Below, in pieces: positions 1 to 64,000 of a DNA stretch of 64,000 nt; positions within the stretch are counted from its first letter, which is position 1; the number at the start of each line of letters is the position of its first letter. Made by a program: the position numbers and the translations under genes. Under the pieces are notes generated by a model. The model saw nothing but the letters and a program-made list of their open reading frames with translations. It was not told where the DNA came from and did no database searches. The stretch spans positions 2,845,001 to 2,909,000 of the forward strand of contig NZ_JADBGB010000001.1 of assembly GCF_015220045.1 (NCBI RefSeq). The letters are read 5' to 3'. The DNA is from Marivivens aquimaris. GTDB taxonomy: Bacteria; Pseudomonadota; Alphaproteobacteria; Rhodobacterales; Rhodobacteraceae.

Positions 1-719
1 TTCTGATTGCGACCGGTGTTTGCAAGTCGCGCGACCTGCCGGGCTCGGACGCCAAGGGCATCGTAAAGGCGCTGGACTATCTAACCGCGTCGAACCGCAA
101 GAACTTCGGTGATGATGTTCCGGCATACGACTCGGGCGAACTGAACGCCGAAGGCAAGAACGTCGTCGTCATCGGCGGTGGTGATACCGCGATGGACTGC
201 GTTCGTACCGCGATCCGTCAGGGTGCGAAGTCGGTGAAGTGCCTCTATCGCCGCGACCGTGCAAACATGCCGGGCTCGCAGCGTGAAACCCAGAACGCCG
301 AGGAGGAAGGCGTCGAATTCGTGTGGCTGACCGCTCCGAAGGGTTTCCAAGGCGACACCGTCACCGGCGTCGAAGTGCAGAAAATGCGCCTCGGCCAGCC
401 GGACGCATCGGGCCGCCGTTCGCCGGAAGTTATCGAAGGCGCCGACTATGTCGAACCCGCTGACCTCGTCGTCAAAGCACTCGGTTTCGAGCCGGAAGAC
501 CTGCCGAAACTCTGGGGCACCGACGGTCTGGAAGTGACCCGCTGGGGCACCGTAAAGGCAGAGTTCGGCACCGGTCAGACCAGCCTCGATGGCGTATACG
601 CTGCCGGTGACATCGTTCGCGGTGCTTCGCTGGTTGTTTGGGGTATCCGTGACGGCCGCGAGGCCGCTCAGGCGATCCTGCGCCAGTTCAACGACGCTGC
701 CAGCGTCGCTGCCGAGTAA
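1..719 (+). CDS. gltD: Glutamate synthase (NADPH) small subunit, 3' part
   Basis: The 5' end lies outside the window; the visible frame starts at base 3 and gives about 238 residues to a TAA stop. GltD takes electrons from NADPH through FAD and Fe-S clusters and hands them to the large subunit for glutamate formation from glutamine and 2-oxoglutarate. The visible part contains the second nucleotide-binding fold (VVVIGGGDTAMDC) and the C-terminal FAD segment with GVYAAGDIVRGASLVVWGI, both typical of the GltD/pyridine nucleotide oxidoreductase family. The gltB gene follows after one small gene, so the three probably share a transcript. The identification is secure; only the N-terminal Fe-S part cannot be inspected. 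Confidence 0.95.
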   Translation, partial: LIATGVCKSRDLPGSDAKGIVKALDYLTASNRKNFGDDVPAYDSGELNAEGKNVVVIGGGDTAMDCVRTAIRQGAKSVKCLYRRDRANMPGSQRETQNAEEEGVEFVWLTAPKGFQGDTVTGVEVQKMRLGQPDASGRRSPEVIEGADYVEPADLVVKALGFEPEDLPKLWGTDGLEVTRWGTVKAEFGTGQTSLDGVYAAGDIVRGASLVVWGIRDGREAAQAILRQFNDAASVAAE

Positions 720-728
720 GGTACGGAC

Positions 729-1436
729 ATGCAGGACCTGCGCTCCATCATGGTAGGCCTGTCGGTGGCTTTCGCTGCCGGCTGGGCCATGCCTGCCGGT
801 GCGCAAGGTCTGTCCATGCCCGATGGTTGCGAAGTCTACGCGACGGTCCAGAACCGCGATTGCACGGTGATGCAGCTTTATACCTGCGAAGCCGATCCGG
901 ACGGATACCAGCAATCGATGACTTTTGGGCCCGATGGCCTTGAGTTCGTCAGCGTGATCGACAGCGAAGCGCAGTGGATCCGCAGCTTCAGCCCGTTTTC
1001 GGGTGCGATCGACGAACTCGACAGTGACAACGCCGATCCGGCGTCGTTCACCGAACTGCTGGAAACGGGTGAAGATACCTACGATTTCACCCAGACCTCG
1101 CCGCAGCTCGGCACGCGCCGCTACACCGGTGTGGACCAGCTGACGGGCCGCAAGGTGACGATCGACGGCGTCGAGCTTGAAGAGACCGCGTACCGGATGC
1201 GCACCTACGATGCGGAAGGCAACGAAGTCTACCGCGCCGAAGGACATGAATTCATCAGCCGTGACTGGCGCCGTTTCTTTGCCGGAACAGGCACGCTCAC
1301 GACACCGCAAGATACATTCGACGAAGACGGCCGACCGGCGAATTTCGCCTTCCCCGGAGAAGCCGGCTTCATGTCAACGAATCCCGAATATGGCTGCGGC
1401 GCGATCCTTTCGCGCGCCTCGGTGCATCGGAACTAA
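729..1436 (+). CDS. Small secreted protein between gltD and gltB
   Basis: A 235-residue protein starts 10 bases after gltD. The N-terminus has a hydrophobic stretch ending in MPAGAQG, which looks like a Sec signal peptide cleaved after AQA/AGA-type residues, so a periplasmic location is likely. The mature part is acidic, with cysteines near the start (GCEVY, DCTV, YTCEAD) and one near the end (YGCGAIL). No catalytic motif is recognisable. It lies 12 bases upstream of gltB in the same direction, so co-transcription with glutamate synthase is expected. A functional link to glutamate synthase is unproven and would be unusual for an exported protein. Function unknown. Confidence 0.8.
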   Translation: MQDLRSIMVGLSVAFAAGWAMPAGAQGLSMPDGCEVYATVQNRDCTVMQLYTCEADPDGYQQSMTFGPDGLEFVSVIDSEAQWIRSFSPFSGAIDELDSDNADPASFTELLETGEDTYDFTQTSPQLGTRRYTGVDQLTGRKVTIDGVELEETAYRMRTYDAEGNEVYRAEGHEFISRDWRRFFAGTGTLTTPQDTFDEDGRPANFAFPGEAGFMSTNPEYGCGAILSRASVHRN

Positions 1437-1448
1437 AGGAGACGCCTC

Positions 1449-4400
1449 ATGACCACTTATGACGAAAATTGGGTCGCCGCCGAAGAGGCCAAGCGCAAAT
1501 GGATGGCTGAGAACAGCCTCTACCGCACCGACGATGAACACTCGTCCTGCGGCGTAGGTCTCGTGGTTGCTATCGACGGTAAGCCGTCGCGCAGCGTTGT
1601 CGACAAGGGCATCACCGCGCTCAAGGCTATCTGGCACCGCGGTGCTGTTGATGCCGACGGCAAGACCGGTGACGGCGCAGGTATCCACGTCCAGATTCCG
1701 GCGAACTTCTTCTACGACCAGATCCGTCGCACCGGCCACGAGCCCGAGATCGACAAGCGTATCGCTGTCGGTCAGGTCTTCCTGCCGCGTACCGATTTCG
1801 GTGCGCAGGAACGCTGCCGTACCATCGTGGAGTCCGAAGTGCTCCGCATGGGTCACTACATCTACGGCTGGCGCCACGTTCCGGTGAACACCGAGTGTCT
1901 CGGTGAAAAGGCGAACGCGACCCGTCCGGAAATCGAACAGATCCTGATCCGCTGCGAAAAGGATATCACGGAAGAAGAGTTCGAGCGTGAACTCTACATC
2001 ATCCGTCGTCGCATCGAGAAAGCTGCTGCCGACGCGCAGATCAACAGCCTCTATGTCTGTTCGCTGTCGACCCGTTCGCTGATCTACAAGGGCATGATGC
2101 TCGCAGAGCAGGTTTCGGTGTTCTATCCGGACCTCGAAGACCCGCGTTTTGAATCGGCCTTCGCGATCTATCACCAGCGTTACTCGACCAACACCTTCCC
2201 CGAATGGAAGCTGGCCCAACCGTTCCGCATGCTTGCCCACAACGGCGAGATCAACACGCTGAAGGGCAACGTCAACTGGATGAAGAGCCACGAGATCCGC
2301 ATGGCCTCGGGCGCATTCGGTGAACTGGCCGAAGACATCAAGCCGATCATCCCGAACGGCACCTCGGACTCGGGCGCTCTGGACGCCGTGTTCGAAGTTC
2401 TCGTCCGTGCGGGCCGCAACGCCCCGATGGCGAAAACCATGCTCGTTCCCGAAGCATGGTCGAAGCAGGCTGTCGAAATGCCGACTGCTTGGCAGGACAT
2501 GTATGCCTACTGCAACGCCGTGATGGAGCCGTGGGACGGCCCTGCTGCGCTCGCCATGACCGATGGTCGTTGGGTTTGCGGTGGTCTCGACCGTAACGGT
2601 CTGCGTCCGATGCGCTACGTCGTCACTGGCGACGGTATGCTGATCGCTGGTTCTGAAGTCGGCATGGTTCCGACCGACGAAGCGACCGCAAAGGAAAAAG
2701 GCGCGCTTGGCCCGGGTCAGATGATTGCCGTCGATATGAAAGAGGGCAAGCTCTACCACGACACGGAAATCAAGGACACGCTGGCTGCCAGCCAGTCCTT
2801 CGGTGACTGGATCGAAAAGATCGTCGATCTCCATGACTTCATGGGCGACATTCAGGAAAAGGCGACCTTCTCGGGCGCGGAACTGCGCAAGCGTCAGGTC
2901 GCTGCTGGCTACTCGCTCGAAGAGCTGGAGCAGGTTCTCGCCACCATGGCAGAGGACGGCAAGGAACTCGTGGCCTCAATGGGCGACGACACCCCGTCGG
3001 CTGTTCTGTCCAAGATGTACCGCCCGCTGTCGCACTTCTTCCGTCAGAACTTCAGCCAGGTGACCAACCCGCCGATCGACTCACTGCGTGAAACCCGCGT
3101 GATGTCGCTTAAGACGCGTTTCGGTAACCTCAAGAACGTGCTCGACGAAGACAGCTCGCAGACCGAGATCCTCGTTCTGGAAAGCCCCTTCGTTGCCAAC
3201 GGCGAATTCGCCCGCATGGTCGAACAGTTCGGTGAAAGCGTTGCGATCATCGATTGTACCTTCCCTGTAGGTGCAGGTCAGGAAGCACTTCGCGAAGGTC
3301 TGGAGCGTATCCGTTCTGAAGCCGAAGACGCTGTGCGTTCGGGCGCTGGTCACATCGTACTGACTGACGAACACCAGAACGACGGCAAAGTGCCGATGCC
3401 GATGATCCTCGCGACTTCGGCTGTCCACTCGTGGCTGACCCGCAAGGGCCTGCGTACGTTCTGCTCGCTGAACGTCCGTTCGGCAGAGTGTGTCGATCCG
3501 CACTACTTCGCCGTTCTCATTGGTTGTGGCGCGACGACCGTGAACGCTTACCTCGCTCAGGACAGCCTTGCTGACCGTATCGAGCGCGGCCTGCTGGACG
3601 TTTCGCTCACCGACGCGATGCGCAAGTACCGCGAAGCTGTCGATGGTGGTCTACTCAAGATCATGTCGAAGATGGGTATCTCGGTTCTGTCGTCCTACCG
3701 TGGCGGTCTGAACTTCGAAGCTGTCGGTCTGTCGCGTGCAATGTGTGCCGAATACTTCCCGGGTATGCACAGCCGTATTTCGGGCATCGGTCTGCACGGT
3801 ATCCAGCGCAAGCTGGAAGAAGTCCACGCACACGGCTGGCGCTCTGCTGCTGCAAACGTCCTGCCGGTCGGCGGGTTCTACAAGTCGCGCCGTTCGGGCG
3901 AGAAGCACGCATGGGAAGCACAGACCATGCACATGCTTCAGGCCGCGTGTGACCGTTCGTCCTACGAACTGTGGAAGCAGTACTCGTCGTCGATGCAGTC
4001 GAACCCGCCGATCCACCTGCGTGACCTGCTGGCCATCAAGCCGATGGGCAAGGCGATCCCGATCGAAGAAGTTGAATCGATCACCGCGATCCGCAAGCGC
4101 TTCGTCACGCCTGGTATGTCGCTCGGTGCTCTGTCGCCGGAAGCCCACAAGCTGCTGAACGTTGCGATGAACCGCATCGGCGCGAAGTCGGACTCGGGTG
4201 AAGGTGGTGAAGATCCGGCACACTTCGTTCCGGAACCGAACGGCGACAACCCGTCGGCCAAGATCAAGCAGGTTGCTTCGGGTCGTTTCGGTGTCACCGC
4301 CGAATACCTGAACCACTGTGAAGAGCTTGAAATCAAGGTCGCGCAGGGTGCGAAGCCGGGTGAAGGTGGACAGCTGCCGGGTATGAAGGTTACCGACCTG

Positions 4401-5990
4401 ATTGCGCGTCTGCGTCACTCGACCAAGGGCGTGACCCTGATTTCGCCGCCGCCGCACCACGACATCTACTCGATCGAAGACCTTGCTCAGCTGATCTACG
4501 ACCTCAAGCAGATCAACCCGACCGTAAAGGTCACGGTGAAGCTGGTTGCTTCGTCGGGCGTCGGTACGATTGCTGCCGGTGTTGCCAAGGCCGAAGCCGA
4601 TACGATCCTTATCTCGGGCCACAACGGTGGTACGGGCGCGTCGCCTGCGACGTCGGTGAAGTATGCCGGTCTGCCGTGGGAAATGGGTCTGACCGAAGCG
4701 CACCAGGTTCTCGCTATGAACAACCTGCGTGAGCGCGTCACCCTGCGTACCGACGGTGGTCTGCGTACCGGCCGCGATATCGTCATGGCTGCGATGATGG
4801 GTGCCGAAGAATACGGCATCGGTACCGCTGCTCTGATCGCGATGGGCTGTATCATGGTGCGTCAGTGTCAGTCGAACACCTGTCCGGTGGGCGTCTGTAC
4901 CCAGAACCCTGAGCTGCGCGCCAAGTTCACCGGCACCGCAGACAAGGTCGTGAACCTCATCACGTTCTACGCCACCGAAGTGCGCGAAATCCTCGCGTCG
5001 ATCGGTGCCCGTAGCCTTGATGAAGTGATCGGTCGCGCCGACCTGCTGACGCAGGTTTCGCGTGGTTCGGCTCACCTCGATGACCTCGATCTCAACCCGC
5101 TGCTCATCACTGTCGATGGCGCGAACAAGATCGTCTACGACCGTAACAAGCCGCGCAACGAAGTGCCGGACACGCTGGACGCCGAAATCGTCAAGGACGC
5201 AGCACGCTTCCTCAACGATGGTGAGAAGATGCAGCTGGAATACGCTGTTCAGAACACCCTGCGTACCATCGGTACCCGCACGTCGAGCTATATCGTCAAG
5301 AACTTCGGTATGCGTAACAACCTCCAGCCCGACCACCTGACGGTCAAGCTGAAGGGCTCCGCAGGTCAGTCGCTGGGTGCATTCGGGGCGCCGGGTCTGA
5401 AGATCGAAGTTTCGGGCGATGCCAACGACTACGTGGGCAAGGGTCTGTCGGGTGCAACCGTTGTGGTTCGTCCGCCGATGAACTCGCCGCTGGTTGCGTC
5501 CGAGAACACCATCATCGGTAACACCGTCCTTTACGGTGCGACCGACGGTTACCTCTTCGCGGCTGGCCGCGCTGGCGAGCGTTTCGCGGTCCGTAACTCG
5601 GGCGCGAAGGTTGTTGTCGAAGGCTGTGGCTCGAACGGTTGTGAATACATGACCGGCGGTGTTGCCGTGATCCTCGGTTCGATCGGTGCCAACTTCGGTG
5701 CTGGTATGACCGGCGGGATGGCGTACCTGTACGATCCCGAAGGCGAGAGCGCCGCGTTGATCAACATGGACACGCTCGTTTCGTGCCCTGTCAGCGTCGA
5801 TCATTGGGAAGAGCAACTGAAGTCGCTCGTCGAGCGTCACGCTCTGGAAACCGGTAGCGTCAAAGCCGCTGAGATCCTCCAGCACTGGGATCTGGAAAAG
5901 GCCAACTTCGTTCAGGTCTGCCCGAAGGAGATGCTCGCGCGTCTTCCGCACCCGCTGACCATTGAAGAGGCTGCTATTCCGGCTGAATAA
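1449..5990 (+). CDS. gltB: Glutamate synthase large subunit
   Basis: A 1513-residue protein, the usual full length for GltB. It hydrolyses glutamine and channels ammonia to 2-oxoglutarate to make glutamate, in complex with GltD. An N-terminal class II glutamine amidotransferase domain begins with the nucleophile Cys34 (SSCGVGLV), implying removal of a 33-residue leader. The FMN-binding synthase domain lies at about residues 850-1220 (SGHNGGTGASP). The 3Fe-4S cysteines sit in CQSNTCPVGVC. The C-terminal GXGXG beta-helix domain carries repeated glycine motifs. The ATG start follows AAGGAGACGCCTC, a good ribosome site. A strong terminator follows the stop. Confidence 0.98.
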   Translation: MTTYDENWVAAEEAKRKWMAENSLYRTDDEHSSCGVGLVVAIDGKPSRSVVDKGITALKAIWHRGAVDADGKTGDGAGIHVQIPANFFYDQIRRTGHEPEIDKRIAVGQVFLPRTDFGAQERCRTIVESEVLRMGHYIYGWRHVPVNTECLGEKANATRPEIEQILIRCEKDITEEEFERELYIIRRRIEKAAADAQINSLYVCSLSTRSLIYKGMMLAEQVSVFYPDLEDPRFESAFAIYHQRYSTNTFPEWKLAQPFRMLAHNGEINTLKGNVNWMKSHEIRMASGAFGELAEDIKPIIPNGTSDSGALDAVFEVLVRAGRNAPMAKTMLVPEAWSKQAVEMPTAWQDMYAYCNAVMEPWDGPAALAMTDGRWVCGGLDRNGLRPMRYVVTGDGMLIAGSEVGMVPTDEATAKEKGALGPGQMIAVDMKEGKLYHDTEIKDTLAASQSFGDWIEKIVDLHDFMGDIQEKATFSGAELRKRQVAAGYSLEELEQVLATMAEDGKELVASMGDDTPSAVLSKMYRPLSHFFRQNFSQVTNPPIDSLRETRVMSLKTRFGNLKNVLDEDSSQTEILVLESPFVANGEFARMVEQFGESVAIIDCTFPVGAGQEALREGLERIRSEAEDAVRSGAGHIVLTDEHQNDGKVPMPMILATSAVHSWLTRKGLRTFCSLNVRSAECVDPHYFAVLIGCGATTVNAYLAQDSLADRIERGLLDVSLTDAMRKYREAVDGGLLKIMSKMGISVLSSYRGGLNFEAVGLSRAMCAEYFPGMHSRISGIGLHGIQRKLEEVHAHGWRSAAANVLPVGGFYKSRRSGEKHAWEAQTMHMLQAACDRSSYELWKQYSSSMQSNPPIHLRDLLAIKPMGKAIPIEEVESITAIRKRFVTPGMSLGALSPEAHKLLNVAMNRIGAKSDSGEGGEDPAHFVPEPNGDNPSAKIKQVASGRFGVTAEYLNHCEELEIKVAQGAKPGEGGQLPGMKVTDLIARLRHSTKGVTLISPPPHHDIYSIEDLAQLIYDLKQINPTVKVTVKLVASSGVGTIAAGVAKAEADTILISGHNGGTGASPATSVKYAGLPWEMGLTEAHQVLAMNNLRERVTLRTDGGLRTGRDIVMAAMMGAEEYGIGTAALIAMGCIMVRQCQSNTCPVGVCTQNPELRAKFTGTADKVVNLITFYATEVREILASIGARSLDEVIGRADLLTQVSRGSAHLDDLDLNPLLITVDGANKIVYDRNKPRNEVPDTLDAEIVKDAARFLNDGEKMQLEYAVQNTLRTIGTRTSSYIVKNFGMRNNLQPDHLTVKLKGSAGQSLGAFGAPGLKIEVSGDANDYVGKGLSGATVVVRPPMNSPLVASENTIIGNTVLYGATDGYLFAAGRAGERFAVRNSGAKVVVEGCGSNGCEYMTGGVAVILGSIGANFGAGMTGGMAYLYDPEGESAALINMDTLVSCPVSVDHWEEQLKSLVERHALETGSVKAAEILQHWDLEKANFVQVCPKEMLARLPHPLTIEEAAIPAE

Positions 5991-6010
5991 GCGGGCCTAG
6001 AGAATCAGAA

Positions 6011-6040
6011 AACGCCGGTGGGAAACCTCCGGCGTTTTTT
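6011..6040 (+). terminator. Rho-independent terminator after gltB
   Basis: An 8-bp perfect stem (AACGCCGG pairing with CCGGCGTT) with a 10-base loop is followed directly by a run of T, 20 bases after the gltB stop. It ends the glt operon. Confidence 0.9.
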
Positions 6041-6310
6041 ATTGCGCAAAAGGCGCTCAATACGCAGTCAAACTGTTGCGGGTGTGCAACGAAAATTGTG
6101 TCCTCTGCGCAGCGAACCGCGATTTGCTGTTACATTGCTATGGCTAATGACGGGCACCGGCCTGAGACTGAACTCAGGTAGAAGTCCTAATTTGGTAGTG
6201 AGCACGATGTCTCCGTTTGTCGAAAAGACCGAACGCCCGACACCAGTACCCGCAAATGCCAGGGTCGTGGTGACTTTCCAGCTTGGCGGTAGCCAACTAT
6301 ATCTGTGGGC

Positions 6311-7060
6311 ATGCCGAAACGCTCAAAAACCGAAGACCCCGATGACATCATCGAACCAGTCGCACAGCCCGCTACGGCTCGTCTCCGTAAACGGGTGAGG
6401 CGTCTGCTGCTGCGCGGCGGCGCGGTGGCTATCCTGTTCGTTTTCTTTGTCATTCTGGTCGGTCGGTTCCTTAATCCGTGGACCACGCTCTATATCCTGT
6501 CCGAAGCGAAACGCCTCGGTGGTGTGGACTATGAATTCGTGTCGATGGAAGACATCGCGCCGGTGATGGCGCGTTCTGCTGTCGCTGCCGAGGACGCGAA
6601 TTTCTGTCTCCATTGGGGGCTGGACCTCGATGCGATCCGATCTGCGATGAACTCTGGTGGCAATCGTGGCGGCTCTACTATTTCGCAGCAGGTGGTGAAG
6701 AACCTTTACCTCTGGCCCGAGCGCACATGGTCGCGCAAAGCGCTAGAGGCCGTCCTGACCCCAGCGGTGGAGCTTGTCTGGCCCAAAGAGCGTATCCTTG
6801 AGGTCTATTTGAACATCGCCGAGTTTGACGAGGGGGTCTTTGGCGTCCAGGCGGCCGCACAAAGTTACTTTGGCGTCGATGCTGCCAACCTCACCGCTGT
6901 GCAGGCGTCACGGCTCGCCACGGTGCTGCCTGCGCCCAAATCGCGCGATGCGGCGAACCTGTCCGAAAGCTTCCGGTCACGCGCTGCCAGCATCCGCGAC
7001 GGCGCTGCTACGATCGACCGCGATGGCCGCGCCGCTTGCTTCCAAGCCAACGACGACTAG
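6311..7060 (+). CDS. mtgA: Monofunctional biosynthetic peptidoglycan transglycosylase
   Basis: A 249-residue membrane protein of glycosyltransferase family 51 that polymerises lipid II into glycan strands at the outer face of the inner membrane. A single N-terminal membrane segment (AVAILFVFFVILVGRFL) follows a short basic cytoplasmic tail. GT51 motifs are clear: the catalytic-Glu motif AAEDANFCLHWGLD, then GGSTISQQVVKNLYL, and KERILEVYLNIAEF. Length fits MtgA and there is no transpeptidase domain, which separates it from bifunctional PBPs. A GTG six bases upstream (6305) is an alternative start; neither has a strong ribosome site. The 270 bases upstream hold no gene I can support. Confidence 0.95.
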   Translation: MPKRSKTEDPDDIIEPVAQPATARLRKRVRRLLLRGGAVAILFVFFVILVGRFLNPWTTLYILSEAKRLGGVDYEFVSMEDIAPVMARSAVAAEDANFCLHWGLDLDAIRSAMNSGGNRGGSTISQQVVKNLYLWPERTWSRKALEAVLTPAVELVWPKERILEVYLNIAEFDEGVFGVQAAAQSYFGVDAANLTAVQASRLATVLPAPKSRDAANLSESFRSRAASIRDGAATIDRDGRAACFQANDD

Positions 7061-7145
7061 TTCAGCACAATGCACCGTGACTGGCGGGGACTTGCACAAA
7101 ATGCGCCGTTCAGTCACAGAAGACGAAGCTGCACCGGGACCCAAA

Positions 7146-7811
7146 ATGAACGTTCTTTACCATTATCCGCTGTCTCCGTTTTCTCGCAAAGTCCGCCTTT
7201 GCCTTGGTGAAAAGCGGATCGAGGTAAAGCTGGTCGAGGAGCGCTATTGGGAAAAAGACGCAGAGCTGATGCGTCGCAATCCCGCTGGAAAAGTCCCGAT
7301 TCTCAAGCTCGAAAGCAAAGTGCTGACCGAAAGCACGGCGATCTGCGAGTACCTCGAGGACGCCTATCCGCAGCCCCCGCTGATGCCGCGCTCGGCTGAC
7401 GACAAGTACGAAGTCCGCCGTCTGATCAGTTGGTTCGATGACAAGTTCTATCACGAGGTCACAACGAAGCTCGTCGGCGAGCGGGTGTTCCGCAAAGTGA
7501 TGGGTACGGGTTATCCCGACAGCTCCAACGTCAAAGCAGGTGCGAAGGCGATCAAGTATCACCTCGACTACATGGCGTGGCTGCTCGAAAAGCGCCGCTG
7601 GCTTGCTGGTAACTCGATGACGCTGGCCGACTTCGCCGCCGCTTCGCATCTGTCGTGCCTCGACTACATCTCGGATGTGGACTGGAACCGTTCGGAAGTC
7701 GTGAAGGACTGGTACGCGAAGATCAAATCGCGCCCCGCATTCCGCTCGATTCTCGCCGACCAGATCCCCGGATTCCCCGTCCCGCCGCAGTATGCCAACC
7801 TCGATTTCTAA
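7146..7811 (+). CDS. Glutathione S-transferase family protein
   Basis: A 221-residue protein with an N-terminal thioredoxin-like GST fold ([36 protein letters not shown]) and an all-alpha C-terminal domain ([20 protein letters not shown]). SPFSRKVR is the usual glutathione-site region, and ES in LTESTAIC contacts the glutathione glutamyl group in the family. The substrate cannot be told. An in-frame ATG at 7101 would add 15 residues not expected for the fold, so 7146 is chosen. The 3' end overlaps queG by 20 bases, implying translational coupling. Confidence 0.9.
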
Positions 7812-8844
7812 GGATACGGTGCGGGCCTTCGCGCTCGACGCCGGCTTTAGCGACATCGGTTTTTGCAGGCCGACAGATGTTCCCCAGATTGCAGAGCGGC
7901 TGGATCAGTTCGTCGCCGAGGGCCGTCACGGGCAGATGAACTGGATGGCCGAACGGATGCACTGGCGGGGAAATCCCACGGCCCTCTGGCCCGAGGCGAA
8001 ATCCGTCATCATGCTGGCAGAGCTCTATACGCCAGAGCACGATCCGATGGCGGTGATCGGTAAGCCGGACCGCGCTGCGATCAGCGTTTATGCCCAGAAC
8101 CGCGACTACCACGACGTTGTCAAAAAGCGGCTGAAGAAGGTTGGACGCTGGCTTTTGGATCAGCAGAAAGGCGAAGAGATTAAAGTCTTCGTCGATACCG
8201 CGCCCGTCATGGAAAAGCCGCTCGCGCAGGCGGCAGGGCTGGGATGGCAGGGCAAACATACCAATGTATTGTCGCGGAACCTCGGCAGTTGGTTCTTCCT
8301 TGGCGCGATCTTCACGACTTTAGAATTCGCCCCCGATGGAGCCGAAGTGTCCCACTGCGGATCGTGCCGCGCTTGTCTCGATGCTTGCCCGACAAACGCG
8401 TTTCCCGCTCCCTACCAGATCGACGCGCGCCGCTGCATTTCCTATCTGACGATCGAGCATGACGGGCCGGTTGATCCCGAACTGCGCGCCAAGATGGGCA
8501 ATCGGATTTACGGCTGCGACGACTGCCTCGCTGCATGCCCGTGGAACAAGTTCGCCGTCGAATCGAGCGAGATCAAATACGCAGCCCGTGAGGACCTGCT
8601 CGAGCCGCCACTCGCAGAGCTTGCGATCCTCGATGATGCAGCTTTCCGCTCACGGTTTTCTGGCAGCCCAATCAAACGGATCGGGCGGAACAGGTTCGTG
8701 CGCAACGTGCTGTACGCAATCGGAAATTCTGGCGACTTGTCGCTTGCCAATACGGCCCGCGGCCTGACCGACGACGCCGATCCAGTTGTTGCAGAGGCCG
8801 CCCGCTGGGCTTGGGATCGCTTGAACGACGCCAATGTGCTATGA
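7792..8844 (+). CDS. queG: Epoxyqueuosine reductase
   Basis: A 350-residue enzyme that reduces epoxyqueuosine to queuosine in tRNA, using cobalamin and two [4Fe-4S] clusters. Eight cluster cysteines are visible in two ferredoxin-like motifs, [16 protein letters not shown] and [14 protein letters not shown]. The first is followed by [15 protein letters not shown], highly typical of QueG. The cobalamin-domain segment [20 protein letters not shown] is also diagnostic. The C-terminus has one HEAT-like repeat segment ([13 protein letters not shown]). Length is typical. It overlaps the upstream GST gene by 20 bases. Confidence 0.97.
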
Positions 8845-8869
8845 TTGACCTCCGCAGGAGGAGGAAATC

Positions 8870-9058
8870 ATGCAAAAACATATTACCGACCAGCCTCGTC
8901 ACCGCACCTATGTATCGCGCGCCAAGGCTTTCTTGACGTTTGAGCGTCAGTCCACCCGCCACCCGTCTTATACCGCGCTGCATCGCCAGCCGAAAGTCGC
9001 CGGATCGGGGACAAAGGCGCGTCAGTTCGCGCGTATCGAACGGGGGATATTGGCTTAG
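8870..9058 (+). CDS. Small basic protein, uncharacterised
   Basis: A 62-residue, strongly basic frame (many Arg, Lys and His) with no membrane segment or cysteine. It is preceded by an excellent ribosome site, CAGGAGGAGGAAATC, ending just before the ATG. It lies 25 bases downstream of queG and its stop overlaps the converging kinase gene by 4 bases (TTAG), as several other convergent pairs in this window do. These points favour a real gene, but the product matches no family I know and chance cannot be excluded. Confidence 0.45.
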   Translation: MQKHITDQPRHRTYVSRAKAFLTFERQSTRHPSYTALHRQPKVAGSGTKARQFARIERGILA

Positions 9059-11271
9059 AACTGATGTGAGGCCGACTCCAAGAACAGATGGAGTGAAATC
9101 GGATCAAGCGGTTTGGTGAGCACCTCTATACCGTGCTTCGAACATTCCGCTTGAACCGCTGCCGTCCTGTTCGCCGTGATCAAACGGGCAGGGACCTCGC
9201 CAAGCATGTCGCGCAATCGGTTGATAACGTCCGTGCCCTTCTCGCCGCCATCGAGTTTGTAGTCGACCAGCATCGCGTCAGGCGCGAGGTCGATTTCCTG
9301 AAGGAGCTGGATTGCTTCGTCGCCCGAGTTAACGTCAATCACCTGCACGTTCCACTTTTCCAACAGCAAAGTCAGTGCCTTACGCATATCGAGGTCATTT
9401 TCGACCAGCAGCGTAACCAACCCGTCATGGCGCCATGACGAATGGGTCACGGGGCCTTCGGGTGCGATTTCTTCTGCCATTTCAAATGACAACGGGACCG
9501 TCACACGGAAAACGGTGCCTTTGCCGGATTCGGATTCGACAGTCAAAGGATGGCGCAGCAACCCGCAAGCGCGGTCGACAATGGCGAGGCCAAGGCCCAG
9601 CCCCTCGGACGCAGATGACCGCGCATCAAGGCGGTGGAACTCGCGGAAAATGATCTCCTGATCCTCGGGCGCAATGCCCGCGCCGGTGTCCCAAACTTCG
9701 AGCCTCACGGACCGGCGCATGCGCCGGACGCCGACTAGCACCTTGCCAGTGTCAGTGTAGCGGATCGCATTCGATATCAGGTTTTGCAGAATGCGCCGCA
9801 GGTAAGTGGCGTCGGAGCGGACGACCAGATTGACCGGCAGAACCCGCAGATCGAGACCTTTTTGCCGCGCAATTGGTTCGAATTCATCGCGAAGCTGTTT
9901 GAGCAGTGCACCAAGGTCGATTTGCCGGACGTCGACTGCCGCGCGGCCTGCTTCGAGCTTCGAAATATCAAGCAGCGCCGCGATCATGTCCTGGACCGAA
10001 AACAAAGCGTTCTGCGCTTTGCCGATGACTTCCTTCTGGCGCGGCGACTCGCATTCTTCGGTGAGTGACGACAGGTAGAGCGTCGCGGCAGAGAGTGGCT
10101 GAAGTAGGTCGTGCGACGCCGCCGCAACAAAGCGCGAGCGGCTGGCAATTGCGCGTTCGGCCACGGCGAGGGCGTCCTCAAGCTCCAGCGTGCGCTCGGT
10201 CACACGCTGTTCGAGGTGCTCGTTCACCTGCCGCAGCTGGCGGGCGAAATCACGCTCGGAGGTCACATCGGTGATCGACACCACGAACCCGCGGTCGGGC
10301 ATTTCCTGCGCGAACATGTCGAACCAGCGGGTTTCGCCGCGTTGGAATTCGATACGCAGGGGCGGGCGCTTCTCGGTGGACTGAACCCAGTCTTCAATCA
10401 GGACATTCGGCTCTGAATTCAGCGGGGTAATGTCGTTCTGGATGAGCTTCAGAATCGACACGAAATCGAGGCCAACGCGCATCTGGGTCAGCGGAATCGA
10501 CAGCATGTGGGCGAGGCGCTGGTTGAAGCCGACCAAACGACGCTCGCTGTCAAAAATGCCGACGCCTTGATTGATGTGTTCAAGCGTCGCGCGGATCAGC
10601 TTTGCCTGATCGTCCATCAGGCGGCCACGCTCCATCCGTTCGAGGCGGATGATGTCCGAGATATCGGTTTGCATGATGACGGTCTGACCGTCTTTCATGC
10701 GATGTTCGGATACCTGCACCCAGCGGTCCCAGATAAGGCTGACGTTGAACATCACATGTTCTTCGCCATGCCGAAGCATCCGCTGACGGGCCCAATCCGC
10801 TGAAGATGTGCCGTCGGGCAGATGCAGATAGCGGCTTTTGCTGATGAGTTTGACGTAGGCTTCGAAACTCAGGCCCGGTTCGAGGTCACCCCGAATGTCG
10901 GGCATGTGCATCCCGAAGCGCGAGTTGCAGAGGACCAGAATGCCATCGGAATCAAAGAGGCCGAAGCCTTCCTGAATGGTTTCGATCGCGCTGGCGAGGT
11001 CAGAGCGGGCCTTCTCCGTCTCTATATTGGCTGTCGCGAGACGCGCGTTGGACTCGTTCAGCAGGTCGAGAGCGTGTTCGAGGTCACGTGTACGTTCGCG
11101 CACCTGTTCTTCCAGCAGAACGGCACGCTGGAACTGCGTATAGGCGACGTTCTGATCGCCGTTAATTTGCTCGATCCTGCGCATCAACGACGCGCAAATT
11201 TTCAAAAGCTTCTCGCGTTGTTTTTCAGGCGGGTCGAGCGGGTTGAGCAGGGAGTCGGAGATCATCGTCAT
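9055..11271 (-). CDS. Hybrid sensor histidine kinase with two PAS domains and receiver
   Basis: A 738-residue cytoplasmic kinase with no membrane segment. Domains in order: N-terminal coiled coil (about 15-95), two PAS-like domains (about 95-205 and 225-340), a short coiled linker (345-375), a HisKA domain with the phospho-accepting His387 in ASHDLLQPLSA, a HATPase_c domain (NAIRYTDTGK; DTGAGIAPED; GLGLGLAIV), and a C-terminal receiver with Asp670 (MLVDYKLDGG). The architecture resembles NahK/ErcS'-type kinases, which partner FIST-domain proteins. The start codon overlaps the stop of the FIST gene by 4 bases, so the two are translationally coupled. The third gene of the set is a LuxR-type regulator upstream. 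Confidence 0.93.
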   Translation of the reverse strand: MTMISDSLLNPLDPPEKQREKLLKICASLMRRIEQINGDQNVAYTQFQRAVLLEEQVRERTRDLEHALDLLNESNARLATANIETEKARSDLASAIETIQEGFGLFDSDGILVLCNSRFGMHMPDIRGDLEPGLSFEAYVKLISKSRYLHLPDGTSSADWARQRMLRHGEEHVMFNVSLIWDRWVQVSEHRMKDGQTVIMQTDISDIIRLERMERGRLMDDQAKLIRATLEHINQGVGIFDSERRLVGFNQRLAHMLSIPLTQMRVGLDFVSILKLIQNDITPLNSEPNVLIEDWVQSTEKRPPLRIEFQRGETRWFDMFAQEMPDRGFVVSITDVTSERDFARQLRQVNEHLEQRVTERTLELEDALAVAERAIASRSRFVAAASHDLLQPLSAATLYLSSLTEECESPRQKEVIGKAQNALFSVQDMIAALLDISKLEAGRAAVDVRQIDLGALLKQLRDEFEPIARQKGLDLRVLPVNLVVRSDATYLRRILQNLISNAIRYTDTGKVLVGVRRMRRSVRLEVWDTGAGIAPEDQEIIFREFHRLDARSSASEGLGLGLAIVDRACGLLRHPLTVESESGKGTVFRVTVPLSFEMAEEIAPEGPVTHSSWRHDGLVTLLVENDLDMRKALTLLLEKWNVQVIDVNSGDEAIQLLQEIDLAPDAMLVDYKLDGGEKGTDVINRLRDMLGEVPARLITANRTAAVQAECSKHGIEVLTKPLDPISLHLFLESASHQF

Positions 11272-12446
11272 TCGCCGTCCGGCGCAAAAATCGCCACCCC
11301 TGTCATGGTCTGGTTCACGTGCAATCCGTTGATCTGCTCACCGTAGGTCGAGAACCCGACGACGCGGTGGCGGGACAGAATGGACGAAAGATCACCCAGG
11401 ATCTGGCGCTGCTGCGCTTCGACACGGCGGAGCATACAGTCGCAGCCGAAGATCGCCTCGGCTTTGCGCCCGCCGGTGACACGTTGAAGTTCGCGTTCAA
11501 GGTGATGCGCCATATCCTCGGGCCGTGCGAGGGTCAGCACGAGGCCCTCGTCGATGGCCGAAAAGAACACGAGGTCGCCGTTCTCCAGCACCTGCTGGAT
11601 CGAGCGGACATGGTGGCTGGCGCCAAGCCGCACCACGACGGGATGGGCAGCGAAGGTGAACGATGAAAGGTCTTCGAACTCCTTGCCGAGCAGCCGCGCA
11701 TATTCCTTGGCCGCTGGTTCGGCGTTGATCTCGTGCACGATGCGGCGCTCCGGATCGGCTGACGTCACGACCATGCGCACTTCGCTCGGCATCAGGTGGT
11801 CGAGGCTGAAGACCTTCACGGGACAGACCGTGCGAACGAAGCACAACACCGCGGCGTGTTGATGCGTCTCGCCGTTCAGGGCGACCAGCGTTTCCTGAAA
11901 CTCGTTGTTGTCACCCGCAGAGCCGCCAAACAGCGGAACAGGCCCCAAACCGTTGGCAATCGTCGCGGCGACTTCGTCTTCACGCACTGACAGGCCGTCG
12001 ATCGCGAGGAACGCGAACTCGTGTGGCCATTGGCTTGCAGATGCGGTGAGGCTTGTGCGGGACCGGATCATCTGGCTGATGAGGTCTTGCTGGTCGAAGT
12101 TATCGAGGTCGGGGATCAGCAGCGGCTCGACGCTGAAATGACTAACCGGAAAGCCGATGGCGACGATGGTCCCTTCGGCGTAGCCGTCACGGCTGATCTC
12201 GCCCGCAGTCGTGCAGCCGATTGTTTGCGCGTTACCGAATATCTTTGCCGCATCGTTCATCCACTGCTGGAAATCAGGAGCGATGCTGGCAAGGATGACG
12301 ACAAGCGAGAACGGACCGTCTCCCAAACCTCCGGCAAGCCCCCTGATCGGATCGGGGTGAGCGCAGTCGATTTGGGCACTCTTCACGATGCCGTCCAGAT
12401 GGCTCGCTGCGTGTTGCAGCGAGAGCGTACGTGCCTGCATCTGCAT
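11268..12446 (-). CDS. FIST-domain signal sensor protein (NosP-like)
   Basis: A 392-residue soluble protein with FIST_N (about 30-220) and FIST_C (about 225-375) regions. Recognisable FIST stretches include QTIGCTTAGEISRDGYAEG, PLFGGSAGDN and EAIFGCDCMLRR. FIST proteins are intracellular sensory modules. Members coded beside NahK-type kinases (NosP) bind haem and sense nitric oxide, which makes that role plausible here; the ligand is inference. It sits between a response regulator (upstream, 56-base gap) and the hybrid kinase (4-base overlap), so it likely feeds its signal to that kinase. A second in-frame ATG two codons downstream is also possible. Confidence 0.88.
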   Translation of the reverse strand: MQMQARTLSLQHAASHLDGIVKSAQIDCAHPDPIRGLAGGLGDGPFSLVVILASIAPDFQQWMNDAAKIFGNAQTIGCTTAGEISRDGYAEGTIVAIGFPVSHFSVEPLLIPDLDNFDQQDLISQMIRSRTSLTASASQWPHEFAFLAIDGLSVREDEVAATIANGLGPVPLFGGSAGDNNEFQETLVALNGETHQHAAVLCFVRTVCPVKVFSLDHLMPSEVRMVVTSADPERRIVHEINAEPAAKEYARLLGKEFEDLSSFTFAAHPVVVRLGASHHVRSIQQVLENGDLVFFSAIDEGLVLTLARPEDMAHHLERELQRVTGGRKAEAIFGCDCMLRRVEAQQRQILGDLSSILSRHRVVGFSTYGEQINGLHVNQTMTGVAIFAPDGE

Positions 12447-12502
12447 GTCTCCTCCTGAACAAGCGCGGCCCCACGCGGTGGGTTATGGGGATCGTAGAGC
12501 CC

Positions 12503-13201
12503 TCATGACATGTCCCGCAAGACAGAAGCAAAACTGGCTTCCTGCGCGAGCAGCACGGCTTGGGTCCGGCTTTGGACGCCGAGCTTGCGCATGATGGCGG
12601 TGACGTGCGCTTTTACGGTCGTTTCCGCAATGGAAAGGTCGAACGCGATCTGCTTGTTCAGTTTGCCGTCGCAGATGAGCTGCAAAATGTTCGCCTGCTG
12701 GCGAGTGAGCTTCGACAGGCGTGCGATGGCCTCTTCTTGATCGGTGACCGGGCGGTTCGGATCGGTGTCGAGCGGTACACCTTCGGGCACATAGGTGCCG
12801 CCGTTTTGAATCTGGTCAAAGGCAGAGCGGAAAATTTCGCGCTGGCTATGCTTGGGCACGAAACCGGTCGCGCCCGCGCGCATGGCGGAGCTGATCATGC
12901 GGTGGTCGGCCATCGAGGACACGACAACGATCGGCGTCGTGTCGGCAGCCGTGCGCATACGGATCAGACCATCAAGGCCGTTCACGTCAGGCAGATTGAG
13001 GTCGAGCACGATCACATCGGGTTTCGCCCCGTCACGGATCTGCTGCAGCGCGCCTTCGAGGTTTTCGGCAGTCGTGACCTCGTTGATCTGGGTCACAGTG
13101 CGCAGAGTCATCGACAAAGCATCGCAGAAGAGCGGATGGTCATCGACGATCATCGCCTTGGTGAATGCGTTGGTTTTCAGACTTGTGGCGACGTCCTGCA
13201 T
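12503..13201 (-). CDS. LuxR/NarL-type response regulator
   Basis: A 232-residue regulator with an N-terminal receiver domain (IVDDHPLF acidic pocket; phospho-acceptor Asp67 in VIVLDLNLPDVNG; switch Lys in GFVPK) and a C-terminal LuxR helix-turn-helix (LTRQQANILQLICDGKLNKQIA, followed by ETTVKAHVTAIMRKLGV). It opens the minus-strand set with the FIST sensor and hybrid kinase, and resembles the AgmR/ErbR-type regulators found with such kinases in Pseudomonas. The gene diverges from coxG across 254 bases containing two inverted repeats, so it is a candidate regulator of the cox operon; that link is inference from position. Confidence 0.93.
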   Translation of the reverse strand: MQDVATSLKTNAFTKAMIVDDHPLFCDALSMTLRTVTQINEVTTAENLEGALQQIRDGAKPDVIVLDLNLPDVNGLDGLIRMRTAADTTPIVVVSSMADHRMISSAMRAGATGFVPKHSQREIFRSAFDQIQNGGTYVPEGVPLDTDPNRPVTDQEEAIARLSKLTRQQANILQLICDGKLNKQIAFDLSIAETTVKAHVTAIMRKLGVQSRTQAVLLAQEASFASVLRDMS

Positions 13202-13373
13202 ACACTGTACCCCGAATTGGAATGAACCTTACTGTATCAGCCTCATGTGAGCGCAACCACGGCACAAAGGTCGGATGAAAGCGGGCGGATTACAGCAGGG
13301 TAGGTCCATTAGGTTGAACGATCCCAGCCTCGAGTCAATCGAAAGTGTTTGGCAAAGGCGGCGCGGCTGGCGC

Positions 13374-13416
13374 AGGTTTGTATAAACCTTTGGTCTAATA
13401 TTCAGGTCTCTGACCT
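13374..13416. promoter_or_regulatory. Paired inverted repeats in the regulator/coxG divergent region
   Basis: Two perfect inverted repeats lie 15 bases apart, shortly before coxG: AGGTTT-N4-AAACCT (13374-13389) and AGGTC-N3-GACCT (13404-13416). A TAATAT box at 13396-13401 lies between them and could be a -10 element reading toward coxG. The arrangement suits a dimeric regulator acting on the cox promoter. No protein has been assigned to the site. Confidence 0.4.
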
Positions 13417-13455
13417 TAGGCTTAGCTTGGTTTCAGGAAAGAGGAGGAGGGATAC

Positions 13456-13977
13456 GTGGAACTAGCCGATTCCCGCGTCATAAACGCGAGTCCCGAAATT
13501 GTCTGGGCTGCGTTGCTCGATCCGGAGGTGCTCAAAGCCTGCATTCCGGGTTGTCAGGAAATGGAAGGCTCGGTCGAAGACGGCTTTACCGCTGTCGTCG
13601 TCCAGAAGATCGGACCGGTCAAAGCGACGTTCAAAGGCAACGTCCAGCTGACCGATATCGTTGAAGGTCAAAGCTGTAAAATCGTCGGCGAAGGCAAAGG
13701 CGGCCCCGCCGGTTTCGCCAAAGGCGGCGCGGTTGTCACGCTGGCCGCCGATGATGGTGGTACGCTGCTGACCTATGACGTCGATGCCAAGATGGGCGGT
13801 AAGATCGCACAGCTCGGCAGCCGCATTATCGACGGCGTGGCCCGCAAGCTCGCCGATGAATTTTTCCAGAAGTTCCAGAACGTTGTCGAAGGCCCCGAGG
13901 AGGACGAGGTCGCCGCTGACGCATCGGAAGAAGAAGTCGTGAAAAAGGGTTTTCTCTCGCGATTTCGCAAGAGCTGA
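13456..13977 (+). CDS. coxG: CoxG-like SRPBCC-family protein
   Basis: A 173-residue protein of the CoxG/SRPBCC lipid-binding-like fold ([48 protein letters not shown]). CoxG proteins occur with molybdenum hydroxylases, where they are linked to membrane attachment of CO dehydrogenase. A GTG start at 13456 is chosen because GAGGAGGAGG lies 6 bases upstream. The last 30 residues form an acidic then basic tail. It is the first gene of the coxG-S-L-M operon. Confidence 0.88.
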
Positions 13978-14001
13978 GCCTGCATATAGGAAGGAGGACC
14001 T

Positions 14002-14487
<486 letters not shown>

Positions 14488-14547
14488 TCAAGTGTCCGGC
14501 GGAGAGGAGCCGCCTGTCACACGCAACGATTTTCCAGGGAGGACAAG

Positions 14548-16911
14548 ATGCCAAAGGATCATGGTATCGGCGCTAGCAGCAAGCGGCGCGAAGACGTCCG
14601 GTTTCTGACCGGCACCGGTCGTTATACCGACGACATCAATCTACAGGGCCAGGCTTACGTCCATTTCGTCCGTTCGGACGTGGCACACGGCACCATTAAT
14701 TCCATCGATACATCCGAAGCCGAAAACATGCCGGGCGTTGTCCGCATTTTCACCGGCGCGGACTTCGAGGCCGTTGGCAGCATTCCGTGCGGATGGCAGG
14801 TGACAGACCGTTTTGGTGAAGCCATGCAGGAACCGGCTCACCCCGTTCTCGCGCAGGGCAAGGTGCGCCACGTCGGCGACCCGATCGCCGCTGTTGTGGC
14901 CGAGACCAAAGAGCAGGCCCGTGATGCTGCCGAAGCCATCATGGTGGACATCGACGAACTGCCGGCCGTCGTGAACATGAAAGAGGCGCTGGCCGAAGGT
15001 GCGCCGAAGGTGCACGACGATCTGAAGTCGAACCTCTGCTACGACTGGGGCTTCGTCGAGGATAACAAGGCTGCCGTCGACGAGGCGATCAAGAACGCCG
15101 CCCACGTCACCACGCTGGAGCTGGTCAACAACCGTCTGGTCGCAAACCCGATGGAGCCGCGCGTTGCCGTGGGTGACTATGGTTTCGCCAACGACGAGTC
15201 GACGCTCTACACCACTTCGCAGAACCCGCACGTCATCCGCCTGCTGATGGGTGCTTTCGTTCTGAATATCCCGGAGCACAAGCTGCGCGTCGTCGCGCCT
15301 GACGTCGGCGGTGGTTTCGGTACCAAGATCTTCCACTACGCCGAAGAAGCTTTCGTAACGTTCGCGTCGCGCGCGCTGCGCCGTCCGGTCAAATGGACCT
15401 CGACCCGTTCCGAAGCGTTCATGTCGGACGCTCATGGCCGCGACCACGTGACCAAGATCGAACTGGCGCTCGATGCGGACAACAACTTCACCGCAGTCCG
15501 CACGGAAACCTACGCGAACATGGGCGCTTACCTGTCCACCTTCGCACCTTCGGTTCCGACGTGGCTGCACGGCACGTTGATGGCGGGTAACTACAAGACC
15601 CCGCTGATCTACGTGAACGTCAAAGCCGTGTTCACCAACACGGTACCGGTCGACGCTTACCGCGGTGCAGGCCGTCCGGAAGCGACCTTCCAGCTGGAGC
15701 GTGTGATCGACAAAGCCGCCCGCGAACTGGGCGTCGATCCGATTGCACTGCGTCGTCAGAACTTCATCTCGGAGTTCCCTTACGCGACTCCGGTCGCTGT
15801 CGAGTATGACACCGGCGACTACACCGCGACGATGGACAAGCTCGAAGAGATCATGGACCTCTCCGGCTTCGAAGCGCGCCGCAAAGAGTCCGAGGCGAAG
15901 GGCAAATGGCGCGGTCTCGGCGTGAACTGCTACATCGAGGCTTGCGGTATCGCGCCGTCGAATCTCGTGGGTCAGCTCGGCGCTCGCGCCGGTCTTTATG
16001 ACGCCGCAACCGTCCGTGTGAACGCGACCGGTTCGATCAGCGTCATGGTCGGTGCGCACAGCCACGGTCAGGGCCACGAGACGACCTTCCCGCAGGTCAT
16101 CGCAGAGATGATCGGCATCGACGAAAGCCAAGTGGACATCGTTCACGGTGACACGTCGAAGATCCCGTTCGGCATGGGCACCTACGGGTCCCGCTCGCTG
16201 GCGGTCTGCGGCTCGGCCATGGTCCGCGCGGCAGAGAAGGTTATCAACAAGGCAAAGAAGATCGCCGCCCACCTGCTCGAAGCATCCGAAGCGGATATCG
16301 AGCTGAAGGACGGTAAGTTCAGCGTGGCCGGTACGGACAAGGAATGCGCATGGGGTGACGTTACCCTCGCGGCTTACGTTCCGCACAACTACCCGCTCGA
16401 AGACATCGAGCCGGGTCTGGAAGAAACCGCGTTCTACGATCCGGCCAACTTCACCTACCCGTCGGGCGCCTATGCCTGCGAAGTCGAAGTGGATCCGGAC
16501 ACCGGCAAGGTGACCATCGCCAAGTTCGCGGCAGCCGACGACTTCGGCAACGTTGTGAACCCGATGATTGTCGAAGGCCAAGTCCACGGCGGTATCGCTC
16601 AGGGCATTGGTCAGGCCATGCTGGAAGGTGCGGTCTATGATGCCGAAGGCCAGCTGCTTTCGGCATCCTACATGGACTACGCGATGCCGCGTGCGGATGA
16701 TCTGCCGTTCTACATCGTGGACCATTCCTGCGCGACGCCCTGTACCCACAACCCGCTGGGTGTGAAGGGCTGCGGTGAAGCCGGTGCGATCGGTTCTCCG
16801 CCTGCCGTGGTGAACGCCGTCATCGACGCGCTTGCCTCAGGTGGCAAGAACGTGCCCCATATCGACATGCCACTGACGCCTCACCGCGTCTGGAAAGCCA
16901 TGAACGCCTGA
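14548..16911 (+). CDS. coxL: Molybdenum hydroxylase large subunit, form II CoxL-type
   Basis: A 787-residue molybdopterin subunit of the xanthine dehydrogenase/CO dehydrogenase family. The residues at 370-376 read AYRGAGR, the signature of form II CoxL; form I CO dehydrogenase has AYXCSFR with the Cu-binding cysteine. The catalytic glutamate is Glu744 in [17 protein letters not shown]. Molybdopterin-contact glycine motifs ([20 protein letters not shown]) are present. Form II enzymes are often annotated as CO dehydrogenase, but the natural substrate is uncertain. The gene lies in a coxG-S-L-M operon without coxD, E or F nearby in the window. Confidence 0.93.
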
Positions 16912-16925
16912 GAGGAGGACGACAC

Positions 16926-17711
16926 ATGTACGCATTCGACGTAACCCGTCCGAAGACCGTCGACGAAGCCGTTGCGGCGCTGTCCCAAGAGGACGCACAG
17001 GCGCTGGGCGGTGGGCAGACCCTGATCCCGACGCTTAAGCAGCGCCTTGCTGCGCCGTCGGCTCTGGTCAGCCTTGCCGGCATCGAGGATATGAAAGGCG
17101 TCTGTCAGGACGGCGACACCCTCGTCATCGGCGGCGGCACCACGCATGGGACCGTTGCTTCCGAGGGTGGGGCCTATCCGGCGCTCGCTGCTTTGGCTTC
17201 GAACATCGGCGACCCTGCTGTTCGCAACCGCGGCACCATCGGCGGTTCGCTTGCCAACAACGACCCGTCGGCTTGCTACCCGTCGGCGGCGCTGGCCTCG
17301 AACGCCACGATCGTGACCAACTCGCGCGAGATCGCGGCAGATGACTACTTCCAGGGTCTGTTCACCACAGCGCTCGACGAAGGCGAAATCATCACTTCCG
17401 TCCGTTTCCCGATCCCGCAGGCCGCGAACTATCAGAAGTTCGTCCAGCCCGCGTCCCGCTTTGCTCTGGTCGGCGTTTTCGTCGCTAAGCACGCGGACGG
17501 GGTGCGCGTTGCAGTAACCGGCGCGTCCGAAGACGGCGTGTTCCGTTGGTCGGACGCTGAGGACGCCCTTTCGGGCAACTTCTCGCCGGACGCAGTGGAC
17601 GGCCTGACCGCATCGGCGGACGGTCTGATGACTGACCTGCACGGCGACGCGGAATACCGCGCCCACCTGATCAAGGTTCTGACCAAGCGCGCTGTCGCCG
17701 CTTGCCAGTAA
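16926..17711 (+). CDS. coxM: Molybdenum hydroxylase medium (FAD) subunit, CoxM-type
   Basis: A 261-residue FAD-binding subunit that passes electrons from the iron-sulfur subunit to an acceptor. FAD motifs are visible: ALGGGQTLIPTLKQRL near residue 30 and IGDPAVRNRGTIGGSLANND near residue 100, the family's GGG and TIGG signatures. Length is slightly under the usual 280-290 but all expected motifs are there. It starts 14 bases after coxL with AGAGGAGGACG before the ATG. A hairpin follows the stop. Confidence 0.92.
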   Translation: MYAFDVTRPKTVDEAVAALSQEDAQALGGGQTLIPTLKQRLAAPSALVSLAGIEDMKGVCQDGDTLVIGGGTTHGTVASEGGAYPALAALASNIGDPAVRNRGTIGGSLANNDPSACYPSAALASNATIVTNSREIAADDYFQGLFTTALDEGEIITSVRFPIPQAANYQKFVQPASRFALVGVFVAKHADGVRVAVTGASEDGVFRWSDAEDALSGNFSPDAVDGLTASADGLMTDLHGDAEYRAHLIKVLTKRAVAACQ

Positions 17712-17718
17712 AATAGCC

Positions 17719-17743
17719 GGTCGGGCCGCCCATCGGCCCGACC
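17719..17743 (+). terminator. Hairpin after coxM
   Basis: A perfect 10-bp inverted repeat (GGTCGGGCCG and CGGCCCGACC) with a 5-base loop begins 8 bases after the coxM stop. No T-run follows, so it may be an mRNA-stabilising or weak terminating hairpin. Confidence 0.65.
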
Positions 17744-17827
17744 ACCATCATGCAGGGGCGGTTGTGCGCTTTCTGTTGTAGCTCCGGCTGAGGCTTTGAC
17801 CTAAGCAACCTGTGAAAGCAGGTTTCC

Positions 17828-18751
17828 ATGCAGCCATTACAAGCCATCCTATTCAAACTCGGCGCTGTTGCGGTCTTTGTGACCATGCAGGCGCTTATCA
17901 AATCGACCTCCAGCCATATTCCGGCAGGTGAGGCGGTATTCTTTCGATCCTTCTTTGCGCTGCCGATCATCATCGGCTGGCTCGCCATGCGGAAAGAGCT
18001 GTCGACCGGTTTCAAGACCGAGAGCGTCATGAACCATTTCTGGCGCGGGATCATCGGCACAACCGCGATGGGGCTCGGCTTTGCCGCGCTCCGCTATCTG
18101 CCGCTGCCCGAGGTGACGGCGGTAGGCTACGCCACCCCGATCTTCATCGTTATTTTCGCTGCCATGTTCCTGAACGAGCAGGTGCGCCTGTTCCGCTTTG
18201 CCTCTGTCGCCGTGGGCCTCATCGGGGTCATGGTCGTCATGGCTCCGCGCCTATCGGTCGGTGAGGAAGGCATGGCAACTGGCCACGCGCTGGGCGCGAT
18301 GCTGGCGCTGACCAGTGCGGTCTGCGCGGCGCTAGCGCAGGTTTTCATCCGCAAGATGACGAAGACCGAAACCACGTCGTCCATCGTGTTCTGGTTCTCG
18401 ATCACCGCGACTCTGCTGTCGCTCGTCACGATCTACTGGGGGTGGTCGATGCCGACGCCTACCGAATGGTTCGTGCTCGTCACGGCCGGCCTTCTTGGCG
18501 GTGTGGGGCAGATCCTGCTGACGAGCAGCTATCGCCTCGGTGACGCGTCGCTGGTGGCGCCGTTCGACTACGCGTCGATGATCTTCTCGGTTGGAATCGG
18601 GTTCTTCTTCTTTGCCGAAGTGCCGTTGCCGTCGACGCTTGCCGGTGCGGGCATCGTCATCGCGGCGGGCATCGTCATTATCCTGCGTGAACGTCAGCTT
18701 GGCCTAGAACGCACGAAGGGCCGCAAGGCCGTATCGCCGGGCGGCAAATAA
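17828..18751 (+). CDS. DMT-superfamily (EamA) transporter
   Basis: A 307-residue inner-membrane protein with about ten hydrophobic segments in two EamA repeats (about 8-145 and 158-290). Features such as SFFALPIIIGWL, YATPIFIVIFAAMFLNEQ and FDYASMIFSVGIGFFFFAE are typical of the drug/metabolite exporter family, including RibN-like vitamin carriers. The substrate cannot be deduced from sequence. The gene stands alone between the cox hairpin and the converging ilvE. Confidence 0.88.
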   Translation: MQPLQAILFKLGAVAVFVTMQALIKSTSSHIPAGEAVFFRSFFALPIIIGWLAMRKELSTGFKTESVMNHFWRGIIGTTAMGLGFAALRYLPLPEVTAVGYATPIFIVIFAAMFLNEQVRLFRFASVAVGLIGVMVVMAPRLSVGEEGMATGHALGAMLALTSAVCAALAQVFIRKMTKTETTSSIVFWFSITATLLSLVTIYWGWSMPTPTEWFVLVTAGLLGGVGQILLTSSYRLGDASLVAPFDYASMIFSVGIGFFFFAEVPLPSTLAGAGIVIAAGIVIILRERQLGLERTKGRKAVSPGGK

Positions 18752-18754
18752 AAA

Positions 18755-18773
18755 GGGCGCCACTAGGGCGCCC
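18755..18773 (-). terminator. Terminator between the DMT gene and ilvE
   Basis: A 7-bp GC-only stem (GGGCGCC and GGCGCCC) with a 5-base loop is preceded by AATAAAAA on the plus strand. That reads as a T-rich tail on the minus strand, so the signal mainly serves ilvE and may also stop the plus-strand transporter transcript. Confidence 0.75.
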
Positions 18774-18796
18774 TCATCAAACCTATCCGCTTTGAC

Positions 18797-19663
18797 TTAC
18801 TTGCGAACGAGCGCTTCGTAGTCTTCGGCGATACTGCGGGTGATGTCGCCCACGGTGAAGGTGTAATCGCCGATCTGACCGACCGGAGTCACCTCGGCCG
18901 CAGTACCGGTGAGCCAGCACTGTTCGAAATCAGCGAGCTCTTCGAGCTGGATGCGGCGTTCGTGGACGGTAATGCCCTTGTCCTTCAGCATCTGGATGAC
19001 GGTCTGGCGGGTGATGCCGTTCAGGATCGCATCCGGGATCGGGGTGTGAACTTCACCGTCCTTGACGAAGAAGATGTTCGCGCCGGTCGCCTCGGCGACG
19101 TAGCCACGGTAATCGAGGAACAGCGCGTCCGAGCAGCCTTTGGCTTCGGCAGCGTGCTTCGACATGGTGCAGATCATGTAAAGACCGGCGGCTTTCGCTG
19201 CGGTCGGGATGGTTTCGGGCGACGGACGCTTCCACTTTGCGATGTCGAGCTTCGCACCCTTCATCTTGGCGTCGCCGTAGTAGGCGCCCCAAGTCCACGC
19301 AGCGACAGCCATGCGAACCGGATTCTTTGCCGAAGCAACGCCCATGTCCTCACCCGCGCCGCGCCATGCGACAACGCGCACGTAAGCGTCGGTCAGGCCG
19401 TTGGCATCGAGCACGGCCTTCTTCGCGGCTTCGATTTCTTCGACCGAGTAGGGGATCGGCATGTCGAGAAGTTCGCCCGACTTCAGCAGACGCTCGGAGT
19501 GCTCTACGCTCTTGAAAATCTTGCCGTTATAGGCGCGCTCGCCCTCGAAAACGGAGCTTGCGTAATGGAGTGCGTGGGTCAGGATGTGGACGTTCGCATC
19601 ACGCCATTCGACGAGCTTGCCGTCCATCCAGATTTTGCCGTCACGATCGTCGTAACCCGCCAT
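18797..19663 (-). CDS. ilvE: Branched-chain amino acid aminotransferase
   Basis: A 288-residue fold-type IV PLP enzyme that makes or degrades leucine, isoleucine and valine by transamination with glutamate. The predicted PLP-binding lysine is Lys157 (PTAAKAAGLYM), close to Lys159 of E. coli IlvE. EATGANIFFVKDG and LTGTAAEVTPV are signature stretches near the cofactor phosphate. The N-terminal ALHYASSVFEG is typical. The gene diverges from petP with 145 bases between them. Confidence 0.95.
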   Translation of the reverse strand: MAGYDDRDGKIWMDGKLVEWRDANVHILTHALHYASSVFEGERAYNGKIFKSVEHSERLLKSGELLDMPIPYSVEEIEAAKKAVLDANGLTDAYVRVVAWRGAGEDMGVASAKNPVRMAVAAWTWGAYYGDAKMKGAKLDIAKWKRPSPETIPTAAKAAGLYMICTMSKHAAEAKGCSDALFLDYRGYVAEATGANIFFVKDGEVHTPIPDAILNGITRQTVIQMLKDKGITVHERRIQLEELADFEQCWLTGTAAEVTPVGQIGDYTFTVGDITRSIAEDYEALVRK

Positions 19664-19808
19664 GATATTCCCCTTCCGGTACAGAATGTTTCGCGTAACC
19701 GGCCCTGTAGGTCTTTTTGTTGCGCAAATTCCGGAATTCGCTAGCAGTCTGGGGTTGGAGTGTCAACAAGGCTGACTTATCCTGCGATGAACCATTGGGG
19801 ATGCAAAA

Positions 19809-20306
19809 ATGAACGAAACGCCAAGCAGCCAGTCTCTCCTTTTCCTGACGGACGAACAACTCCGCAAAGGGATCGAGGCGATGTTCTTTGCATATCGGGG
19901 GTTTACTGCTGATCCGGACCGCATTCTGCAGGAGAAAGGATATGGCCGCGCGCATCACCGCGCCGTCCACTTCATCCACCGCAGCCCCGGAACGACGGTG
20001 AATAATCTCCTTTCAATTCTTGGTGTTACAAAACAGTCCCTCAATCGTGTGTTGCGCACTTTGATCGAGGACGGTCTAGTCGAGAGCAGGGTAGGGCCTG
20101 AAGACAAACGCGAACGACATCTGTATCTGACCGAAACGGGGTCGGTGCTCGAGCGCGAATTGACCGAGGCCCAACGGGACCGCATGCGTATGGCATACAA
20201 GGCCGCAGGACCCTCCGCAGTGGCGGGGTTCCGGCAGGTTCTGGAGGCCATGATGGACGAAGATATCAGGCGCCAATACGAAGCGCTAAGGGACAAGACT
20301 ACATGA
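19809..20306 (+). CDS. petP: MarR-family regulator PetP
   Basis: A 165-residue winged-helix protein of the MarR family (HRAVHFIHRSPGTTVNNLLS; ILGVTKQSLNRVLRTLIEDG; RHLYLTETG as the wing). It overlaps an OmpR-type response regulator by 4 bases (ATGA), the arrangement of petP-petR in Rhodobacter capsulatus. There the pair lies just upstream of the cytochrome bc1 genes and petR is needed for growth. Here petABC is about 14 kb away, so linkage is lost but the pair is kept. Confidence 0.88.
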   Translation: MNETPSSQSLLFLTDEQLRKGIEAMFFAYRGFTADPDRILQEKGYGRAHHRAVHFIHRSPGTTVNNLLSILGVTKQSLNRVLRTLIEDGLVESRVGPEDKRERHLYLTETGSVLERELTEAQRDRMRMAYKAAGPSAVAGFRQVLEAMMDEDIRRQYEALRDKTT

Positions 20307-21004
20307 GTGCTGACGACGCTCACCTTCTGATCGTAGATGATGACGAGCGTATCCGCTCGCTTTTACAGAAATTCCTGATCCGTAACGGCTATCTTGTCAG
20401 TACCGCGCGGGACGCTGCGCACGCGCGCCGTCTGCTGGCCGGATTGGATTTCGACCTGATCGTTCTCGACGTGATGATGCCCGACGAAGATGGGATGACG
20501 CTGTGCCGCGAGTTGCGCCAACGCATCTCGACGCCGATCATGCTGTTGACTGCGAAGGGTGAGACCTCTGATCGTATCGCGGGGCTTGAGGCTGGTGCGG
20601 ACGATTACCTCGCTAAACCGTTCGAACCCAAGGAACTGCTGTTGCGGATCAACGCGATCCTGCGCCGTGTTCCGCAGGTTCAGGTGAAGCCGACATTGCC
20701 GAAATCTCTGATGCTTGGCCCGTTTCGTTACGACGTGGAGCGAGGCGAGTTGTGGAATGGTGAGGATCTCATCCGTCTGACCGCGACCGAAAGCCAATTG
20801 ATGCGGATTTTCTCGACCAGTCCGGGCGAGGCACTGACCCGCTCGCAGTTGGTCGAAGAGCTGAGCCGTTCCGGCCAGCAAACGCAGGAACGCGCCGTGG
20901 ACGTGCAGATTACGCGCCTCCGCCGCAAGATCGAAACAGATCCTAAACAACCACGATATTTACAAACGGTACGTGGCTCCGGCTACATGCTTCAACCGGA
21001 CTGA
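20303..21004 (+). CDS. petR: OmpR-family response regulator PetR
   Basis: A 233-residue two-component regulator: receiver domain with DDDER pocket, phospho-acceptor Asp in LIVLDVMMPDEDG and Lys in DDYLAKPFEP, then a C-terminal winged-helix DNA-binding domain (LTATESQLMRIF; RAVDVQITRLRRKIE; VRGSGYML). It is translationally coupled to petP. No cognate histidine kinase is adjacent. Assignment as PetR rests on pairing with the MarR-type gene and on clade; the identity as an OmpR-type regulator is certain. Confidence 0.9.
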   Translation: MSADDAHLLIVDDDERIRSLLQKFLIRNGYLVSTARDAAHARRLLAGLDFDLIVLDVMMPDEDGMTLCRELRQRISTPIMLLTAKGETSDRIAGLEAGADDYLAKPFEPKELLLRINAILRRVPQVQVKPTLPKSLMLGPFRYDVERGELWNGEDLIRLTATESQLMRIFSTSPGEALTRSQLVEELSRSGQQTQERAVDVQITRLRRKIETDPKQPRYLQTVRGSGYMLQPD

Positions 21005-21006
21005 TT

Positions 21007-21933
21007 ATGACCACTGCACTTCTGACCCACCCCGATTGCCTCGAACATGTGACGCCATCGGGCCATCCCGAGCAGGTCGCCCGTCTGACCTATGTGCTCG
21101 ACGCGCTGAAGGATATCGACCTCAAGCAGTACAAGGCGCCGCTCGCGGCCGAGGACGATTTGTTGCGCTGCCATCCGCAGGGATACATCGACGAAATCCG
21201 CGCGAAAGAGCCGACCGTCGGTTTCCAGCAGCTCGATGAGGACACGCATATGTCCTTCGGGTCGGTGAATGCGGCGTGGCGTGCGGCAGGTGGTGCAGTG
21301 AAGGCCGTCGATCTGGTGCTGGGCGATGAAGTGAAGAACGCATTCGTTGCGACCCGCCCGCCGGGTCACCACGCTTTGGCCGACGCGCCGATGGGGTTCT
21401 GCCTGTTCGGAAACGTCTCTATCGCAGCGAAACATGCGCTCGATTTTCACGGGCTGGACCGCGTGGCGATTGTAGATTTTGACGTTCACCACGGCAACGG
21501 CACCCAAGCGCTGTGTGAAAACGACCCGCGCATTCTGGTCGTCACTTCACAGCAGGTTCCGCTCTGGCCCGGATCGGGCGAGCCGTCGGATCGCGGGCAG
21601 GCTGGCAATATCGTCAACATCGCTTTCCCGCCGCAGGCATCTTCGGACCAGTTCCGCAAAGTCTATGAGGAGCAGGTGTTCCCGCAGCTTGAAGCCTTCA
21701 ATCCGCAACTTCTGCTGATTTCCGCCGGATTCGATGCACATAAGGATGATCCACTGGCAGAACTGGCGTTCGAGACCGAAGACTATACATGGGTCACTGA
21801 ACGACTTGTCGATGTGGCCGACAAATGCTGTCAGGGGCGCGTGGTATCTGTCCTCGAAGGGGGCTATAACCTCGACGCGCTGGCTGCCTCGGCTGCGGCG
21901 CATGTGAAGGTACTGGAGGAACGAGGTCGATGA
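21007..21933 (+). CDS. Histone-deacetylase-like zinc amidohydrolase
   Basis: A 308-residue member of the arginase/deacetylase superfamily (class II HDAC-like, acetoin-utilisation/acetylpolyamine amidohydrolase relatives). Conserved elements are GHPEQVARL, ATRPPGHHAL with His121-His122, and VDFDVHHGNGTQ, where Asp159 and His161 are zinc ligands. SAGFDAHKDDPL supplies the third ligand, and the protein ends with LEGGYNLDALA. The bacterial substrate is not predictable. The stop overlaps xseB by 4 bases. Confidence 0.92.
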   Translation: MTTALLTHPDCLEHVTPSGHPEQVARLTYVLDALKDIDLKQYKAPLAAEDDLLRCHPQGYIDEIRAKEPTVGFQQLDEDTHMSFGSVNAAWRAAGGAVKAVDLVLGDEVKNAFVATRPPGHHALADAPMGFCLFGNVSIAAKHALDFHGLDRVAIVDFDVHHGNGTQALCENDPRILVVTSQQVPLWPGSGEPSDRGQAGNIVNIAFPPQASSDQFRKVYEEQVFPQLEAFNPQLLLISAGFDAHKDDPLAELAFETEDYTWVTERLVDVADKCCQGRVVSVLEGGYNLDALAASAAAHVKVLEERGR

Positions 21934-22172
21934 CCGAAAAGCCCGTTGAAGAGATGAGCTTCGAAGAAGCGATGAAGGAACTCGAAAACGTCGTGAACCG
22001 CCTCGAGCGCGGTGACGTGGCGCTTGAGGAGTCGATCACGCTTTACGAACGCGGTGCCAAGCTCAAAGCCCGTTGCGAAACCAAGCTGAAAGAAGCCGAA
22101 GAGAAGGTCGCCAAGATTACTCTGAACGCTGACGGAGCACCGACCGGAACGGCTCCGCTGGACGCCGGCTAA
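21930..22172 (+). CDS. xseB: Exodeoxyribonuclease VII small subunit
   Basis: An 80-residue all-helical protein with the XseB pattern: MSFEEAMKELENVVNRLERG, then LEESITLYERGAKLKARCE. It forms a multi-subunit exonuclease with XseA that degrades single-stranded DNA. It sits between the deacetylase-like gene (4-base overlap) and ispA (1-base overlap), the common xseB-ispA-dxs order in proteobacteria. Confidence 0.95.
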   Translation: MTEKPVEEMSFEEAMKELENVVNRLERGDVALEESITLYERGAKLKARCETKLKEAEEKVAKITLNADGAPTGTAPLDAG

Positions 22173-23029
22173 TGGACTTCCAGTCCGCGCTGCTCCGCGC
22201 CCGTGATGCGGCCGAGGCCGAAATCATGCTGGCGCTCAAAGACATTGATCTGCCCGTTGCCGAAGCCATGCGCTACGCCGTGCGCGGCGGTAAGGGCTTG
22301 CGTGCATTTCTCGTGATCGAAAGCGCGCTGCTGCACGGCGTGATGAACGCATCCAAAGCCGCTGCCGCGATCGAGTGCGTCCACGCCTATTCGCTGGTCC
22401 ACGACGACATGCCCTGCATGGACGACGACGACCTGCGCCGCGGACAGCCGACCGTGCACTGCAAGTGGGACGAGGCGACGGCTGTCCTTGCTGGCGATGC
22501 TCTGCAATCGCTCGGGTTTCTGCTGCTGTCCGAGACCAGCTGCGAGGCCGAGCTCCGCATCGACCTGATCCGCAGCTTTGCCCGCGCCGCTGGTGTGCGC
22601 GGTATGGTGGGTGGCCAGGCGCGCGATATTGCTGCCGAAACCGCTGCCACCCCGTTGACGCTCGAAGAGATTACCCGCCTGCAAGCAGGCAAGACCGGCG
22701 CACTGATCACGTGGTCTGCCACCGCTGGCGCTCGCATGGCCGGTGCTGATATCACGCCGCTGCGCACATATGGCGACGCTCTCGGTCTGGCATTTCAGAT
22801 CTGGGACGATGTTCTGGACGTAACAGGTGATGCAGCGACCGTAGGAAAGGCCGTGGGCAAAGACGCGAATGCTGGCAAAGCGACATTTGTTTCGTTGCTT
22901 GGCCTCGATGCAGCAAAGCGTCGCGCCGCTGATCTCGTGACCGAGGCTTGCGATGCCCTATCTACTTATGGTGAAAGCGCGGAAACCCTCCGTGAGGCTG
23001 CACGTTTCGTGATCGCCCGCGACAAGTGA
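22172..23029 (+). CDS. ispA: Farnesyl diphosphate synthase
   Basis: A 285-residue prenyltransferase that condenses dimethylallyl and isopentenyl diphosphate to geranyl and farnesyl diphosphate. The first aspartate-rich motif is [15 protein letters not shown] (from residue 78) and the second is [27 protein letters not shown] is the substrate-binding helix. Length is typical for IspA. It lies directly before dxs, so the entry enzyme and a later step of isoprenoid synthesis are co-expressed. Confidence 0.96.
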
Positions 23030-23036
23030 GACGACA

Positions 23037-24962
23037 ATGACCGACCGACCGATCACTCCGACGCTGGACAAGGTCCAAAGCCCTGCCGATCTGCACCGCA
23101 TGAGCGATGCCGAATTGCGCCGTCTGGCCGACGAACTGCGCATCGAAACGATCAGCGCGGTATCGGAAACGGGTGGTCACCTTGGTGCCGGCCTCGGAGT
23201 GGTCGAACTCACGGTCGCGCTGCACGCTGTGTTCGATGCGCCCAAGGACAAGATTATCTGGGACGTCTCGCACCAGTGTTACCCGCACAAGATCCTCACG
23301 GGTCGCCGTGATCGCATCCGTACGCTGCGTACCAAAGACGGCCTGTCCGGTTTTACCAAACGCTCCGAGAGCCCGTACGACGCATTCGGCGCGGGCCACT
23401 CGTCGACGTCGATTTCTGCCGCGCTGGGCTTTGCCGTGGCGCGTGACCTTGGCGGTGTGACGCCCGAAGGTGTTGGCGACGCAATTGCCGTCATCGGTGA
23501 CGGCTCGATGTCCGCCGGTATGGCGTTCGAGGCGATGAACAACGCTGGTCACCTCGACAAGCGGATGATCGTCATCCTGAACGACAACGAGATGTCGATT
23601 GCGGAGCCGACCGGCGCGCTGTCGTCCTACCTCTCGCGCCTTTACACAGGCGAGCCGTTTCAGGACCTGCGGTCCGCCGCCAAAGGCGCGGTCAGCCTGC
23701 TGCCAGAGCCGTTCCGCGAAGGTGCCAAGCGCGCCAAGGACATGCTCAAGCACATGGCCATTGGCGGTACGATGTTCGAAGAACTTGGGTTCTCCTACAT
23801 CGGTCCGATCGACGGTCACGACATGGACCAACTGCTGTCTGTCCTGCGCACCGTGAAAGCACGCGCCGATGGCCCTGTTCTGATCCACGCGATTACCAAA
23901 AAGGGCAAGGGCTACGCCCCCGCTGAGTCCGCGCGTGACAAGGGCCACGCTACGGCCAAATTCGATGTGCCGAGCGGTAAGCAGCACAAAGCGCCGTCGA
24001 ATGCGCCGAGCTATACCAACGTCTTTGCCGAGGCGTTGATGAAAGAGGCCGCGAAGGACAGCAAGATCTGCGCAATTACCGCTGCCATGCCGGACGGCAC
24101 CGGCCTCAAGAAATTCATGGAGCGCTACACCTCGCGTTGCTTCGACGTGGGCATTGCCGAACAGCACGCGGTGACGTTCTCTGCCGGTCTCGCGGCTGGC
24201 GGGATGAAGCCATTCTGCGCCATCTACTCGACCTTCCTTCAGCGTGGTTACGATCAGGTCGTCCACGACGTCGCGATCCAGCGTCTGCCCGTCCGCTTTG
24301 CCATCGACCGCGCCGGTCTGGTTGGCGCTGACGGTGCGACCCACGCCGGTTCTTACGACATCGCGTTCATGGCGAATCTGCCGGGTATGGTCGTCATGGC
24401 CGCCGCCGACGAGGCCGAACTGACCCGTATGGTTGTCACCGCTGCGCACCATGACGAAGGCCCGATCGCTTTTCGCTTTCCGCGCGGCGAAGGCGTCGGT
24501 GTCGAGATCCCTGAGAACGCAGAGCCGCTCGAAATTGGTAAAGGGCGCATGATCGTCGAAGGCTCCGGCGTTGCGATCCTGTCGTTTGGCACCCGTCTGC
24601 AGGAAGTCATGCAGGCCGTCGAAGCGCTGAACGCCAAGGGTATCACGCCGACCGTAGCGGACGCCCGTTTTGCCAAGCCGCTGGACCGCGACCTGATCCT
24701 TGATCTCGTCGCGAAGCACGATGCGCTGATCACGATTGAAGAGGGCGCTGTCGGTGGTTTCGGAAGCCATGTCGCGCAACTGCTCGCGGACGAAGGCGTG
24801 TTCGATCACGGCCTCAAGTTCCGCAGCATGGTGCTGCCCGATACCTTCATTGACCACGCCAGCCCGCGCGATATGTACGCGACCGCTGGTCTGAACGCGG
24901 AAGATATCGAAACCAAAGTGCTCGAAGTTCTGGGCGTCGCGAGCGTGGCGAAGCGGGCTTAA
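23037..24962 (+). CDS. dxs: 1-Deoxy-D-xylulose-5-phosphate synthase
   Basis: A 641-residue thiamine-diphosphate enzyme for the first step of the MEP isoprenoid pathway (pyruvate plus glyceraldehyde 3-phosphate). TPP-site motifs [18 protein letters not shown] and the following [10 protein letters not shown] are clear. [14 protein letters not shown] and [20 protein letters not shown] (with the catalytic Glu) are typical of Dxs. Full length. It ends in a 4-base overlap (TTAA) with the converging epimerase-like gene. Confidence 0.98.
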
Positions 24963-25804
24963 CCTTCCCGCTTCAACAGATCGTCAAGGCCAGCACGATA
25001 GTCCGGATATATGAGGACGACGCCAAGCTCGTCCTTGATCCGGTCGTTCCGCACTTTCTTGCTTTCGGCATAAAACGACCGCGCCATCGGGGTCATTTCC
25101 GCCGTCTCGAAATCCTCGGCAGGAGGGATTGGCATTCCAAGCAATTCGGCGGCGTATGCAATGACGTCTTCGGGCGGAGCGGGATCGTCGTCACAGACGT
25201 TGTAGGCAGTACCGGGGTTCGGACGGTTGATCGAAGCCAGCAGAACCTGCGCGATGTCTTCGACATGTGTCCGGCTGAAAACCTGTTCTTTTTTGATAAT
25301 TCTGCGAGCTGAACCACTACGAACTTTGGAAAACGGACCCCGCCCCGGACCGTAGATGCCTGCGAGCCGGAAAATGTGAAGCGGCACATCCATGCTGCGC
25401 CAATCAGTTTCGGCCATCACGCGCAGCTGGCCGCGCTTGGTGGCGGGGGTCAAATCGGCACTCTCGTCCACCCAGTCACCATTGTGATCGCCGTAAACGC
25501 CAGTGGTGGAAAGGTAACCGACCCACGCAAACTGATCGCGTCGCTTCGCGATCTCGTCACGGAGTTCGTTCAGCACGGGGTCGCCATCCTCGGAAGGAGC
25601 AGCAGAGATCAGTAGGTGTGTGGCGTCATCCAGCGCGGCGGTCAGGTCCGATCCTGGCCAGATAACCGGCTCGACGCCCTGAGCCTTGAGCGTTTCGATT
25701 TTCTCGGCCTTGCGAGTCGTGCCGATGACGCGCCAATCTTCCGGTAGAATGTCCGTCAGCGCTTGCGCGGAATAGCCGTGGCCAAACGAGAGAAGGGTCG
25801 GCAT
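24959..25804 (-). CDS. NAD(P)-dependent epimerase/dehydratase-like protein
   Basis: A 281-residue atypical extended short-chain dehydrogenase. The N-terminal nucleotide-binding strand is [15 protein letters not shown], close to the GXGXXG pattern. [17 protein letters not shown] and [14 protein letters not shown] carry the catalytic-region signatures, but the canonical YxxxK is not obvious, as in YeeD/SulA-like members. The start at 25804 is chosen because AAGGAGCTCCG precedes it; a longer frame exists. It is 16 bases downstream of the DUF4253 gene, which suggests one transcript. Confidence 0.82.
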
Positions 25805-25820
25805 CGGAGCTCCTTTCAGC

Positions 25821-26549
25821 TTAGTCCCACCAGAAATACCAAGATGGGTTTTTGAGCAGCCAACATGCAAGCGCGTCGAGGCTGTCACTGCCTTGATCGA
25901 CGCGGTCGGGGCAGTAGGCGTAGTGCTCTTCCGCCAGCTTCAGCGCGTCCTCGGCTGTGGTCGGTGGGCGCTGGACGTGGAAAACGAGCGTGTCGAACTG
26001 ATGCCCGATGAGCCGCGCGCCGTAGCGGTCACGCCAGCGGCGCATGAGGGCGACGTGCACCTCGCTCACAGGGAATTCGTTCCAGCCGCCAGCGTCGAAA
26101 TGCGCGGGTACCTCTGTCGGGTCGGAGGTCGGGATCAGGCCAATGTAGACCGTGTTCGCGGGCTTCTGGGTCAGCGGGTTCTGCGCAGCGATCTGAATGG
26201 CGTCGAGCGGTTCGTGGCGCGGCGTGATGGCGATGTCTTCGCGCGGTGGCTGCTCGCGCTTCGCCTCTGCGAACCAGCTATCGAAATCGAACTTGTTCGC
26301 GGCCGACAGGACCTCGGCCACCGACCGTTTGGACGGCAGATCGTTGAGCATCTCCAGCGAGCGCAGCGAGCCTAGGATGATCGGCGTGTGCTCGCGGTTG
26401 TTGGCTTCCTTGGCGATGACCGCCTGCGCATCCGTGCCGCTGCATTCAATCAACGGAAATGGCGTCTTTACCGGCCCGACGTGCTGCGTCTGGTCGTAAT
26501 ACAGCGCGGGCCGCTTCTTTTCTCGCAGGAGGCGTTTGAGCAGGTTCAT
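25821..26549 (-). CDS. DUF4253-domain protein
   Basis: A 242-residue soluble protein. The C-terminal half matches the DUF4253 pattern: GGWNEFPVSEVHVALMRRW, then YGARLIGHQFDTLVFHV, EEHYAYCPDRVDQGSDSLDAL, and the final WYFWWD. The domain is found in many bacteria without known function. The gene precedes the epimerase-like gene on the same strand. No signal peptide. Confidence 0.8.
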   Translation of the reverse strand: MNLLKRLLREKKRPALYYDQTQHVGPVKTPFPLIECSGTDAQAVIAKEANNREHTPIILGSLRSLEMLNDLPSKRSVAEVLSAANKFDFDSWFAEAKREQPPREDIAITPRHEPLDAIQIAAQNPLTQKPANTVYIGLIPTSDPTEVPAHFDAGGWNEFPVSEVHVALMRRWRDRYGARLIGHQFDTLVFHVQRPPTTAEDALKLAEEHYAYCPDRVDQGSDSLDALACWLLKNPSWYFWWD

Positions 26550-26741
26550 TCGGTCTATCGGAGTTGTTTGGCGCGTTCTGCCATCAAAGACCTTGGGGCA
26601 GCAAGGCCGCTTACGTCTTGAAGACGTTTCATAACTAGTGTCAGATTTGGAAATGGAACGGTTTACCGCAAATCACTTTAAAGAGCCCCGCCATCCGGGC
26701 GGACGTGCTCGACCGTTCACGACTTTATCCGAGGAAATTGT

Positions 26742-28211
26742 ATGACGATTGGGATCAACACGCCCGCACCGCGCCCTACCGAGAGCTTTACGTCCGCCGC
26801 CGCCGCCGTTGATCGCTTGATCGAACTTTATGACGAAGCCGTCGTTTACCTGTCGCAGGCTTTCGCGAATGCCGTGACCTCGGGAATGCCGGACGGCCGG
26901 TTCCGTGCTTACTACCCCGAGATCCGCTTCACCTCGACCAGCTACGGTCTGTCGGATAGCCGCCTGTCGTTCGGCCATGTCGCGACCCCCGGCACCTATT
27001 CGACGACCGTCACCCGTCCGCGCCTGTTCGCGAACTACCTGCGTCAGCAAATCGACCTTTTGATCAAAAACCACGATTGTCCGGTTGAGATCGGACCGTC
27101 CGAGACACCGATGCCGGTTCACTTCGCGATGGCAAACGACGACGCCGTCACCGTTCCGCACGAGGGAGCGCTGACGTTCAGCCTGCGTGATGTGTTCGAC
27201 GTACCGGACCTTTCGACGACCCACGACGACATCGTGAATGGGACAGGGTTTACCTATCCCGACGGCTCACAGCCGCTTGCGCCGTTCACAGCGCAGCGCG
27301 TCGACTATTCGCTGGCCCGTCTTGCGCACTACACCGCGACCGCGCCGGATCATTTCCAGAACCACGTGCTCTTCACCAACTACCAGTTCTATGTGGAAGA
27401 GTTCGAAGCCTACGCGCGCATGGTCCTGTCCGATCCGGAGAGCGGCTACACAGGTTTCGTCGCCCCCGGCAATGTCGAGATCACCAAGTCCGACGAGGCG
27501 CTCGTGCAGCCCGCAAAGATGCCCCAGATGCCGACCTACCACCTCAAGCGTGCAGACGGCTCGGGTATCACTCTGGTCAACATCGGTGTTGGTCCGTCGA
27601 ACGCCAAGACAGCCACTGACCACATCGCCGTTCTGCGCCCCCATGCGTGGCTGATGGTGGGTCACTGCGCGGGTCTTCGTAACTCGCAGCGTCTCGGTGA
27701 CTTTGTGCTGGCGCACGCCTATCTGCGCGAAGATCACGTGCTTGATGACGACCTTCCTGTCTGGGTGCCGATCCCCGCGCTGGCCGAAATCCAGATCGCG
27801 CTGGAAAGCGCCGTGGAAGCGGTCACGGAGCTGCAAGGTTTCGAGCTCAAGCGCATCATGCGCACGGGTACGGTGGCCACCATCGACAACCGTAACTGGG
27901 AATTGCGTGACCAGTCTGGTCCGGTCCAGCGCCTCAGCCAATCGCGTGCTGTCGCGCTCGATATGGAGAGCGCAACCATCGCAGCCAACGGTTTCCGCTT
28001 CCGTGTGCCCTACGGCACGCTGCTGTGTGTGTCGGACAAACCGCTCCATGGTGAGTTGAAATTGCCGGGAATGGCGTCCGATTTCTACAAAACGCAGGTC
28101 GCAAGGCACCTCATGATCGGCGTCCGCGCCATGGAGAGCCTGCGCGAGATGCCGCTCGAACGGATACACAGCCGCAAGCTTCGGAGCTTCGAAGAGACTG
28201 CATTCCTTTAA
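26742..28211 (+). CDS. amn: AMP nucleosidase
   Basis: A 489-residue enzyme that hydrolyses AMP to adenine and ribose 5-phosphate, lowering AMP levels. The N-terminal Amn-specific domain (about 1-175) is followed by a phosphorylase-like catalytic domain with NIGVGPSNAKTATDHIAVLRPHAW (read in parts) and VALDMESATIAANGFR, where the Glu binds the ribose. Length fits the family. It stands alone, 192 bases after the divergent DUF4253 gene. Confidence 0.95.
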   Translation: MTIGINTPAPRPTESFTSAAAAVDRLIELYDEAVVYLSQAFANAVTSGMPDGRFRAYYPEIRFTSTSYGLSDSRLSFGHVATPGTYSTTVTRPRLFANYLRQQIDLLIKNHDCPVEIGPSETPMPVHFAMANDDAVTVPHEGALTFSLRDVFDVPDLSTTHDDIVNGTGFTYPDGSQPLAPFTAQRVDYSLARLAHYTATAPDHFQNHVLFTNYQFYVEEFEAYARMVLSDPESGYTGFVAPGNVEITKSDEALVQPAKMPQMPTYHLKRADGSGITLVNIGVGPSNAKTATDHIAVLRPHAWLMVGHCAGLRNSQRLGDFVLAHAYLREDHVLDDDLPVWVPIPALAEIQIALESAVEAVTELQGFELKRIMRTGTVATIDNRNWELRDQSGPVQRLSQSRAVALDMESATIAANGFRFRVPYGTLLCVSDKPLHGELKLPGMASDFYKTQVARHLMIGVRAMESLREMPLERIHSRKLRSFEETAFL

Positions 28212-28337
28212 AATAAGGGGATTTCCGCCGAAATATGGTTTTTTTGACTTGCAAAAGGACCTGTTTCGTTGTGGTGATCAACAACACGCCGCTAGACTTA
28301 GCGGGAAGAGGCCCCATCGGGCAGAACAAGGGAGACC

Positions 28338-28631
28338 ATGCAAATGGCAAAGCCGATGACCAAAGCGCAGCTCGTAGCTGCCATCGCCGAAAAAGCCGGC
28401 ACCGACAAGAAGACCGCTGCCGCCGGTCTTGAAGCCCTGACCGATATCATCACTTCGGAAGTTTCCGAAGGTGGTGCTGTGACCCTTCCGGGCATCGGCA
28501 AGATCTACTGCCGCGAACGCCCCGAGCGTATGGTCCGTAACCCGGCCACCGGCGAGACCATGCAGAAGGAAGCCGACAAGGTCGTGAAAGTCACGATCGC
28601 CAAAGCGCTGAAGGACAGCGTGAACGGCTAA
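28338..28631 (+). CDS. HU-family DNA-binding protein
   Basis: A 97-residue (or 95, see start) histone-like protein that bends and compacts DNA. The N-terminal helices (MTKAQLVAAIAEKAGTDKKT) and the core GAVTLPGIGKIYCRERPERM with RNPATGETMQKEA resemble HU but the arm is diverged from standard HupB. Spacing from the GGGAG site favours the second ATG at 28344; the first at 28338 is only 3 bases away from it. A strong terminator follows. Confidence 0.88.
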   Translation: MQMAKPMTKAQLVAAIAEKAGTDKKTAAAGLEALTDIITSEVSEGGAVTLPGIGKIYCRERPERMVRNPATGETMQKEADKVVKVTIAKALKDSVNG

Positions 28632-28660
28632 TCGGGCATTGCATCCGATAGGTTATTGGG

Positions 28661-28688
28661 AAAGGGTCGCCGCGAGGCGACCCTTTTT
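28661..28688 (+). terminator. Rho-independent terminator after the HU gene
   Basis: A perfect 11-bp stem (AAAGGGTCGCC and GGCGACCCTTT) with the GCGA tetraloop runs into a T-tract. It lies 30 bases after the HU stop and 14 bases before the next start codon. Confidence 0.92.
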
Positions 28689-28701
28689 CTTTGAGGACAT
28701 T

Positions 28702-29571
28702 ATGGATATCCGCTCTATTTTCATGGGCTTGGCGTTCGCGCTGATGTGGTCTTCGGCGTTCACATCGGCACGGGTAATCGTGCAGTACGCGCCGCCTATG
28801 ACGTCGCTCGCACTGCGGTTCCTCGTGTCCGGTATCCTCGGCATCGCGATTGCCTACGCGATGGGCCAGCGCATCAAACTCAGCCGCGCCCAATGGAAAG
28901 CGACGTTCATCTTTGGTGTCTGCCAGAACGCGCTGTATCTGGGTTTGTTCTTTGTTGCGATGCAGACGATCGAAGCTTCGCTGGCCGCTATCCTCGCTGC
29001 CACCATGCCGCTGATCGTTGCGTTGTTCGGCTGGGTGCTTGGCGACCGCCCACGCCCGCTCGGAGTGCTGGGGCTGCTGCTCGGCTTTGGCGGGGTCGCG
29101 ATTATCATGGGGGGGCGTATCGGCGGCGAGGTCGATGTGAACGGCCTGATCCTCTGCGCCATCGGTGTGACCGCGCTGGCTATTGCCACCCTGTCGGTGC
29201 GAAATGCGTCCTCGGGCGGCAACGTGCTGATGATCGTGGGGCTTCAGATGCTCGTTGGCGCCACTGTGCTGGCCGTACCTGCCGCGCTGCTTGAAACGGG
29301 TCCGATCATCATGAGCTGGCAACTCATCGTCGCGTTCTTCTACACGACGCTCGTGCCGGGCCTTCTGGCGACGCTGGTGTGGTTCCTGCTGGTGCAGCGG
29401 GTCGGTGCCGTCAAAGCGGCGACCTTTCACTTCCTGAACCCGTTTTTCGGGGTCGTGATCGCTGCGGTCCTGCTGGGCGAGGCGCTAGGCATTGCCGACG
29501 TCATTGGCGTCGCCATTATTGCCGCAGGCATCCTCGCCGTGCAGCTCTCCAAACAGAAGAAGCTGGCTTAA
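28702..29571 (+). CDS. DMT-superfamily (EamA) transporter
   Basis: A 289-residue inner-membrane protein with ten hydrophobic segments in two EamA repeats. [19 protein letters not shown] and ALRFLVSG at the start, and [22 protein letters not shown] near the end, are hallmark stretches. The substrate is unknown. ATG at 28702 is chosen because GAGGACATT precedes it and longer frames would run into the terminator. It ends in a 4-base overlap (TTAA) with the converging aroC. Not closely similar to the other DMT gene at 17.8 kb. Confidence 0.88.
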
Positions 29572-30671
29572 CCGATCTGGCCGCGAACGCCGCCGGTCTG
29601 TGCGCGGTCCAGTAGGATGTGATCGAGGATCACACACGCTGCCATCGCTTCACCGACCGGAACGGCACGGATACCGACGCAGGGATCGTGACGGCCTTTG
29701 GTGACGACCTCGGTCGGCGAGCCGTCCATCAGGATCGAGCGGCGCGGGCTGAGGATCGACGAGGTCGGCTTGACCGCGAAACGCACCACGATGTCCTGAC
29801 CGGTGGAGATACCGCCAAGGATGCCGCCTGCGTGGTTCGAGCCGTAACGGATTTCGCCGTTCTCGTAGAAGATCTCGTCCGCATTATCGCGACCAGTCAG
29901 CGCGGCAGCGTTCATGCCCTCGCCAATCTCGACGCCCTTAACGGCGTTAATTGACATCATCGCAGCAGCCAGATCAGTGTCTAACTTGGCATAAACAGGT
30001 GCGCCAATGCCTGCGGGAACGTTGCGGGCGACGACTTCGATGATCGCGCCCACGCTGTTGTGGTCGTCCTTCCGCAGCCAACCGAGGTAGTCTTCCCACT
30101 CGTGCGCAGCCGTCGCGTCAGGGCACCAGAAATCGTTCTGGTCGATGGTCGCCCAGTCAAAACGGTCACGGTCGATGGTCTTTTCGCCCATCTGGACCAT
30201 GTAGCCTTTGATCTCGATACCCGGAGCGAGCTGCTTCAGCACCTCGCGCGCCACACCGCCCGAAGCCACACGGGCCGCGGTTTCACGCGCCGACGAACGG
30301 CCACCACCGCGGTAATCGCGCAGGCCGTATTTCTGGTGGTAAGCCAGATCGGCGTGACCGGGGCGGAAGGACTGGGCGATATTGCCGTAGTCCTTGGACC
30401 GCTGGTCGGTGTTTTCGATCATCAGCTGGATCGAGGTGCCCGTGGTCGTGTCTTCGAACACACCCGACAGGATCTTCACCGCGTCGGGTTCGTTGCGCTG
30501 GGTCGTATTCTTGTTCTGACCTGGTTTGCGCTTATCCAGCCACACCTGGATCATCTCAGGAGTCAGCGGGACGCCCGGCGGAACACCGTCGACAGTGGCA
30601 CCCAGAGCGGGTCCGTGGCTTTCGCCCCAAGTGGTGGTGCGGAAGATATGGCCGAAGGTGTTGTATGACAT
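29568..30671 (-). CDS. aroC: Chorismate synthase
   Basis: A 367-residue FMN-dependent enzyme forming chorismate from 5-enolpyruvylshikimate 3-phosphate, the last common step of aromatic synthesis. The signatures [32 protein letters not shown] and the basic [14 protein letters not shown] are present, as is [17 protein letters not shown] lies 7 bases before the ATG at 30671; an upstream in-frame start to 30719 lacks support. Length matches the family. Confidence 0.97.
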
Positions 30672-30768
30672 GGGCGCCTCCTTTGCCCTGCGTTTACCGC
30701 GCGTTGGCTGCTTGTCCAAGCTGTTTCATCATTTTGCTTGCGCCCGAATAGAAGCTGGATATGTTTCG

Positions 30769-30857
30769 TCTCACCTCGGGGTGCTGGCGATGCTGGCTGA
30801 GATGCGAAAGCGAACCCGTTGAACCTGAACCGGTTAAAACCGGCGGAGGGAAGGTCA
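30769..30857 (+). ncRNA. TPP (THI-element) riboswitch
   Basis: The leader of thiB contains the conserved TPP-riboswitch strings in order: TCACCTCGGGGTGC, GGCTGAGATG, ACCCGTTGAACCTGA, then CCGGTTAAAACCGG and CGGAGGGAAGGT. These match the helices and the pyrimidine and pyrophosphate sensing loops of the Thi box. It lies about 50 bases upstream of the thiB start codon. It should repress thiBPQ when thiamine diphosphate is plentiful, probably at translation since no clear terminator stem with T-run follows. Confidence 0.95.
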
Positions 30858-30904
30858 TTAGATACGCTCTAGGCCCCCATCCGTTCGGCGCATGGAGCAA
30901 GACT

Positions 30905-31888
30905 ATGAAGAACTACCTCTACCATGTTGCAGGACTTTGCCTCGTCGCTACTGGCGCAATGGCGGATACCCCTGTCCTGAACGTTTACACCTACGATGGC
31001 TTTGACAGCGACTGGGGCCCCGGCCCGCAGATCGAAGCGGCGTTCGAGGAAACCTGCGCTTGTGATCTGCAATGGGTTGCAGCTGGCGATGGCGCTGCCG
31101 TCCTGTCACGCCTGCGTCTCGAAGGTGACAACACCGACGCTGACGTCGTGCTCGGCCTCGACACGAACCTCGTCGCGGCTGCCCGTGAAACCGGCTTGTT
31201 TGCTGCGACCAACGTATCAGCTGAATACGATCTGCCGGTCGCTTGGGAGGACGACACCTTTGTGCCGTTCGACTGGGGCTACTTTGCCTTCGTCGCGAAC
31301 AAGGACGTCGAGGCGCCCGCCGATTTCAAAGCGCTGGCTGACAGCGATCTGAAGATCATCATCGAAGATCCGCGCTCGTCCACGCCGGGCCTTGGCCTGC
31401 TGATGTGGGTGAAAGCCGCCTATGGCGACGAAGCTGCCGATGTCTGGGCTGATCTGGCCGACAACATCGTTACCGTCACGCCGGGTTGGTCGGAGGCGTA
31501 TGGCCTGTTCCTCGACGGCGAGTCGGACGCTGTGCTCTCCTACACCACCTCGCCCGCGTACCACGTCATCGCCGAAGAGGACGACAGCAAGACCTCGTGG
31601 AGCTTTGCCGAGGGCAACTACATGCAGGTCGAAGTCGCGGCCAAGCTTGCATCGACCGACACGCCCGAGCTGGCTGACCAGTTCCTCGCGTTTCTCGTGA
31701 CGGACGCGGCCCAGTCGATCATCCCGACCACCAACTGGATGTTCCCTGCGGTCACTCCCGAAGCCGGCCTTCCCGAAGGTTTTGGTGATCTGACCCAGCC
31801 CGCTGACGCTCTGCTTCTGTCGCCGGAGGATGCCGCTGCCGCTGCTGCGCCGGGGATCGAAGAATGGCGCGACGCACTCGCTCAGTAA
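30905..31888 (+). CDS. thiB: Thiamine ABC transporter, substrate-binding protein
   Basis: A 327-residue periplasmic protein that binds thiamine or its phosphates. A short signal peptide ends in GAMADTP. NVYTYDGFDSDWGPGPQIE opens the mature protein in the manner of ThiB. Conserved pieces include LDTNLVAAA, PFDWGYFAFV, DPRSSTPGLGLLMWV and PTTNWMFPAV. It is controlled by the TPP riboswitch in its leader and overlaps thiP by 25 bases. A longer reading frame starts inside the riboswitch and is rejected. Confidence 0.96.
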   Translation: MKNYLYHVAGLCLVATGAMADTPVLNVYTYDGFDSDWGPGPQIEAAFEETCACDLQWVAAGDGAAVLSRLRLEGDNTDADVVLGLDTNLVAAARETGLFAATNVSAEYDLPVAWEDDTFVPFDWGYFAFVANKDVEAPADFKALADSDLKIIIEDPRSSTPGLGLLMWVKAAYGDEAADVWADLADNIVTVTPGWSEAYGLFLDGESDAVLSYTTSPAYHVIAEEDDSKTSWSFAEGNYMQVEVAAKLASTDTPELADQFLAFLVTDAAQSIIPTTNWMFPAVTPEAGLPEGFGDLTQPADALLLSPEDAAAAAAPGIEEWRDALAQ

Positions 31889-33405
31889 ATTTACCGCGCT
31901 GGCCAGGGGCGGCGGTTGTCGCCGTCCTCTTGTTGCTGACGCTGGGAACGCTCGCCGCAGTCCTGTGGCGGGCGGATTCCTTTAGTGGTCTTGGCCGCGC
32001 TGATTGGGCGGCGGTCAGGTTCACTGTTATCCAAGCCTTTGTATCTGCGCTGCTTTCCGTCGGTTTCGCGATCCCTGTCGCTCGGGCGCTGTCGCGTCGG
32101 CGATTCATCGGGCGCGGGCTTTTGATCACTCTACTTGGTGCGCCGTTTATCCTACCTGTGATCGTGGCGGTCTTCGGACTGCTGGCGGTTTTCGGTCGCA
32201 ACGGGCTGCTGAACGAGGCGCTGCAATGGCTCGGCGTATCCAAGGTTTCGATCTACGGGTTCAGCGGTGTCGTCCTCGCGCATGTGTTCTTCAACCTGCC
32301 TTTGGCGGTGCGGATGATCCTGCAAGGCTGGCTCGCCATTCCGGCGGAGCGGTTCCGTCTGGCAGCGTCGCTTGGCGCGCCTGTCGGCGTGCTGCTTGAA
32401 CGCCCCATGCTGCGCGCTGTACTGCCTGGAGCCTTCCTGTCCATCTTCCTCATTTGCCTGACCAGCTTTGCCGTGGCCCTGACGCTCGGCGGCGGGCCTA
32501 AAGCGACAACGGTCGAGCTGGCGATCTACCAAGCGGTGCGGCTCGATTTCGCGCTGGACCGCGCTGCGTTACTGGCGGCGGTGCAGTTCGGATTAACCAT
32601 CGTGGCGGCTACGGTGTCGCTTTGGATTGCGCTGCCCGAAGGGTTCGGCTCCGGCCTTGACCGCGAGATCACGCGCTGGGACGGGCAGAAGACTTGGCAG
32701 AAGGTCGTGGACTTCGGGTTCATTACCCTTGCGGCGCTGTTCCTGATTTTGCCGCTGATGATGGTGATCCTGCGGGGTGTCGCTGGCCTTTCCGACCCGC
32801 CGTCATCCATCTGGCCCGCAATCGGGCGATCGCTAGCGGTGGCGCTGACGTCAACGGCGCTATGCTTGTTTGCTTCGCTCGTGCTGGCCCTCCGCGGCGG
32901 GCGGGCGATCAATGTCGCCTCGGCTCTGCCGCTTGCTGCCTCGTCGCTCGTCGTCGGCACGGGGCTATTCGTGCTGGTGCAGCCGTGGATGAACCCCGCC
33001 AAGGCGGCACTGCCCGTCACGGTCGTCATGAACGCGCTGATGGCGCTGCCATTCGCACTGCGGGTCATCGAACCTGCCGTGAACAAGGCCGAGGCAGACT
33101 ACGCCCGCCTTTCCGACATGCTGGGCCTTAAAGGCTGGGCGCGGGTCCGGATCGTGATCCTGCCGCGCATCCGCCGCCCACTCGGGTTTGGCGCTGGCCT
33201 TGCGGCTGCGCTGTCGATGGGTGACCTCGGCGTGATTGCGCTCTTCGCGACTGAAAAGCAGCAGACTCTGCCGCTGCTGATGTACCAATTGCTCGGAAGT
33301 TACCGGAATGACGCGGCGGCGGGTGCGGCGCTCGTGTTGCTTGGCCTGAGCCTTGCGCTGTTCTGGCTGTTCGATAGAGGAGGGCGCGTCGATGTTGACG
33401 CTTGA
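31864..33405 (+). CDS. thiP: Thiamine ABC transporter, permease
   Basis: A 513-residue inner-membrane permease with two fused BPD_transp_1 domains (about 45-250 and 300-500) and about twelve membrane segments. Each half carries an EAA-like loop: RFRLAASLGAPVG in the first and YARLSDMLGLKGWARVRIVI in the second. This duplicated form is that of ThiP. It starts inside the 3' end of thiB and its own end overlaps thiQ by 14 bases. Confidence 0.94.
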   Translation: MARRTRSVNLPRWPGAAVVAVLLLLTLGTLAAVLWRADSFSGLGRADWAAVRFTVIQAFVSALLSVGFAIPVARALSRRRFIGRGLLITLLGAPFILPVIVAVFGLLAVFGRNGLLNEALQWLGVSKVSIYGFSGVVLAHVFFNLPLAVRMILQGWLAIPAERFRLAASLGAPVGVLLERPMLRAVLPGAFLSIFLICLTSFAVALTLGGGPKATTVELAIYQAVRLDFALDRAALLAAVQFGLTIVAATVSLWIALPEGFGSGLDREITRWDGQKTWQKVVDFGFITLAALFLILPLMMVILRGVAGLSDPPSSIWPAIGRSLAVALTSTALCLFASLVLALRGGRAINVASALPLAASSLVVGTGLFVLVQPWMNPAKAALPVTVVMNALMALPFALRVIEPAVNKAEADYARLSDMLGLKGWARVRIVILPRIRRPLGFGAGLAAALSMGDLGVIALFATEKQQTLPLLMYQLLGSYRNDAAAGAALVLLGLSLALFWLFDRGGRVDVDA

Positions 33406-34081
33406 TGCACTGGAGATCACGCAGGGCGACTTTCGCCTCTCCGCCGAAATGTCATTCAAATCAGGGCAAGTCACCGCGCTGATCGGCCCGTCGGGTGCAG
33501 GCAAGTCTACTTTGCTGTCCATCGTGAACGGTTTTTTCGCGCAGGCCTCCGGACGTGTTCTGTGGAACGGGCAAGCCATTGACGACCTGCAACCTGACGA
33601 GCGTCCCGTCGCGACACTGTTTCAGGACAACAACCTGTTTCCGCATCTGACCATCGCACAGAACGTCGGGCTGGCGCTGGGGCCGAAACTGTCGTTCGGG
33701 AGCGATCCACGCGTGGCAGAGATGCTGGCTGCGGTCGGTCTGACAGGGATGGAAGACCGCAAGCCTGCACGCCTCTCGGGCGGACAGCAAAGCCGTGCCG
33801 CGCTAGCGCGTGTGCTGTTGATGGACCGCCCAATTGTGCTGCTTGATGAGCCGTTTTCAGCGCTTGGTCCGGGCCTTCGGACCGAGATGCTCGACCTTGT
33901 CCGTAGCAAGCTCCTGACGCCGGACCGGTGCATTCTACTCGTGACCCACGATCCCGACGATGCGCGGCGCAGTAGTGATACGGTGGCGCTGATTGACGAC
34001 GGTGAGGTTGCGCCGCCTGTGCCGACCGAGGAGCTTTTCGCAAACCCGCCGGAGCGGCTCAAAACATACCTCGGAATATAA
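33392..34081 (+). CDS. thiQ: Thiamine ABC transporter, ATP-binding protein
   Basis: A 229-residue ATPase. Walker A is GPSGAGKSTL, the Q-loop lies in TLFQDNNLFPHLT, the signature is LSGGQQSRAALARVL, Walker B is IVLLDEPFSAL and the switch His is in VTHDPDDA. It powers thiamine uptake with ThiB and ThiP. The ATG at 33392 is preferred because AGAGGAGGGCG precedes it. A bidirectional terminator follows. Confidence 0.95.
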   Translation: MLTLDALEITQGDFRLSAEMSFKSGQVTALIGPSGAGKSTLLSIVNGFFAQASGRVLWNGQAIDDLQPDERPVATLFQDNNLFPHLTIAQNVGLALGPKLSFGSDPRVAEMLAAVGLTGMEDRKPARLSGGQQSRAALARVLLMDRPIVLLDEPFSALGPGLRTEMLDLVRSKLLTPDRCILLVTHDPDDARRSSDTVALIDDGEVAPPVPTEELFANPPERLKTYLGI

Positions 34082-34083
34082 AA

Positions 34084-34108
34084 AAGGCCCGCCAGATTGG
34101 CGGGCCTT
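34084..34108. terminator. Bidirectional terminator between thiQ and petC
   Basis: A perfect 11-bp stem (AAGGCCCGCCA and TGGCGGGCCTT) with a 3-base loop. TTCTTC follows on the plus strand and an A-run precedes it, which gives a T-run for the minus-strand pet operon. It serves both converging operons. Confidence 0.88.
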
Positions 34109-34129
34109 CTTCATTCGGTCGAAGCAGGA

Positions 34130-34990
34130 TTAGTGCTTCTTGTCTTTGTTTTTGTGCGGCGCCCAGATGCGCTTGTTGGTCGCGTAGAGCAGAACCGACA
34201 GGACGATCAGGAAGATCACGCCGGTCAGACCAGCGGTCTTACGTGCGTTGAGCTTCGGTTCGGCTGCCCACATCAGGAATGCCGAGACGTCTTCGATCTC
34301 GTGCTCCAGCTCGTTCGAGTGCTCGTCGTCGAAATCGACGTCTTCACCCATGAGCGGCTGCGGCATTGCGATCCAAGAACCCGGATACAGGTGGTTGCCG
34401 TGCTCGTCCTTACACTCGTTCGGGAAACCGCCGGTTTCGAAAACGGTGTTGTAGTAGCCCGGGAAGTCTTCCGGAGCACACTCGGGTGCTTCGTGATAGC
34501 CGTGCAGCAGCGACGCGATGTACTCGGGGCCGCCCATGCCTTTGACGATCTGGTTGATGCCCAGACCGTAGGGGCCGTGGAAGCCAGCGCGAGCCTTGGC
34601 CATCAGCGACAGGTCAGGTGCGTTCGACATCGAAGAACCCGGGAACTTGTCTGCCGGAGTAGCGGGGCGGTAGTCGCCGTCGCCGCCAGCAAGGGTCGGA
34701 TCCCAAACTTCGAAGTTACCGGCGTAGGCGTAGACCTGATCTTCCGGCAGGTGCGGTCCGCCCTCGTCGGCAAGGGTGCCGAAGCGGACGAATTCCATGC
34801 CGTGACAAGCTGAGCAGACTTCGGTGTAGATCTTCAGACCACGCTGAAGCTGCATCTGGTCGTACGAGCCGAACGGGCCTTCGAACGAGAAGGCAAAGTC
34901 TTCGACGTGGCTCTCGCCACCGCCCGCTGCCTGAGCACCGGACGCGAGGCCAAGAACGATGGCAGCGGAAAGGGTTAGTTTACGAAACAT
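34130..34990 (-). CDS. petC: Cytochrome c1 of the bc1 complex
   Basis: A 286-residue haem subunit that takes electrons from the Rieske protein and passes them to cytochrome c. A signal peptide ends at QAAGGG. The haem site CSACHGM and the preceding YTEVC are clear, with a candidate axial Met in MPQPLMGEDVD. A C-terminal anchor helix (GVIFLIVLSVLLYA) ends in a basic tail. The acidic insert EDVDFDDEHSNELEHEIEDV is typical of alphaproteobacterial c1. Last gene of petABC. Confidence 0.96.
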   Translation of the reverse strand: MFRKLTLSAAIVLGLASGAQAAGGGESHVEDFAFSFEGPFGSYDQMQLQRGLKIYTEVCSACHGMEFVRFGTLADEGGPHLPEDQVYAYAGNFEVWDPTLAGGDGDYRPATPADKFPGSSMSNAPDLSLMAKARAGFHGPYGLGINQIVKGMGGPEYIASLLHGYHEAPECAPEDFPGYYNTVFETGGFPNECKDEHGNHLYPGSWIAMPQPLMGEDVDFDDEHSNELEHEIEDVSAFLMWAAEPKLNARKTAGLTGVIFLIVLSVLLYATNKRIWAPHKNKDKKH

Positions 34991-35004
34991 CTTTCGGTCC
35001 TTTC

Positions 35005-36318
35005 TCACTCGGCCGGGGTGCCGTAGTGGGCGTTGAAGTCTTCCTCGATGGTCGCCGGCTGTGCCAGCGGCTTTTCGATCACGCCGAGCAGCGGCAGGAT
35101 GATGAGGAAGTATGCGAACCAGTAGGTCGCAGCGATGAGCGAAATCCAGTCGTACGGGAAGACGGTCGACTGGGCACCGACCCACATCAGGACGAAGAAG
35201 TCGACGACCAGCAGGGCGAACCACCACTTGAACATCGGACGGTAACGACCCGAACGGACCGACGAGGTGTCGAGCCACGGAGCCAGCGCCATGACAGCGA
35301 TCGCGCCGAACATCGCCAGAACACCGAAGAACTTGGCGTCGACGATGCCGAAGGTGATGAAGCTTACGAACTGAACAGCCCAAACGTCGGCGGTGAAGGC
35401 ACGCAGGATCGCGTAGAACGGCAGGAAGTACCATTCCGGAACGATGTGCGCCGGAGTCGCCAGCGGGTTCGCCTGGATGTAGTTATCGGGGTGGCCGAGG
35501 TAGTTCGGCATGAAGCCGACGATGGCAACAAAGACAACGAGGATCACGGCCAGTGCGAACAGGTCCTTGATCACGAAGTACGGCCAGAACGGCAGGGTAT
35601 CGCGCTCGGCTTCTTCTTTCGAAGTGCGGCGGACTTCCACACCGGTCGGGTTGTTGTTGCCGGTCGAGTGGAAAGCCCAGATGTGCACGATGGTCAGGCC
35701 GGCCAGAATGAACGGCAGGAGGTAGTGCAGCGAGAAGAAGCGGTTGAGAGCGGGCTGGCCAACAGCGGTCGCACCAAGCAGCCAGGTCTGGATGGCTTCA
35801 CCGATGAACGGGATAGCGCCGAAGAGACCTGTGATAACTGCGGTACCGTGGAAGGACATCTGGCCCCAGGGCAGAACGTAGCCCATGAACGCGGTGCCCA
35901 TCATCACGAGATACATCAGCATACCGATGATCCAGGTGACTTCGCGGGGCGCCTTGTAGGAACCGTAGTACAGGCCGCGGAAGATGTGGGCGTACACAGC
36001 GATGAAGAACAGCGAAGCGCCGTTCATGTGGAAATAGCGGATCATATGACCGCCGTTCACGTCACGCATGATGTGTTCGATCGAAGCGAACGCCATGTCT
36101 ACGTGTGGGGTGTAGTGCATGACCAGCACAACGCCGGTGATGATCTGAAGACCAAGGGTGAACGCAAGGACAATGCCCCAGATCCACATCCAGTTCAGGT
36201 TCTTCGGGGTCGGGATCATCAGGGTGTCATAGAGCAGGCCGATGATGCCAATGCGGTTGTGAAGCCACTTTTCGCCGCGTGTCTTCGGCTCGTAGTGATC
36301 GTGCGGGATACCGGACAT
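35005..36318 (-). CDS. petB: Cytochrome b of the bc1 complex
   Basis: A 437-residue membrane protein with eight helices that oxidises and reduces quinone. Numbering matches Rhodobacter capsulatus, with haem ligands His97, His111, His198 and His212. The Qo-site PEWY lies in [18 protein letters not shown]. The cd1 helix reads [18 protein letters not shown], so His157 replaces the usual Trp next to Gly158, with Thr159 and Ala160 in place of Ala-Thr. It lies 12 bases from petA and 14 from petC in one operon. Confidence 0.97.
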
Positions 36319-36330
36319 TCGTGCCTCTCC

Positions 36331-36891
36331 TTAGCCGAGCTGGATGGTCGTGTCGTCGATAAACGCGGCGACGGGGACATCGAGGTTGCGCGGAGCCGGT
36401 CCTTTGCGGATACGGCCTGCGGTGTCGTAGTGCGAACCGTGGCACGGGCAGTACCAGCCGCCGAAATCGCCGGCTTCGCCGAGCGGAACGCAACCGAGGT
36501 GGGTACAGATACCCATCTGGACGAGCCATACGCCGTCTTCCGACAGGGCGCGGTTTTCGTCGGTTGCCGGTGCGTCGCCAGCAATGTTCGAGTTCTCAGC
36601 GACCGGGTCAACGAGTTCGCTGACGTCAACCGCACGAGCCTGTGCGATTTCTTCTTCGGTACGCGCGCGGATGAACACCGGCTTGCCTTGCCACAAAACA
36701 GTAAGCTGGGTGCCGACTTCCACCGTCGACACATCGACACGGATCGAGGCCTGCGCCTGGACATCGGCGGAGGGGTTCATCTGGTTGACCAGCGGCCAGA
36801 CAGCGGCGCCGGCCACTACTGCACCGGCACCAGCCGTTGCATAGTAGATGAAGTCGCGGCGGGTGCCCTGGTGTTCTTCGTGGTTTGACAC
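36331..36891 (-). CDS. petA: Rieske iron-sulfur protein of the bc1 complex
   Basis: A 186-residue protein that moves electrons from ubiquinol to cytochrome c1. The N-terminus has a twin-arginine-type motif ([20 protein letters not shown]) acting as signal anchor. The 2Fe-2S ligands are in [10 protein letters not shown] and CPCHGSHYD. The GTG at 36891 is chosen over the ATG at 36900 because GGAG sits 9 bases before it and the resulting MSNHEEH start matches Rhodobacter PetA. First gene of petABC. Confidence 0.95.
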
Positions 36892-37057
36892 GGGGTGCAT
36901 CTCCGATTGTTCCGGGCCTGAAGGCCCATACGAATGGGACAGAAGGCGGAATCCCGCCGTCCATTGGGGCGCTGTTTAGCCACGATTTGTCTTTACGTCT
37001 AGCGGACAATCGGGCGCAGGCGGCATAAAGCTCTTGAATAATCAAAAGGGGATACCA

Positions 37058-37411
37058 GTGATCGAGGGGCAGTGCCTTTGCGGAGAGGTCAAATTTCGCT
37101 TCCACGGAACACCCGAGTACCTCAACGAGTGTAATTGCGGCGCATGCCGTCGATATGCGACGCTTTGGGCCTACGGAGATCACGACACGATCGAGATCGA
37201 GCATGGCGAAATGGTAGTGTATTTTCGCAACGACAAGACGCTGGGTTTCTATAGCTGCGCGAAATGCGGATGCACGACTCACTGGGATGGCGCAGAGCCG
37301 GGATATCGCGGACGCCGCGCCGTCAACATGCGTCTGGCCGAGCCCGAAGACATCAAGGACATCCGGATCCGTCACTTCGACGGTCGCGACACTTGGACAT
37401 ACCTTGACTGA
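37058..37411 (+). CDS. GFA/CENP-V family zinc protein
   Basis: A 117-residue protein of the glutathione-dependent formaldehyde-activating (GFA) family. Zinc cysteines appear in GQCLCGEVKF, ECNCGACRRY and CAKCGCTTHW. Members are often called glutathione-dependent formaldehyde-activating enzymes but that activity is doubtful for most. The GTG at 37058 has AAAAGGGG upstream; a TTG at 37034 would add eight residues. It diverges from petA. Confidence 0.85.
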   Translation: MIEGQCLCGEVKFRFHGTPEYLNECNCGACRRYATLWAYGDHDTIEIEHGEMVVYFRNDKTLGFYSCAKCGCTTHWDGAEPGYRGRRAVNMRLAEPEDIKDIRIRHFDGRDTWTYLD

Positions 37412-37483
37412 TTCTACGGTGCCTCACTTGAGACTCTTCGGAGCGAGGCGTAGCATCACGCCGAAATTCATGGGATCTGACTG

Positions 37484-38149
37484 ATGAAAACCAAACTGTT
37501 TCTTACTGCCGCCGCTCTCGCGACGCTTCCGGTCGCTGCGATGGCCGAAGTCGAGCTCAGCTTCTATTCGGGCATTCAGGAATCGCCCCACGCCAAGGTC
37601 ACCGGCTACGATCCGGACAACCTCGTGTCGCAAGACCTGTCGTTCACAGCAGGTTGGGAAGGCAAGTCGTTCGAGATGCCGCCGTACTACGGTCTGCGCG
37701 CAACGTGGTGGCGTAGCGAAAACTGGGGCTGGGGCGTCGAGTATACCCACAGCAAAGTCTACGCGAATGCCGAGACCCTGAACGACAACGGTTATTCGCG
37801 CCTCGAGCTGACCGACGGCATGAACATCGCGACCCTGAACGCCACCTACCGTATGCCGAACCAGTGGGGTGCTGTGACGCCCTACGCCGGTGCGGGTGTC
37901 GGTTTTGCTGTGCCGCACGTCGACGTTCAGGCCACCGGCAGCGCGACCCATACATGGGAATACCAGCTCACCGGTCCGGCGATGCGCCTTTATGCCGGCG
38001 CAAAGTACGACCTGAATGCCGATTGGGCGCTGTTCGGCGAGTATCAGTTCTCGTACTCGCAGCACGAGATCGAACTGGATAACGGCGGCAACATGGCCAC
38101 CGACATTATCACGAACGCCATCAACATCGGCGTCAGCTACTCGTTCTGA
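37484..38149 (+). CDS. Outer-membrane beta-barrel protein (LpxQ-like)
   Basis: A 221-residue protein with a signal peptide ending in AMAEVEL and a terminal Phe (VSYSF), both typical of small outer-membrane barrels. Alternating aromatic strands (YGLRATWWRSENWGWGVEYT; PYAGAGVGFAVPHVD; FGEYQFSYSQHEI) fit an eight-stranded barrel. It resembles proteins annotated as lipid A oxidase in Roseobacter relatives; enzymatic activity is unproven. A strong terminator follows. Confidence 0.82.
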   Translation: MKTKLFLTAAALATLPVAAMAEVELSFYSGIQESPHAKVTGYDPDNLVSQDLSFTAGWEGKSFEMPPYYGLRATWWRSENWGWGVEYTHSKVYANAETLNDNGYSRLELTDGMNIATLNATYRMPNQWGAVTPYAGAGVGFAVPHVDVQATGSATHTWEYQLTGPAMRLYAGAKYDLNADWALFGEYQFSYSQHEIELDNGGNMATDIITNAINIGVSYSF

Positions 38150-38153
38150 GTTG

Positions 38154-38175
38154 AGGGGGCTTCGGCCCCCTTTTT
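38154..38175 (+). terminator. Rho-independent terminator after the barrel gene
   Basis: A GGGGGC/GCCCCC stem closed by a UUCG tetraloop is followed by five T. The T-run abuts the stop codon of the converging GST gene. Confidence 0.9.
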
Positions 38176-38777
38176 CATTCGGGGCGGGTGCGCGCCAGCG
38201 ACGGGCGTTCCGACACTGTTGCCTGCCAATCGGACAGAGCGGCGCGTCCTTGGCGCCAGTTGCGGTCGCCGCAGCGCAAATCCACATATTCCAGCGCAAT
38301 ACAGGCCGCGAGCGACGCCATCGTCGTCGGGCCTTCCAGTACATGCATCCAGTCGTCTTCGAGCGCAGAGATCGCACGGTCGACTTTGGCCCATTGTGCT
38401 TCGATCCAATCTTCAAAGACCATACCGTCGGGACGGAAACGCTTTTCATATGTCATGAGCACGGCGGCTTCCATGATCGCGTCACAGGCCGCCTCGACCG
38501 TGAGGACTTCCCAGAGGTTTGCATCCGGATAGAGGCCGACGTTCCACAGTGAGTCGAAATAGCGTGTAATCACGCGGCTGTCGTAGATCGCGTGCTCGCC
38601 TTCACGGATTAGCGCAGGGATTTTGCCGAGCGGATTTGCCGTCAGGATTTCCGGCGCGGTCGCATAGGGCGAGGTCGTCACGGAGATTTCTTCGACCGCG
38701 GCTTCGTGACCACTCTCGTAGAGGGCAACGCGGGCCTTGCGAACGAACGGGGAGGCGGCGGAAGTAATCAGCTTCAT
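38175..38777 (-). CDS. Glutathione S-transferase family protein
   Basis: A 200-residue GST-like protein. The N-terminal thioredoxin-like domain has TSAASPFVRKARVAL, NPLGKIPALI and YDSRVITRYFD; the C-terminal domain is helical with GPTTMASLAACIALEYVDLR. Substrate unknown. It differs from the GST at 7.1 kb. Its ATG follows AAAGGATTTGAG on the coding strand. Confidence 0.88.
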   Translation of the reverse strand: MKLITSAASPFVRKARVALYESGHEAAVEEISVTTSPYATAPEILTANPLGKIPALIREGEHAIYDSRVITRYFDSLWNVGLYPDANLWEVLTVEAACDAIMEAAVLMTYEKRFRPDGMVFEDWIEAQWAKVDRAISALEDDWMHVLEGPTTMASLAACIALEYVDLRCGDRNWRQGRAALSDWQATVSERPSLARTRPE

Positions 38778-38849
38778 CTCAAATCCTTTACTGTCCCAAT
38801 TCCGGCTGCGCCGGAGCCTCCGGCGGAGGTATTTGGGTCAGATTGAAGA

Positions 38850-40103
38850 TCAGGCGCGAAGCTGATTGCCGTCAATGCCTTTGATGACCGCTTCGATAAT
38901 CTGCGACTCGGACTGGTCGGTGTCGAAGAGCACTTCGGTAAACTGCGCGGTGCGGCCCATGCGGTCGTTTTCCATCAGGATGTGATGGGTTTTGCCGACC
39001 TGAGCGGCGAGGTGGCGGGCGACGACTTCGTCACCTTTGGCGCGGAGGCGGGCTGCGCGGTCTTTGATGGCCTTGCCGTTTACTTGCGGCATACGCGCGG
39101 CGGGAGTGCCAGGGCGGGCCGAGTAGGGGAAGACGTGCAGCCAAGTGAGGTGGCAGTCATCCACAAGGCGCATCGAGTTTTCAAAGGCTTCTTCGGTTTC
39201 GGTCGGGAAGCCAGCGATGATGTCCGCGCCGAAGGTCATATCGGGACGCAGTTTGATCGCATCTTCCGCGAAACGAATAGCATCGTCGCGCAGGTGGCGG
39301 CGCTTCATCCGTTTGAGGATCAGGTCGTCACCGTGCTGGAGCGACAGGTGAAGGTGTGGCATCAAGCGCGGCTCGGTCGCGATGGCCTGCATGAGGTTTT
39401 CGTCGACCTCGATCGAGTCGATGGACGAAATCCGCAGGCGCGGCAGGTCGGGGACCAGTTTGAGGATACGCATCACCAGATCGCCGAGCTTCGGTGTGGC
39501 GGGCAGGTCGGCACCCCAAGAGGTCAGGTCGACGCCTGTCAGGACGACTTCGTTATAGCCTTTGTCCACGAGGCGTTTGATCTGGTCGACCACGACACCC
39601 GCAGGGACGGAACGCGAATTGCCGCGGCCGAAGGGGATGATGCAGAAGGTGCAGCGGTGATCGCAGCCATTCTGGACCTGCACATAGGCACGCGAACGTG
39701 TTCCGAAGCCGTCGATCAGGTGACCAGCGGTTTCGGTGACGGACATGATGTCGTCGACCTGCACGGCTTCGGTCTCGCCGATCAGATTAGGCGCCATGCC
39801 CTGCCACGTGGCGGGGTTCATCTTTTCCGTGTTGCCGATGACCTTGGTCACTTCGGGCATCGTCGCAAAGGTTTCAGGCTCGACCTGCGCGGCGCAACCG
39901 GTGACGATCAGCGTCGCATCGGGGTTTTCGCGGCGGAGTTTGCGGATTTCCTGTTTGGCTTTGCGGACGGCCTCGGACGTCACGGCGCAAGTATTCACGA
40001 CCACGGCGTTTTCGACCCCTGCCTGCTTGGCGAGGTCCTTCATGGCTTCGGTTTCGTATGCGTTCAGGCGGCATCCGAGGGTCGAGAATACGGGCGGCTT
40101 CAT
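38850..40103 (-). CDS. mtaB: tRNA t6A37 methylthiotransferase
   Basis: A 417-residue radical-SAM enzyme that adds a methylthio group to N6-threonylcarbamoyladenosine at position 37 of tRNAs. The N-terminal Fe-S cysteines are in [19 protein letters not shown] and VTGCAAQVE. The radical-SAM motif is [20 protein letters not shown]-like C-terminus is present but short. ATG at 40103 overlaps the dapF stop (ATGA), so translation is coupled; a GTG two codons upstream is less likely. LGCRLN supports MtaB rather than MiaB. Confidence 0.93.
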
Positions 40104-40921
40104 TTCCACACTCCGTCAAAGACATGAGCGGTTGGACCGGTCATCCAGACGCCGTCCTCGCGCCAGTCGACGTGCAGCGTACCGCCGTCGAGGTCGATGC
40201 GCACTTTACGGCCCGTCAGGCCACGGCGGGCGGCTGCCACGGCGGTCGCGCAGGAAGACGACCCGGAGGCCAGTGTCAGGCCCGCACCGCGCTCCCAGAC
40301 CCGCATCCGCAAATGGTCGGGACCGACGACGGAGGCGAACTGAACGTTGGTGCGCTGGGGATAAAGCGGATCGTGCTCGAACTTCGGGCCGAGGGTCATC
40401 AGGTCGACCGCTTCAGCGTCATCCACGAAGAACGTACAATGCGGATTGCCCATGCCGGTCGCGGTGGGCTTGCCGTCGATGGGCAGCTCCAGCGTATCCA
40501 TTTCCTCGCGCAGCGGAATTTCGTGCCAGTTGAGCTGCGGTTGCCCCATGTTGACCGAGGTCAGGCCATCACCTGCGTCGAGCGCATAGAGCGTGCCGCG
40601 GTCGGTGGTGATCGTCAGTTCGGTCTTGCCGGTGCGATCCATCTCCCAACGGGCGATACAGCGGGTGGCATTGCCGCAAGCCGCAGACTGCGAGCCGTCG
40701 GAATTCCAGAACACCAGATGCATGTCCGACTCGCGACCGTCATGGATTGTAGCCAACTGGTCGAAGCCGATCCCGCGGTGGCGGTCGGCCATGGCAATAG
40801 CCAACGACTCGGTCACCACGGTGCCGAGTTCGCGTTCATCTATCACTACGAAATCATTGCCTAACCCATGCATTTTCATGAAGGGCAGGCCGGTGTTCTG
40901 TTCTGCGCGCATGGGGGCCAT
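40100..40921 (-). CDS. dapF: Diaminopimelate epimerase
   Basis: A 273-residue PLP-independent epimerase that converts LL- to meso-diaminopimelate for lysine and peptidoglycan. The two catalytic cysteines are in AACGNATRC and [24 protein letters not shown] is the classic start region. The start is uncertain: 40921 gives normal length, and 40912 or 40879 are also in frame. It is coupled to mtaB by a 4-base overlap. Confidence 0.95.
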
Positions 40922-41005
40922 ATAAGCGCCACCGAAAAAATATTCCAGAGACGCCATTTGCGGGTTGACCCTTTTCACCGAGATACATAGAAGGCGCCCC
41001 ACAGT

Positions 41006-41081
41006 GGGCCGTTAGCTCAGTTGGTAGAGCAACTGACTTTTAATCAGTGGGTCGCAGGTTCGAATCCTGCACGGCTCACCA
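41006..41081 (+). tRNA. tRNA-Lys (TTT)
   Basis: A 76-base cloverleaf: acceptor GGGCCGT pairs with ACGGCTC, D-arm AGCTCAGTTGGTAGAGC, anticodon loop CTTTTAA with TTT at 41039-41041, T-arm GCAGGTTCGAATCCTGC and encoded CCA. A terminator follows. Confidence 0.98.
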
Positions 41082-41088
41082 CTTACTC

Positions 41089-41118
41089 AAAAAGACGCCT
41101 CTCGCAGGCGTCTTTTTT
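41089..41118 (+). terminator. Terminator after the first tRNA-Lys
   Basis: A 12-bp stem (AAAAAGACGCCT and AGGCGTCTTTTT) with a 5-base loop and trailing T-run. Confidence 0.9.
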
Positions 41119-41183
41119 GTTACAAGACTGTCAATTATCGAATTGACGCCACCGCGACCGACACCTAGAAGTCGCGGCATAGT

Positions 41184-41259
41184 GGGCCGCTAGCTCAGTT
41201 GGTAGAGCAACTGACTTTTAATCAGTGGGTCACAGGTTCGAATCCTGTGCGGCTCACCA
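41184..41259 (+). tRNA. tRNA-Lys (TTT), second copy
   Basis: A 76-base gene almost identical to the copy at 41006. It differs at the acceptor (GGGCCGC with GCGGCTC) and T-stem (ACAGG with CCTGT), and each change is compensated so pairing is kept. Anticodon TTT, CCA encoded. Confidence 0.98.
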
Positions 41260-41267
41260 CTTCCATG

Positions 41268-41296
41268 AAAAAAGACGCCCCTCGGGGCGTCTTTTT
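41268..41296. terminator. Terminator between tRNA-Lys and the Anbu gene
   Basis: A stem of AAAAAGACGCCCC with GGGGCGTCTTTTT and a very short loop. The T-tract on both strands suits termination of the tRNA and of the converging Anbu operon. Confidence 0.85.
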
Positions 41297-41300
41297 CGTT

Positions 41301-42038
41301 TCAGCTGTTGAGGTCGATGTCTGGCAGAGAATCGAAGGCCGATTTCAGCGCCGTCCCCCAACCGTTCGAGATGGCGTGATACGAAGCATCATCCGCTGCA
41401 ATCCGGCGGCGGAGGCCTTGCTGGAATGTATCCGTCTCGTAGACTTGCAGATCGAGCGGCAAGCCGACCGACAGGTTCGCCTTGATGGTCGAATCGAACG
41501 ACACCAGAAGCAGTTTGGTCGCTTGCTCCCACGTCATGTCAGGCTCGAACGCACGAACGAGAATCGGTTTACCGTATTTGGTCTCGCCAATCTGGAAGAA
41601 TGGCGTGTCATCGCTGGCTTCGACGAAGTTGCCTTCGGGATAGACGAGGAACAGGCGCGGTTCGGAACCTTTGATCTGGCCGCCGAGAATCAGCGTCGCA
41701 TTGAACGTCGCATCGGCGCGCTGGCCGGTCATGGCGTTCTCGGCGATGGTTTCCTTGAGCATATCGCCCACCAGACGCGCGATCTGGAACATCGTCGGCG
41801 CTTGCATGATCGACGGCGCGCGATCCTCGGGCGCCTTGTTGCGCTCTTCGAGTTTGGAAATGACGGCCTGAGTCGTTGCGAGGTTACCGGCTGACAGGAT
41901 TGTGATGAAGCGCTCTCCGGGTTCGGAGAACGTCCGCATCTTGCAGAACGACGAAATGTTGTCGACACCCGCGTTCGTGCGCGTGTCGGACATGAATACC
42001 AGACCGTTGTTGAGCCGCATTCCTACGCAGTAGGTCAT
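41301..42038 (-). CDS. Anbu proteasome-like peptidase (bacterial proteasome homologue)
   Basis: A 245-residue Ntn-hydrolase of the Anbu family. The nucleophile Thr2 becomes residue 1 after Met removal (MTYCVGMRLNNGL), and Asp18 and Lys33 stand at the positions of the proteasome catalytic Asp17 and Lys33. There is no propeptide, as is usual for Anbu. It is the last gene of a four-gene minus-strand cluster with ATP-grasp, alpha-E and transglutaminase-like proteins, the conserved Anbu neighbourhood. The substrate and the cluster's role are not established. Confidence 0.93.
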   Translation of the reverse strand: MTYCVGMRLNNGLVFMSDTRTNAGVDNISSFCKMRTFSEPGERFITILSAGNLATTQAVISKLEERNKAPEDRAPSIMQAPTMFQIARLVGDMLKETIAENAMTGQRADATFNATLILGGQIKGSEPRLFLVYPEGNFVEASDDTPFFQIGETKYGKPILVRAFEPDMTWEQATKLLLVSFDSTIKANLSVGLPLDLQVYETDTFQQGLRRRIAADDASYHAISNGWGTALKSAFDSLPDIDLNS

Positions 42039-42050
42039 TGCCGGTTGCCT

Positions 42051-42854
42051 CTATTGCTGCACCTGTAGTTCGACAATGAGTTCTTCACTCGCACCGCCGA
42101 ACCGAGTGCCCGATATAGGTGCCGCGTCGTTATAGTCTAGTCCAGTTGCGACCCTTACATACCGTGTATCCGGCGAAATACCGTTCGATATATCGAATCC
42201 TACCCAGCCGAGACTCGGAACCAGCGCCTCTGCCCACGCATGTGTGGCTTCCTGTTCGATGCGGTCGTCCATCAACAGATAACCCGACACATATCGTGCG
42301 GGGACGCCGGCATGACGGCAGCATGCGAGGAAGATATGCGTGTGGTCCTGACAGACTCCGTGGCCCGCACTGATCGCGTCTTCAGCGGTCGTCATCGCGT
42401 CCGAGCGGCCCGTTTCATAGGCGACAGATTCAAGAATTGCCGCCGACAGCGCGTGGAGCCAGTCGAGCGTGCCGACCTCGCCATCCGTCTTCGACAGAAT
42501 CGAGCGGCAACCTGCACCCGGTTTGGTGAGCGGGGTCTGGTTTTCGAATAGCCAGCACGGTGCGTTGCCCGAATGCGGGCCATAGACGCCGTGGGTGTCC
42601 ACGATTTCGACGACGCCTTGGCTCACCAGCGTAACTTGCGTGGTGTTCGGCTCGAAGCTCACCAGCGTAACGTGGTTCTGATGGTGATCTTCATAGGACA
42701 GCTCGACTTTGCCGCCTTCGACCTGAATGTCCCATTCAAGCACAGTCTGGTTGCGCGTGCCTTTCGGCGTGACGCGCAACTGCTGGAGACCGAAGGGCAC
42801 GGGTTCGTCGTAGCTGTAGGTCGTACGGTGAATGATGTGCAGTTTCTGGGTCAT
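42051..42854 (-). CDS. Transglutaminase-like protein of the Anbu cluster
   Basis: A 267-residue cytosolic protein with an N-terminal beta domain (about 1-100) and a transglutaminase-like cysteine-protease fold. The triad is Cys168 (GHGVCQDHTHIF), His205 (THAWAEALVP) and Asp221 (VGFDISNG). It could form or cut amide bonds. The start overlaps the alpha-E gene by 4 bases and Anbu lies 12 bases downstream, so the set is one operon. It belongs to the COG1305 group found with Anbu. Confidence 0.92.
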   Translation of the reverse strand: MTQKLHIIHRTTYSYDEPVPFGLQQLRVTPKGTRNQTVLEWDIQVEGGKVELSYEDHHQNHVTLVSFEPNTTQVTLVSQGVVEIVDTHGVYGPHSGNAPCWLFENQTPLTKPGAGCRSILSKTDGEVGTLDWLHALSAAILESVAYETGRSDAMTTAEDAISAGHGVCQDHTHIFLACCRHAGVPARYVSGYLLMDDRIEQEATHAWAEALVPSLGWVGFDISNGISPDTRYVRVATGLDYNDAAPISGTRFGGASEELIVELQVQQ

Positions 42855-43792
42855 GCGTAGAACCTGTAATCGACTTCGATCTGGTTGCCGAGTTCGGCTA
42901 CGCTCTTCAGGTACTCCTGAATGAACTCGTGCAGACCGTCGTCGAGCACTTCGTCGATTGATCGTTGCATGGTCCGCAGCGCGAGCTTGTCCGCCATGTC
43001 ATGGCATTTCAGGCGCGTGCCGTAGTCCGCCATCAGATACCCGAGGTTATCGCGGATCTTGTCCGTACAGAACGACAGGCTGCGGGGCATACGCTTGTCC
43101 AGAATCAGGAACTGCGCGATTTCGCGGGGGCGTGGATCCTGCCCGTAGGAAATCTGGAAGCCGCCTTCGGCAGATACCGAACGCAGGATCGTCTGCCACT
43201 GGACGTTATCCAGCGACGAGCCGACCGACATCGCGGAGGGCAGCAGCACGTAGTACTTCACATCCAGAATGCGGGCGGTGTTGTCGGCGCGCTCCACGAA
43301 CGTCCCGATACGCGAGAAGTCGTAGAAGTCGTTGCGCAGCATGGTGCCGTGGGTCGCGCCGCGCACGTAGGCGGTCCGCTGACGGATCATCTGGAGCACT
43401 TCAGGAAGATCGCGTTCGGCAACCTTACGGGCGAGTTTGTTGCACAGAACCATGTAGCATTCGTTCACACCCTCCCAGACCTCGCGGGTCAGGGCGGTAC
43501 GTACGGTTTTGGCGTTGTTACGCGCCATGCAGATCAGGTTCAGGACGCTCGACGGGTTGTCCTTGTCGCGGAGCATCCAGTCGATGACCTGTTCGCGGGT
43601 GTAATCCGCGCCATATGCCGCCTGATAGCCCCAATGCATCGCGGCGGTTTCAAGAACGCTGGACCATTCGTCCTCACCCGATGGGCGGGTGAGCGACAGG
43701 CGCTGGCCTGCTTCGATCAGGCGCGCGGTATTTTCGGACCGTTCAAGGTAGCGGAACATCCAGTAGAGTCCGCCTGCAGTTTTTCCCAGCAT
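42851..43792 (-). CDS. Alpha-E domain protein of the Anbu cluster
   Basis: A 313-residue, largely helical protein of the alpha-E family (COG2307). LGKTAGGLYWMFRYLERSEN starts the protein in the typical way, followed by RLIEAGQRLSL and FVERADNTARILDVKYY. No catalytic motif is known. It is always found near circularly permuted ATP-grasp proteins such as the next upstream gene, 4 bases away, and is probably a partner of it. Confidence 0.92.
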   Translation of the reverse strand: MLGKTAGGLYWMFRYLERSENTARLIEAGQRLSLTRPSGEDEWSSVLETAAMHWGYQAAYGADYTREQVIDWMLRDKDNPSSVLNLICMARNNAKTVRTALTREVWEGVNECYMVLCNKLARKVAERDLPEVLQMIRQRTAYVRGATHGTMLRNDFYDFSRIGTFVERADNTARILDVKYYVLLPSAMSVGSSLDNVQWQTILRSVSAEGGFQISYGQDPRPREIAQFLILDKRMPRSLSFCTDKIRDNLGYLMADYGTRLKCHDMADKLALRTMQRSIDEVLDDGLHEFIQEYLKSVAELGNQIEVDYRFYA

Positions 43793-43796
43793 CGCG

Positions 43797-45224
43797 TTAC
43801 TCCTCCAGAACCCAAGTGTCCTTGGTCCCGCCGCCTTGGGACGAGTTCACAACGAGCGAGCCTTTTTTCAACGCAACGCGGGTCAGGCCGCCTGGCGTGA
43901 TGTCGACCTTATCGGGGCTGACGAGCACGAAAGGACGCAGGTCCACGTGGCGCGGTGCGAGGCCGGTGCGCGTGAACGTCGGAACAGTAGAGAGCGAAAG
44001 GGTCGGTTGAGCGATGTAGTTACCAGGGCGCGCTTTGAGCTTCTTGCGGAAGTCGGCGATGTCCTTCTTCGTCGCGGTCGGCCCGATCAGCATCCCGTAA
44101 CCACCCGATCCGTGAACCTCTTTTACGACGAGGTCTTCGAGGTTGTCGAGCACGTAGGACAGGCTTTCCGGGTCGTTGCAGCGCCAGGTCGGAACGTTCT
44201 TCAAAATGGCTTTTTCGCCGGTGTAGAACTCCACGATATCAGGCATGTAGCTGTAGATCGCCTTGTCGTCGGCGATGCCTGTGCCAGGTGCGTTTGCAAT
44301 GGTGATGTTGCCAGCGCGGTAGACGTCCATGATGCCCGGAATGCCGAGCGCCGATTCAGGATTGAAGTTCAGCGGGTCGAGGAATTCATCATCCACGCGG
44401 CGGTAAAGCACGTCGATCGGCTGGTAGCCTTCGGTCGTCCGCATCTGCACACGGCCATCGACCACGCGAAGGTCGTGACCCTCGACCAGTTCCACGCCCA
44501 TCTTGTCCGCAAGGAAGCTGTGTTCGTAGTAGGCAGAGTTGAAGATGCCCGGTGTCAGAACGGCCACGCGAGGGCGATCACCGGCGCAGTTCGGCGCGCA
44601 GGCTGCCAGAGAACGGCGAAGCATCTTGGGATAATTCGACACCTGCTGTACGCGGTTCCGGCTGAACAGCTCGGGGAACATCTGGAGCATGGTTTCGCGG
44701 TTTTCGAGCATATAGCTCACGCCTGACGGCGTCCGCGCATTGTCTTCCAGAACGTAGAATTCATCGGGGCCGGTACGAACAAGGTCGATACCGACAATGT
44801 GGGTGTAGACGCCGCCCGGAGGGGTCACGCCAATCATCTTGGGTTCGAATGCGACGTTCTTGGAGATCATCTCTGCCGGAATACGGCCTGCGCGCACGAT
44901 TTCCTGACGGTGATAGATGTCATGCAGGAAGGCATTAATCGCCCTGACACGCTGCTCGATCCCTCGGGACAGGCGGCTCCATTCGCGGCCGGAGATGATG
45001 TGCGGAATGATGTCGAAAGGGATCAGTCGCTCTGCAGCTTCTGCACGTCCATAAACGTTGAATGTGATGCCCGTGAGCCGGAATAGGTCATCCGCCTCGC
45101 GCTGTTTTTTACGTAATCTGGACGGATTTTCGCCCTGAAACCAGTTATTGAAATCTGCGTAGGGATCACGGATCGATTCTTGCCCGCTGCCCCACATTTC
45201 ATCGAAATTGACGCGGTCGTTCAT
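43797..45224 (-). CDS. Circularly permuted ATP-grasp protein of the Anbu cluster
   Basis: A 475-residue member of COG2308 (circularly permuted ATP-grasp type 2). Features include GREWSRLSRGIEQRVRAIN, YVLEDNARTPSGVSYMLEN, VKEVHGSGGYGMLIGP and LRPFVLVSPDK. ATP-grasp enzymes of this type are thought to form amide bonds, possibly peptide tags, but no product is known. ATG at 45224 gives the family's usual start; a longer frame reaches 45284. First gene of the Anbu operon. Confidence 0.92.
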   Translation of the reverse strand: MNDRVNFDEMWGSGQESIRDPYADFNNWFQGENPSRLRKKQREADDLFRLTGITFNVYGRAEAAERLIPFDIIPHIISGREWSRLSRGIEQRVRAINAFLHDIYHRQEIVRAGRIPAEMISKNVAFEPKMIGVTPPGGVYTHIVGIDLVRTGPDEFYVLEDNARTPSGVSYMLENRETMLQMFPELFSRNRVQQVSNYPKMLRRSLAACAPNCAGDRPRVAVLTPGIFNSAYYEHSFLADKMGVELVEGHDLRVVDGRVQMRTTEGYQPIDVLYRRVDDEFLDPLNFNPESALGIPGIMDVYRAGNITIANAPGTGIADDKAIYSYMPDIVEFYTGEKAILKNVPTWRCNDPESLSYVLDNLEDLVVKEVHGSGGYGMLIGPTATKKDIADFRKKLKARPGNYIAQPTLSLSTVPTFTRTGLAPRHVDLRPFVLVSPDKVDITPGGLTRVALKKGSLVVNSSQGGGTKDTWVLEE

Positions 45225-45341
45225 AGGATCAGAATGACTAGCTGTGCACGGATACACAACCGACGACTGCGATCTGGCAGTCATTAATCACTTTTCCGCT
45301 GAAAACTTGGGCGGTTTGTGAACGCGCATTCTTAAATGCGA

Positions 45342-45361
45342 AGGGCGCCGAGAGGCGCCCT
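45342..45361 (-). terminator. Hairpin downstream of pcaG
   Basis: An 8-bp stem (AGGGCGCC and GGCGCCCT) with a GAGA loop, 7 bases after the pcaG stop on the minus strand. The following bases are T-rich (TTCGCATTT), so it may terminate pcaHG. Confidence 0.65.
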
Positions 45362-45368
45362 CAACCTA

Positions 45369-45974
45369 TCAGAGATCAAAGAAGACTGTTTCGTCCGGAC
45401 CCTGCAAATGGATCTCGTGGCGGTATGTGTTTCCGTCCCGCTTTGCGATCAGTGTAGGAACGCGTGATTTCAGCTCGATGCGGGACAGGAACGGGTCGGC
45501 CTCGTTCGCTTCGGCCTCGTCATCGAAATAGACGCGGGTGGCGAGGGCGAGGTTTATGCCGCGTGCAGCGATCCACATCAGGACATGCGGGGCGTAGGTC
45601 TTGCCGTCGACGCTGACAGCGCCCGGTTTGATCGTCTCGAAGCGGAAGACGCCTGTGTCGTGGTCGGCGTGCTGACGACCAAAGCCTGTGAAATGCGGAT
45701 CGGCTTCGCGGCCATCTTCGGGCGAGGCGAAAACGCCGTTCGCGTCTGCCTGCCAGATCTCGACCATTGCGTCTTTGACCGGAGTGCCGGAGCCGTCGAA
45801 AATCACGGCTTCGATGTTGATGCGCTCGCCTTTCGCTTCGCCCGTAAACATCGTCGAGCCGAGGTCGGTGTCGAAGATCGTGTGGATGCCCGTCGTGTTC
45901 GGCATGCAGCCGATGTGGACGTAAGGGCCGGCGGTCTGCGACGCGGATTCTTTGAGCTTCGGTGCATAAGGCAT
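45369..45974 (-). CDS. pcaG: Protocatechuate 3,4-dioxygenase alpha subunit
   Basis: A 201-residue subunit of the ring-cleaving intradiol dioxygenase that opens protocatechuate to 3-carboxy-cis,cis-muconate. KESASQTAGPYVHIG opens it, and VEIWQADANGVFASP marks the intradiol dioxygenase fold. The iron ligands lie in the beta subunit, as expected. It follows pcaH by 3 bases. Confidence 0.95.
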   Translation of the reverse strand: MPYAPKLKESASQTAGPYVHIGCMPNTTGIHTIFDTDLGSTMFTGEAKGERINIEAVIFDGSGTPVKDAMVEIWQADANGVFASPEDGREADPHFTGFGRQHADHDTGVFRFETIKPGAVSVDGKTYAPHVLMWIAARGINLALATRVYFDDEAEANEADPFLSRIELKSRVPTLIAKRDGNTYRHEIHLQGPDETVFFDL

Positions 45975-45977
45975 GGC

Positions 45978-46700
45978 TTAGTTCCCTTCCTTACGGTTTT
46001 CGAAAACGGTGGAGCGCTTGCCACGCAGAACGATGTCGAAACGGTAGGCACGCATGTCGTGCGGACGCGAGTTGTGCATATCGAGGCGCGCAATCAGACG
46101 GTCGATTGCGTCCGCGTCGGGGATCGTTTTCACAATCGGGCAAAGCGCAATGTTCGGGTCGCCTTCGAAGTACATCTGGGTAATCAGGCGCTGGGCGAAG
46201 GCCGTACCAAACACCGAGAAGTGGATGTGCGCGGGGCGCCAGTCGTTTTTGCCGTTCGGCCACGGATAGGCCGCCGGACGGATGGTGAAAAAGTGGAAGT
46301 AGCCACTCTCGTCGGTCATCGTTCGGCCGCAACCACCGAAGTTCGGGTCGAGCGGCGCGAGGTAGGTGTCCTTCTTGTGGCGATAGCGACCACCGGCATT
46401 TGCCTGCCAGAATTCGACCAGCGTGTTACGGATGGGGCGGGCCTCTTCGTCGAGGACATAGCCGTGGACCATGATCCGCTCACCGATCGCGCTCTCGCCC
46501 GCTTGGGCGAAGTTGAGGATCAGGTTGTTATCCAATTCGCCGATCAGCGAATGACCGAAGGTCGGACCGGTGAACTCGGTCGGCGAGCCATCAAAGCCGA
46601 TGGGCGCCTTTTGCGGCGAGCGCAGGATCGATGTCCGGTACCCCGGTGTGTATGCGGGCGGGTGCATATTCAGGTCGCGGGGATAATACCCAGATTTCAT
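45978..46700 (-). CDS. pcaH: Protocatechuate 3,4-dioxygenase beta subunit
   Basis: A 240-residue catalytic subunit. The ferric-iron ligands are visible: Tyr in NAGGRYRHKKD, Tyr in AAYPWPNG, and two His in WRPAHIHFSVFG. LVEFWQANAGGRY is the intradiol signature. ATG at 46700 follows GGAGGAGGACAG. The pcaQ regulator diverges 123 bases away. The other protocatechuate genes (pcaB, C, D) are not in the window. Confidence 0.96.
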   Translation of the reverse strand: MKSGYYPRDLNMHPPAYTPGYRTSILRSPQKAPIGFDGSPTEFTGPTFGHSLIGELDNNLILNFAQAGESAIGERIMVHGYVLDEEARPIRNTLVEFWQANAGGRYRHKKDTYLAPLDPNFGGCGRTMTDESGYFHFFTIRPAAYPWPNGKNDWRPAHIHFSVFGTAFAQRLITQMYFEGDPNIALCPIVKTIPDADAIDRLIARLDMHNSRPHDMRAYRFDIVLRGKRSTVFENRKEGN

Positions 46701-46772
46701 CTGTCCTCCTCCAGCGCTCGGCGCGCTTTGGTCACTTCCTCGGGTGTTGAGGGATCGTGACTGATTGCTTTT

Positions 46773-46827
46773 GGAAAGTAAAATGACGATATGAAGTTTA
46801 TGATTTCCAGAATCGGAAAGTAAATGA
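46773..46827 (+). promoter_or_regulatory. Direct repeats in the pcaH/pcaQ intergenic region
   Basis: GGAAAGTAAAATGA (46773-46786) recurs 42 bases later as GGAAAGTAAATGA (46815-46827), the second copy including the pcaQ ribosome site and start. The inverted repeat TTTCC-N6-GGAAA (46804-46819) overlaps the second copy. These could be operator elements, but the published PcaQ site (ATAACC-N4-GGTTAA) is not seen. Confidence 0.3.
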
Positions 46828-47741
46828 TCGACCGCAGGATCAAATTCCGCCACATCCAGTGCTTCGTGGAAATTGCGCGGATGCAGAGCCTCAAGCAGGC
46901 CGCTGACCGGCTGTGTCTCACGCAGCCTGCGATTTCCAAGACGTTGAAAGAGCTCGAGGATATCCTTGGAAAAGCGTTGATGACGCGCAGTCGGGCGGGT
47001 GTGGAATTGACCCGCGAGGGCGAGGTGTTCCTCCAGTTCGCAGAGATGAGCGTCGGCGCGATCCAGCAGGGGATCGACAGCGTTGCGCAGTCGGGCGACA
47101 GCGGAAAACAGGTGCTGATCGTCGGGGCGTTGCCGTCGGTCGCCGCATGGCTGATGCCGGTCGTGGTGCAGGAATTTACGCAAATAGCGCCCGATGTGGT
47201 GCTGCGGATTATCGACGGTCAGCATGGCGTGCTGGTGGATCGGCTGCGACAAGGCGCGCTGGATCTTGTCATTGGTCGCCTTGGCTCGCCCGAGAGCATG
47301 GCGCAGGTGTCGTTCACCCAGCTTTACAACGAACAGGTCGATTTCGTCGTAAGGCCGGGGCATCCGATCCTTGATGACCCGCGGCTTGAGCGGATCGACG
47401 AATGGCAGGTGGTCTACCCGTCACCGGGGTCCGCGATCCTGCCGCTGGTTCAGCGCTATTTCCTCGCGCACGCCATAAGTGAGCCGCAGAACCGCATCGA
47501 AACGGTCTCGGGCGCTTATGGGCGGGTGTATGTGAGGAATTCCGACGCGGTCTGGATCATCTCGGCCGGAGTGGTCGCGAACGAGGTAGCCGAGGGCCGC
47601 TTGGTTCGCTTGCCGCTGGACACGTCACTGACGCGCGGGCCTGTTGGCCTCATGTCTCGACCTGAGGCTGAACAAACGCCGGCCGAACGCATGTTCCGGC
47701 TGGCGGTCAATCGGGCGCTGGCGTCGCTGGGGATCGGTTAG
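46824..47741 (+). CDS. pcaQ: LysR-type regulator PcaQ
   Basis: A 305-residue LysR-type activator. The winged-helix domain spans about residues 8-65 (IKFRHIQCFVEIARMQSLKQ; LTQPAISKTLKELEDILG) and the rest is a periplasmic-binding-like effector domain. Position, divergent from pcaHG, and the MIDRRIKFRHIQCF start match PcaQ, which activates protocatechuate genes in response to 3-carboxymuconate in rhizobia. Its end overlaps the next, converging gene by 4 bases. Confidence 0.9.
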   Translation: MIDRRIKFRHIQCFVEIARMQSLKQAADRLCLTQPAISKTLKELEDILGKALMTRSRAGVELTREGEVFLQFAEMSVGAIQQGIDSVAQSGDSGKQVLIVGALPSVAAWLMPVVVQEFTQIAPDVVLRIIDGQHGVLVDRLRQGALDLVIGRLGSPESMAQVSFTQLYNEQVDFVVRPGHPILDDPRLERIDEWQVVYPSPGSAILPLVQRYFLAHAISEPQNRIETVSGAYGRVYVRNSDAVWIISAGVVANEVAEGRLVRLPLDTSLTRGPVGLMSRPEAEQTPAERMFRLAVNRALASLGIG

Positions 47742-48763
47742 ATCCGATTCAGCGTCTCGCCGGGGTGCAGTTTTGGGGTGAGCTCGATGACGAGGCCTTC
47801 GTCCGCATCGGGATCGGCTACGCGGTTGGCGATGATCTTCGCCGCGCGCTCACCAACTTCACGGCGGCAGGCATCCATCGACGCCAGCTTACGCGGCAGA
47901 CCATCGAGAAGTTCGACGCCGTTGAAGCCCGCAAGGCCGATCTGACCCGGCACGTCGTAGCCCTTCTCCAACAAGTACAGCAGGCCGCCCGCACCGATCA
48001 TGTCGTTTGAGTAGTACAGAAAATCGAGGTCCGGCGTGCGCTTCAGCAGCGCTTCGGTCATCTCGCGGCCTTTCGCCAGCGCGGAGCCGCCCGAGTAGAA
48101 TTCCTGATCCGCGATCTCCAGACCGGCCTTGGCCAGTGTCTGGGTGAACCCTTCGAAACGCTTCCGCGCACGGTGGTCGAGCGGCATCTTGGTGCCGAGG
48201 AAGCCGATGCGTTTGAAACCGTTCTCAAGGATCGCCTCGGCCATCTTGCGGCCTGCGCGGCGGTGCGAAATGCCCACGCAGGCATCTACAGGCTCGCCGT
48301 CCACGTCCATGATTTCGACAACGGGACAACCCGCCTGCGCCAGCATCGCACGGGATGCTTCAGAGCGTTCAAGGCCCGCAATGATCACGCCCGACGGGCG
48401 CCAAGACAGCATCTCGAAAAGGACTTTTTCTTCTTTTTCAGGGCTATAGTCGGTCACGCCGACCACAGGCTGAAGGTCTGTGCCCGACAGAACGTCCGAA
48501 ATGCCCGAAAGCACTTCAGGGAAAACCATGTTGCCAAGGCTCGGAATGATGACCGCCACAAGATTCACGCGCTGCGACGCCAGAGCGCCCGCGATCTTGT
48601 TCGGCACATAGCCCAGACGTTTGGCAGCTTCCTGAACACGCAGGCGCGTCGCCTCGCTCACGTCGCCTTTGTTGCGCAGAACGCGGCTGACGGTCATTTC
48701 ACTGACGCCCGAAGCTTCGGAAACATCACGCAGTGTCAGGGGGCGGCGGTTCGTAGGTTTCAA
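47738..48763 (-). CDS. LacI-family transcriptional regulator
   Basis: A 341-residue regulator with an N-terminal LacI helix-turn-helix (TLRDVSEASGVSEMTVSRVL, hinge YVPNKIAGALASQRVNLVAV) and a periplasmic-binding-like effector domain. It resembles GntR-type gluconate repressors. No sugar operon is adjacent within the window, so the target is unknown. Confidence 0.9.
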   Translation of the reverse strand: MKPTNRRPLTLRDVSEASGVSEMTVSRVLRNKGDVSEATRLRVQEAAKRLGYVPNKIAGALASQRVNLVAVIIPSLGNMVFPEVLSGISDVLSGTDLQPVVGVTDYSPEKEEKVLFEMLSWRPSGVIIAGLERSEASRAMLAQAGCPVVEIMDVDGEPVDACVGISHRRAGRKMAEAILENGFKRIGFLGTKMPLDHRARKRFEGFTQTLAKAGLEIADQEFYSGGSALAKGREMTEALLKRTPDLDFLYYSNDMIGAGGLLYLLEKGYDVPGQIGLAGFNGVELLDGLPRKLASMDACRREVGERAAKIIANRVADPDADEGLVIELTPKLHPGETLNRI

Positions 48764-48881
48764 TGTGCTACCTTTGAGAGTGTCACGTTTTCTTTAACTA
48801 TCACCTCATACAGTACCAATCCAACCACGCAATGAGACAAGATTGACCTTCGTCTCAATCTTGGGCAATCAGTGCGGCGAT

Positions 48882-48958
48882 GGCCCCGTGGCTCAACTGG
48901 ATAGAGCAGCCCCCTCCTAAGGGGCAGGTTACAGGTTCGAATCCTGTCGGGGTCACCA
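48882..48958 (+). tRNA. tRNA-Arg (CCT)
   Basis: A 77-base gene. Acceptor GGCCCCG pairs with CGGGGTC, anticodon loop CTCCTAA gives CCT at 48916-48918, T-arm ACAGGTTCGAATCCTGT, CCA encoded. Its 3' part is repeated at 49982-50028, so the gene is used as an integration site and remains intact. Confidence 0.97.
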
Positions 48959-48963
48959 TCACC
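48917..48963. repeat. Attachment-site repeat, left copy (tRNA-Arg 3' end)
   Basis: 47 bases covering the 3' part of tRNA-Arg(CCT) and 5 bases beyond. They match 49982-50028 with one mismatch (48922 against 49987); the last 41 bases (48923-48963) are identical. This fits a site-specific recombination repeat of the tRNA type. Confidence 0.85.
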
Positions 48964-49057
48964 TTCATTTAGATATGATGAGTCGCAAGAAACATTTACT
49001 TGTGTTTCGAGAGTATATTTAACCCATACTACGTAATTAGTGAGTAGTTTAAATTAG

Positions 49058-49957
49058 ATGAGCCATAGATTTTCCGAGTTGAAGTACACTGACACTGATG
49101 TACTTGCCCTCTATATTAAGTACCGAGAAGCTGATATTGGACCATTTACAAGAGAGGTGGGCGATTTCATTGCGCATAGTCGTCGAGATCGAGGCGCAAC
49201 TCTCGATCGAACTGCCTACATGTTTTCGCAATTGGCATTTTTCCAAAAATATCAGAGCAATACGCGAACTGAATTAGATTTTTGGGGGGAGTGCCCTTGG
49301 TGGATGAAGTCTTGGTTTTTGGGTAAAATTGAGCGCGAGCCTATGTCGGTTCTAAAGAGGATTTCAGGTCTAAATAAGAAACCATTGGTTCGTGAAGTAA
49401 AGTCTTGGTTCAACGGTAGTGAGGCATACTCAACTCAGCTTGTTTGCAAAAATCCAAAGCTTTACTACAATTTGGCTCAGCATTTTAGTCGTATGATTTC
49501 TGGGGAATCTGTATTTTCTTCCCACGAAGTTCGGAAAGAGCTTATCAAGCTACTTGAGCTAGAGAGCATTTCTCGATCCGAACTTGAACCGGTAATCGTG
49601 GCTACTGCGGTCTTGCTTCAATCGAAATCTGCTGAAATCGTTGCCAACTTCGCCGCAAATGTCAGGCTCAGTGTGCACCCAACGCGCACTCATCCAGCCG
49701 TTCCGCCGCCCGGAAAAACAGGCAAATACGTGAACATTTTGCCTGACGGAAATTTGAAAATTTCAGTTTCGACACAAAATGATACAGGCGATGGTTTGGT
49801 CAATGTTGCGCTGGATCTATTTGATACTGGAATCGATACTGAGAAGTACTTCTCCCGTTCGCTTGTCGAGATCGATGAGCACGGTTTCCCAGTTCTGAAT
49901 CTAGAAAGGAAACTTGCATTTGAACGGAGTGCTGAACAGATGGTTTTTCCAGTGTAG
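49058..49957 (+). CDS. Unrecognised 299-residue protein of the tRNA-Arg insertion
   Basis: A 299-residue soluble protein with no signal peptide, membrane segment or motif I recognise. The N-terminal two thirds look helical, with aromatic stretches such as DFWGECPWWMKSWFLG and WFNGSEAYSTQLVC. The last third is more polar and beta-like (KYVNILPDGNLKISVS; DEHGFPVLNLERKLAFER). The reading frame is long and AT-rich in a high-GC chromosome, which favours recent acquisition. Only a weak ribosome site precedes the ATG. The position, as sole cargo of a tRNA insertion, recalls single-gene defence or fitness cargo, but the sequence gives no direct proof. Confidence 0.8.
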   Translation: MSHRFSELKYTDTDVLALYIKYREADIGPFTREVGDFIAHSRRDRGATLDRTAYMFSQLAFFQKYQSNTRTELDFWGECPWWMKSWFLGKIEREPMSVLKRISGLNKKPLVREVKSWFNGSEAYSTQLVCKNPKLYYNLAQHFSRMISGESVFSSHEVRKELIKLLELESISRSELEPVIVATAVLLQSKSAEIVANFAANVRLSVHPTRTHPAVPPPGKTGKYVNILPDGNLKISVSTQNDTGDGLVNVALDLFDTGIDTEKYFSRSLVEIDEHGFPVLNLERKLAFERSAEQMVFPV

Positions 49958-49981
49958 AAAATAGGGGCTACTTCCTCGCTT

Positions 49982-50028
49982 CTAAGAGGCAGGTTACAGG
50001 TTCGAATCCTGTCGGGGTCACCATCACC
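49982..50028. repeat. Attachment-site repeat, right copy
   Basis: Right-hand copy of the tRNA-Arg 3' end, ending in CCATCACC, with one mismatch to the left copy. Upstream of it the sequence departs from the tRNA (CTTCTAAG against CTCCTAAG), so it is not an intact tRNA gene. Confidence 0.85.
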
Positions 50029-50032
50029 CACA

Positions 50033-50737
50033 TCAGGTCATGCGGATGACGTCCTTGTCGATGGCGAGCATGTAGCCGCGGCGGGCGATGTTTTTCACGA
50101 GCAGTTCGCTAATCATCTGGTTGCCGAGCGTGTCGCGCAGGCGTTTGATCCGCGTGGCACCTGCGGCTTCATCACAGTCTGACGGATCGCGGCCCGATAT
50201 GACGGCTTCGATCTGGAGGCCGGACATGACTTCGTCGTCCATGCGCGCTTCGGCCAGAACGGCGAGCGTTTCGATGGATGCTTCGGTCAGTTTGAATTCG
50301 AAATCATTCAGCGTGACCGTATTCTGGTCGCGGCTGATGACGAGCGAATTGATCTCGATCCCTGCACGTTCGATCTTACTCATGCGGCGGTTCATCTCGA
50401 TCAGCATGACAAGGAAAGCGACGGCCGCGATCAGTAGGGCGGTCGCAAAGACGAACAGCACGAAAATGACGAAGCGGTATGAGGCAAGCGTGTCCTGAAA
50501 CGCCGTGCCGGATTGGGCGAGGATTTCCAGCAGCTTGAGCTCTGCCTGCGCTGTCAGGTCATCATTCTGGATGAACAGCTGCTCGACACGGGCGTTGAAC
50601 GCGTTCGCATCGGGAAGGTTCGCGAACAGCACAACGGCTGCCAGAACGAGGACCAGAACAACTGCCGAAATGCCCGCAACCACGACGCGGTTACCTGCCT
50701 TCAGCGATTCAGAAGCGGAGAAAATTTTCGCCTGCAC
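50033..50737 (-). CDS. Membrane-anchored protein with C-terminal winged-helix domain
   Basis: A 234-residue protein with two membrane segments (about 18-40 and 89-113), a periplasmic loop of about 48 residues between them, and a cytoplasmic C-terminal domain (130-230) resembling an OmpR-type winged helix: ATRIKRLRDTLG as the recognition region and LVKNIARRGYML at the wing. This is the reverse of ToxR/CadC order. GTG at 50737 is chosen because GAAAGG lies 7 bases before it. The 5' end overlaps the small secreted gene by 29 bases. No phosphorylation site. Confidence 0.7.
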   Translation of the reverse strand: MQAKIFSASESLKAGNRVVVAGISAVVLVLVLAAVVLFANLPDANAFNARVEQLFIQNDDLTAQAELKLLEILAQSGTAFQDTLASYRFVIFVLFVFATALLIAAVAFLVMLIEMNRRMSKIERAGIEINSLVISRDQNTVTLNDFEFKLTEASIETLAVLAEARMDDEVMSGLQIEAVISGRDPSDCDEAAGATRIKRLRDTLGNQMISELLVKNIARRGYMLAIDKDVIRMT

Positions 50738-50984
50738 TATCGCGCCTTTCTTCCAGTCCGTTCTCGTCGAACACGCTGACAATATTCAGCAGTATCCAGC
50801 CCGCACCTTCAAGACGCGGAGCCAGTTCGTTTGCGGCTGCCTCGATTTCGCAGGCGCCGTTGATCTGAGCGACCCCGTACTGCAATCGCAGCGGGTCGTC
50901 TTGCTTGGCCTTGTAGTCGGCGTAGCAGTCGGCCTGAGCCGCCGTACCGAGCAGTGCCAGAACGATGGGAAGTATGTGTTTCAT
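50709..50984 (-). CDS. Small secreted protein, two cysteines
   Basis: A 91-residue protein with a signal peptide (MKHILPIVLALLGTAAQADC). The mature part has two cysteines, near its start (DCYADY) and centre (GACEIE), which may form a disulfide. It lies upstream of, and overlaps by 29 bases, the membrane-anchored winged-helix gene, so it could be its periplasmic partner. Function unknown. Confidence 0.7.
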   Translation of the reverse strand: MKHILPIVLALLGTAAQADCYADYKAKQDDPLRLQYGVAQINGACEIEAAANELAPRLEGAGWILLNIVSVFDENGLEERRDSAGENFLRF

Positions 50985-51140
50985 GATGCGCTTAAATGAA
51001 CAGAGCGGGGGCAGCTATTCAATAACACTTCGCGCCAGATGCCTTTCAAAGGCGCGTTATTGTCTGACAGGGCGATTTGGACCGATCACCGTGGCAAGCG
51101 CTGCACGACGCGGCGCATCTATGCCACGGAGGAGGTCCAC

Positions 51141-51650
51141 ATGCGAAACGCTCTCATTGCCGGCCTGGTTGCTGCCGCTCTTTCCCTTGCCAACCCTGCT
51201 GCAGCGCAGACAGCGAATAGCAATAATAATGATGATATCGGCAAGCTGATCGTCGGGCTCACGTTCCTCGCGCTTGTCGGGACCGCGCTGTCCAAAAAGG
51301 ACGACATGCCGCCCGCGCCGGAAACTGCCGAGAATGATGACCACCGCGATTGGGACCGACGCAACGATTTTTTCCGCGACGACCGCCATGACCGCGACAA
51401 CAACGGCCGCTGGACCGACAACCATCCGTCAGAGCTGACCCGCGCGTTGCCTGCGCAGTGTCTGCAAGGGGTGCCGACCTACAACGGTCCGGTGTCGATC
51501 TACACGTCGGAATGCCTTCAACAGAACCGCGTGCAAATCACGCGGCTTCCCGGAAACTGCGCACGTCAGGTGCGCGGGGTTCGTGACGAACACTACGGGT
51601 TCGATCCGGACTGCCTGAGCAGCTATGGTTTCAACATGTTGCGCAGGTAA
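51141..51650 (+). CDS. Secreted protein of unknown function
   Basis: A 169-residue protein with a signal peptide ending in PAAAQTANS. After a hydrophobic stretch (GKLIVGLTFLALVGTAL) comes a charged Asp/Arg/His-rich linker (about 60-100), then a domain of about 70 residues with four cysteines (LPAQCLQGV; TSECLQQ; GNCARQV; PDCLSSYG). It resembles secreted proteins common in Roseobacter relatives. The ATG at 51141 follows CGGAGGAGGTCCAC. Confidence 0.75.
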   Translation: MRNALIAGLVAAALSLANPAAAQTANSNNNDDIGKLIVGLTFLALVGTALSKKDDMPPAPETAENDDHRDWDRRNDFFRDDRHDRDNNGRWTDNHPSELTRALPAQCLQGVPTYNGPVSIYTSECLQQNRVQITRLPGNCARQVRGVRDEHYGFDPDCLSSYGFNMLRR

Positions 51651-51744
51651 ATTCCTGACAGGGAGGAGGCGCGCGAAACCCCGATAGCGCGCCACCAGCG
51701 GGGCAGGGGGTTCCAACAGCCCTCTGCCCCATCTATCAGAAGGC

Positions 51745-52368
51745 ATGACCAAGACTGTTCCCGATCTGAGTTTCGAACTGGCCGCGCGAGAGCGCGGTTT
51801 TCTGCGTATCGCCGGTGTGGACGAAGTGGGGCGCGGCCCGCTTTGCGGACCCGTGACCGCCTGCGCCGTGGTGTTGGATTTAGAAAAGGTACCCGAGGGC
51901 CTGAACGATTCAAAAAAGCTGAACGCGAAGCAACGCAATGCCGCGCTGGAAGCTCTGCTCGACGTGGCCGAGGTGTCGATTGCCCACGCGACGGTCGAGG
52001 AAATTGACGAGATCAACATCTACCACGCCTCGCACCTCGCGATGGTCCGTGCGGTCGAAAGGCTTTCTATCCAGCCTGATCATGTGCTCGTAGATGGCAA
52101 TCGCCTCCCCAAGGCGCTCCCGATGTCAGCCGAAGCGATCGTTAAAGGCGATGCGCGGTCTGTGTCGATTGCTGCCGCTTCCATTGCCGCCAAAATCTGC
52201 CGAGACCGCTTGATGGTGGACTTGGCGCAACAGTATCCAGGCTACGGTTGGGAGCGGAACGCGGGTTACGGAACGGCAGAACACCTTGCTGCGCTTAGAG
52301 AATTTGGCGTCACGCCGGTTCATAGACGGTCCTTCAAGCCCGTCCACAATATCTTGTATCAAGAGTAA
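51745..52368 (+). CDS. rnhB: Ribonuclease HII
   Basis: A 207-residue endonuclease that removes ribonucleotides from DNA and RNA primers. The motif AGVDEVGRGPLCGPV carries the first acidic residues; others lie in VDGNRLPKAL and ASIAAKICRDRLM. GYGWERNAGYGTAEHLAAL is a family signature. It precedes ccrM, the usual order in this clade. Confidence 0.96.
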   Translation: MTKTVPDLSFELAARERGFLRIAGVDEVGRGPLCGPVTACAVVLDLEKVPEGLNDSKKLNAKQRNAALEALLDVAEVSIAHATVEEIDEINIYHASHLAMVRAVERLSIQPDHVLVDGNRLPKALPMSAEAIVKGDARSVSIAAASIAAKICRDRLMVDLAQQYPGYGWERNAGYGTAEHLAALREFGVTPVHRRSFKPVHNILYQE

Positions 52369-52381
52369 AACGTAAGCTCTT

Positions 52382-52425
52382 GATTCAATAAAGCTTTTGA
52401 CACCGCTCCTTCTCTGCCCCATTTT
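52382..52425 (+). promoter_or_regulatory. Possible ccrM promoter with a GANTC site
   Basis: The rnhB-ccrM gap contains a GATTC (GANTC) site at 52382-52386 and TTGACA at 52397-52402, followed 17 bases later by CATTTT, a weak -10 box. GANTC sites in the ccrM promoter let the methyltransferase feed back on itself in Caulobacter. The promoter is inference from sequence. Confidence 0.4.
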
Positions 52426-52473
52426 AGCCATCAACCAGAGAGCGGAAAAATCCGCCGGTTAACGAGGCAGTAA

Positions 52474-53583
<1,110 letters not shown>

Positions 53584-53644
53584 TCTTTCTACCAGTTACC
53601 GCCGGAGCCTCCGACCCTGCTCGGTCGAAGTAGGCTCTAACTTA

Positions 53645-53673
53645 CCCCGCCGTCATGAACGGCGGGGCTTTTT
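53645..53673 (+). terminator. Terminator after ccrM
   Basis: An 8-bp stem (CCCCGCCG and CGGCGGGG) with a 7-base loop and CTTTTT tail, 61 bases after the ccrM stop. Confidence 0.88.
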
Positions 53674-53703
53674 GGCAAAGATTTTTATCAATCTTTTCCC
53701 GTA

Positions 53704-54264
53704 TTAGGCAGCAGCGCGCTGATGCTCGCCTTCTTCGATTTCCTCGACAATTTTCGCAACAAACGCCGGAAGGTCGTTCGGATTGCGCGACGTGATCAGG
53801 CCCTTGTCGGTCACGACTTCCTTGTCGTGCCAGTCACCGCCAGCATTGACGATGTCGGTCTTGATCGAATTGTACGAGGTAACCTTCTTGCCCTTCACGA
53901 TACCTGCTTCGACCAGCAGCCACGGTGCGTGACAGATCGCAGCAACGGTCTTGCCTTCGTTGTAGAAGGTTTTGATCAGGTCAACGGCTTCGGGAATGGT
54001 GCGCAGGATGTCGGGGTTGATTTGGCCGCCAGGCAGGACAATCGCGTCATAGTCGGCAGCCTTCACATCGGCGAGCGCGAGGTCGGCTTTGACTTCATTA
54101 CCCCAGTCCTTTTCGTCCCAGCCCTTGATGGCCTCACCATCAGGCGATGCGACGTGGACGGTGGCGCCTTTGCCTTTCAGCTCGTGCAGCGGGGTTTCGA
54201 GTTCCGACTGTTCGAAACCGTTGGTGGCGAGGATAAGGATTTTTGCTTCGGTAATCTTCGGCAT
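53704..54264 (-). CDS. DJ-1/PfpI-family protein
   Basis: A 186-residue protein of the DJ-1/PfpI class I glutamine-amidotransferase-like fold. The nucleophile elbow is AAICHAPWLL with the reactive Cys, and an upstream Glu lies in NGFEQSELE. DAIVLPGGQINPD and TSRNPNDLPAFV are typical of PfpI/YhbO members, which act as glyoxalases or deglycases. GGAGG precedes the ATG at 54264. Confidence 0.93.
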   Translation of the reverse strand: MPKITEAKILILATNGFEQSELETPLHELKGKGATVHVASPDGEAIKGWDEKDWGNEVKADLALADVKAADYDAIVLPGGQINPDILRTIPEAVDLIKTFYNEGKTVAAICHAPWLLVEAGIVKGKKVTSYNSIKTDIVNAGGDWHDKEVVTDKGLITSRNPNDLPAFVAKIVEEIEEGEHQRAAA

Positions 54265-54303
54265 GGGAGCCTCCTGATTGAATTTCATTTGGCCGGAAAA
54301 CCA

Positions 54304-54408
54304 ATGAAACAGGGGCTTTGTTCCTACTGCCGGACTGACATCGTTGTGAGCCGCACTGTTACCGCGGCATCGGGTTGGTGCCCTTTTTGTAGGGCGTCCA
54401 GTCGGTGA
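54304..54408 (+). CDS. Possible 34-residue zinc-ribbon microprotein
   Basis: A 34-residue frame with CSYC and, 16 residues later, CPFC, the spacing of a small zinc ribbon. It starts 40 bases from the divergent PfpI-type gene and its last 50 bases overlap the 3' end of alkB on the other strand. GGAAAAC upstream is a modest ribosome site. Very short and may be chance. Confidence 0.25.
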   Translation: MKQGLCSYCRTDIVVSRTVTAASGWCPFCRASSR

Positions 54409-55489
54409 TGTCGGGGTAATACGTTCGCCGCCAAGCACGGACTTTGGGGTTCATCCAGCGCCGCCAGACGGGCGGAACCATCGCCGCCATTGCCATCATA
54501 GGATAACCGAACGGAAGCTGAGGCGCTTCGACCTCGGGGTAGGTCTGGAGCAGCGGAAAACGACGGTCGGGGCGGTAGTGATGGTCGGAGTGGCGCTGCA
54601 AATTGATCAGCAACCAGTTCGACGCCTTGTGCGCGGCGTTCCACGAATGATGCGGACGAACGGGCTCGTATTTGCCATCGCCCAGATGGCGGCGGGTCAG
54701 GCCGTAGTGTTCGACGTAATTCGTCAGCTCCAGCGCCCAGATGCCGACAAAAGCCTGGACGACGAACAGGCCGACGCCCTCCCAGCCCCCGATCCAAGCG
54801 GCGAAGACGATCATCCAGAATTGCATCGCAAGATAGCGCCAGAACGGATTGCTGATGTGCCACCATGGCAGCTTCTTGCGGGCGAGCATCCGCTTTTCAG
54901 CCTTGAACGCGGACGGCGGGCAGGTGCGCAAAACGCGCGCGAAGTAACGGTGAAATCCTTCGTTGTACCGCGCGGTGACTGCATCGCGCGGCGTGCCGAC
55001 GTAGACGTGGTGAACCAGTAGGTGCTCGGTCCGGAAGTGTGAGTAAAGCGCCATTGCCAGCAGCACGTCGCCTAACCACCGTTCGAGGCGGTTTCTTTGG
55101 TGCAGCAACTCATGCGCATAGACGATCCCGATGGTACCGGTCAGGACGCCGACGTCGAACATCACACCGATCTTGCCCCATGTGCTGAGGTGGTCGGTGT
55201 GTGTGATGTACGCCAGTAGCCCGAAGATCAGGCCAAGTTGCACCGGCGGCCAGATCATCGTGATCAGCTTGTACCAGAACAGCTGGGGATCGGGCGTTTC
55301 GGGATCGGGATTCGCATCACTCAGGCCCGCGAACGAGTCGATCACGGTGAACAGGTGCCATGCCAGAAGCGGCGTCAGCAGGATCGTCCAGCCGCCGTAG
55401 ATTGCGGCGATCACCGGCAGAGGCACCAAAGCGAGCGACAACCAGAATGGCGCGGCGTTCACGAATGATACCTGAGCTTTGGCGGACAT
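54359..55489 (-). CDS. alkB: Alkane 1-monooxygenase
   Basis: A 376-residue integral-membrane di-iron hydroxylase that oxidises alkanes at the terminal carbon. The conserved histidine boxes are present: AHELLHQRN (His126, His130), TEHLLVHHVYVG (His156, His160, His161) and LQRHSDHHYRPD, plus NYVEHYGLTR specific to AlkB. Several membrane helices surround them. No rubredoxin gene is adjacent. Length is slightly below 400, normal for this clade. Confidence 0.94.
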   Translation of the reverse strand: MSAKAQVSFVNAAPFWLSLALVPLPVIAAIYGGWTILLTPLLAWHLFTVIDSFAGLSDANPDPETPDPQLFWYKLITMIWPPVQLGLIFGLLAYITHTDHLSTWGKIGVMFDVGVLTGTIGIVYAHELLHQRNRLERWLGDVLLAMALYSHFRTEHLLVHHVYVGTPRDAVTARYNEGFHRYFARVLRTCPPSAFKAEKRMLARKKLPWWHISNPFWRYLAMQFWMIVFAAWIGGWEGVGLFVVQAFVGIWALELTNYVEHYGLTRRHLGDGKYEPVRPHHSWNAAHKASNWLLINLQRHSDHHYRPDRRFPLLQTYPEVEAPQLPFGYPMMAMAAMVPPVWRRWMNPKVRAWRRTYYPDITDWTPYKKGTNPMPR

Positions 55490-55516
55490 GTCCTGTTCCC
55501 TTTGACTACCGCGACG

Positions 55517-56593
55517 CTACTGCTCTGACCTGCTATCGGCAACCGGAACGAATGTCGCTGCCGCAAGGTCGTAGACCTTTCGCATCACAGTGGGGAGCGA
55601 TGACGGTTTGAAGTCGTGCTTGCCGATGAGAACGGCATTCTCCGGCTCGGCCCCCTGTGGAAGCTCGGCGGTATGGACCTTCAGACGCAGATGAAAATGC
55701 GTGAAGGTATGCAGCGCTTCGGCATTCAGCGTGGTCCAGTTGCCGTCGAACGGCGGGGCGGGGGGCGGATCATCGCTCCAATCCGACCCGGGCCAGCCAA
55801 GCATACCGCCGAGCATTCCTTTTTCGGGCCGCGTTTCCAGCAGCCAAGCCCCATCGGCGCGGCGGGCGACGTAGGCGTGGCCGAAACGGGTGGGCACCTT
55901 CTTCTTTGGCAGTTTGCGCGGCAGGCTTGCTGCAGTGCCTTCGGCGCGGGCAACACAAGGTTCGCGCCACGGGCAGATACCACACGCGGGATTGCGCGGC
56001 GTGCAGATGGTCGCGCCGAGGTCCATGACAGCCTGAGCATAGTCGCCGGGACGTTCGTCAGGCGTCAGGTCGCGGGCCAGTTCGGTCAGTTCGGGCTTCG
56101 ACGTCGGCAGTGGTGTTTCGACGTTGTAGAGCCGTGACATCACCCGCTCGACATTGCCGTCCACGACCACTTCAGAGCGGTTGAACGCAATCGAAGACAC
56201 GGCGCCAGCCGTGTAAGGCCCAACCCCAGGCAATTTCAGCAGCCCTTCGCGGGTGTCGGGAAACTTGCCGCCGTGATCGTCGACAACGGCACGGGCGCAC
56301 TTCAGCAGGTTGCGCGCGCGGGCGTAGTAACCGAGGCCCGCCCATTCGGCCATGACATCGGCATCTTCGGCGGCGGCCAGATCGGCGACGGTCGGCCATT
56401 TCTCGGTAAATCGATGGAAGTAATCCTTGACCGCAGCGACCGTGGTTTGCTGTAGCATGATCTCGGACATCCACACGCGATAGGGATCGGGCAGAACGCC
56501 GTCCTTGCGGTCTTGCGGCGAAACCCGCCATGGCATGACCCGCGCATGGGTGTCATACCATTCCAAGAGAATATCACTTAAACCGTCACGCAA
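55517..56593 (-). CDS. mutY: A/G-specific adenine glycosylase
   Basis: A 358-residue base-excision repair enzyme that removes adenine opposite 8-oxoguanine. The helix-hairpin-helix is LLKLPGVGPYTAGAV with the catalytic Asp in VVVDGNVERV; the 4Fe-4S cysteines are in CTPRNPACGICPWREPC; SEIMLQQTTV is also typical. The C-terminal NUDIX-like domain (about 230-350) recognises 8-oxoG. It diverges from the DUF721 gene. Confidence 0.96.
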   Translation of the reverse strand: MRDGLSDILLEWYDTHARVMPWRVSPQDRKDGVLPDPYRVWMSEIMLQQTTVAAVKDYFHRFTEKWPTVADLAAAEDADVMAEWAGLGYYARARNLLKCARAVVDDHGGKFPDTREGLLKLPGVGPYTAGAVSSIAFNRSEVVVDGNVERVMSRLYNVETPLPTSKPELTELARDLTPDERPGDYAQAVMDLGATICTPRNPACGICPWREPCVARAEGTAASLPRKLPKKKVPTRFGHAYVARRADGAWLLETRPEKGMLGGMLGWPGSDWSDDPPPAPPFDGNWTTLNAEALHTFTHFHLRLKVHTAELPQGAEPENAVLIGKHDFKPSSLPTVMRKVYDLAAATFVPVADSRSEQ

Positions 56594-56647
56594 TCTTTAG
56601 CCCCTGTAACAGTGGTTTTGCTGGCACCTGCCGTACCTGCCGATAAG

Positions 56648-57169
56648 ATGACCCCCAAGATGACAAAAGATCGATCCAGAGGAACCACCCGCGGTTTTGC
56701 CCGCGCTGTCACGCTGATGCAAACCCGCATCCGCACCGCGACAGAGTCCCGTGGTTTCGCCGTATCCCGCGTCATCACGCACTGGGAAGATATCGTCGGA
56801 AGTGGCATCGCCGGAATAGCCCGTCCGGTCAACATTTCGTATGGCCGAGAGGGCATGGGCGCAACCCTTACCGTTCTGACGACCGGTGCGCAGGCTCCGA
56901 TGCTGGAAATGCAGAAAGAGCAGATCCTGAACAAGGTGAACAGCTGCTACGGCTACCGCGCCATTTCCCGCATCAGGATCACGCAGACCGCTCCGACCGG
57001 ATTTGCCGAAGGGCAGGTCCAGTTCAAACAGAAAACCAAAACGGTTGCCGCACTTGATCCCGTGGTCGTGAAAGAGGCAAAGTCGATGGGAGAGAGCGTG
57101 GGAAATGATGACCTGCGCCTTGCCCTCGAAAGCCTTGCAACCAATGTACTTAGCAAACGCAAAACCTGA
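56648..57169 (+). CDS. DUF721 (DciA-like) protein
   Basis: A 173-residue basic protein. The N-terminal DUF721 core (ITHWEDIVGSGIAGIARPVN; GATLTVLTTGAQAPMLEMQK) is that of DciA, which helps load the replicative helicase in bacteria lacking DnaC. The C-terminal part is less conserved. The start at 56648 is uncertain. It is followed at 12 bases by the dsbA-like gene, an arrangement common in the clade. Confidence 0.85.
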   Translation: MTPKMTKDRSRGTTRGFARAVTLMQTRIRTATESRGFAVSRVITHWEDIVGSGIAGIARPVNISYGREGMGATLTVLTTGAQAPMLEMQKEQILNKVNSCYGYRAISRIRITQTAPTGFAEGQVQFKQKTKTVAALDPVVVKEAKSMGESVGNDDLRLALESLATNVLSKRKT

Positions 57170-57181
57170 CAGAGGCCAAAT

Positions 57182-57874
57182 ATGAACCGACGCCAATACC
57201 TGACCGCCACGACCGCCATGGCTTTCGCCAGCATAATCGGCGTTCCGGCCTTCGCACAGGATGAGACCGAGTCGCTTATTCCTGACATGGTACTGGGCGA
57301 CCCCGATGCGCCGGTCGAAGTGATCGAATACGCATCCTTCACCTGCCCGCACTGCGCCAACTTCGAAGCGAACCAGTTCAAGGAAATTAAGGCGAACTAC
57401 ATCGACACCGGCAAGGTCCGTTTTGTCTTCCGCGAAGTGTACTTCGACCGTTACGGCCTCTGGGCGTCGATGATCGCCCGTTGTGGCGGTCAGATGCGCT
57501 TCTTCGGCATTACCGAAATGGTATTCGCCAAGCAGCGTGAATGGACCCAAGGCGAGCCGGCACAGATCGCTGCAAACCTACGCTCGATCGGTAAGGCTGC
57601 CGGTCTGGACGATGCCTCGCTCGACGCATGTATGCAGGACGCCGAAATGGCCCAGAACCTGATCTCTTGGTACGAAACCAACGCAGAGCGTGACAACATT
57701 GAAGGCACCCCGAGCTTCATGATCCAGGGTCAGAAGTACTCTAACATGGCTTATGACGACTTCGCCAAGATTCTGGACGAAGAGCTTGAAAAGGCGGGCT
57801 GGACCGAAGAAGCTGCCACCGAGGAAGCACCCGCAGAAGCGGATGCGGAAGGCGAAGAAACCAAGACTGAATGA
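57182..57874 (+). CDS. DsbA-family thiol-disulfide protein
   Basis: A 230-residue exported protein: signal peptide with RRQYLTATTAMAFA and cleavage near AFAQ, then a thioredoxin fold with the active site Cys55-Pro-His-Cys58 (TCPHCAN) and a cis-proline in GTPSFMI. It probably oxidises or isomerises disulfides in the periplasm. An acidic Glu/Ala-rich tail follows the fold. It overlaps the CoA transferase gene by 4 bases. Confidence 0.93.
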   Translation: MNRRQYLTATTAMAFASIIGVPAFAQDETESLIPDMVLGDPDAPVEVIEYASFTCPHCANFEANQFKEIKANYIDTGKVRFVFREVYFDRYGLWASMIARCGGQMRFFGITEMVFAKQREWTQGEPAQIAANLRSIGKAAGLDDASLDACMQDAEMAQNLISWYETNAERDNIEGTPSFMIQGQKYSNMAYDDFAKILDEELEKAGWTEEAATEEAPAEADAEGEETKTE

Positions 57875-58989
57875 CACCACTACACGGCCTCAAGGTAATC
57901 GAACTTGCCCGTATTCTCGCAGGCCCATGGGCCGGACAGACGCTGGCAGACCTCGGGGCCGAAGTGATTAAAGTCGAGGCTCCCGATGGCGATGATACCC
58001 GCCGTTGGGGGCCTCCTTTCGTTGAAAGAGACGGCGAGACGACCGCGTCCTATTTCCACGCAGCCAATCGCGGGAAGAAATCCGTCGTTGTCGATTTCCG
58101 CACCGAAGAAGGCCGCGAAACGGTCCGCAATCTGGTGCGTGACGCCGATGTGCTGATCGAGAACTTTAAAGTCGGCGGGTTGAAGAAATACGGCCTCGAC
58201 TACGAAAGCCTCAGGGCCATCAACCCGCGCCTCATCTACTGTTCGATCACCGGCTTCGGCCAGACCGGCCCCTATGCGCATCGCGCGGGCTATGACTATA
58301 TCATCCAAGGCATGTCCGGTCTGATGTCGATTACTGGCGAGCCCGACCAGCAGCCACAAAAGGTCGGCGTGGCGGTCACGGACATCTTTACAGGTGTTTA
58401 TGCGACGACCGCGATCCTTGCCGCCCTGCACCAGCGGCAGAGCACGGGGCAGGGGCAGCACATTGACATGGCGCTGCTGGACGTGGCGACCGCGATATCG
58501 GCAAACCAAGGCATGAACTACCTCACCACCGGCAAAGCGCCGCAGCGGATGGGCAATGCGCATCCGAATATCGTGCCGTATCAGGTGTTCGATTGCTCTG
58601 ACGGGCATATCATCATCGCTGTTGGTAATGACGGCCAATACCAGCGGCTTTGCCAGCAACTCGGCCTGCCTGAGCTGGCGGACCAGTACCCCACGAATGC
58701 CGACCGTCTGGCGCACCGCGATGTGCTGGTGCCGATCCTGACAGCGGCGACACGGCAGCATACGCGGGATGGCTTGCTAGCGATTTGCGAAGCGCACGGC
58801 ATTCCCGCCGGTCCCATCAACGATATGGCTGACGTCTTTGCTGACCCGCAGGTCGTCGCGCGCGGCATGGTTGTAGATTGCGATGGGATGCCGTCGATCC
58901 GGACGCCAATCACCTTCTCGGATGCCGAGCTTAGCCTCGATCGCGCGTCACCGAACCTCGGACAGGATCAGTCGCTTATCGAGGAGTGA
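57871..58989 (+). CDS. Family III (CaiB/BaiF) CoA transferase
   Basis: A 372-residue CoA transferase. The N-terminal [28 protein letters not shown] region (read in parts) and Asp171 in [12 protein letters not shown], the likely acyl-enzyme residue, are typical. The family moves CoA between carboxylic acids. The substrate is unknown. Its end overlaps the converging lpxK by 14 bases. Confidence 0.92.
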
Positions 58990-59953
58990 TGCCGACTTTC
59001 GCGAGCGCCGCGTCAATCGGGCTCCAGTCGTCGACTTCAAGCCGCACAGGCACCGTCAGTACTTTCGGGCGGAAACTTGCGGGCAAGCGGACTGCGTCTT
59101 TTTCTGTCGTGACCAGCTGGGCGACACGGGTTTTGCCCTCAAGCTCCAAGCGGGTGAGCAGCGAGTCAGTCAGCGGCTGGTGATCTTCCAAAGCCTCTGC
59201 GCGGATGATGTCACAGCCAAGATCGCGAAGAGTGGCAAAGAACTTCTCGGGGTTGCCGATGCCTGCAAAGGCCAGCACACGCATATTGCTCCACGTCATG
59301 CCGGTCTTGAGCGGCTCCAGTCGTCCCTTGACCAGCGGAACTGGCAGAGCGCCGAGCGGTGCGAGTTCTTCACCGATAGAAAGCACCACATCTGCCCGCT
59401 TTAGACCCTTTTCCACGGGTTCCCGCAGCGGTCCTGCCGGCAAGACACGGCGGTTGCCAAACCCGCGGCGGGCATCGACGACAACGATATTCACGTCCTT
59501 CACAACGCTCGGGTTCTGGAAACCGTCGTCGAGCAGAATGACTTCGGCACCCGCTGCTTCAGCGGCCTTCACGCCTGCCGCGCGGTCCTTCGCGATCCAC
59601 GTCGGCGTAAACGCGGAGAGCAGCAGCGGCTCGTCACCGACCTGATCGGCTGTGTGTTCGCGTTCGTTGACCTGCAGCGGCCCTTTGAGGCTGCCGCCGT
59701 AGCCACGCGACACGACATGCGGCGCGTAACCCATCGAAATCAGTCTCTGTGCCAGCGCAATCGCGGTCGGCGTCTTACCTGTGCCGCCGACATTGATGTT
59801 GCCGATGCAGATGACGGGGATCGCCGCTTTGTAGCCGACCTTGGCCACGCGGCGGGAAGTGGCGGCAGCGTAGAGCGCCGCGACAGGCGCCAAGAGCCGC
59901 GCTTTGAAACCGGGTTTTTTCGGATCGTTGAACCAGAATAGCGGTGCGGGCAT
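58976..59953 (-). CDS. lpxK: Tetraacyldisaccharide 4'-kinase
   Basis: A 325-residue membrane-associated kinase that phosphorylates the lipid A precursor at the 4' position. The Walker A motif is [15 protein letters not shown], followed by [14 protein letters not shown] and [15 protein letters not shown]. An N-terminal hydrophobic helix anchors it. ATG at 59953 begins one base after the waaA stop, so the two are coupled. Confidence 0.95.
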
Positions 59954-59954
59954 G

Positions 59955-61151
59955 TCAGTGATCCAACGTATCAAGGAGGCTGGCGATCATCGACGCCACA
60001 CGGTTGGTCACCTCTGCGCCTTGCGAAGTAACGGCCCAAGCGGCGTGAGCGATCTGCGCGGCCTTGTCGGGGGAAAGAAGCTTTTCGATCGCACTCGCCA
60101 GCTCGACGTTATTCTTCACGGCCTTCGCGCCCCCCGCTTTATCAAGGCGATTATAGGCGTCCTGATAGGGCTTATTCTCGGGGCCGTGCACCACGACCGA
60201 CCCGAGCGATGCGGGCTCGAATGGATGCCGCCCACCGCCGAGGATCGTGCCGCCGATATAGGTCGTGGGTGCAATGCGGAACCACATTCCGCGCTCCTGA
60301 CCAAGGTCGGCGATGTAGACGTGGGTGGTATCTTTTGGGTCGTCCTCGGAGCGGAGAACGGCCTTCAGCTTGGCCTTCTCGACGGCCTCGGCATAAATCG
60401 GGCCGTCTTCCGGATTGCGGGGCTCCAAGATCAGCAGCAAGCGGTGCGAGCGGCGCAGCGCGTTCTTGTGCGCAGCGATCACGCCCTCAAGTTCCTGCAC
60501 CGGCACGTCCGATGCCAACCACATCGGGCGCGACCCGACGACTTGAGCAAAGTCGGCGCGTTCGGCCTCGTTGTAGGGCAAGACCGGAATGCTTTCCGTA
60601 AAGGAGCCTGTGACCGTCACGGCCTCTTGCGACATGCCGAGGCGGATGAGCCGCGTGGCGGTCATGGTGTCTGCGGCAAACGCGGTTTCGAATTCGCTGA
60701 TGGTGTCGGACTTGATACCCGGAAGCCACCCGCCGCCTGTCACAATGGGATCGTCCGAGCGGATGTTGACCAGAAAACGCCTGATCGGGCGTTCCTTGAC
60801 CACGGCAACCACCAGCGGATCGACCTGCCCGCCAAGCCAGAACAGCGCGTCGGGTAACCAGTGATCGAGAAACCCTTCGACTTCGGCCTTCGTCCTTCCA
60901 GGACCGGTGCCGATGATGACATCGCCGTCGTCCAAGACTTCAGGCTCGCTTTGTGTGCCAGTGATCAGAAAACTGACCTGCTCCTGATCGTCCTGAAGCG
61001 TATCGATGACGCTTTGCGCATGGAGCAGATCGCAGGCCGTCGGGCAGTGGAACCACACAAGCGGACCGTCGGGGCGCGGGTCACGGCTTACGCCGTCCTT
61101 TCCGCGTCCGCGTAGGGCGACATAGGTCGCGAGGGCCAGCGAGTGGGCCAT
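59955..61151 (-). CDS. waaA: Kdo transferase-like protein (WaaA/GT30)
   Basis: A 398-residue glycosyltransferase-30 protein in the lipid A/Kdo cluster. The C-terminal half has the family pattern ([32 protein letters not shown]). The N-terminal catalytic motif WxHxxSxGE is altered: it reads [10 protein letters not shown], so Thr38-Ala39-Cys40-Asp41 stand in for Ser-x-Gly-Glu and the catalytic Glu is replaced by Asp. The N-terminal membrane anchor is weak. It may be a paralogue with changed activity; the symbol is by context. Confidence 0.8.
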
Positions 61152-61158
61152 ATGCGGA

Positions 61159-61392
61159 TCAGGCCTGATCGACCGGTGTCATCTCTTCGTCGCGCAGACG
61201 GTGCAGGTGCGCGATGAAATAACGGGTGTGGGCGTCGTCCACGGTGCGCTGGGCAGCCGATTTCCAAGCCGCATAGGCGGTTTCGTAGTTCGGGAAGATG
61301 CCGACGATGTCGATTTTTTCGACGTCCGCGAATTGGGTGGTGGACGGATCGACGAGTTCGCCGCCGAAGACGAGGTGCAGGCGTTGGGCCAT
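61159..61392 (-). CDS. DUF4170 protein
   Basis: A 77-residue protein matching DUF4170 (LHLVFGGELVDPSTTQF; IVGIFPNYETAYAAWKSAAQ; FIAHLHRL). It is found next to waaA and lpxK in many alphaproteobacteria. Function unknown. It lies 7 bases upstream of the WaaA-like gene. Confidence 0.9.
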   Translation of the reverse strand: MAQRLHLVFGGELVDPSTTQFADVEKIDIVGIFPNYETAYAAWKSAAQRTVDDAHTRYFIAHLHRLRDEEMTPVDQA

Positions 61393-61515
61393 GTTGTGCT
61401 CCAGTGCTGAAAGTTGGGGCCAAACTAAACTTTCACCCTACATCGTCAAGTAACACCGCTGCGGGTTGCTGCAATGCAGCAAAGCGGTAATGATAGGGCT
61501 AACAAAGGAGACGCG

Positions 61516-62322
61516 ATGCCTCGGATTGCCGTATTTTCGGATCTGGACGGAACGTTGCTGGATCACAGCACCTATAGCTGGGAACCCGCGCGCCCTGCAC
61601 TTGAGCGGTTGAAGGCGGATGGGATTATGCTCGTTCTCGCCAGTTCAAAGACAGCAGCAGAGCTTGTGCCGCTGCGGAGCGAGATGGGTTTCGACCACTG
61701 CCCGTGCATTGTTGAAAACGGCGCTGGCATTATCGCGGCTGGCGAGGAGGCAGGTTCGGAAGCCATCGTACACGACGCGCTGATGAACGCCGTGTCTCAG
61801 ATGCCAGAAACGCTTCGCCAGAAATTCGAGAGCTTTTCGGATTGGGGTGCCGAGGGCATCGCCGAGCACACGGGACTGCCGCGCGACGCTGCAAAGGCTG
61901 CGGGCAAACGTCAGTTTTCGGAACCTGGCATCTGGAACGGCACTAACGCAGAGCTGGAGGATTTCATCGCCAACCTTGCCGAGCAGGAGGTCCACGCCCG
62001 TCACGGCGGCAGATACCTCACGCTCAGTTTCGGCGCGAACAAAGCCGACCGCATGAAGGAAATTGCCACGAGCGCAGATGCGGAATTCACGCTCGCGCTC
62101 GGCGACGCGCCCAATGATATCGAGATGATCGAGGCCGCGACCCACGGCGTCATCATCAAAAACGGTCACGGCAACCCGATGCCGACGCTTCAGGGCGAGG
62201 CCGACAAACGCATTATCCGCACCGCAAAGGAAGGCCCCTCGGGCTGGAACGATGCGGTGAACCATTTCCTCGATCATTTCGAGAACGGTCAGAATTGGCA
62301 CAAAGGAGTTGAACTTGGCTGA
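61516..62322 (+). CDS. Mannosyl/glucosyl-3-phosphoglycerate phosphatase
   Basis: A 268-residue HAD phosphatase. The nucleophile motif is VFSDLDGTLLDHSTYSW, with later HAD motifs ASSKTAAELVPLR and LGDAPNDIEMIEAA. It belongs to the YedP/MPGP branch that dephosphorylates glycosyl-3-phosphoglycerates. Overlap by 8 bases with a GT81-like synthase supports that role. AAAGGAG precedes the ATG. Confidence 0.85.
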   Translation: MPRIAVFSDLDGTLLDHSTYSWEPARPALERLKADGIMLVLASSKTAAELVPLRSEMGFDHCPCIVENGAGIIAAGEEAGSEAIVHDALMNAVSQMPETLRQKFESFSDWGAEGIAEHTGLPRDAAKAAGKRQFSEPGIWNGTNAELEDFIANLAEQEVHARHGGRYLTLSFGANKADRMKEIATSADAEFTLALGDAPNDIEMIEAATHGVIIKNGHGNPMPTLQGEADKRIIRTAKEGPSGWNDAVNHFLDHFENGQNWHKGVELG

Positions 62323-63535
62323 TTTCCACCAGAGCGGCAGCATTGCCACCCTGCATAACCTTCGGACCCGTAGCACCGAAGACATGACGCGGGAGCTGTC
62401 GATTTTCGGCGAGCGCCGCAAGATCAACCTCATCCTTCCGTCGCTGTTCTCCGAACTCGAAGGTGACGCGCTTCCAGCTATCATCGACGAGTTGAACACC
62501 GTTCCCTACCTGAACCGCATTATCATCGGCCTCGACCGTGCGGATGCCGAGCAGTACCGCTATGCCCGTGAGTTCTTTTCCAAGCTGAAGCCGCAGCACG
62601 AGGTGCTCTGGCACGACGGCCCGCGGATGAAAGCGATCGACGAGCGCCTCCAGCGTCTGACCCTGTCACCGTCCGAGCCGGGGAAGGGTCGAAACGTCTG
62701 GTTCTGCATCGGTTACACGCTGGCGCAGGCTGAAGCTGCGGTGGTTGCCGTGCACGATTGCGACGTGGTTACCTACTCGTCCGATATGCTGGCCAAGCTG
62801 ATCTACCCCGTCGCTAATCCGGCGTTCCCATACCAGATGTCGAAGGGGTTCTATCCCCGCGTGGCCGACGGCAAGATGAACGGACGTGTCAGTCGTCTGC
62901 TGGTGTCGCCGCTGCTGCTGGCGCTGAAGAAAGTGCTCGGCCCGCGCGATTACCTCGATTTCCTTTCGTCGTTCCGCTACCCGCTCGCGGGCGAATTCGC
63001 GATGCGTACGCCGATCCTGCCCGACATGCGTATTCCGTCGGATTGGGGCCTCGAAATCGGTATTCTGTCGGAGGCGTGGCGCAACCTGTCCCCGCAAGCT
63101 GTCTGTCAGGTGGAGATCAGCGACCGCTACGACCACAAGCACCAAGACCTATCGGCAGAGGACGCGACGCAAGGTCTTAGCCGTATGTCGGTCGACATTT
63201 GCAAGGCGCTCTATCGCAAGCTGGCCGCTGACGGCACGGTGCTGAGCGAGGAGGTGTTCCGTTCGATCAAGGCGACCTACTTCCGCATGGCTCTTGATCA
63301 GATCGACACCTACTACAACGACTCGCTTATCAACGGTCTGCATCTTGATCGCCATGCCGAGGAAACGGCCGTCGAACTGTTCGCCGCCAATATCATGCAG
63401 GCAGGTCAGGTGTTCCTCGAAAATCCGATGGAGACGCCGTTCATCCCGAACTGGAGCCGCGTGAATGCCGCAGATCCGGATCTGATGACGGACATGCTCG
63501 CGGCGGTTCAAGCCGACCGCGACGAATTCGGCTAA
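62315..63535 (+). CDS. Glucosyl-3-phosphoglycerate synthase-like glycosyltransferase
   Basis: A 406-residue GT-A type transferase of the GpgS-like group. The nucleotide-sugar Asp motif is VAVHDCDVVTY and the acceptor region includes FRYPLAGEFAMR and IPSDWGLEIGILSE. With the phosphatase upstream it would make glucosylglycerate (or mannosylglycerate), a compatible solute. TTG at 62315 is the likely start, 6 bases after AAAGGAG; the ATG frame is not available. The sugar is inference. Confidence 0.82.
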   Translation: MADFHQSGSIATLHNLRTRSTEDMTRELSIFGERRKINLILPSLFSELEGDALPAIIDELNTVPYLNRIIIGLDRADAEQYRYAREFFSKLKPQHEVLWHDGPRMKAIDERLQRLTLSPSEPGKGRNVWFCIGYTLAQAEAAVVAVHDCDVVTYSSDMLAKLIYPVANPAFPYQMSKGFYPRVADGKMNGRVSRLLVSPLLLALKKVLGPRDYLDFLSSFRYPLAGEFAMRTPILPDMRIPSDWGLEIGILSEAWRNLSPQAVCQVEISDRYDHKHQDLSAEDATQGLSRMSVDICKALYRKLAADGTVLSEEVFRSIKATYFRMALDQIDTYYNDSLINGLHLDRHAEETAVELFAANIMQAGQVFLENPMETPFIPNWSRVNAADPDLMTDMLAAVQADRDEFG

Positions 63536-64000
63536 GCCAGATTATCCCGCAGCAAACTGTGGGCGGCATTGGTCCCTGCGACCACGCCGTCGACCTGCGG
63601 GAAGGGATTGTTGAACACGAGCGGATCGCCTGCGCGGTCCGTTGCGATGCCGCCGGCCTCTTCGATGATGAGAGAGCCGGCAGCAATATCCCACTCCCAG
63701 CTGGGCCTTAATGTAAGCATGGCGTCAAATCTGCCCACTCCGACAAGGCACATGCGGTAGGCTAGCGACGAGCGGAAATGCTGGTCGCACTCCGGTGGGG
63801 TGCCGTTTTTCCAGAACTTCGGTTGCCAGTTCGGCTTGGCCGCGAGGACGGATGGAATACCGACGCGGTCGCGGATCGAGAGACGCTCGCCGTTCAGGAA
63901 AGCACCCGTGCCGCGGCCTGCGGCGTACATCTGGTTGCGGATCGGCAGGAACACGACGGCAGCGGTGATTTTGCCGTCCGTCGCGATCGCGATGCTGTGC
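63532..64000 (-). CDS. Inositol-monophosphatase family protein, 3' part
   Basis: The gene runs off the right edge; 155 residues are visible. HSIAIATDGKITAAVV is followed by GRGTGAFLNGERL, and the metal-site motif is PSWEWDIAAGSLIIEEAGG. These define the inositol-monophosphatase/3'-nucleotidase (CysQ/SuhB) family. The member cannot be named from this part. Its stop overlaps the synthase gene by 4 bases. Confidence 0.9.
   Translation of the reverse strand, partial: HSIAIATDGKITAAVVFLPIRNQMYAAGRGTGAFLNGERLSIRDRVGIPSVLAAKPNWQPKFWKNGTPPECDQHFRSSLAYRMCLVGVGRFDAMLTLRPSWEWDIAAGSLIIEEAGGIATDRAGDPLVFNNPFPQVDGVVAGTNAAHSLLRDNLA

Follow-up and report, generated by a model that had tools for sequence, protein, structure and literature searches.

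A one-gene insertion of integrase-less islet type at the 3′ part of tRNA-Arg(CCT) in Marivivens aquimaris

Structure of the tRNA-Arg(CCT) locus

A stretch of 64,000 nt (hereafter the window) from the genome of Marivivens aquimaris (GCF_015220045.1, contig NZ_JADBGB010000001.1, forward strand 2,845,001–2,909,000; genome G000 in the comparisons below) was analyzed in this study. An intact tRNA-Arg(CCT) gene is located at 48882..48958 on the plus strand (ARAGORN; Rfam tRNA, 66.5 bits) and is the target gene, the 3′ part of which serves as the left attachment site. Its left neighbour, on the minus strand (47738..48763), encodes a LacI-type regulator according to Pfam, and tblastn located this gene beside the tRNA in relatives as well. 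On the other side lies a minus-strand gene for a 249-aa protein with a weak Pfam match (50033..50782), which is retained at the empty site and is 100% identical in the related genome G003. This weak match, below the cut-off, is to a C-terminal winged-helix domain (Trans_reg_C), and the gene is present in 27 of the 29 relatives examined.

Between the tRNA and the right neighbour, the blocks 48914–48968 and 49979–50033 form a direct repeat with 93% identity over 55 nt and a start-to-start spacing of 1065. They contain the core of the left attachment site (attL, 48923..48963, plus strand) and that of the right one (attR, 49988..50028, plus strand), which are identical over 41 nt, so that both boundaries of the unit carry a tRNA 3′-end repeat. 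Base-by-base comparison also bore out the initial annotation, which had described 47-base repeats of the tRNA-Arg(CCT) 3′ end with one mismatch. The only other direct repeats of at least 28 nt in the window are the tandem tRNA-Lys genes and one 28-nt pair (79%), and a search of the 4.05-Mb genome that allowed up to three mismatches located a 36-nt part of the core at these two positions only; the repeat pair is therefore not due to chance. The two tandem tRNA-Lys(TTT) genes (41006–41259), with starts 178 bp apart, lie inside a 112-nt repeat that is 88% identical and has tRNA-like bases in common with the tRNA-Arg(CCT) repeat.

The inserted unit is 1,065 bp in length (48964..50028, no strand assigned), its exact position being ambiguous inside the 41-nt core. 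It consists of a left arm of 94 nt with 29.8% GC and no assigned ORF (48964..49057; composition and k-mer scan), a single called gene on the plus strand encoding a 299-aa protein of an orphan family (49058..49957), a right spacer of 21 nt between the stop codon and the distal repeat block (49958..49978), and the distal repeat itself. The 1,024 bp that separate the 41-nt cores contain no second called gene, and the 299-aa protein has no match in Pfam, integrase families included, in keeping with the single gene and missing recombinase reported from the sequence at the outset. The GC content between the repeats is 0.431 (0.298 in the left arm and 0.444 in the gene) versus 0.598 in the window, which agrees with the AT-rich insert of about 1 kb first noticed, and GC at third codon positions is 0.43 in the 299-aa gene versus 0.71–0.73 in four other genes. 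By composition the insert is foreign DNA, and it is positioned like an integrated mobile element. A scan for arm-type binding sites found neither direct nor inverted 8-mers shared between the ends of the insert and no 7-mer repeats in the left arm, and a simple scan detected neither a terminator nor, ahead of the start codon, any sequence resembling a sigma-70 promoter.

Comparison with empty sites

Seven genomes of the genus were sampled, among which G003 is closest to G000 and G002 is more distant. Window positions 29222–64000 (34.8 kb) align to G003 in two blocks, 29222–48963 and 49979–64000, with 92.9 and 92.6% identity, small indels included, and the 1,065-base insert is all that separates them. 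G003 has one copy of the repeat: window position 48963 corresponds to position 1550 of the G003 stretch (L002) and window position 49979 to position 1501, which gives an overlap of 50 bases. In 500-bp bins, identity to G003 shows no dip on either side of the insert.

The sequences around the two cores mirror each other. On the upstream side of the core, attL has the sequence of the G003 site, and attR is tRNA-like but diverged. On the downstream side, attR has the G003 sequence, with two differences over the 54 bases that follow the 36-mer, and attL does not. This is the arrangement expected from recombination between an attP carrying the 3′ half of the tRNA and a chromosomal attB.

Empty sites with a single repeat copy occur in both G003 and G002, which upholds the integrated-element reading of the initial annotation. 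The opposite case, in which all relatives would carry the gene and share the repeat pair with no empty site, is contradicted by the other six genomes of the genus, in none of which the 299-aa gene was found: G002, G003, G005, and G006 gave no profile match, and a DNA search across all seven genomes found no match on the gene outside G000. The 1,065-bp unit is thus an insertion at the 3′ part of tRNA-Arg(CCT) that is present in G000 and missing from its close relatives, and its site-specific integration is well supported.

Occupancy of the site in relatives

Occupancy of the site was surveyed in 29 relatives, represented by 35 stretches. In 11 of the relatives, the stretch contains both the tRNA and the right-neighbour gene (12 genomes with G000); in the remaining 18 genomes one of the two was missing from the stretch, lying elsewhere, on another contig, or farther off. 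The site is empty in half of the 12 (G002, G003, G008, G012, G018, and G025). The right-neighbour gene directly adjoins tRNA-Arg(CCT) in G008, G012, and G018, and likewise in G025, where the tRNA was placed by BLAST only. The six filled sites hold 1,065 bp in G000, ∼15.6 kb in G004, 955 bp in G005, ∼14 kb in G006, ∼2.5 kb in G022, and ∼1.2 kb in G024. By parsimony, this pattern indicates that the 1,065 bp were inserted in the G000 lineage. The two genes that enclose the site are conserved, and its content varies.

Other cargo at the site, for which a check of relatives had been proposed, includes an integrase-bearing island that ends in the same distal repeat. In G006, a gene for a 404-aa integrase-like protein comes after the tRNA, with an island of 13 kb and a distal repeat of 46 nt; the protein matched only the central domain of integrases, below the Pfam cut-off. 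G001 carries at the same place an integrase fragment that is 48% identical to the 404-aa protein over 84 aa before the contig ends. G007 has 14 kb, including a gene for a PF00589 protein, enclosed by tRNA-Arg(CCT) and a 47-nt repeat; this is another neighbourhood, since neither of the window's flanking genes was found there. The islands and integrases of G006, G001, and G007 show that tRNA-Arg(CCT) is a used integration site in the family. Some of the variable DNA at the site lacks two att copies: no second repeat copy was found at the occupied sites of G004, G005, G022, and G024. By blastn (E 1e-4), the insert with its arms has no similarity to the islands of G001, G004, G006, and G007 beyond the tRNA copies.

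Two further features of these sites were observed. The ∼15.6 kb at the G004 site (L044:1792-17381) contains, from a reading of its ORFs, apparent genes for sugar uptake and catabolism, with no distal repeat detected. G005 and G006 (L043:14727-15483 and L045:1851-2607) have adjacent ORFs of 113 and 115 aa, apparent paralogues of each other, between tRNA-Arg(CCT), or the distal repeat of the island, and the right neighbour; the pair is missing here in G002, G003, and G000, and no second att copy was seen beside it in G005.

The recombinase

No recognisable recombinase is encoded in the insert, the single ORF of which has no Pfam match, so the unit lacks a recognisable integrase of its own, which would mark an autonomous element. 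G000 carries 10 PF00589 loci. None of them matched the 404-aa integrase of G006, the 364-aa integrase of G007, or the fragment of G001 at E 1e-3, a dissimilarity that does not amount to inability to act, and no tRNA was found in the stretches of the ten loci. The G006 island also contains a 200-aa recombinase-like ORF, which weakly matched one of the PF00589 loci of G000 (24% identity, E 1e-6). The kind of target and the integrases in relatives suggest that the responsible enzyme was a tyrosine recombinase.

Comparison with known systems

The islet is minimal and of the type of the cis-mobilizable elements (CIMEs): it has both repeats, an empty site in G003, and no recognisable recombinase. 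Formation of CIMEs by loss of integration genes has been described, and by definition attL and attR are kept and integration and transfer genes are absent, as found here (PMC5704250). CIMEs share with the islet the att sites on both sides and the absence of integration and transfer genes; the islet differs in being 1,065 bp long with one gene and in having no integrase-bearing element in tandem at its site, and its mobility is putative (PMC5704250). At the ssrA gene of Dehalococcoides, 15 islands without an integration module have been reported (PMC3146451). They resemble the islet in being bounded by RNA-gene 3′-end repeats and in carrying cargo only, with no recombinase; however, those islands are in tandem with others that have a serine-recombinase module, whereas G000 has a single islet at a tRNA gene (PMC3146451).

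Integrase-bearing islands and prophages in tRNA genes, such as the 13-kb island of G006, have the same target and the same kind of 3′-end repeat, but an integrase and other backbone genes are missing from the islet of G000. Hitch-hiking elements such as phage satellites, CALINs, and MITEs depend on a recombinase from another element, as the islet presumably does. Unlike these classes, the islet has no recognised packaging, replication, or regulatory gene, and its ends are tRNA-end repeats in place of recognised cassette sites or transposon ends (PMC11389934).

A literature search combining four terms on tRNA-Arg islands in Rhodobacteraceae found no paper. The islet is a real and clean case of a known kind, and we do not claim one-gene islets as unreported. 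It shows how little DNA suffices for an insertion at a tRNA site, and islets of this sort would probably escape island-detection programs that require an integrase or set a minimum size. The more interesting questions concern its mobility in trans and the function of its cargo, a member of an uncharacterised, patchy family with a confident predicted structure. The empty site, the integrase islands of relatives at the same tRNA, and the exact 41-nt core together make a direct test of integration in trans possible.

The cargo gene family

Homologs of the 299-aa protein were retrieved by phmmer (53 proteins) and by a profile search (65 proteins), with identities of 35–100%; one of them (P0001) is the window's own. 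Their lengths are mostly about 300 aa (178 to 318), and an alignment of 40 rows has 30 invariant columns. The seven named sources are Alloyangia, Bradyrhizobium, Agrobacterium, Xanthobacter, Hyphomonas, Mesorhizobium, and Niveispirillum, all of which we take to be Alphaproteobacteria. Searches of Pfam, NCBIfam, PADLOC, PHROGs, and PDB sequences gave no significant match. The AlphaFold2 model of the protein is confident (pLDDT 92.9, pTM 0.86); its N-terminal part is helical and its C-terminal part is rich in beta structure, two strands of which are long. Fold searches with this model returned no significant match of any kind.

Profile searches found the gene in 5 of 394 genomes of the family, 2 of 390 of the order, and 1 of 385 of the class, in overlapping draws that each count G000. 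In the order of the Bradyrhizobium genome G1028, the count was 2 of 397 with G1028 included, one of the two being a 65-residue match at E 1.7e-5. A pattern search yielded five loci from 156 matches on genome contigs and one from 18 on viral contigs; since the viral contig, L032, and G601 represent one and the same DNA, the distinct contexts number seven. The gene is AT-richer than its locus in all six contexts measured, G598 being left out, with extremes of 48.6 versus 53.0% GC in G587 and 31.7 versus 61.9% in Niveispirillum. The family is rare, patchy, and AT-rich and is without recognised relatives outside itself.

These contexts differ. In G587, the family member is next to a Dsr1-like SIR2 protein, and in G601 it lies ∼1.2 kb from a type III restriction–modification pair. 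In G598, a broken member (L051:5310-6213) is located ∼160–170 bp from the 3′ end of a tRNA-Ser(CGA), with no second tRNA copy in the 2.5 kb searched. In G577 and in Niveispirillum, the gene stands alone among what we read as ordinary chromosomal genes, and in Bradyrhizobium it is at a contig end. No tRNA was found in the available stretch for five of the seven contexts, among which L031 ends near the gene at a contig end. Among the repeats listed for L031, L032, L033, L034, L040, and L051, there were only short or weak ones and no att-like pair bounding the gene, and when relatives of G577, G598, and Niveispirillum were searched for empty sites, no clean border emerged. Patchiness, AT-richness, and differing contexts form the pattern of an accessory gene that travels. 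The SIR2-domain protein of G587 has 1201 aa (L052:6146-9748), and its best PADLOC match to Dsr1, one of three matching stretches in all, spans residues 5–318; apparent IS21-type genes lie farther left of the broken member on L051 of G598.

Defence genes are beside or near the family member in two of five contexts, a raw count of selected neighbours without a baseline that leaves out G598 and the window's neighbours. No defence genes were identified among the 10 neighbours in L031, L033, and L034, and the 299-aa protein matched no described defence family in PADLOC at E up to 10. A role of the cargo in phage defence is the leading guess, to which these neighbours give a weak hint. The ORF in the islet is intact and is probably kept for a conditional benefit.

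Origin and mechanism of insertion

Our main reading, with a probability of roughly 0.6, is that the unit is an integrase-less islet decayed from a larger island of which attL, one cargo gene, and attR remain. A tyrosine recombinase recognising tRNA-Arg(CCT) would have joined a circular attP with the 3′ half of the tRNA to the chromosome; this enzyme would have come from outside the islet, and G000 yielded no recognisable counterpart. A larger island was most likely the start, and its integrase and other genes would then have been deleted, for which a single deletion, from the left arm up to the gene, would be enough. The islet would now move only if an integrase of matching specificity entered the cell, or be carried along passively when its flanks move. 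No trace of a parental island was detected: no remnant gene was found, the arms (94 and about 30 nt) are too short for a useful remnant search, and at tRNA-Arg(CCT) the searches turned up no larger island with a member of the cargo family.

The unit is compact, as would be expected both of a remnant and of an element born small; a remnant and dependence on a recombinase in trans were the two options raised by the initial annotation. If the element was born small, a ∼1-kb circle with attP would have been integrated in trans by the integrase of a phage or island and would represent a minimal hitch-hiking element. The compact ends, the intact ORF, and the lack of any trace of lost genes would agree with such an origin, as would the insert's resemblance to none of the islands compared, and the islands of relatives at tRNA-Arg(CCT) carry integrases that could act in trans. 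However, the 10 PF00589 loci of G000 are unlike the three island integrases (one a fragment) at the same E 1e-3, and no flanking direct repeats stood out, among the repeats listed, in six regions of other family members, which indicates that the cargo gene is not regularly packaged with att repeats. We consider a small origin possible and prefer decay. The broader proposal of a minimal mobile unit that borrows tRNA-Arg(CCT) integrases and carries a new single-gene anti-phage family with an undescribed fold appears doubtful as a whole.

Homologous recombination offers another route, in which the islet was already flanked by repeats in a donor and was imported through its flanks by transformation or a gene transfer agent. 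Units recombined through their flanks in this way are named minimal mobile elements, and gene transfer agents are commonly made by Rhodobacterales. The variable slot between two conserved genes suits such an import, but the even identity to G003 across the bins on both sides means that no long donor flank is visible, and the origin of the repeats would be left unexplained. We regard this route as quite unlikely.

It is more improbable still that the 299-aa protein is itself a site-specific recombinase, of a new kind, and that the islet is autonomous. The protein is the product of the only gene in the islet and belongs to no known family, and its G598 relative also adjoins a tRNA 3′ end (tRNA-Ser); yet the five contexts in which no tRNA was found (with L031 cut by the contig end near the gene), the six regions in which no flanking direct repeats stood out among those listed, and the confident model with no significant fold match all speak against it. 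Equally slight is the chance that a contaminating fragment was joined at the 41-nt repeat during assembly: the genome is listed with 4.68% contamination and the junctions are inside the repeat, but two joins within the same 41 nt would be needed in a 3.29-Mb contig, and they would have to give an exact attL and attR with host outer flanks.
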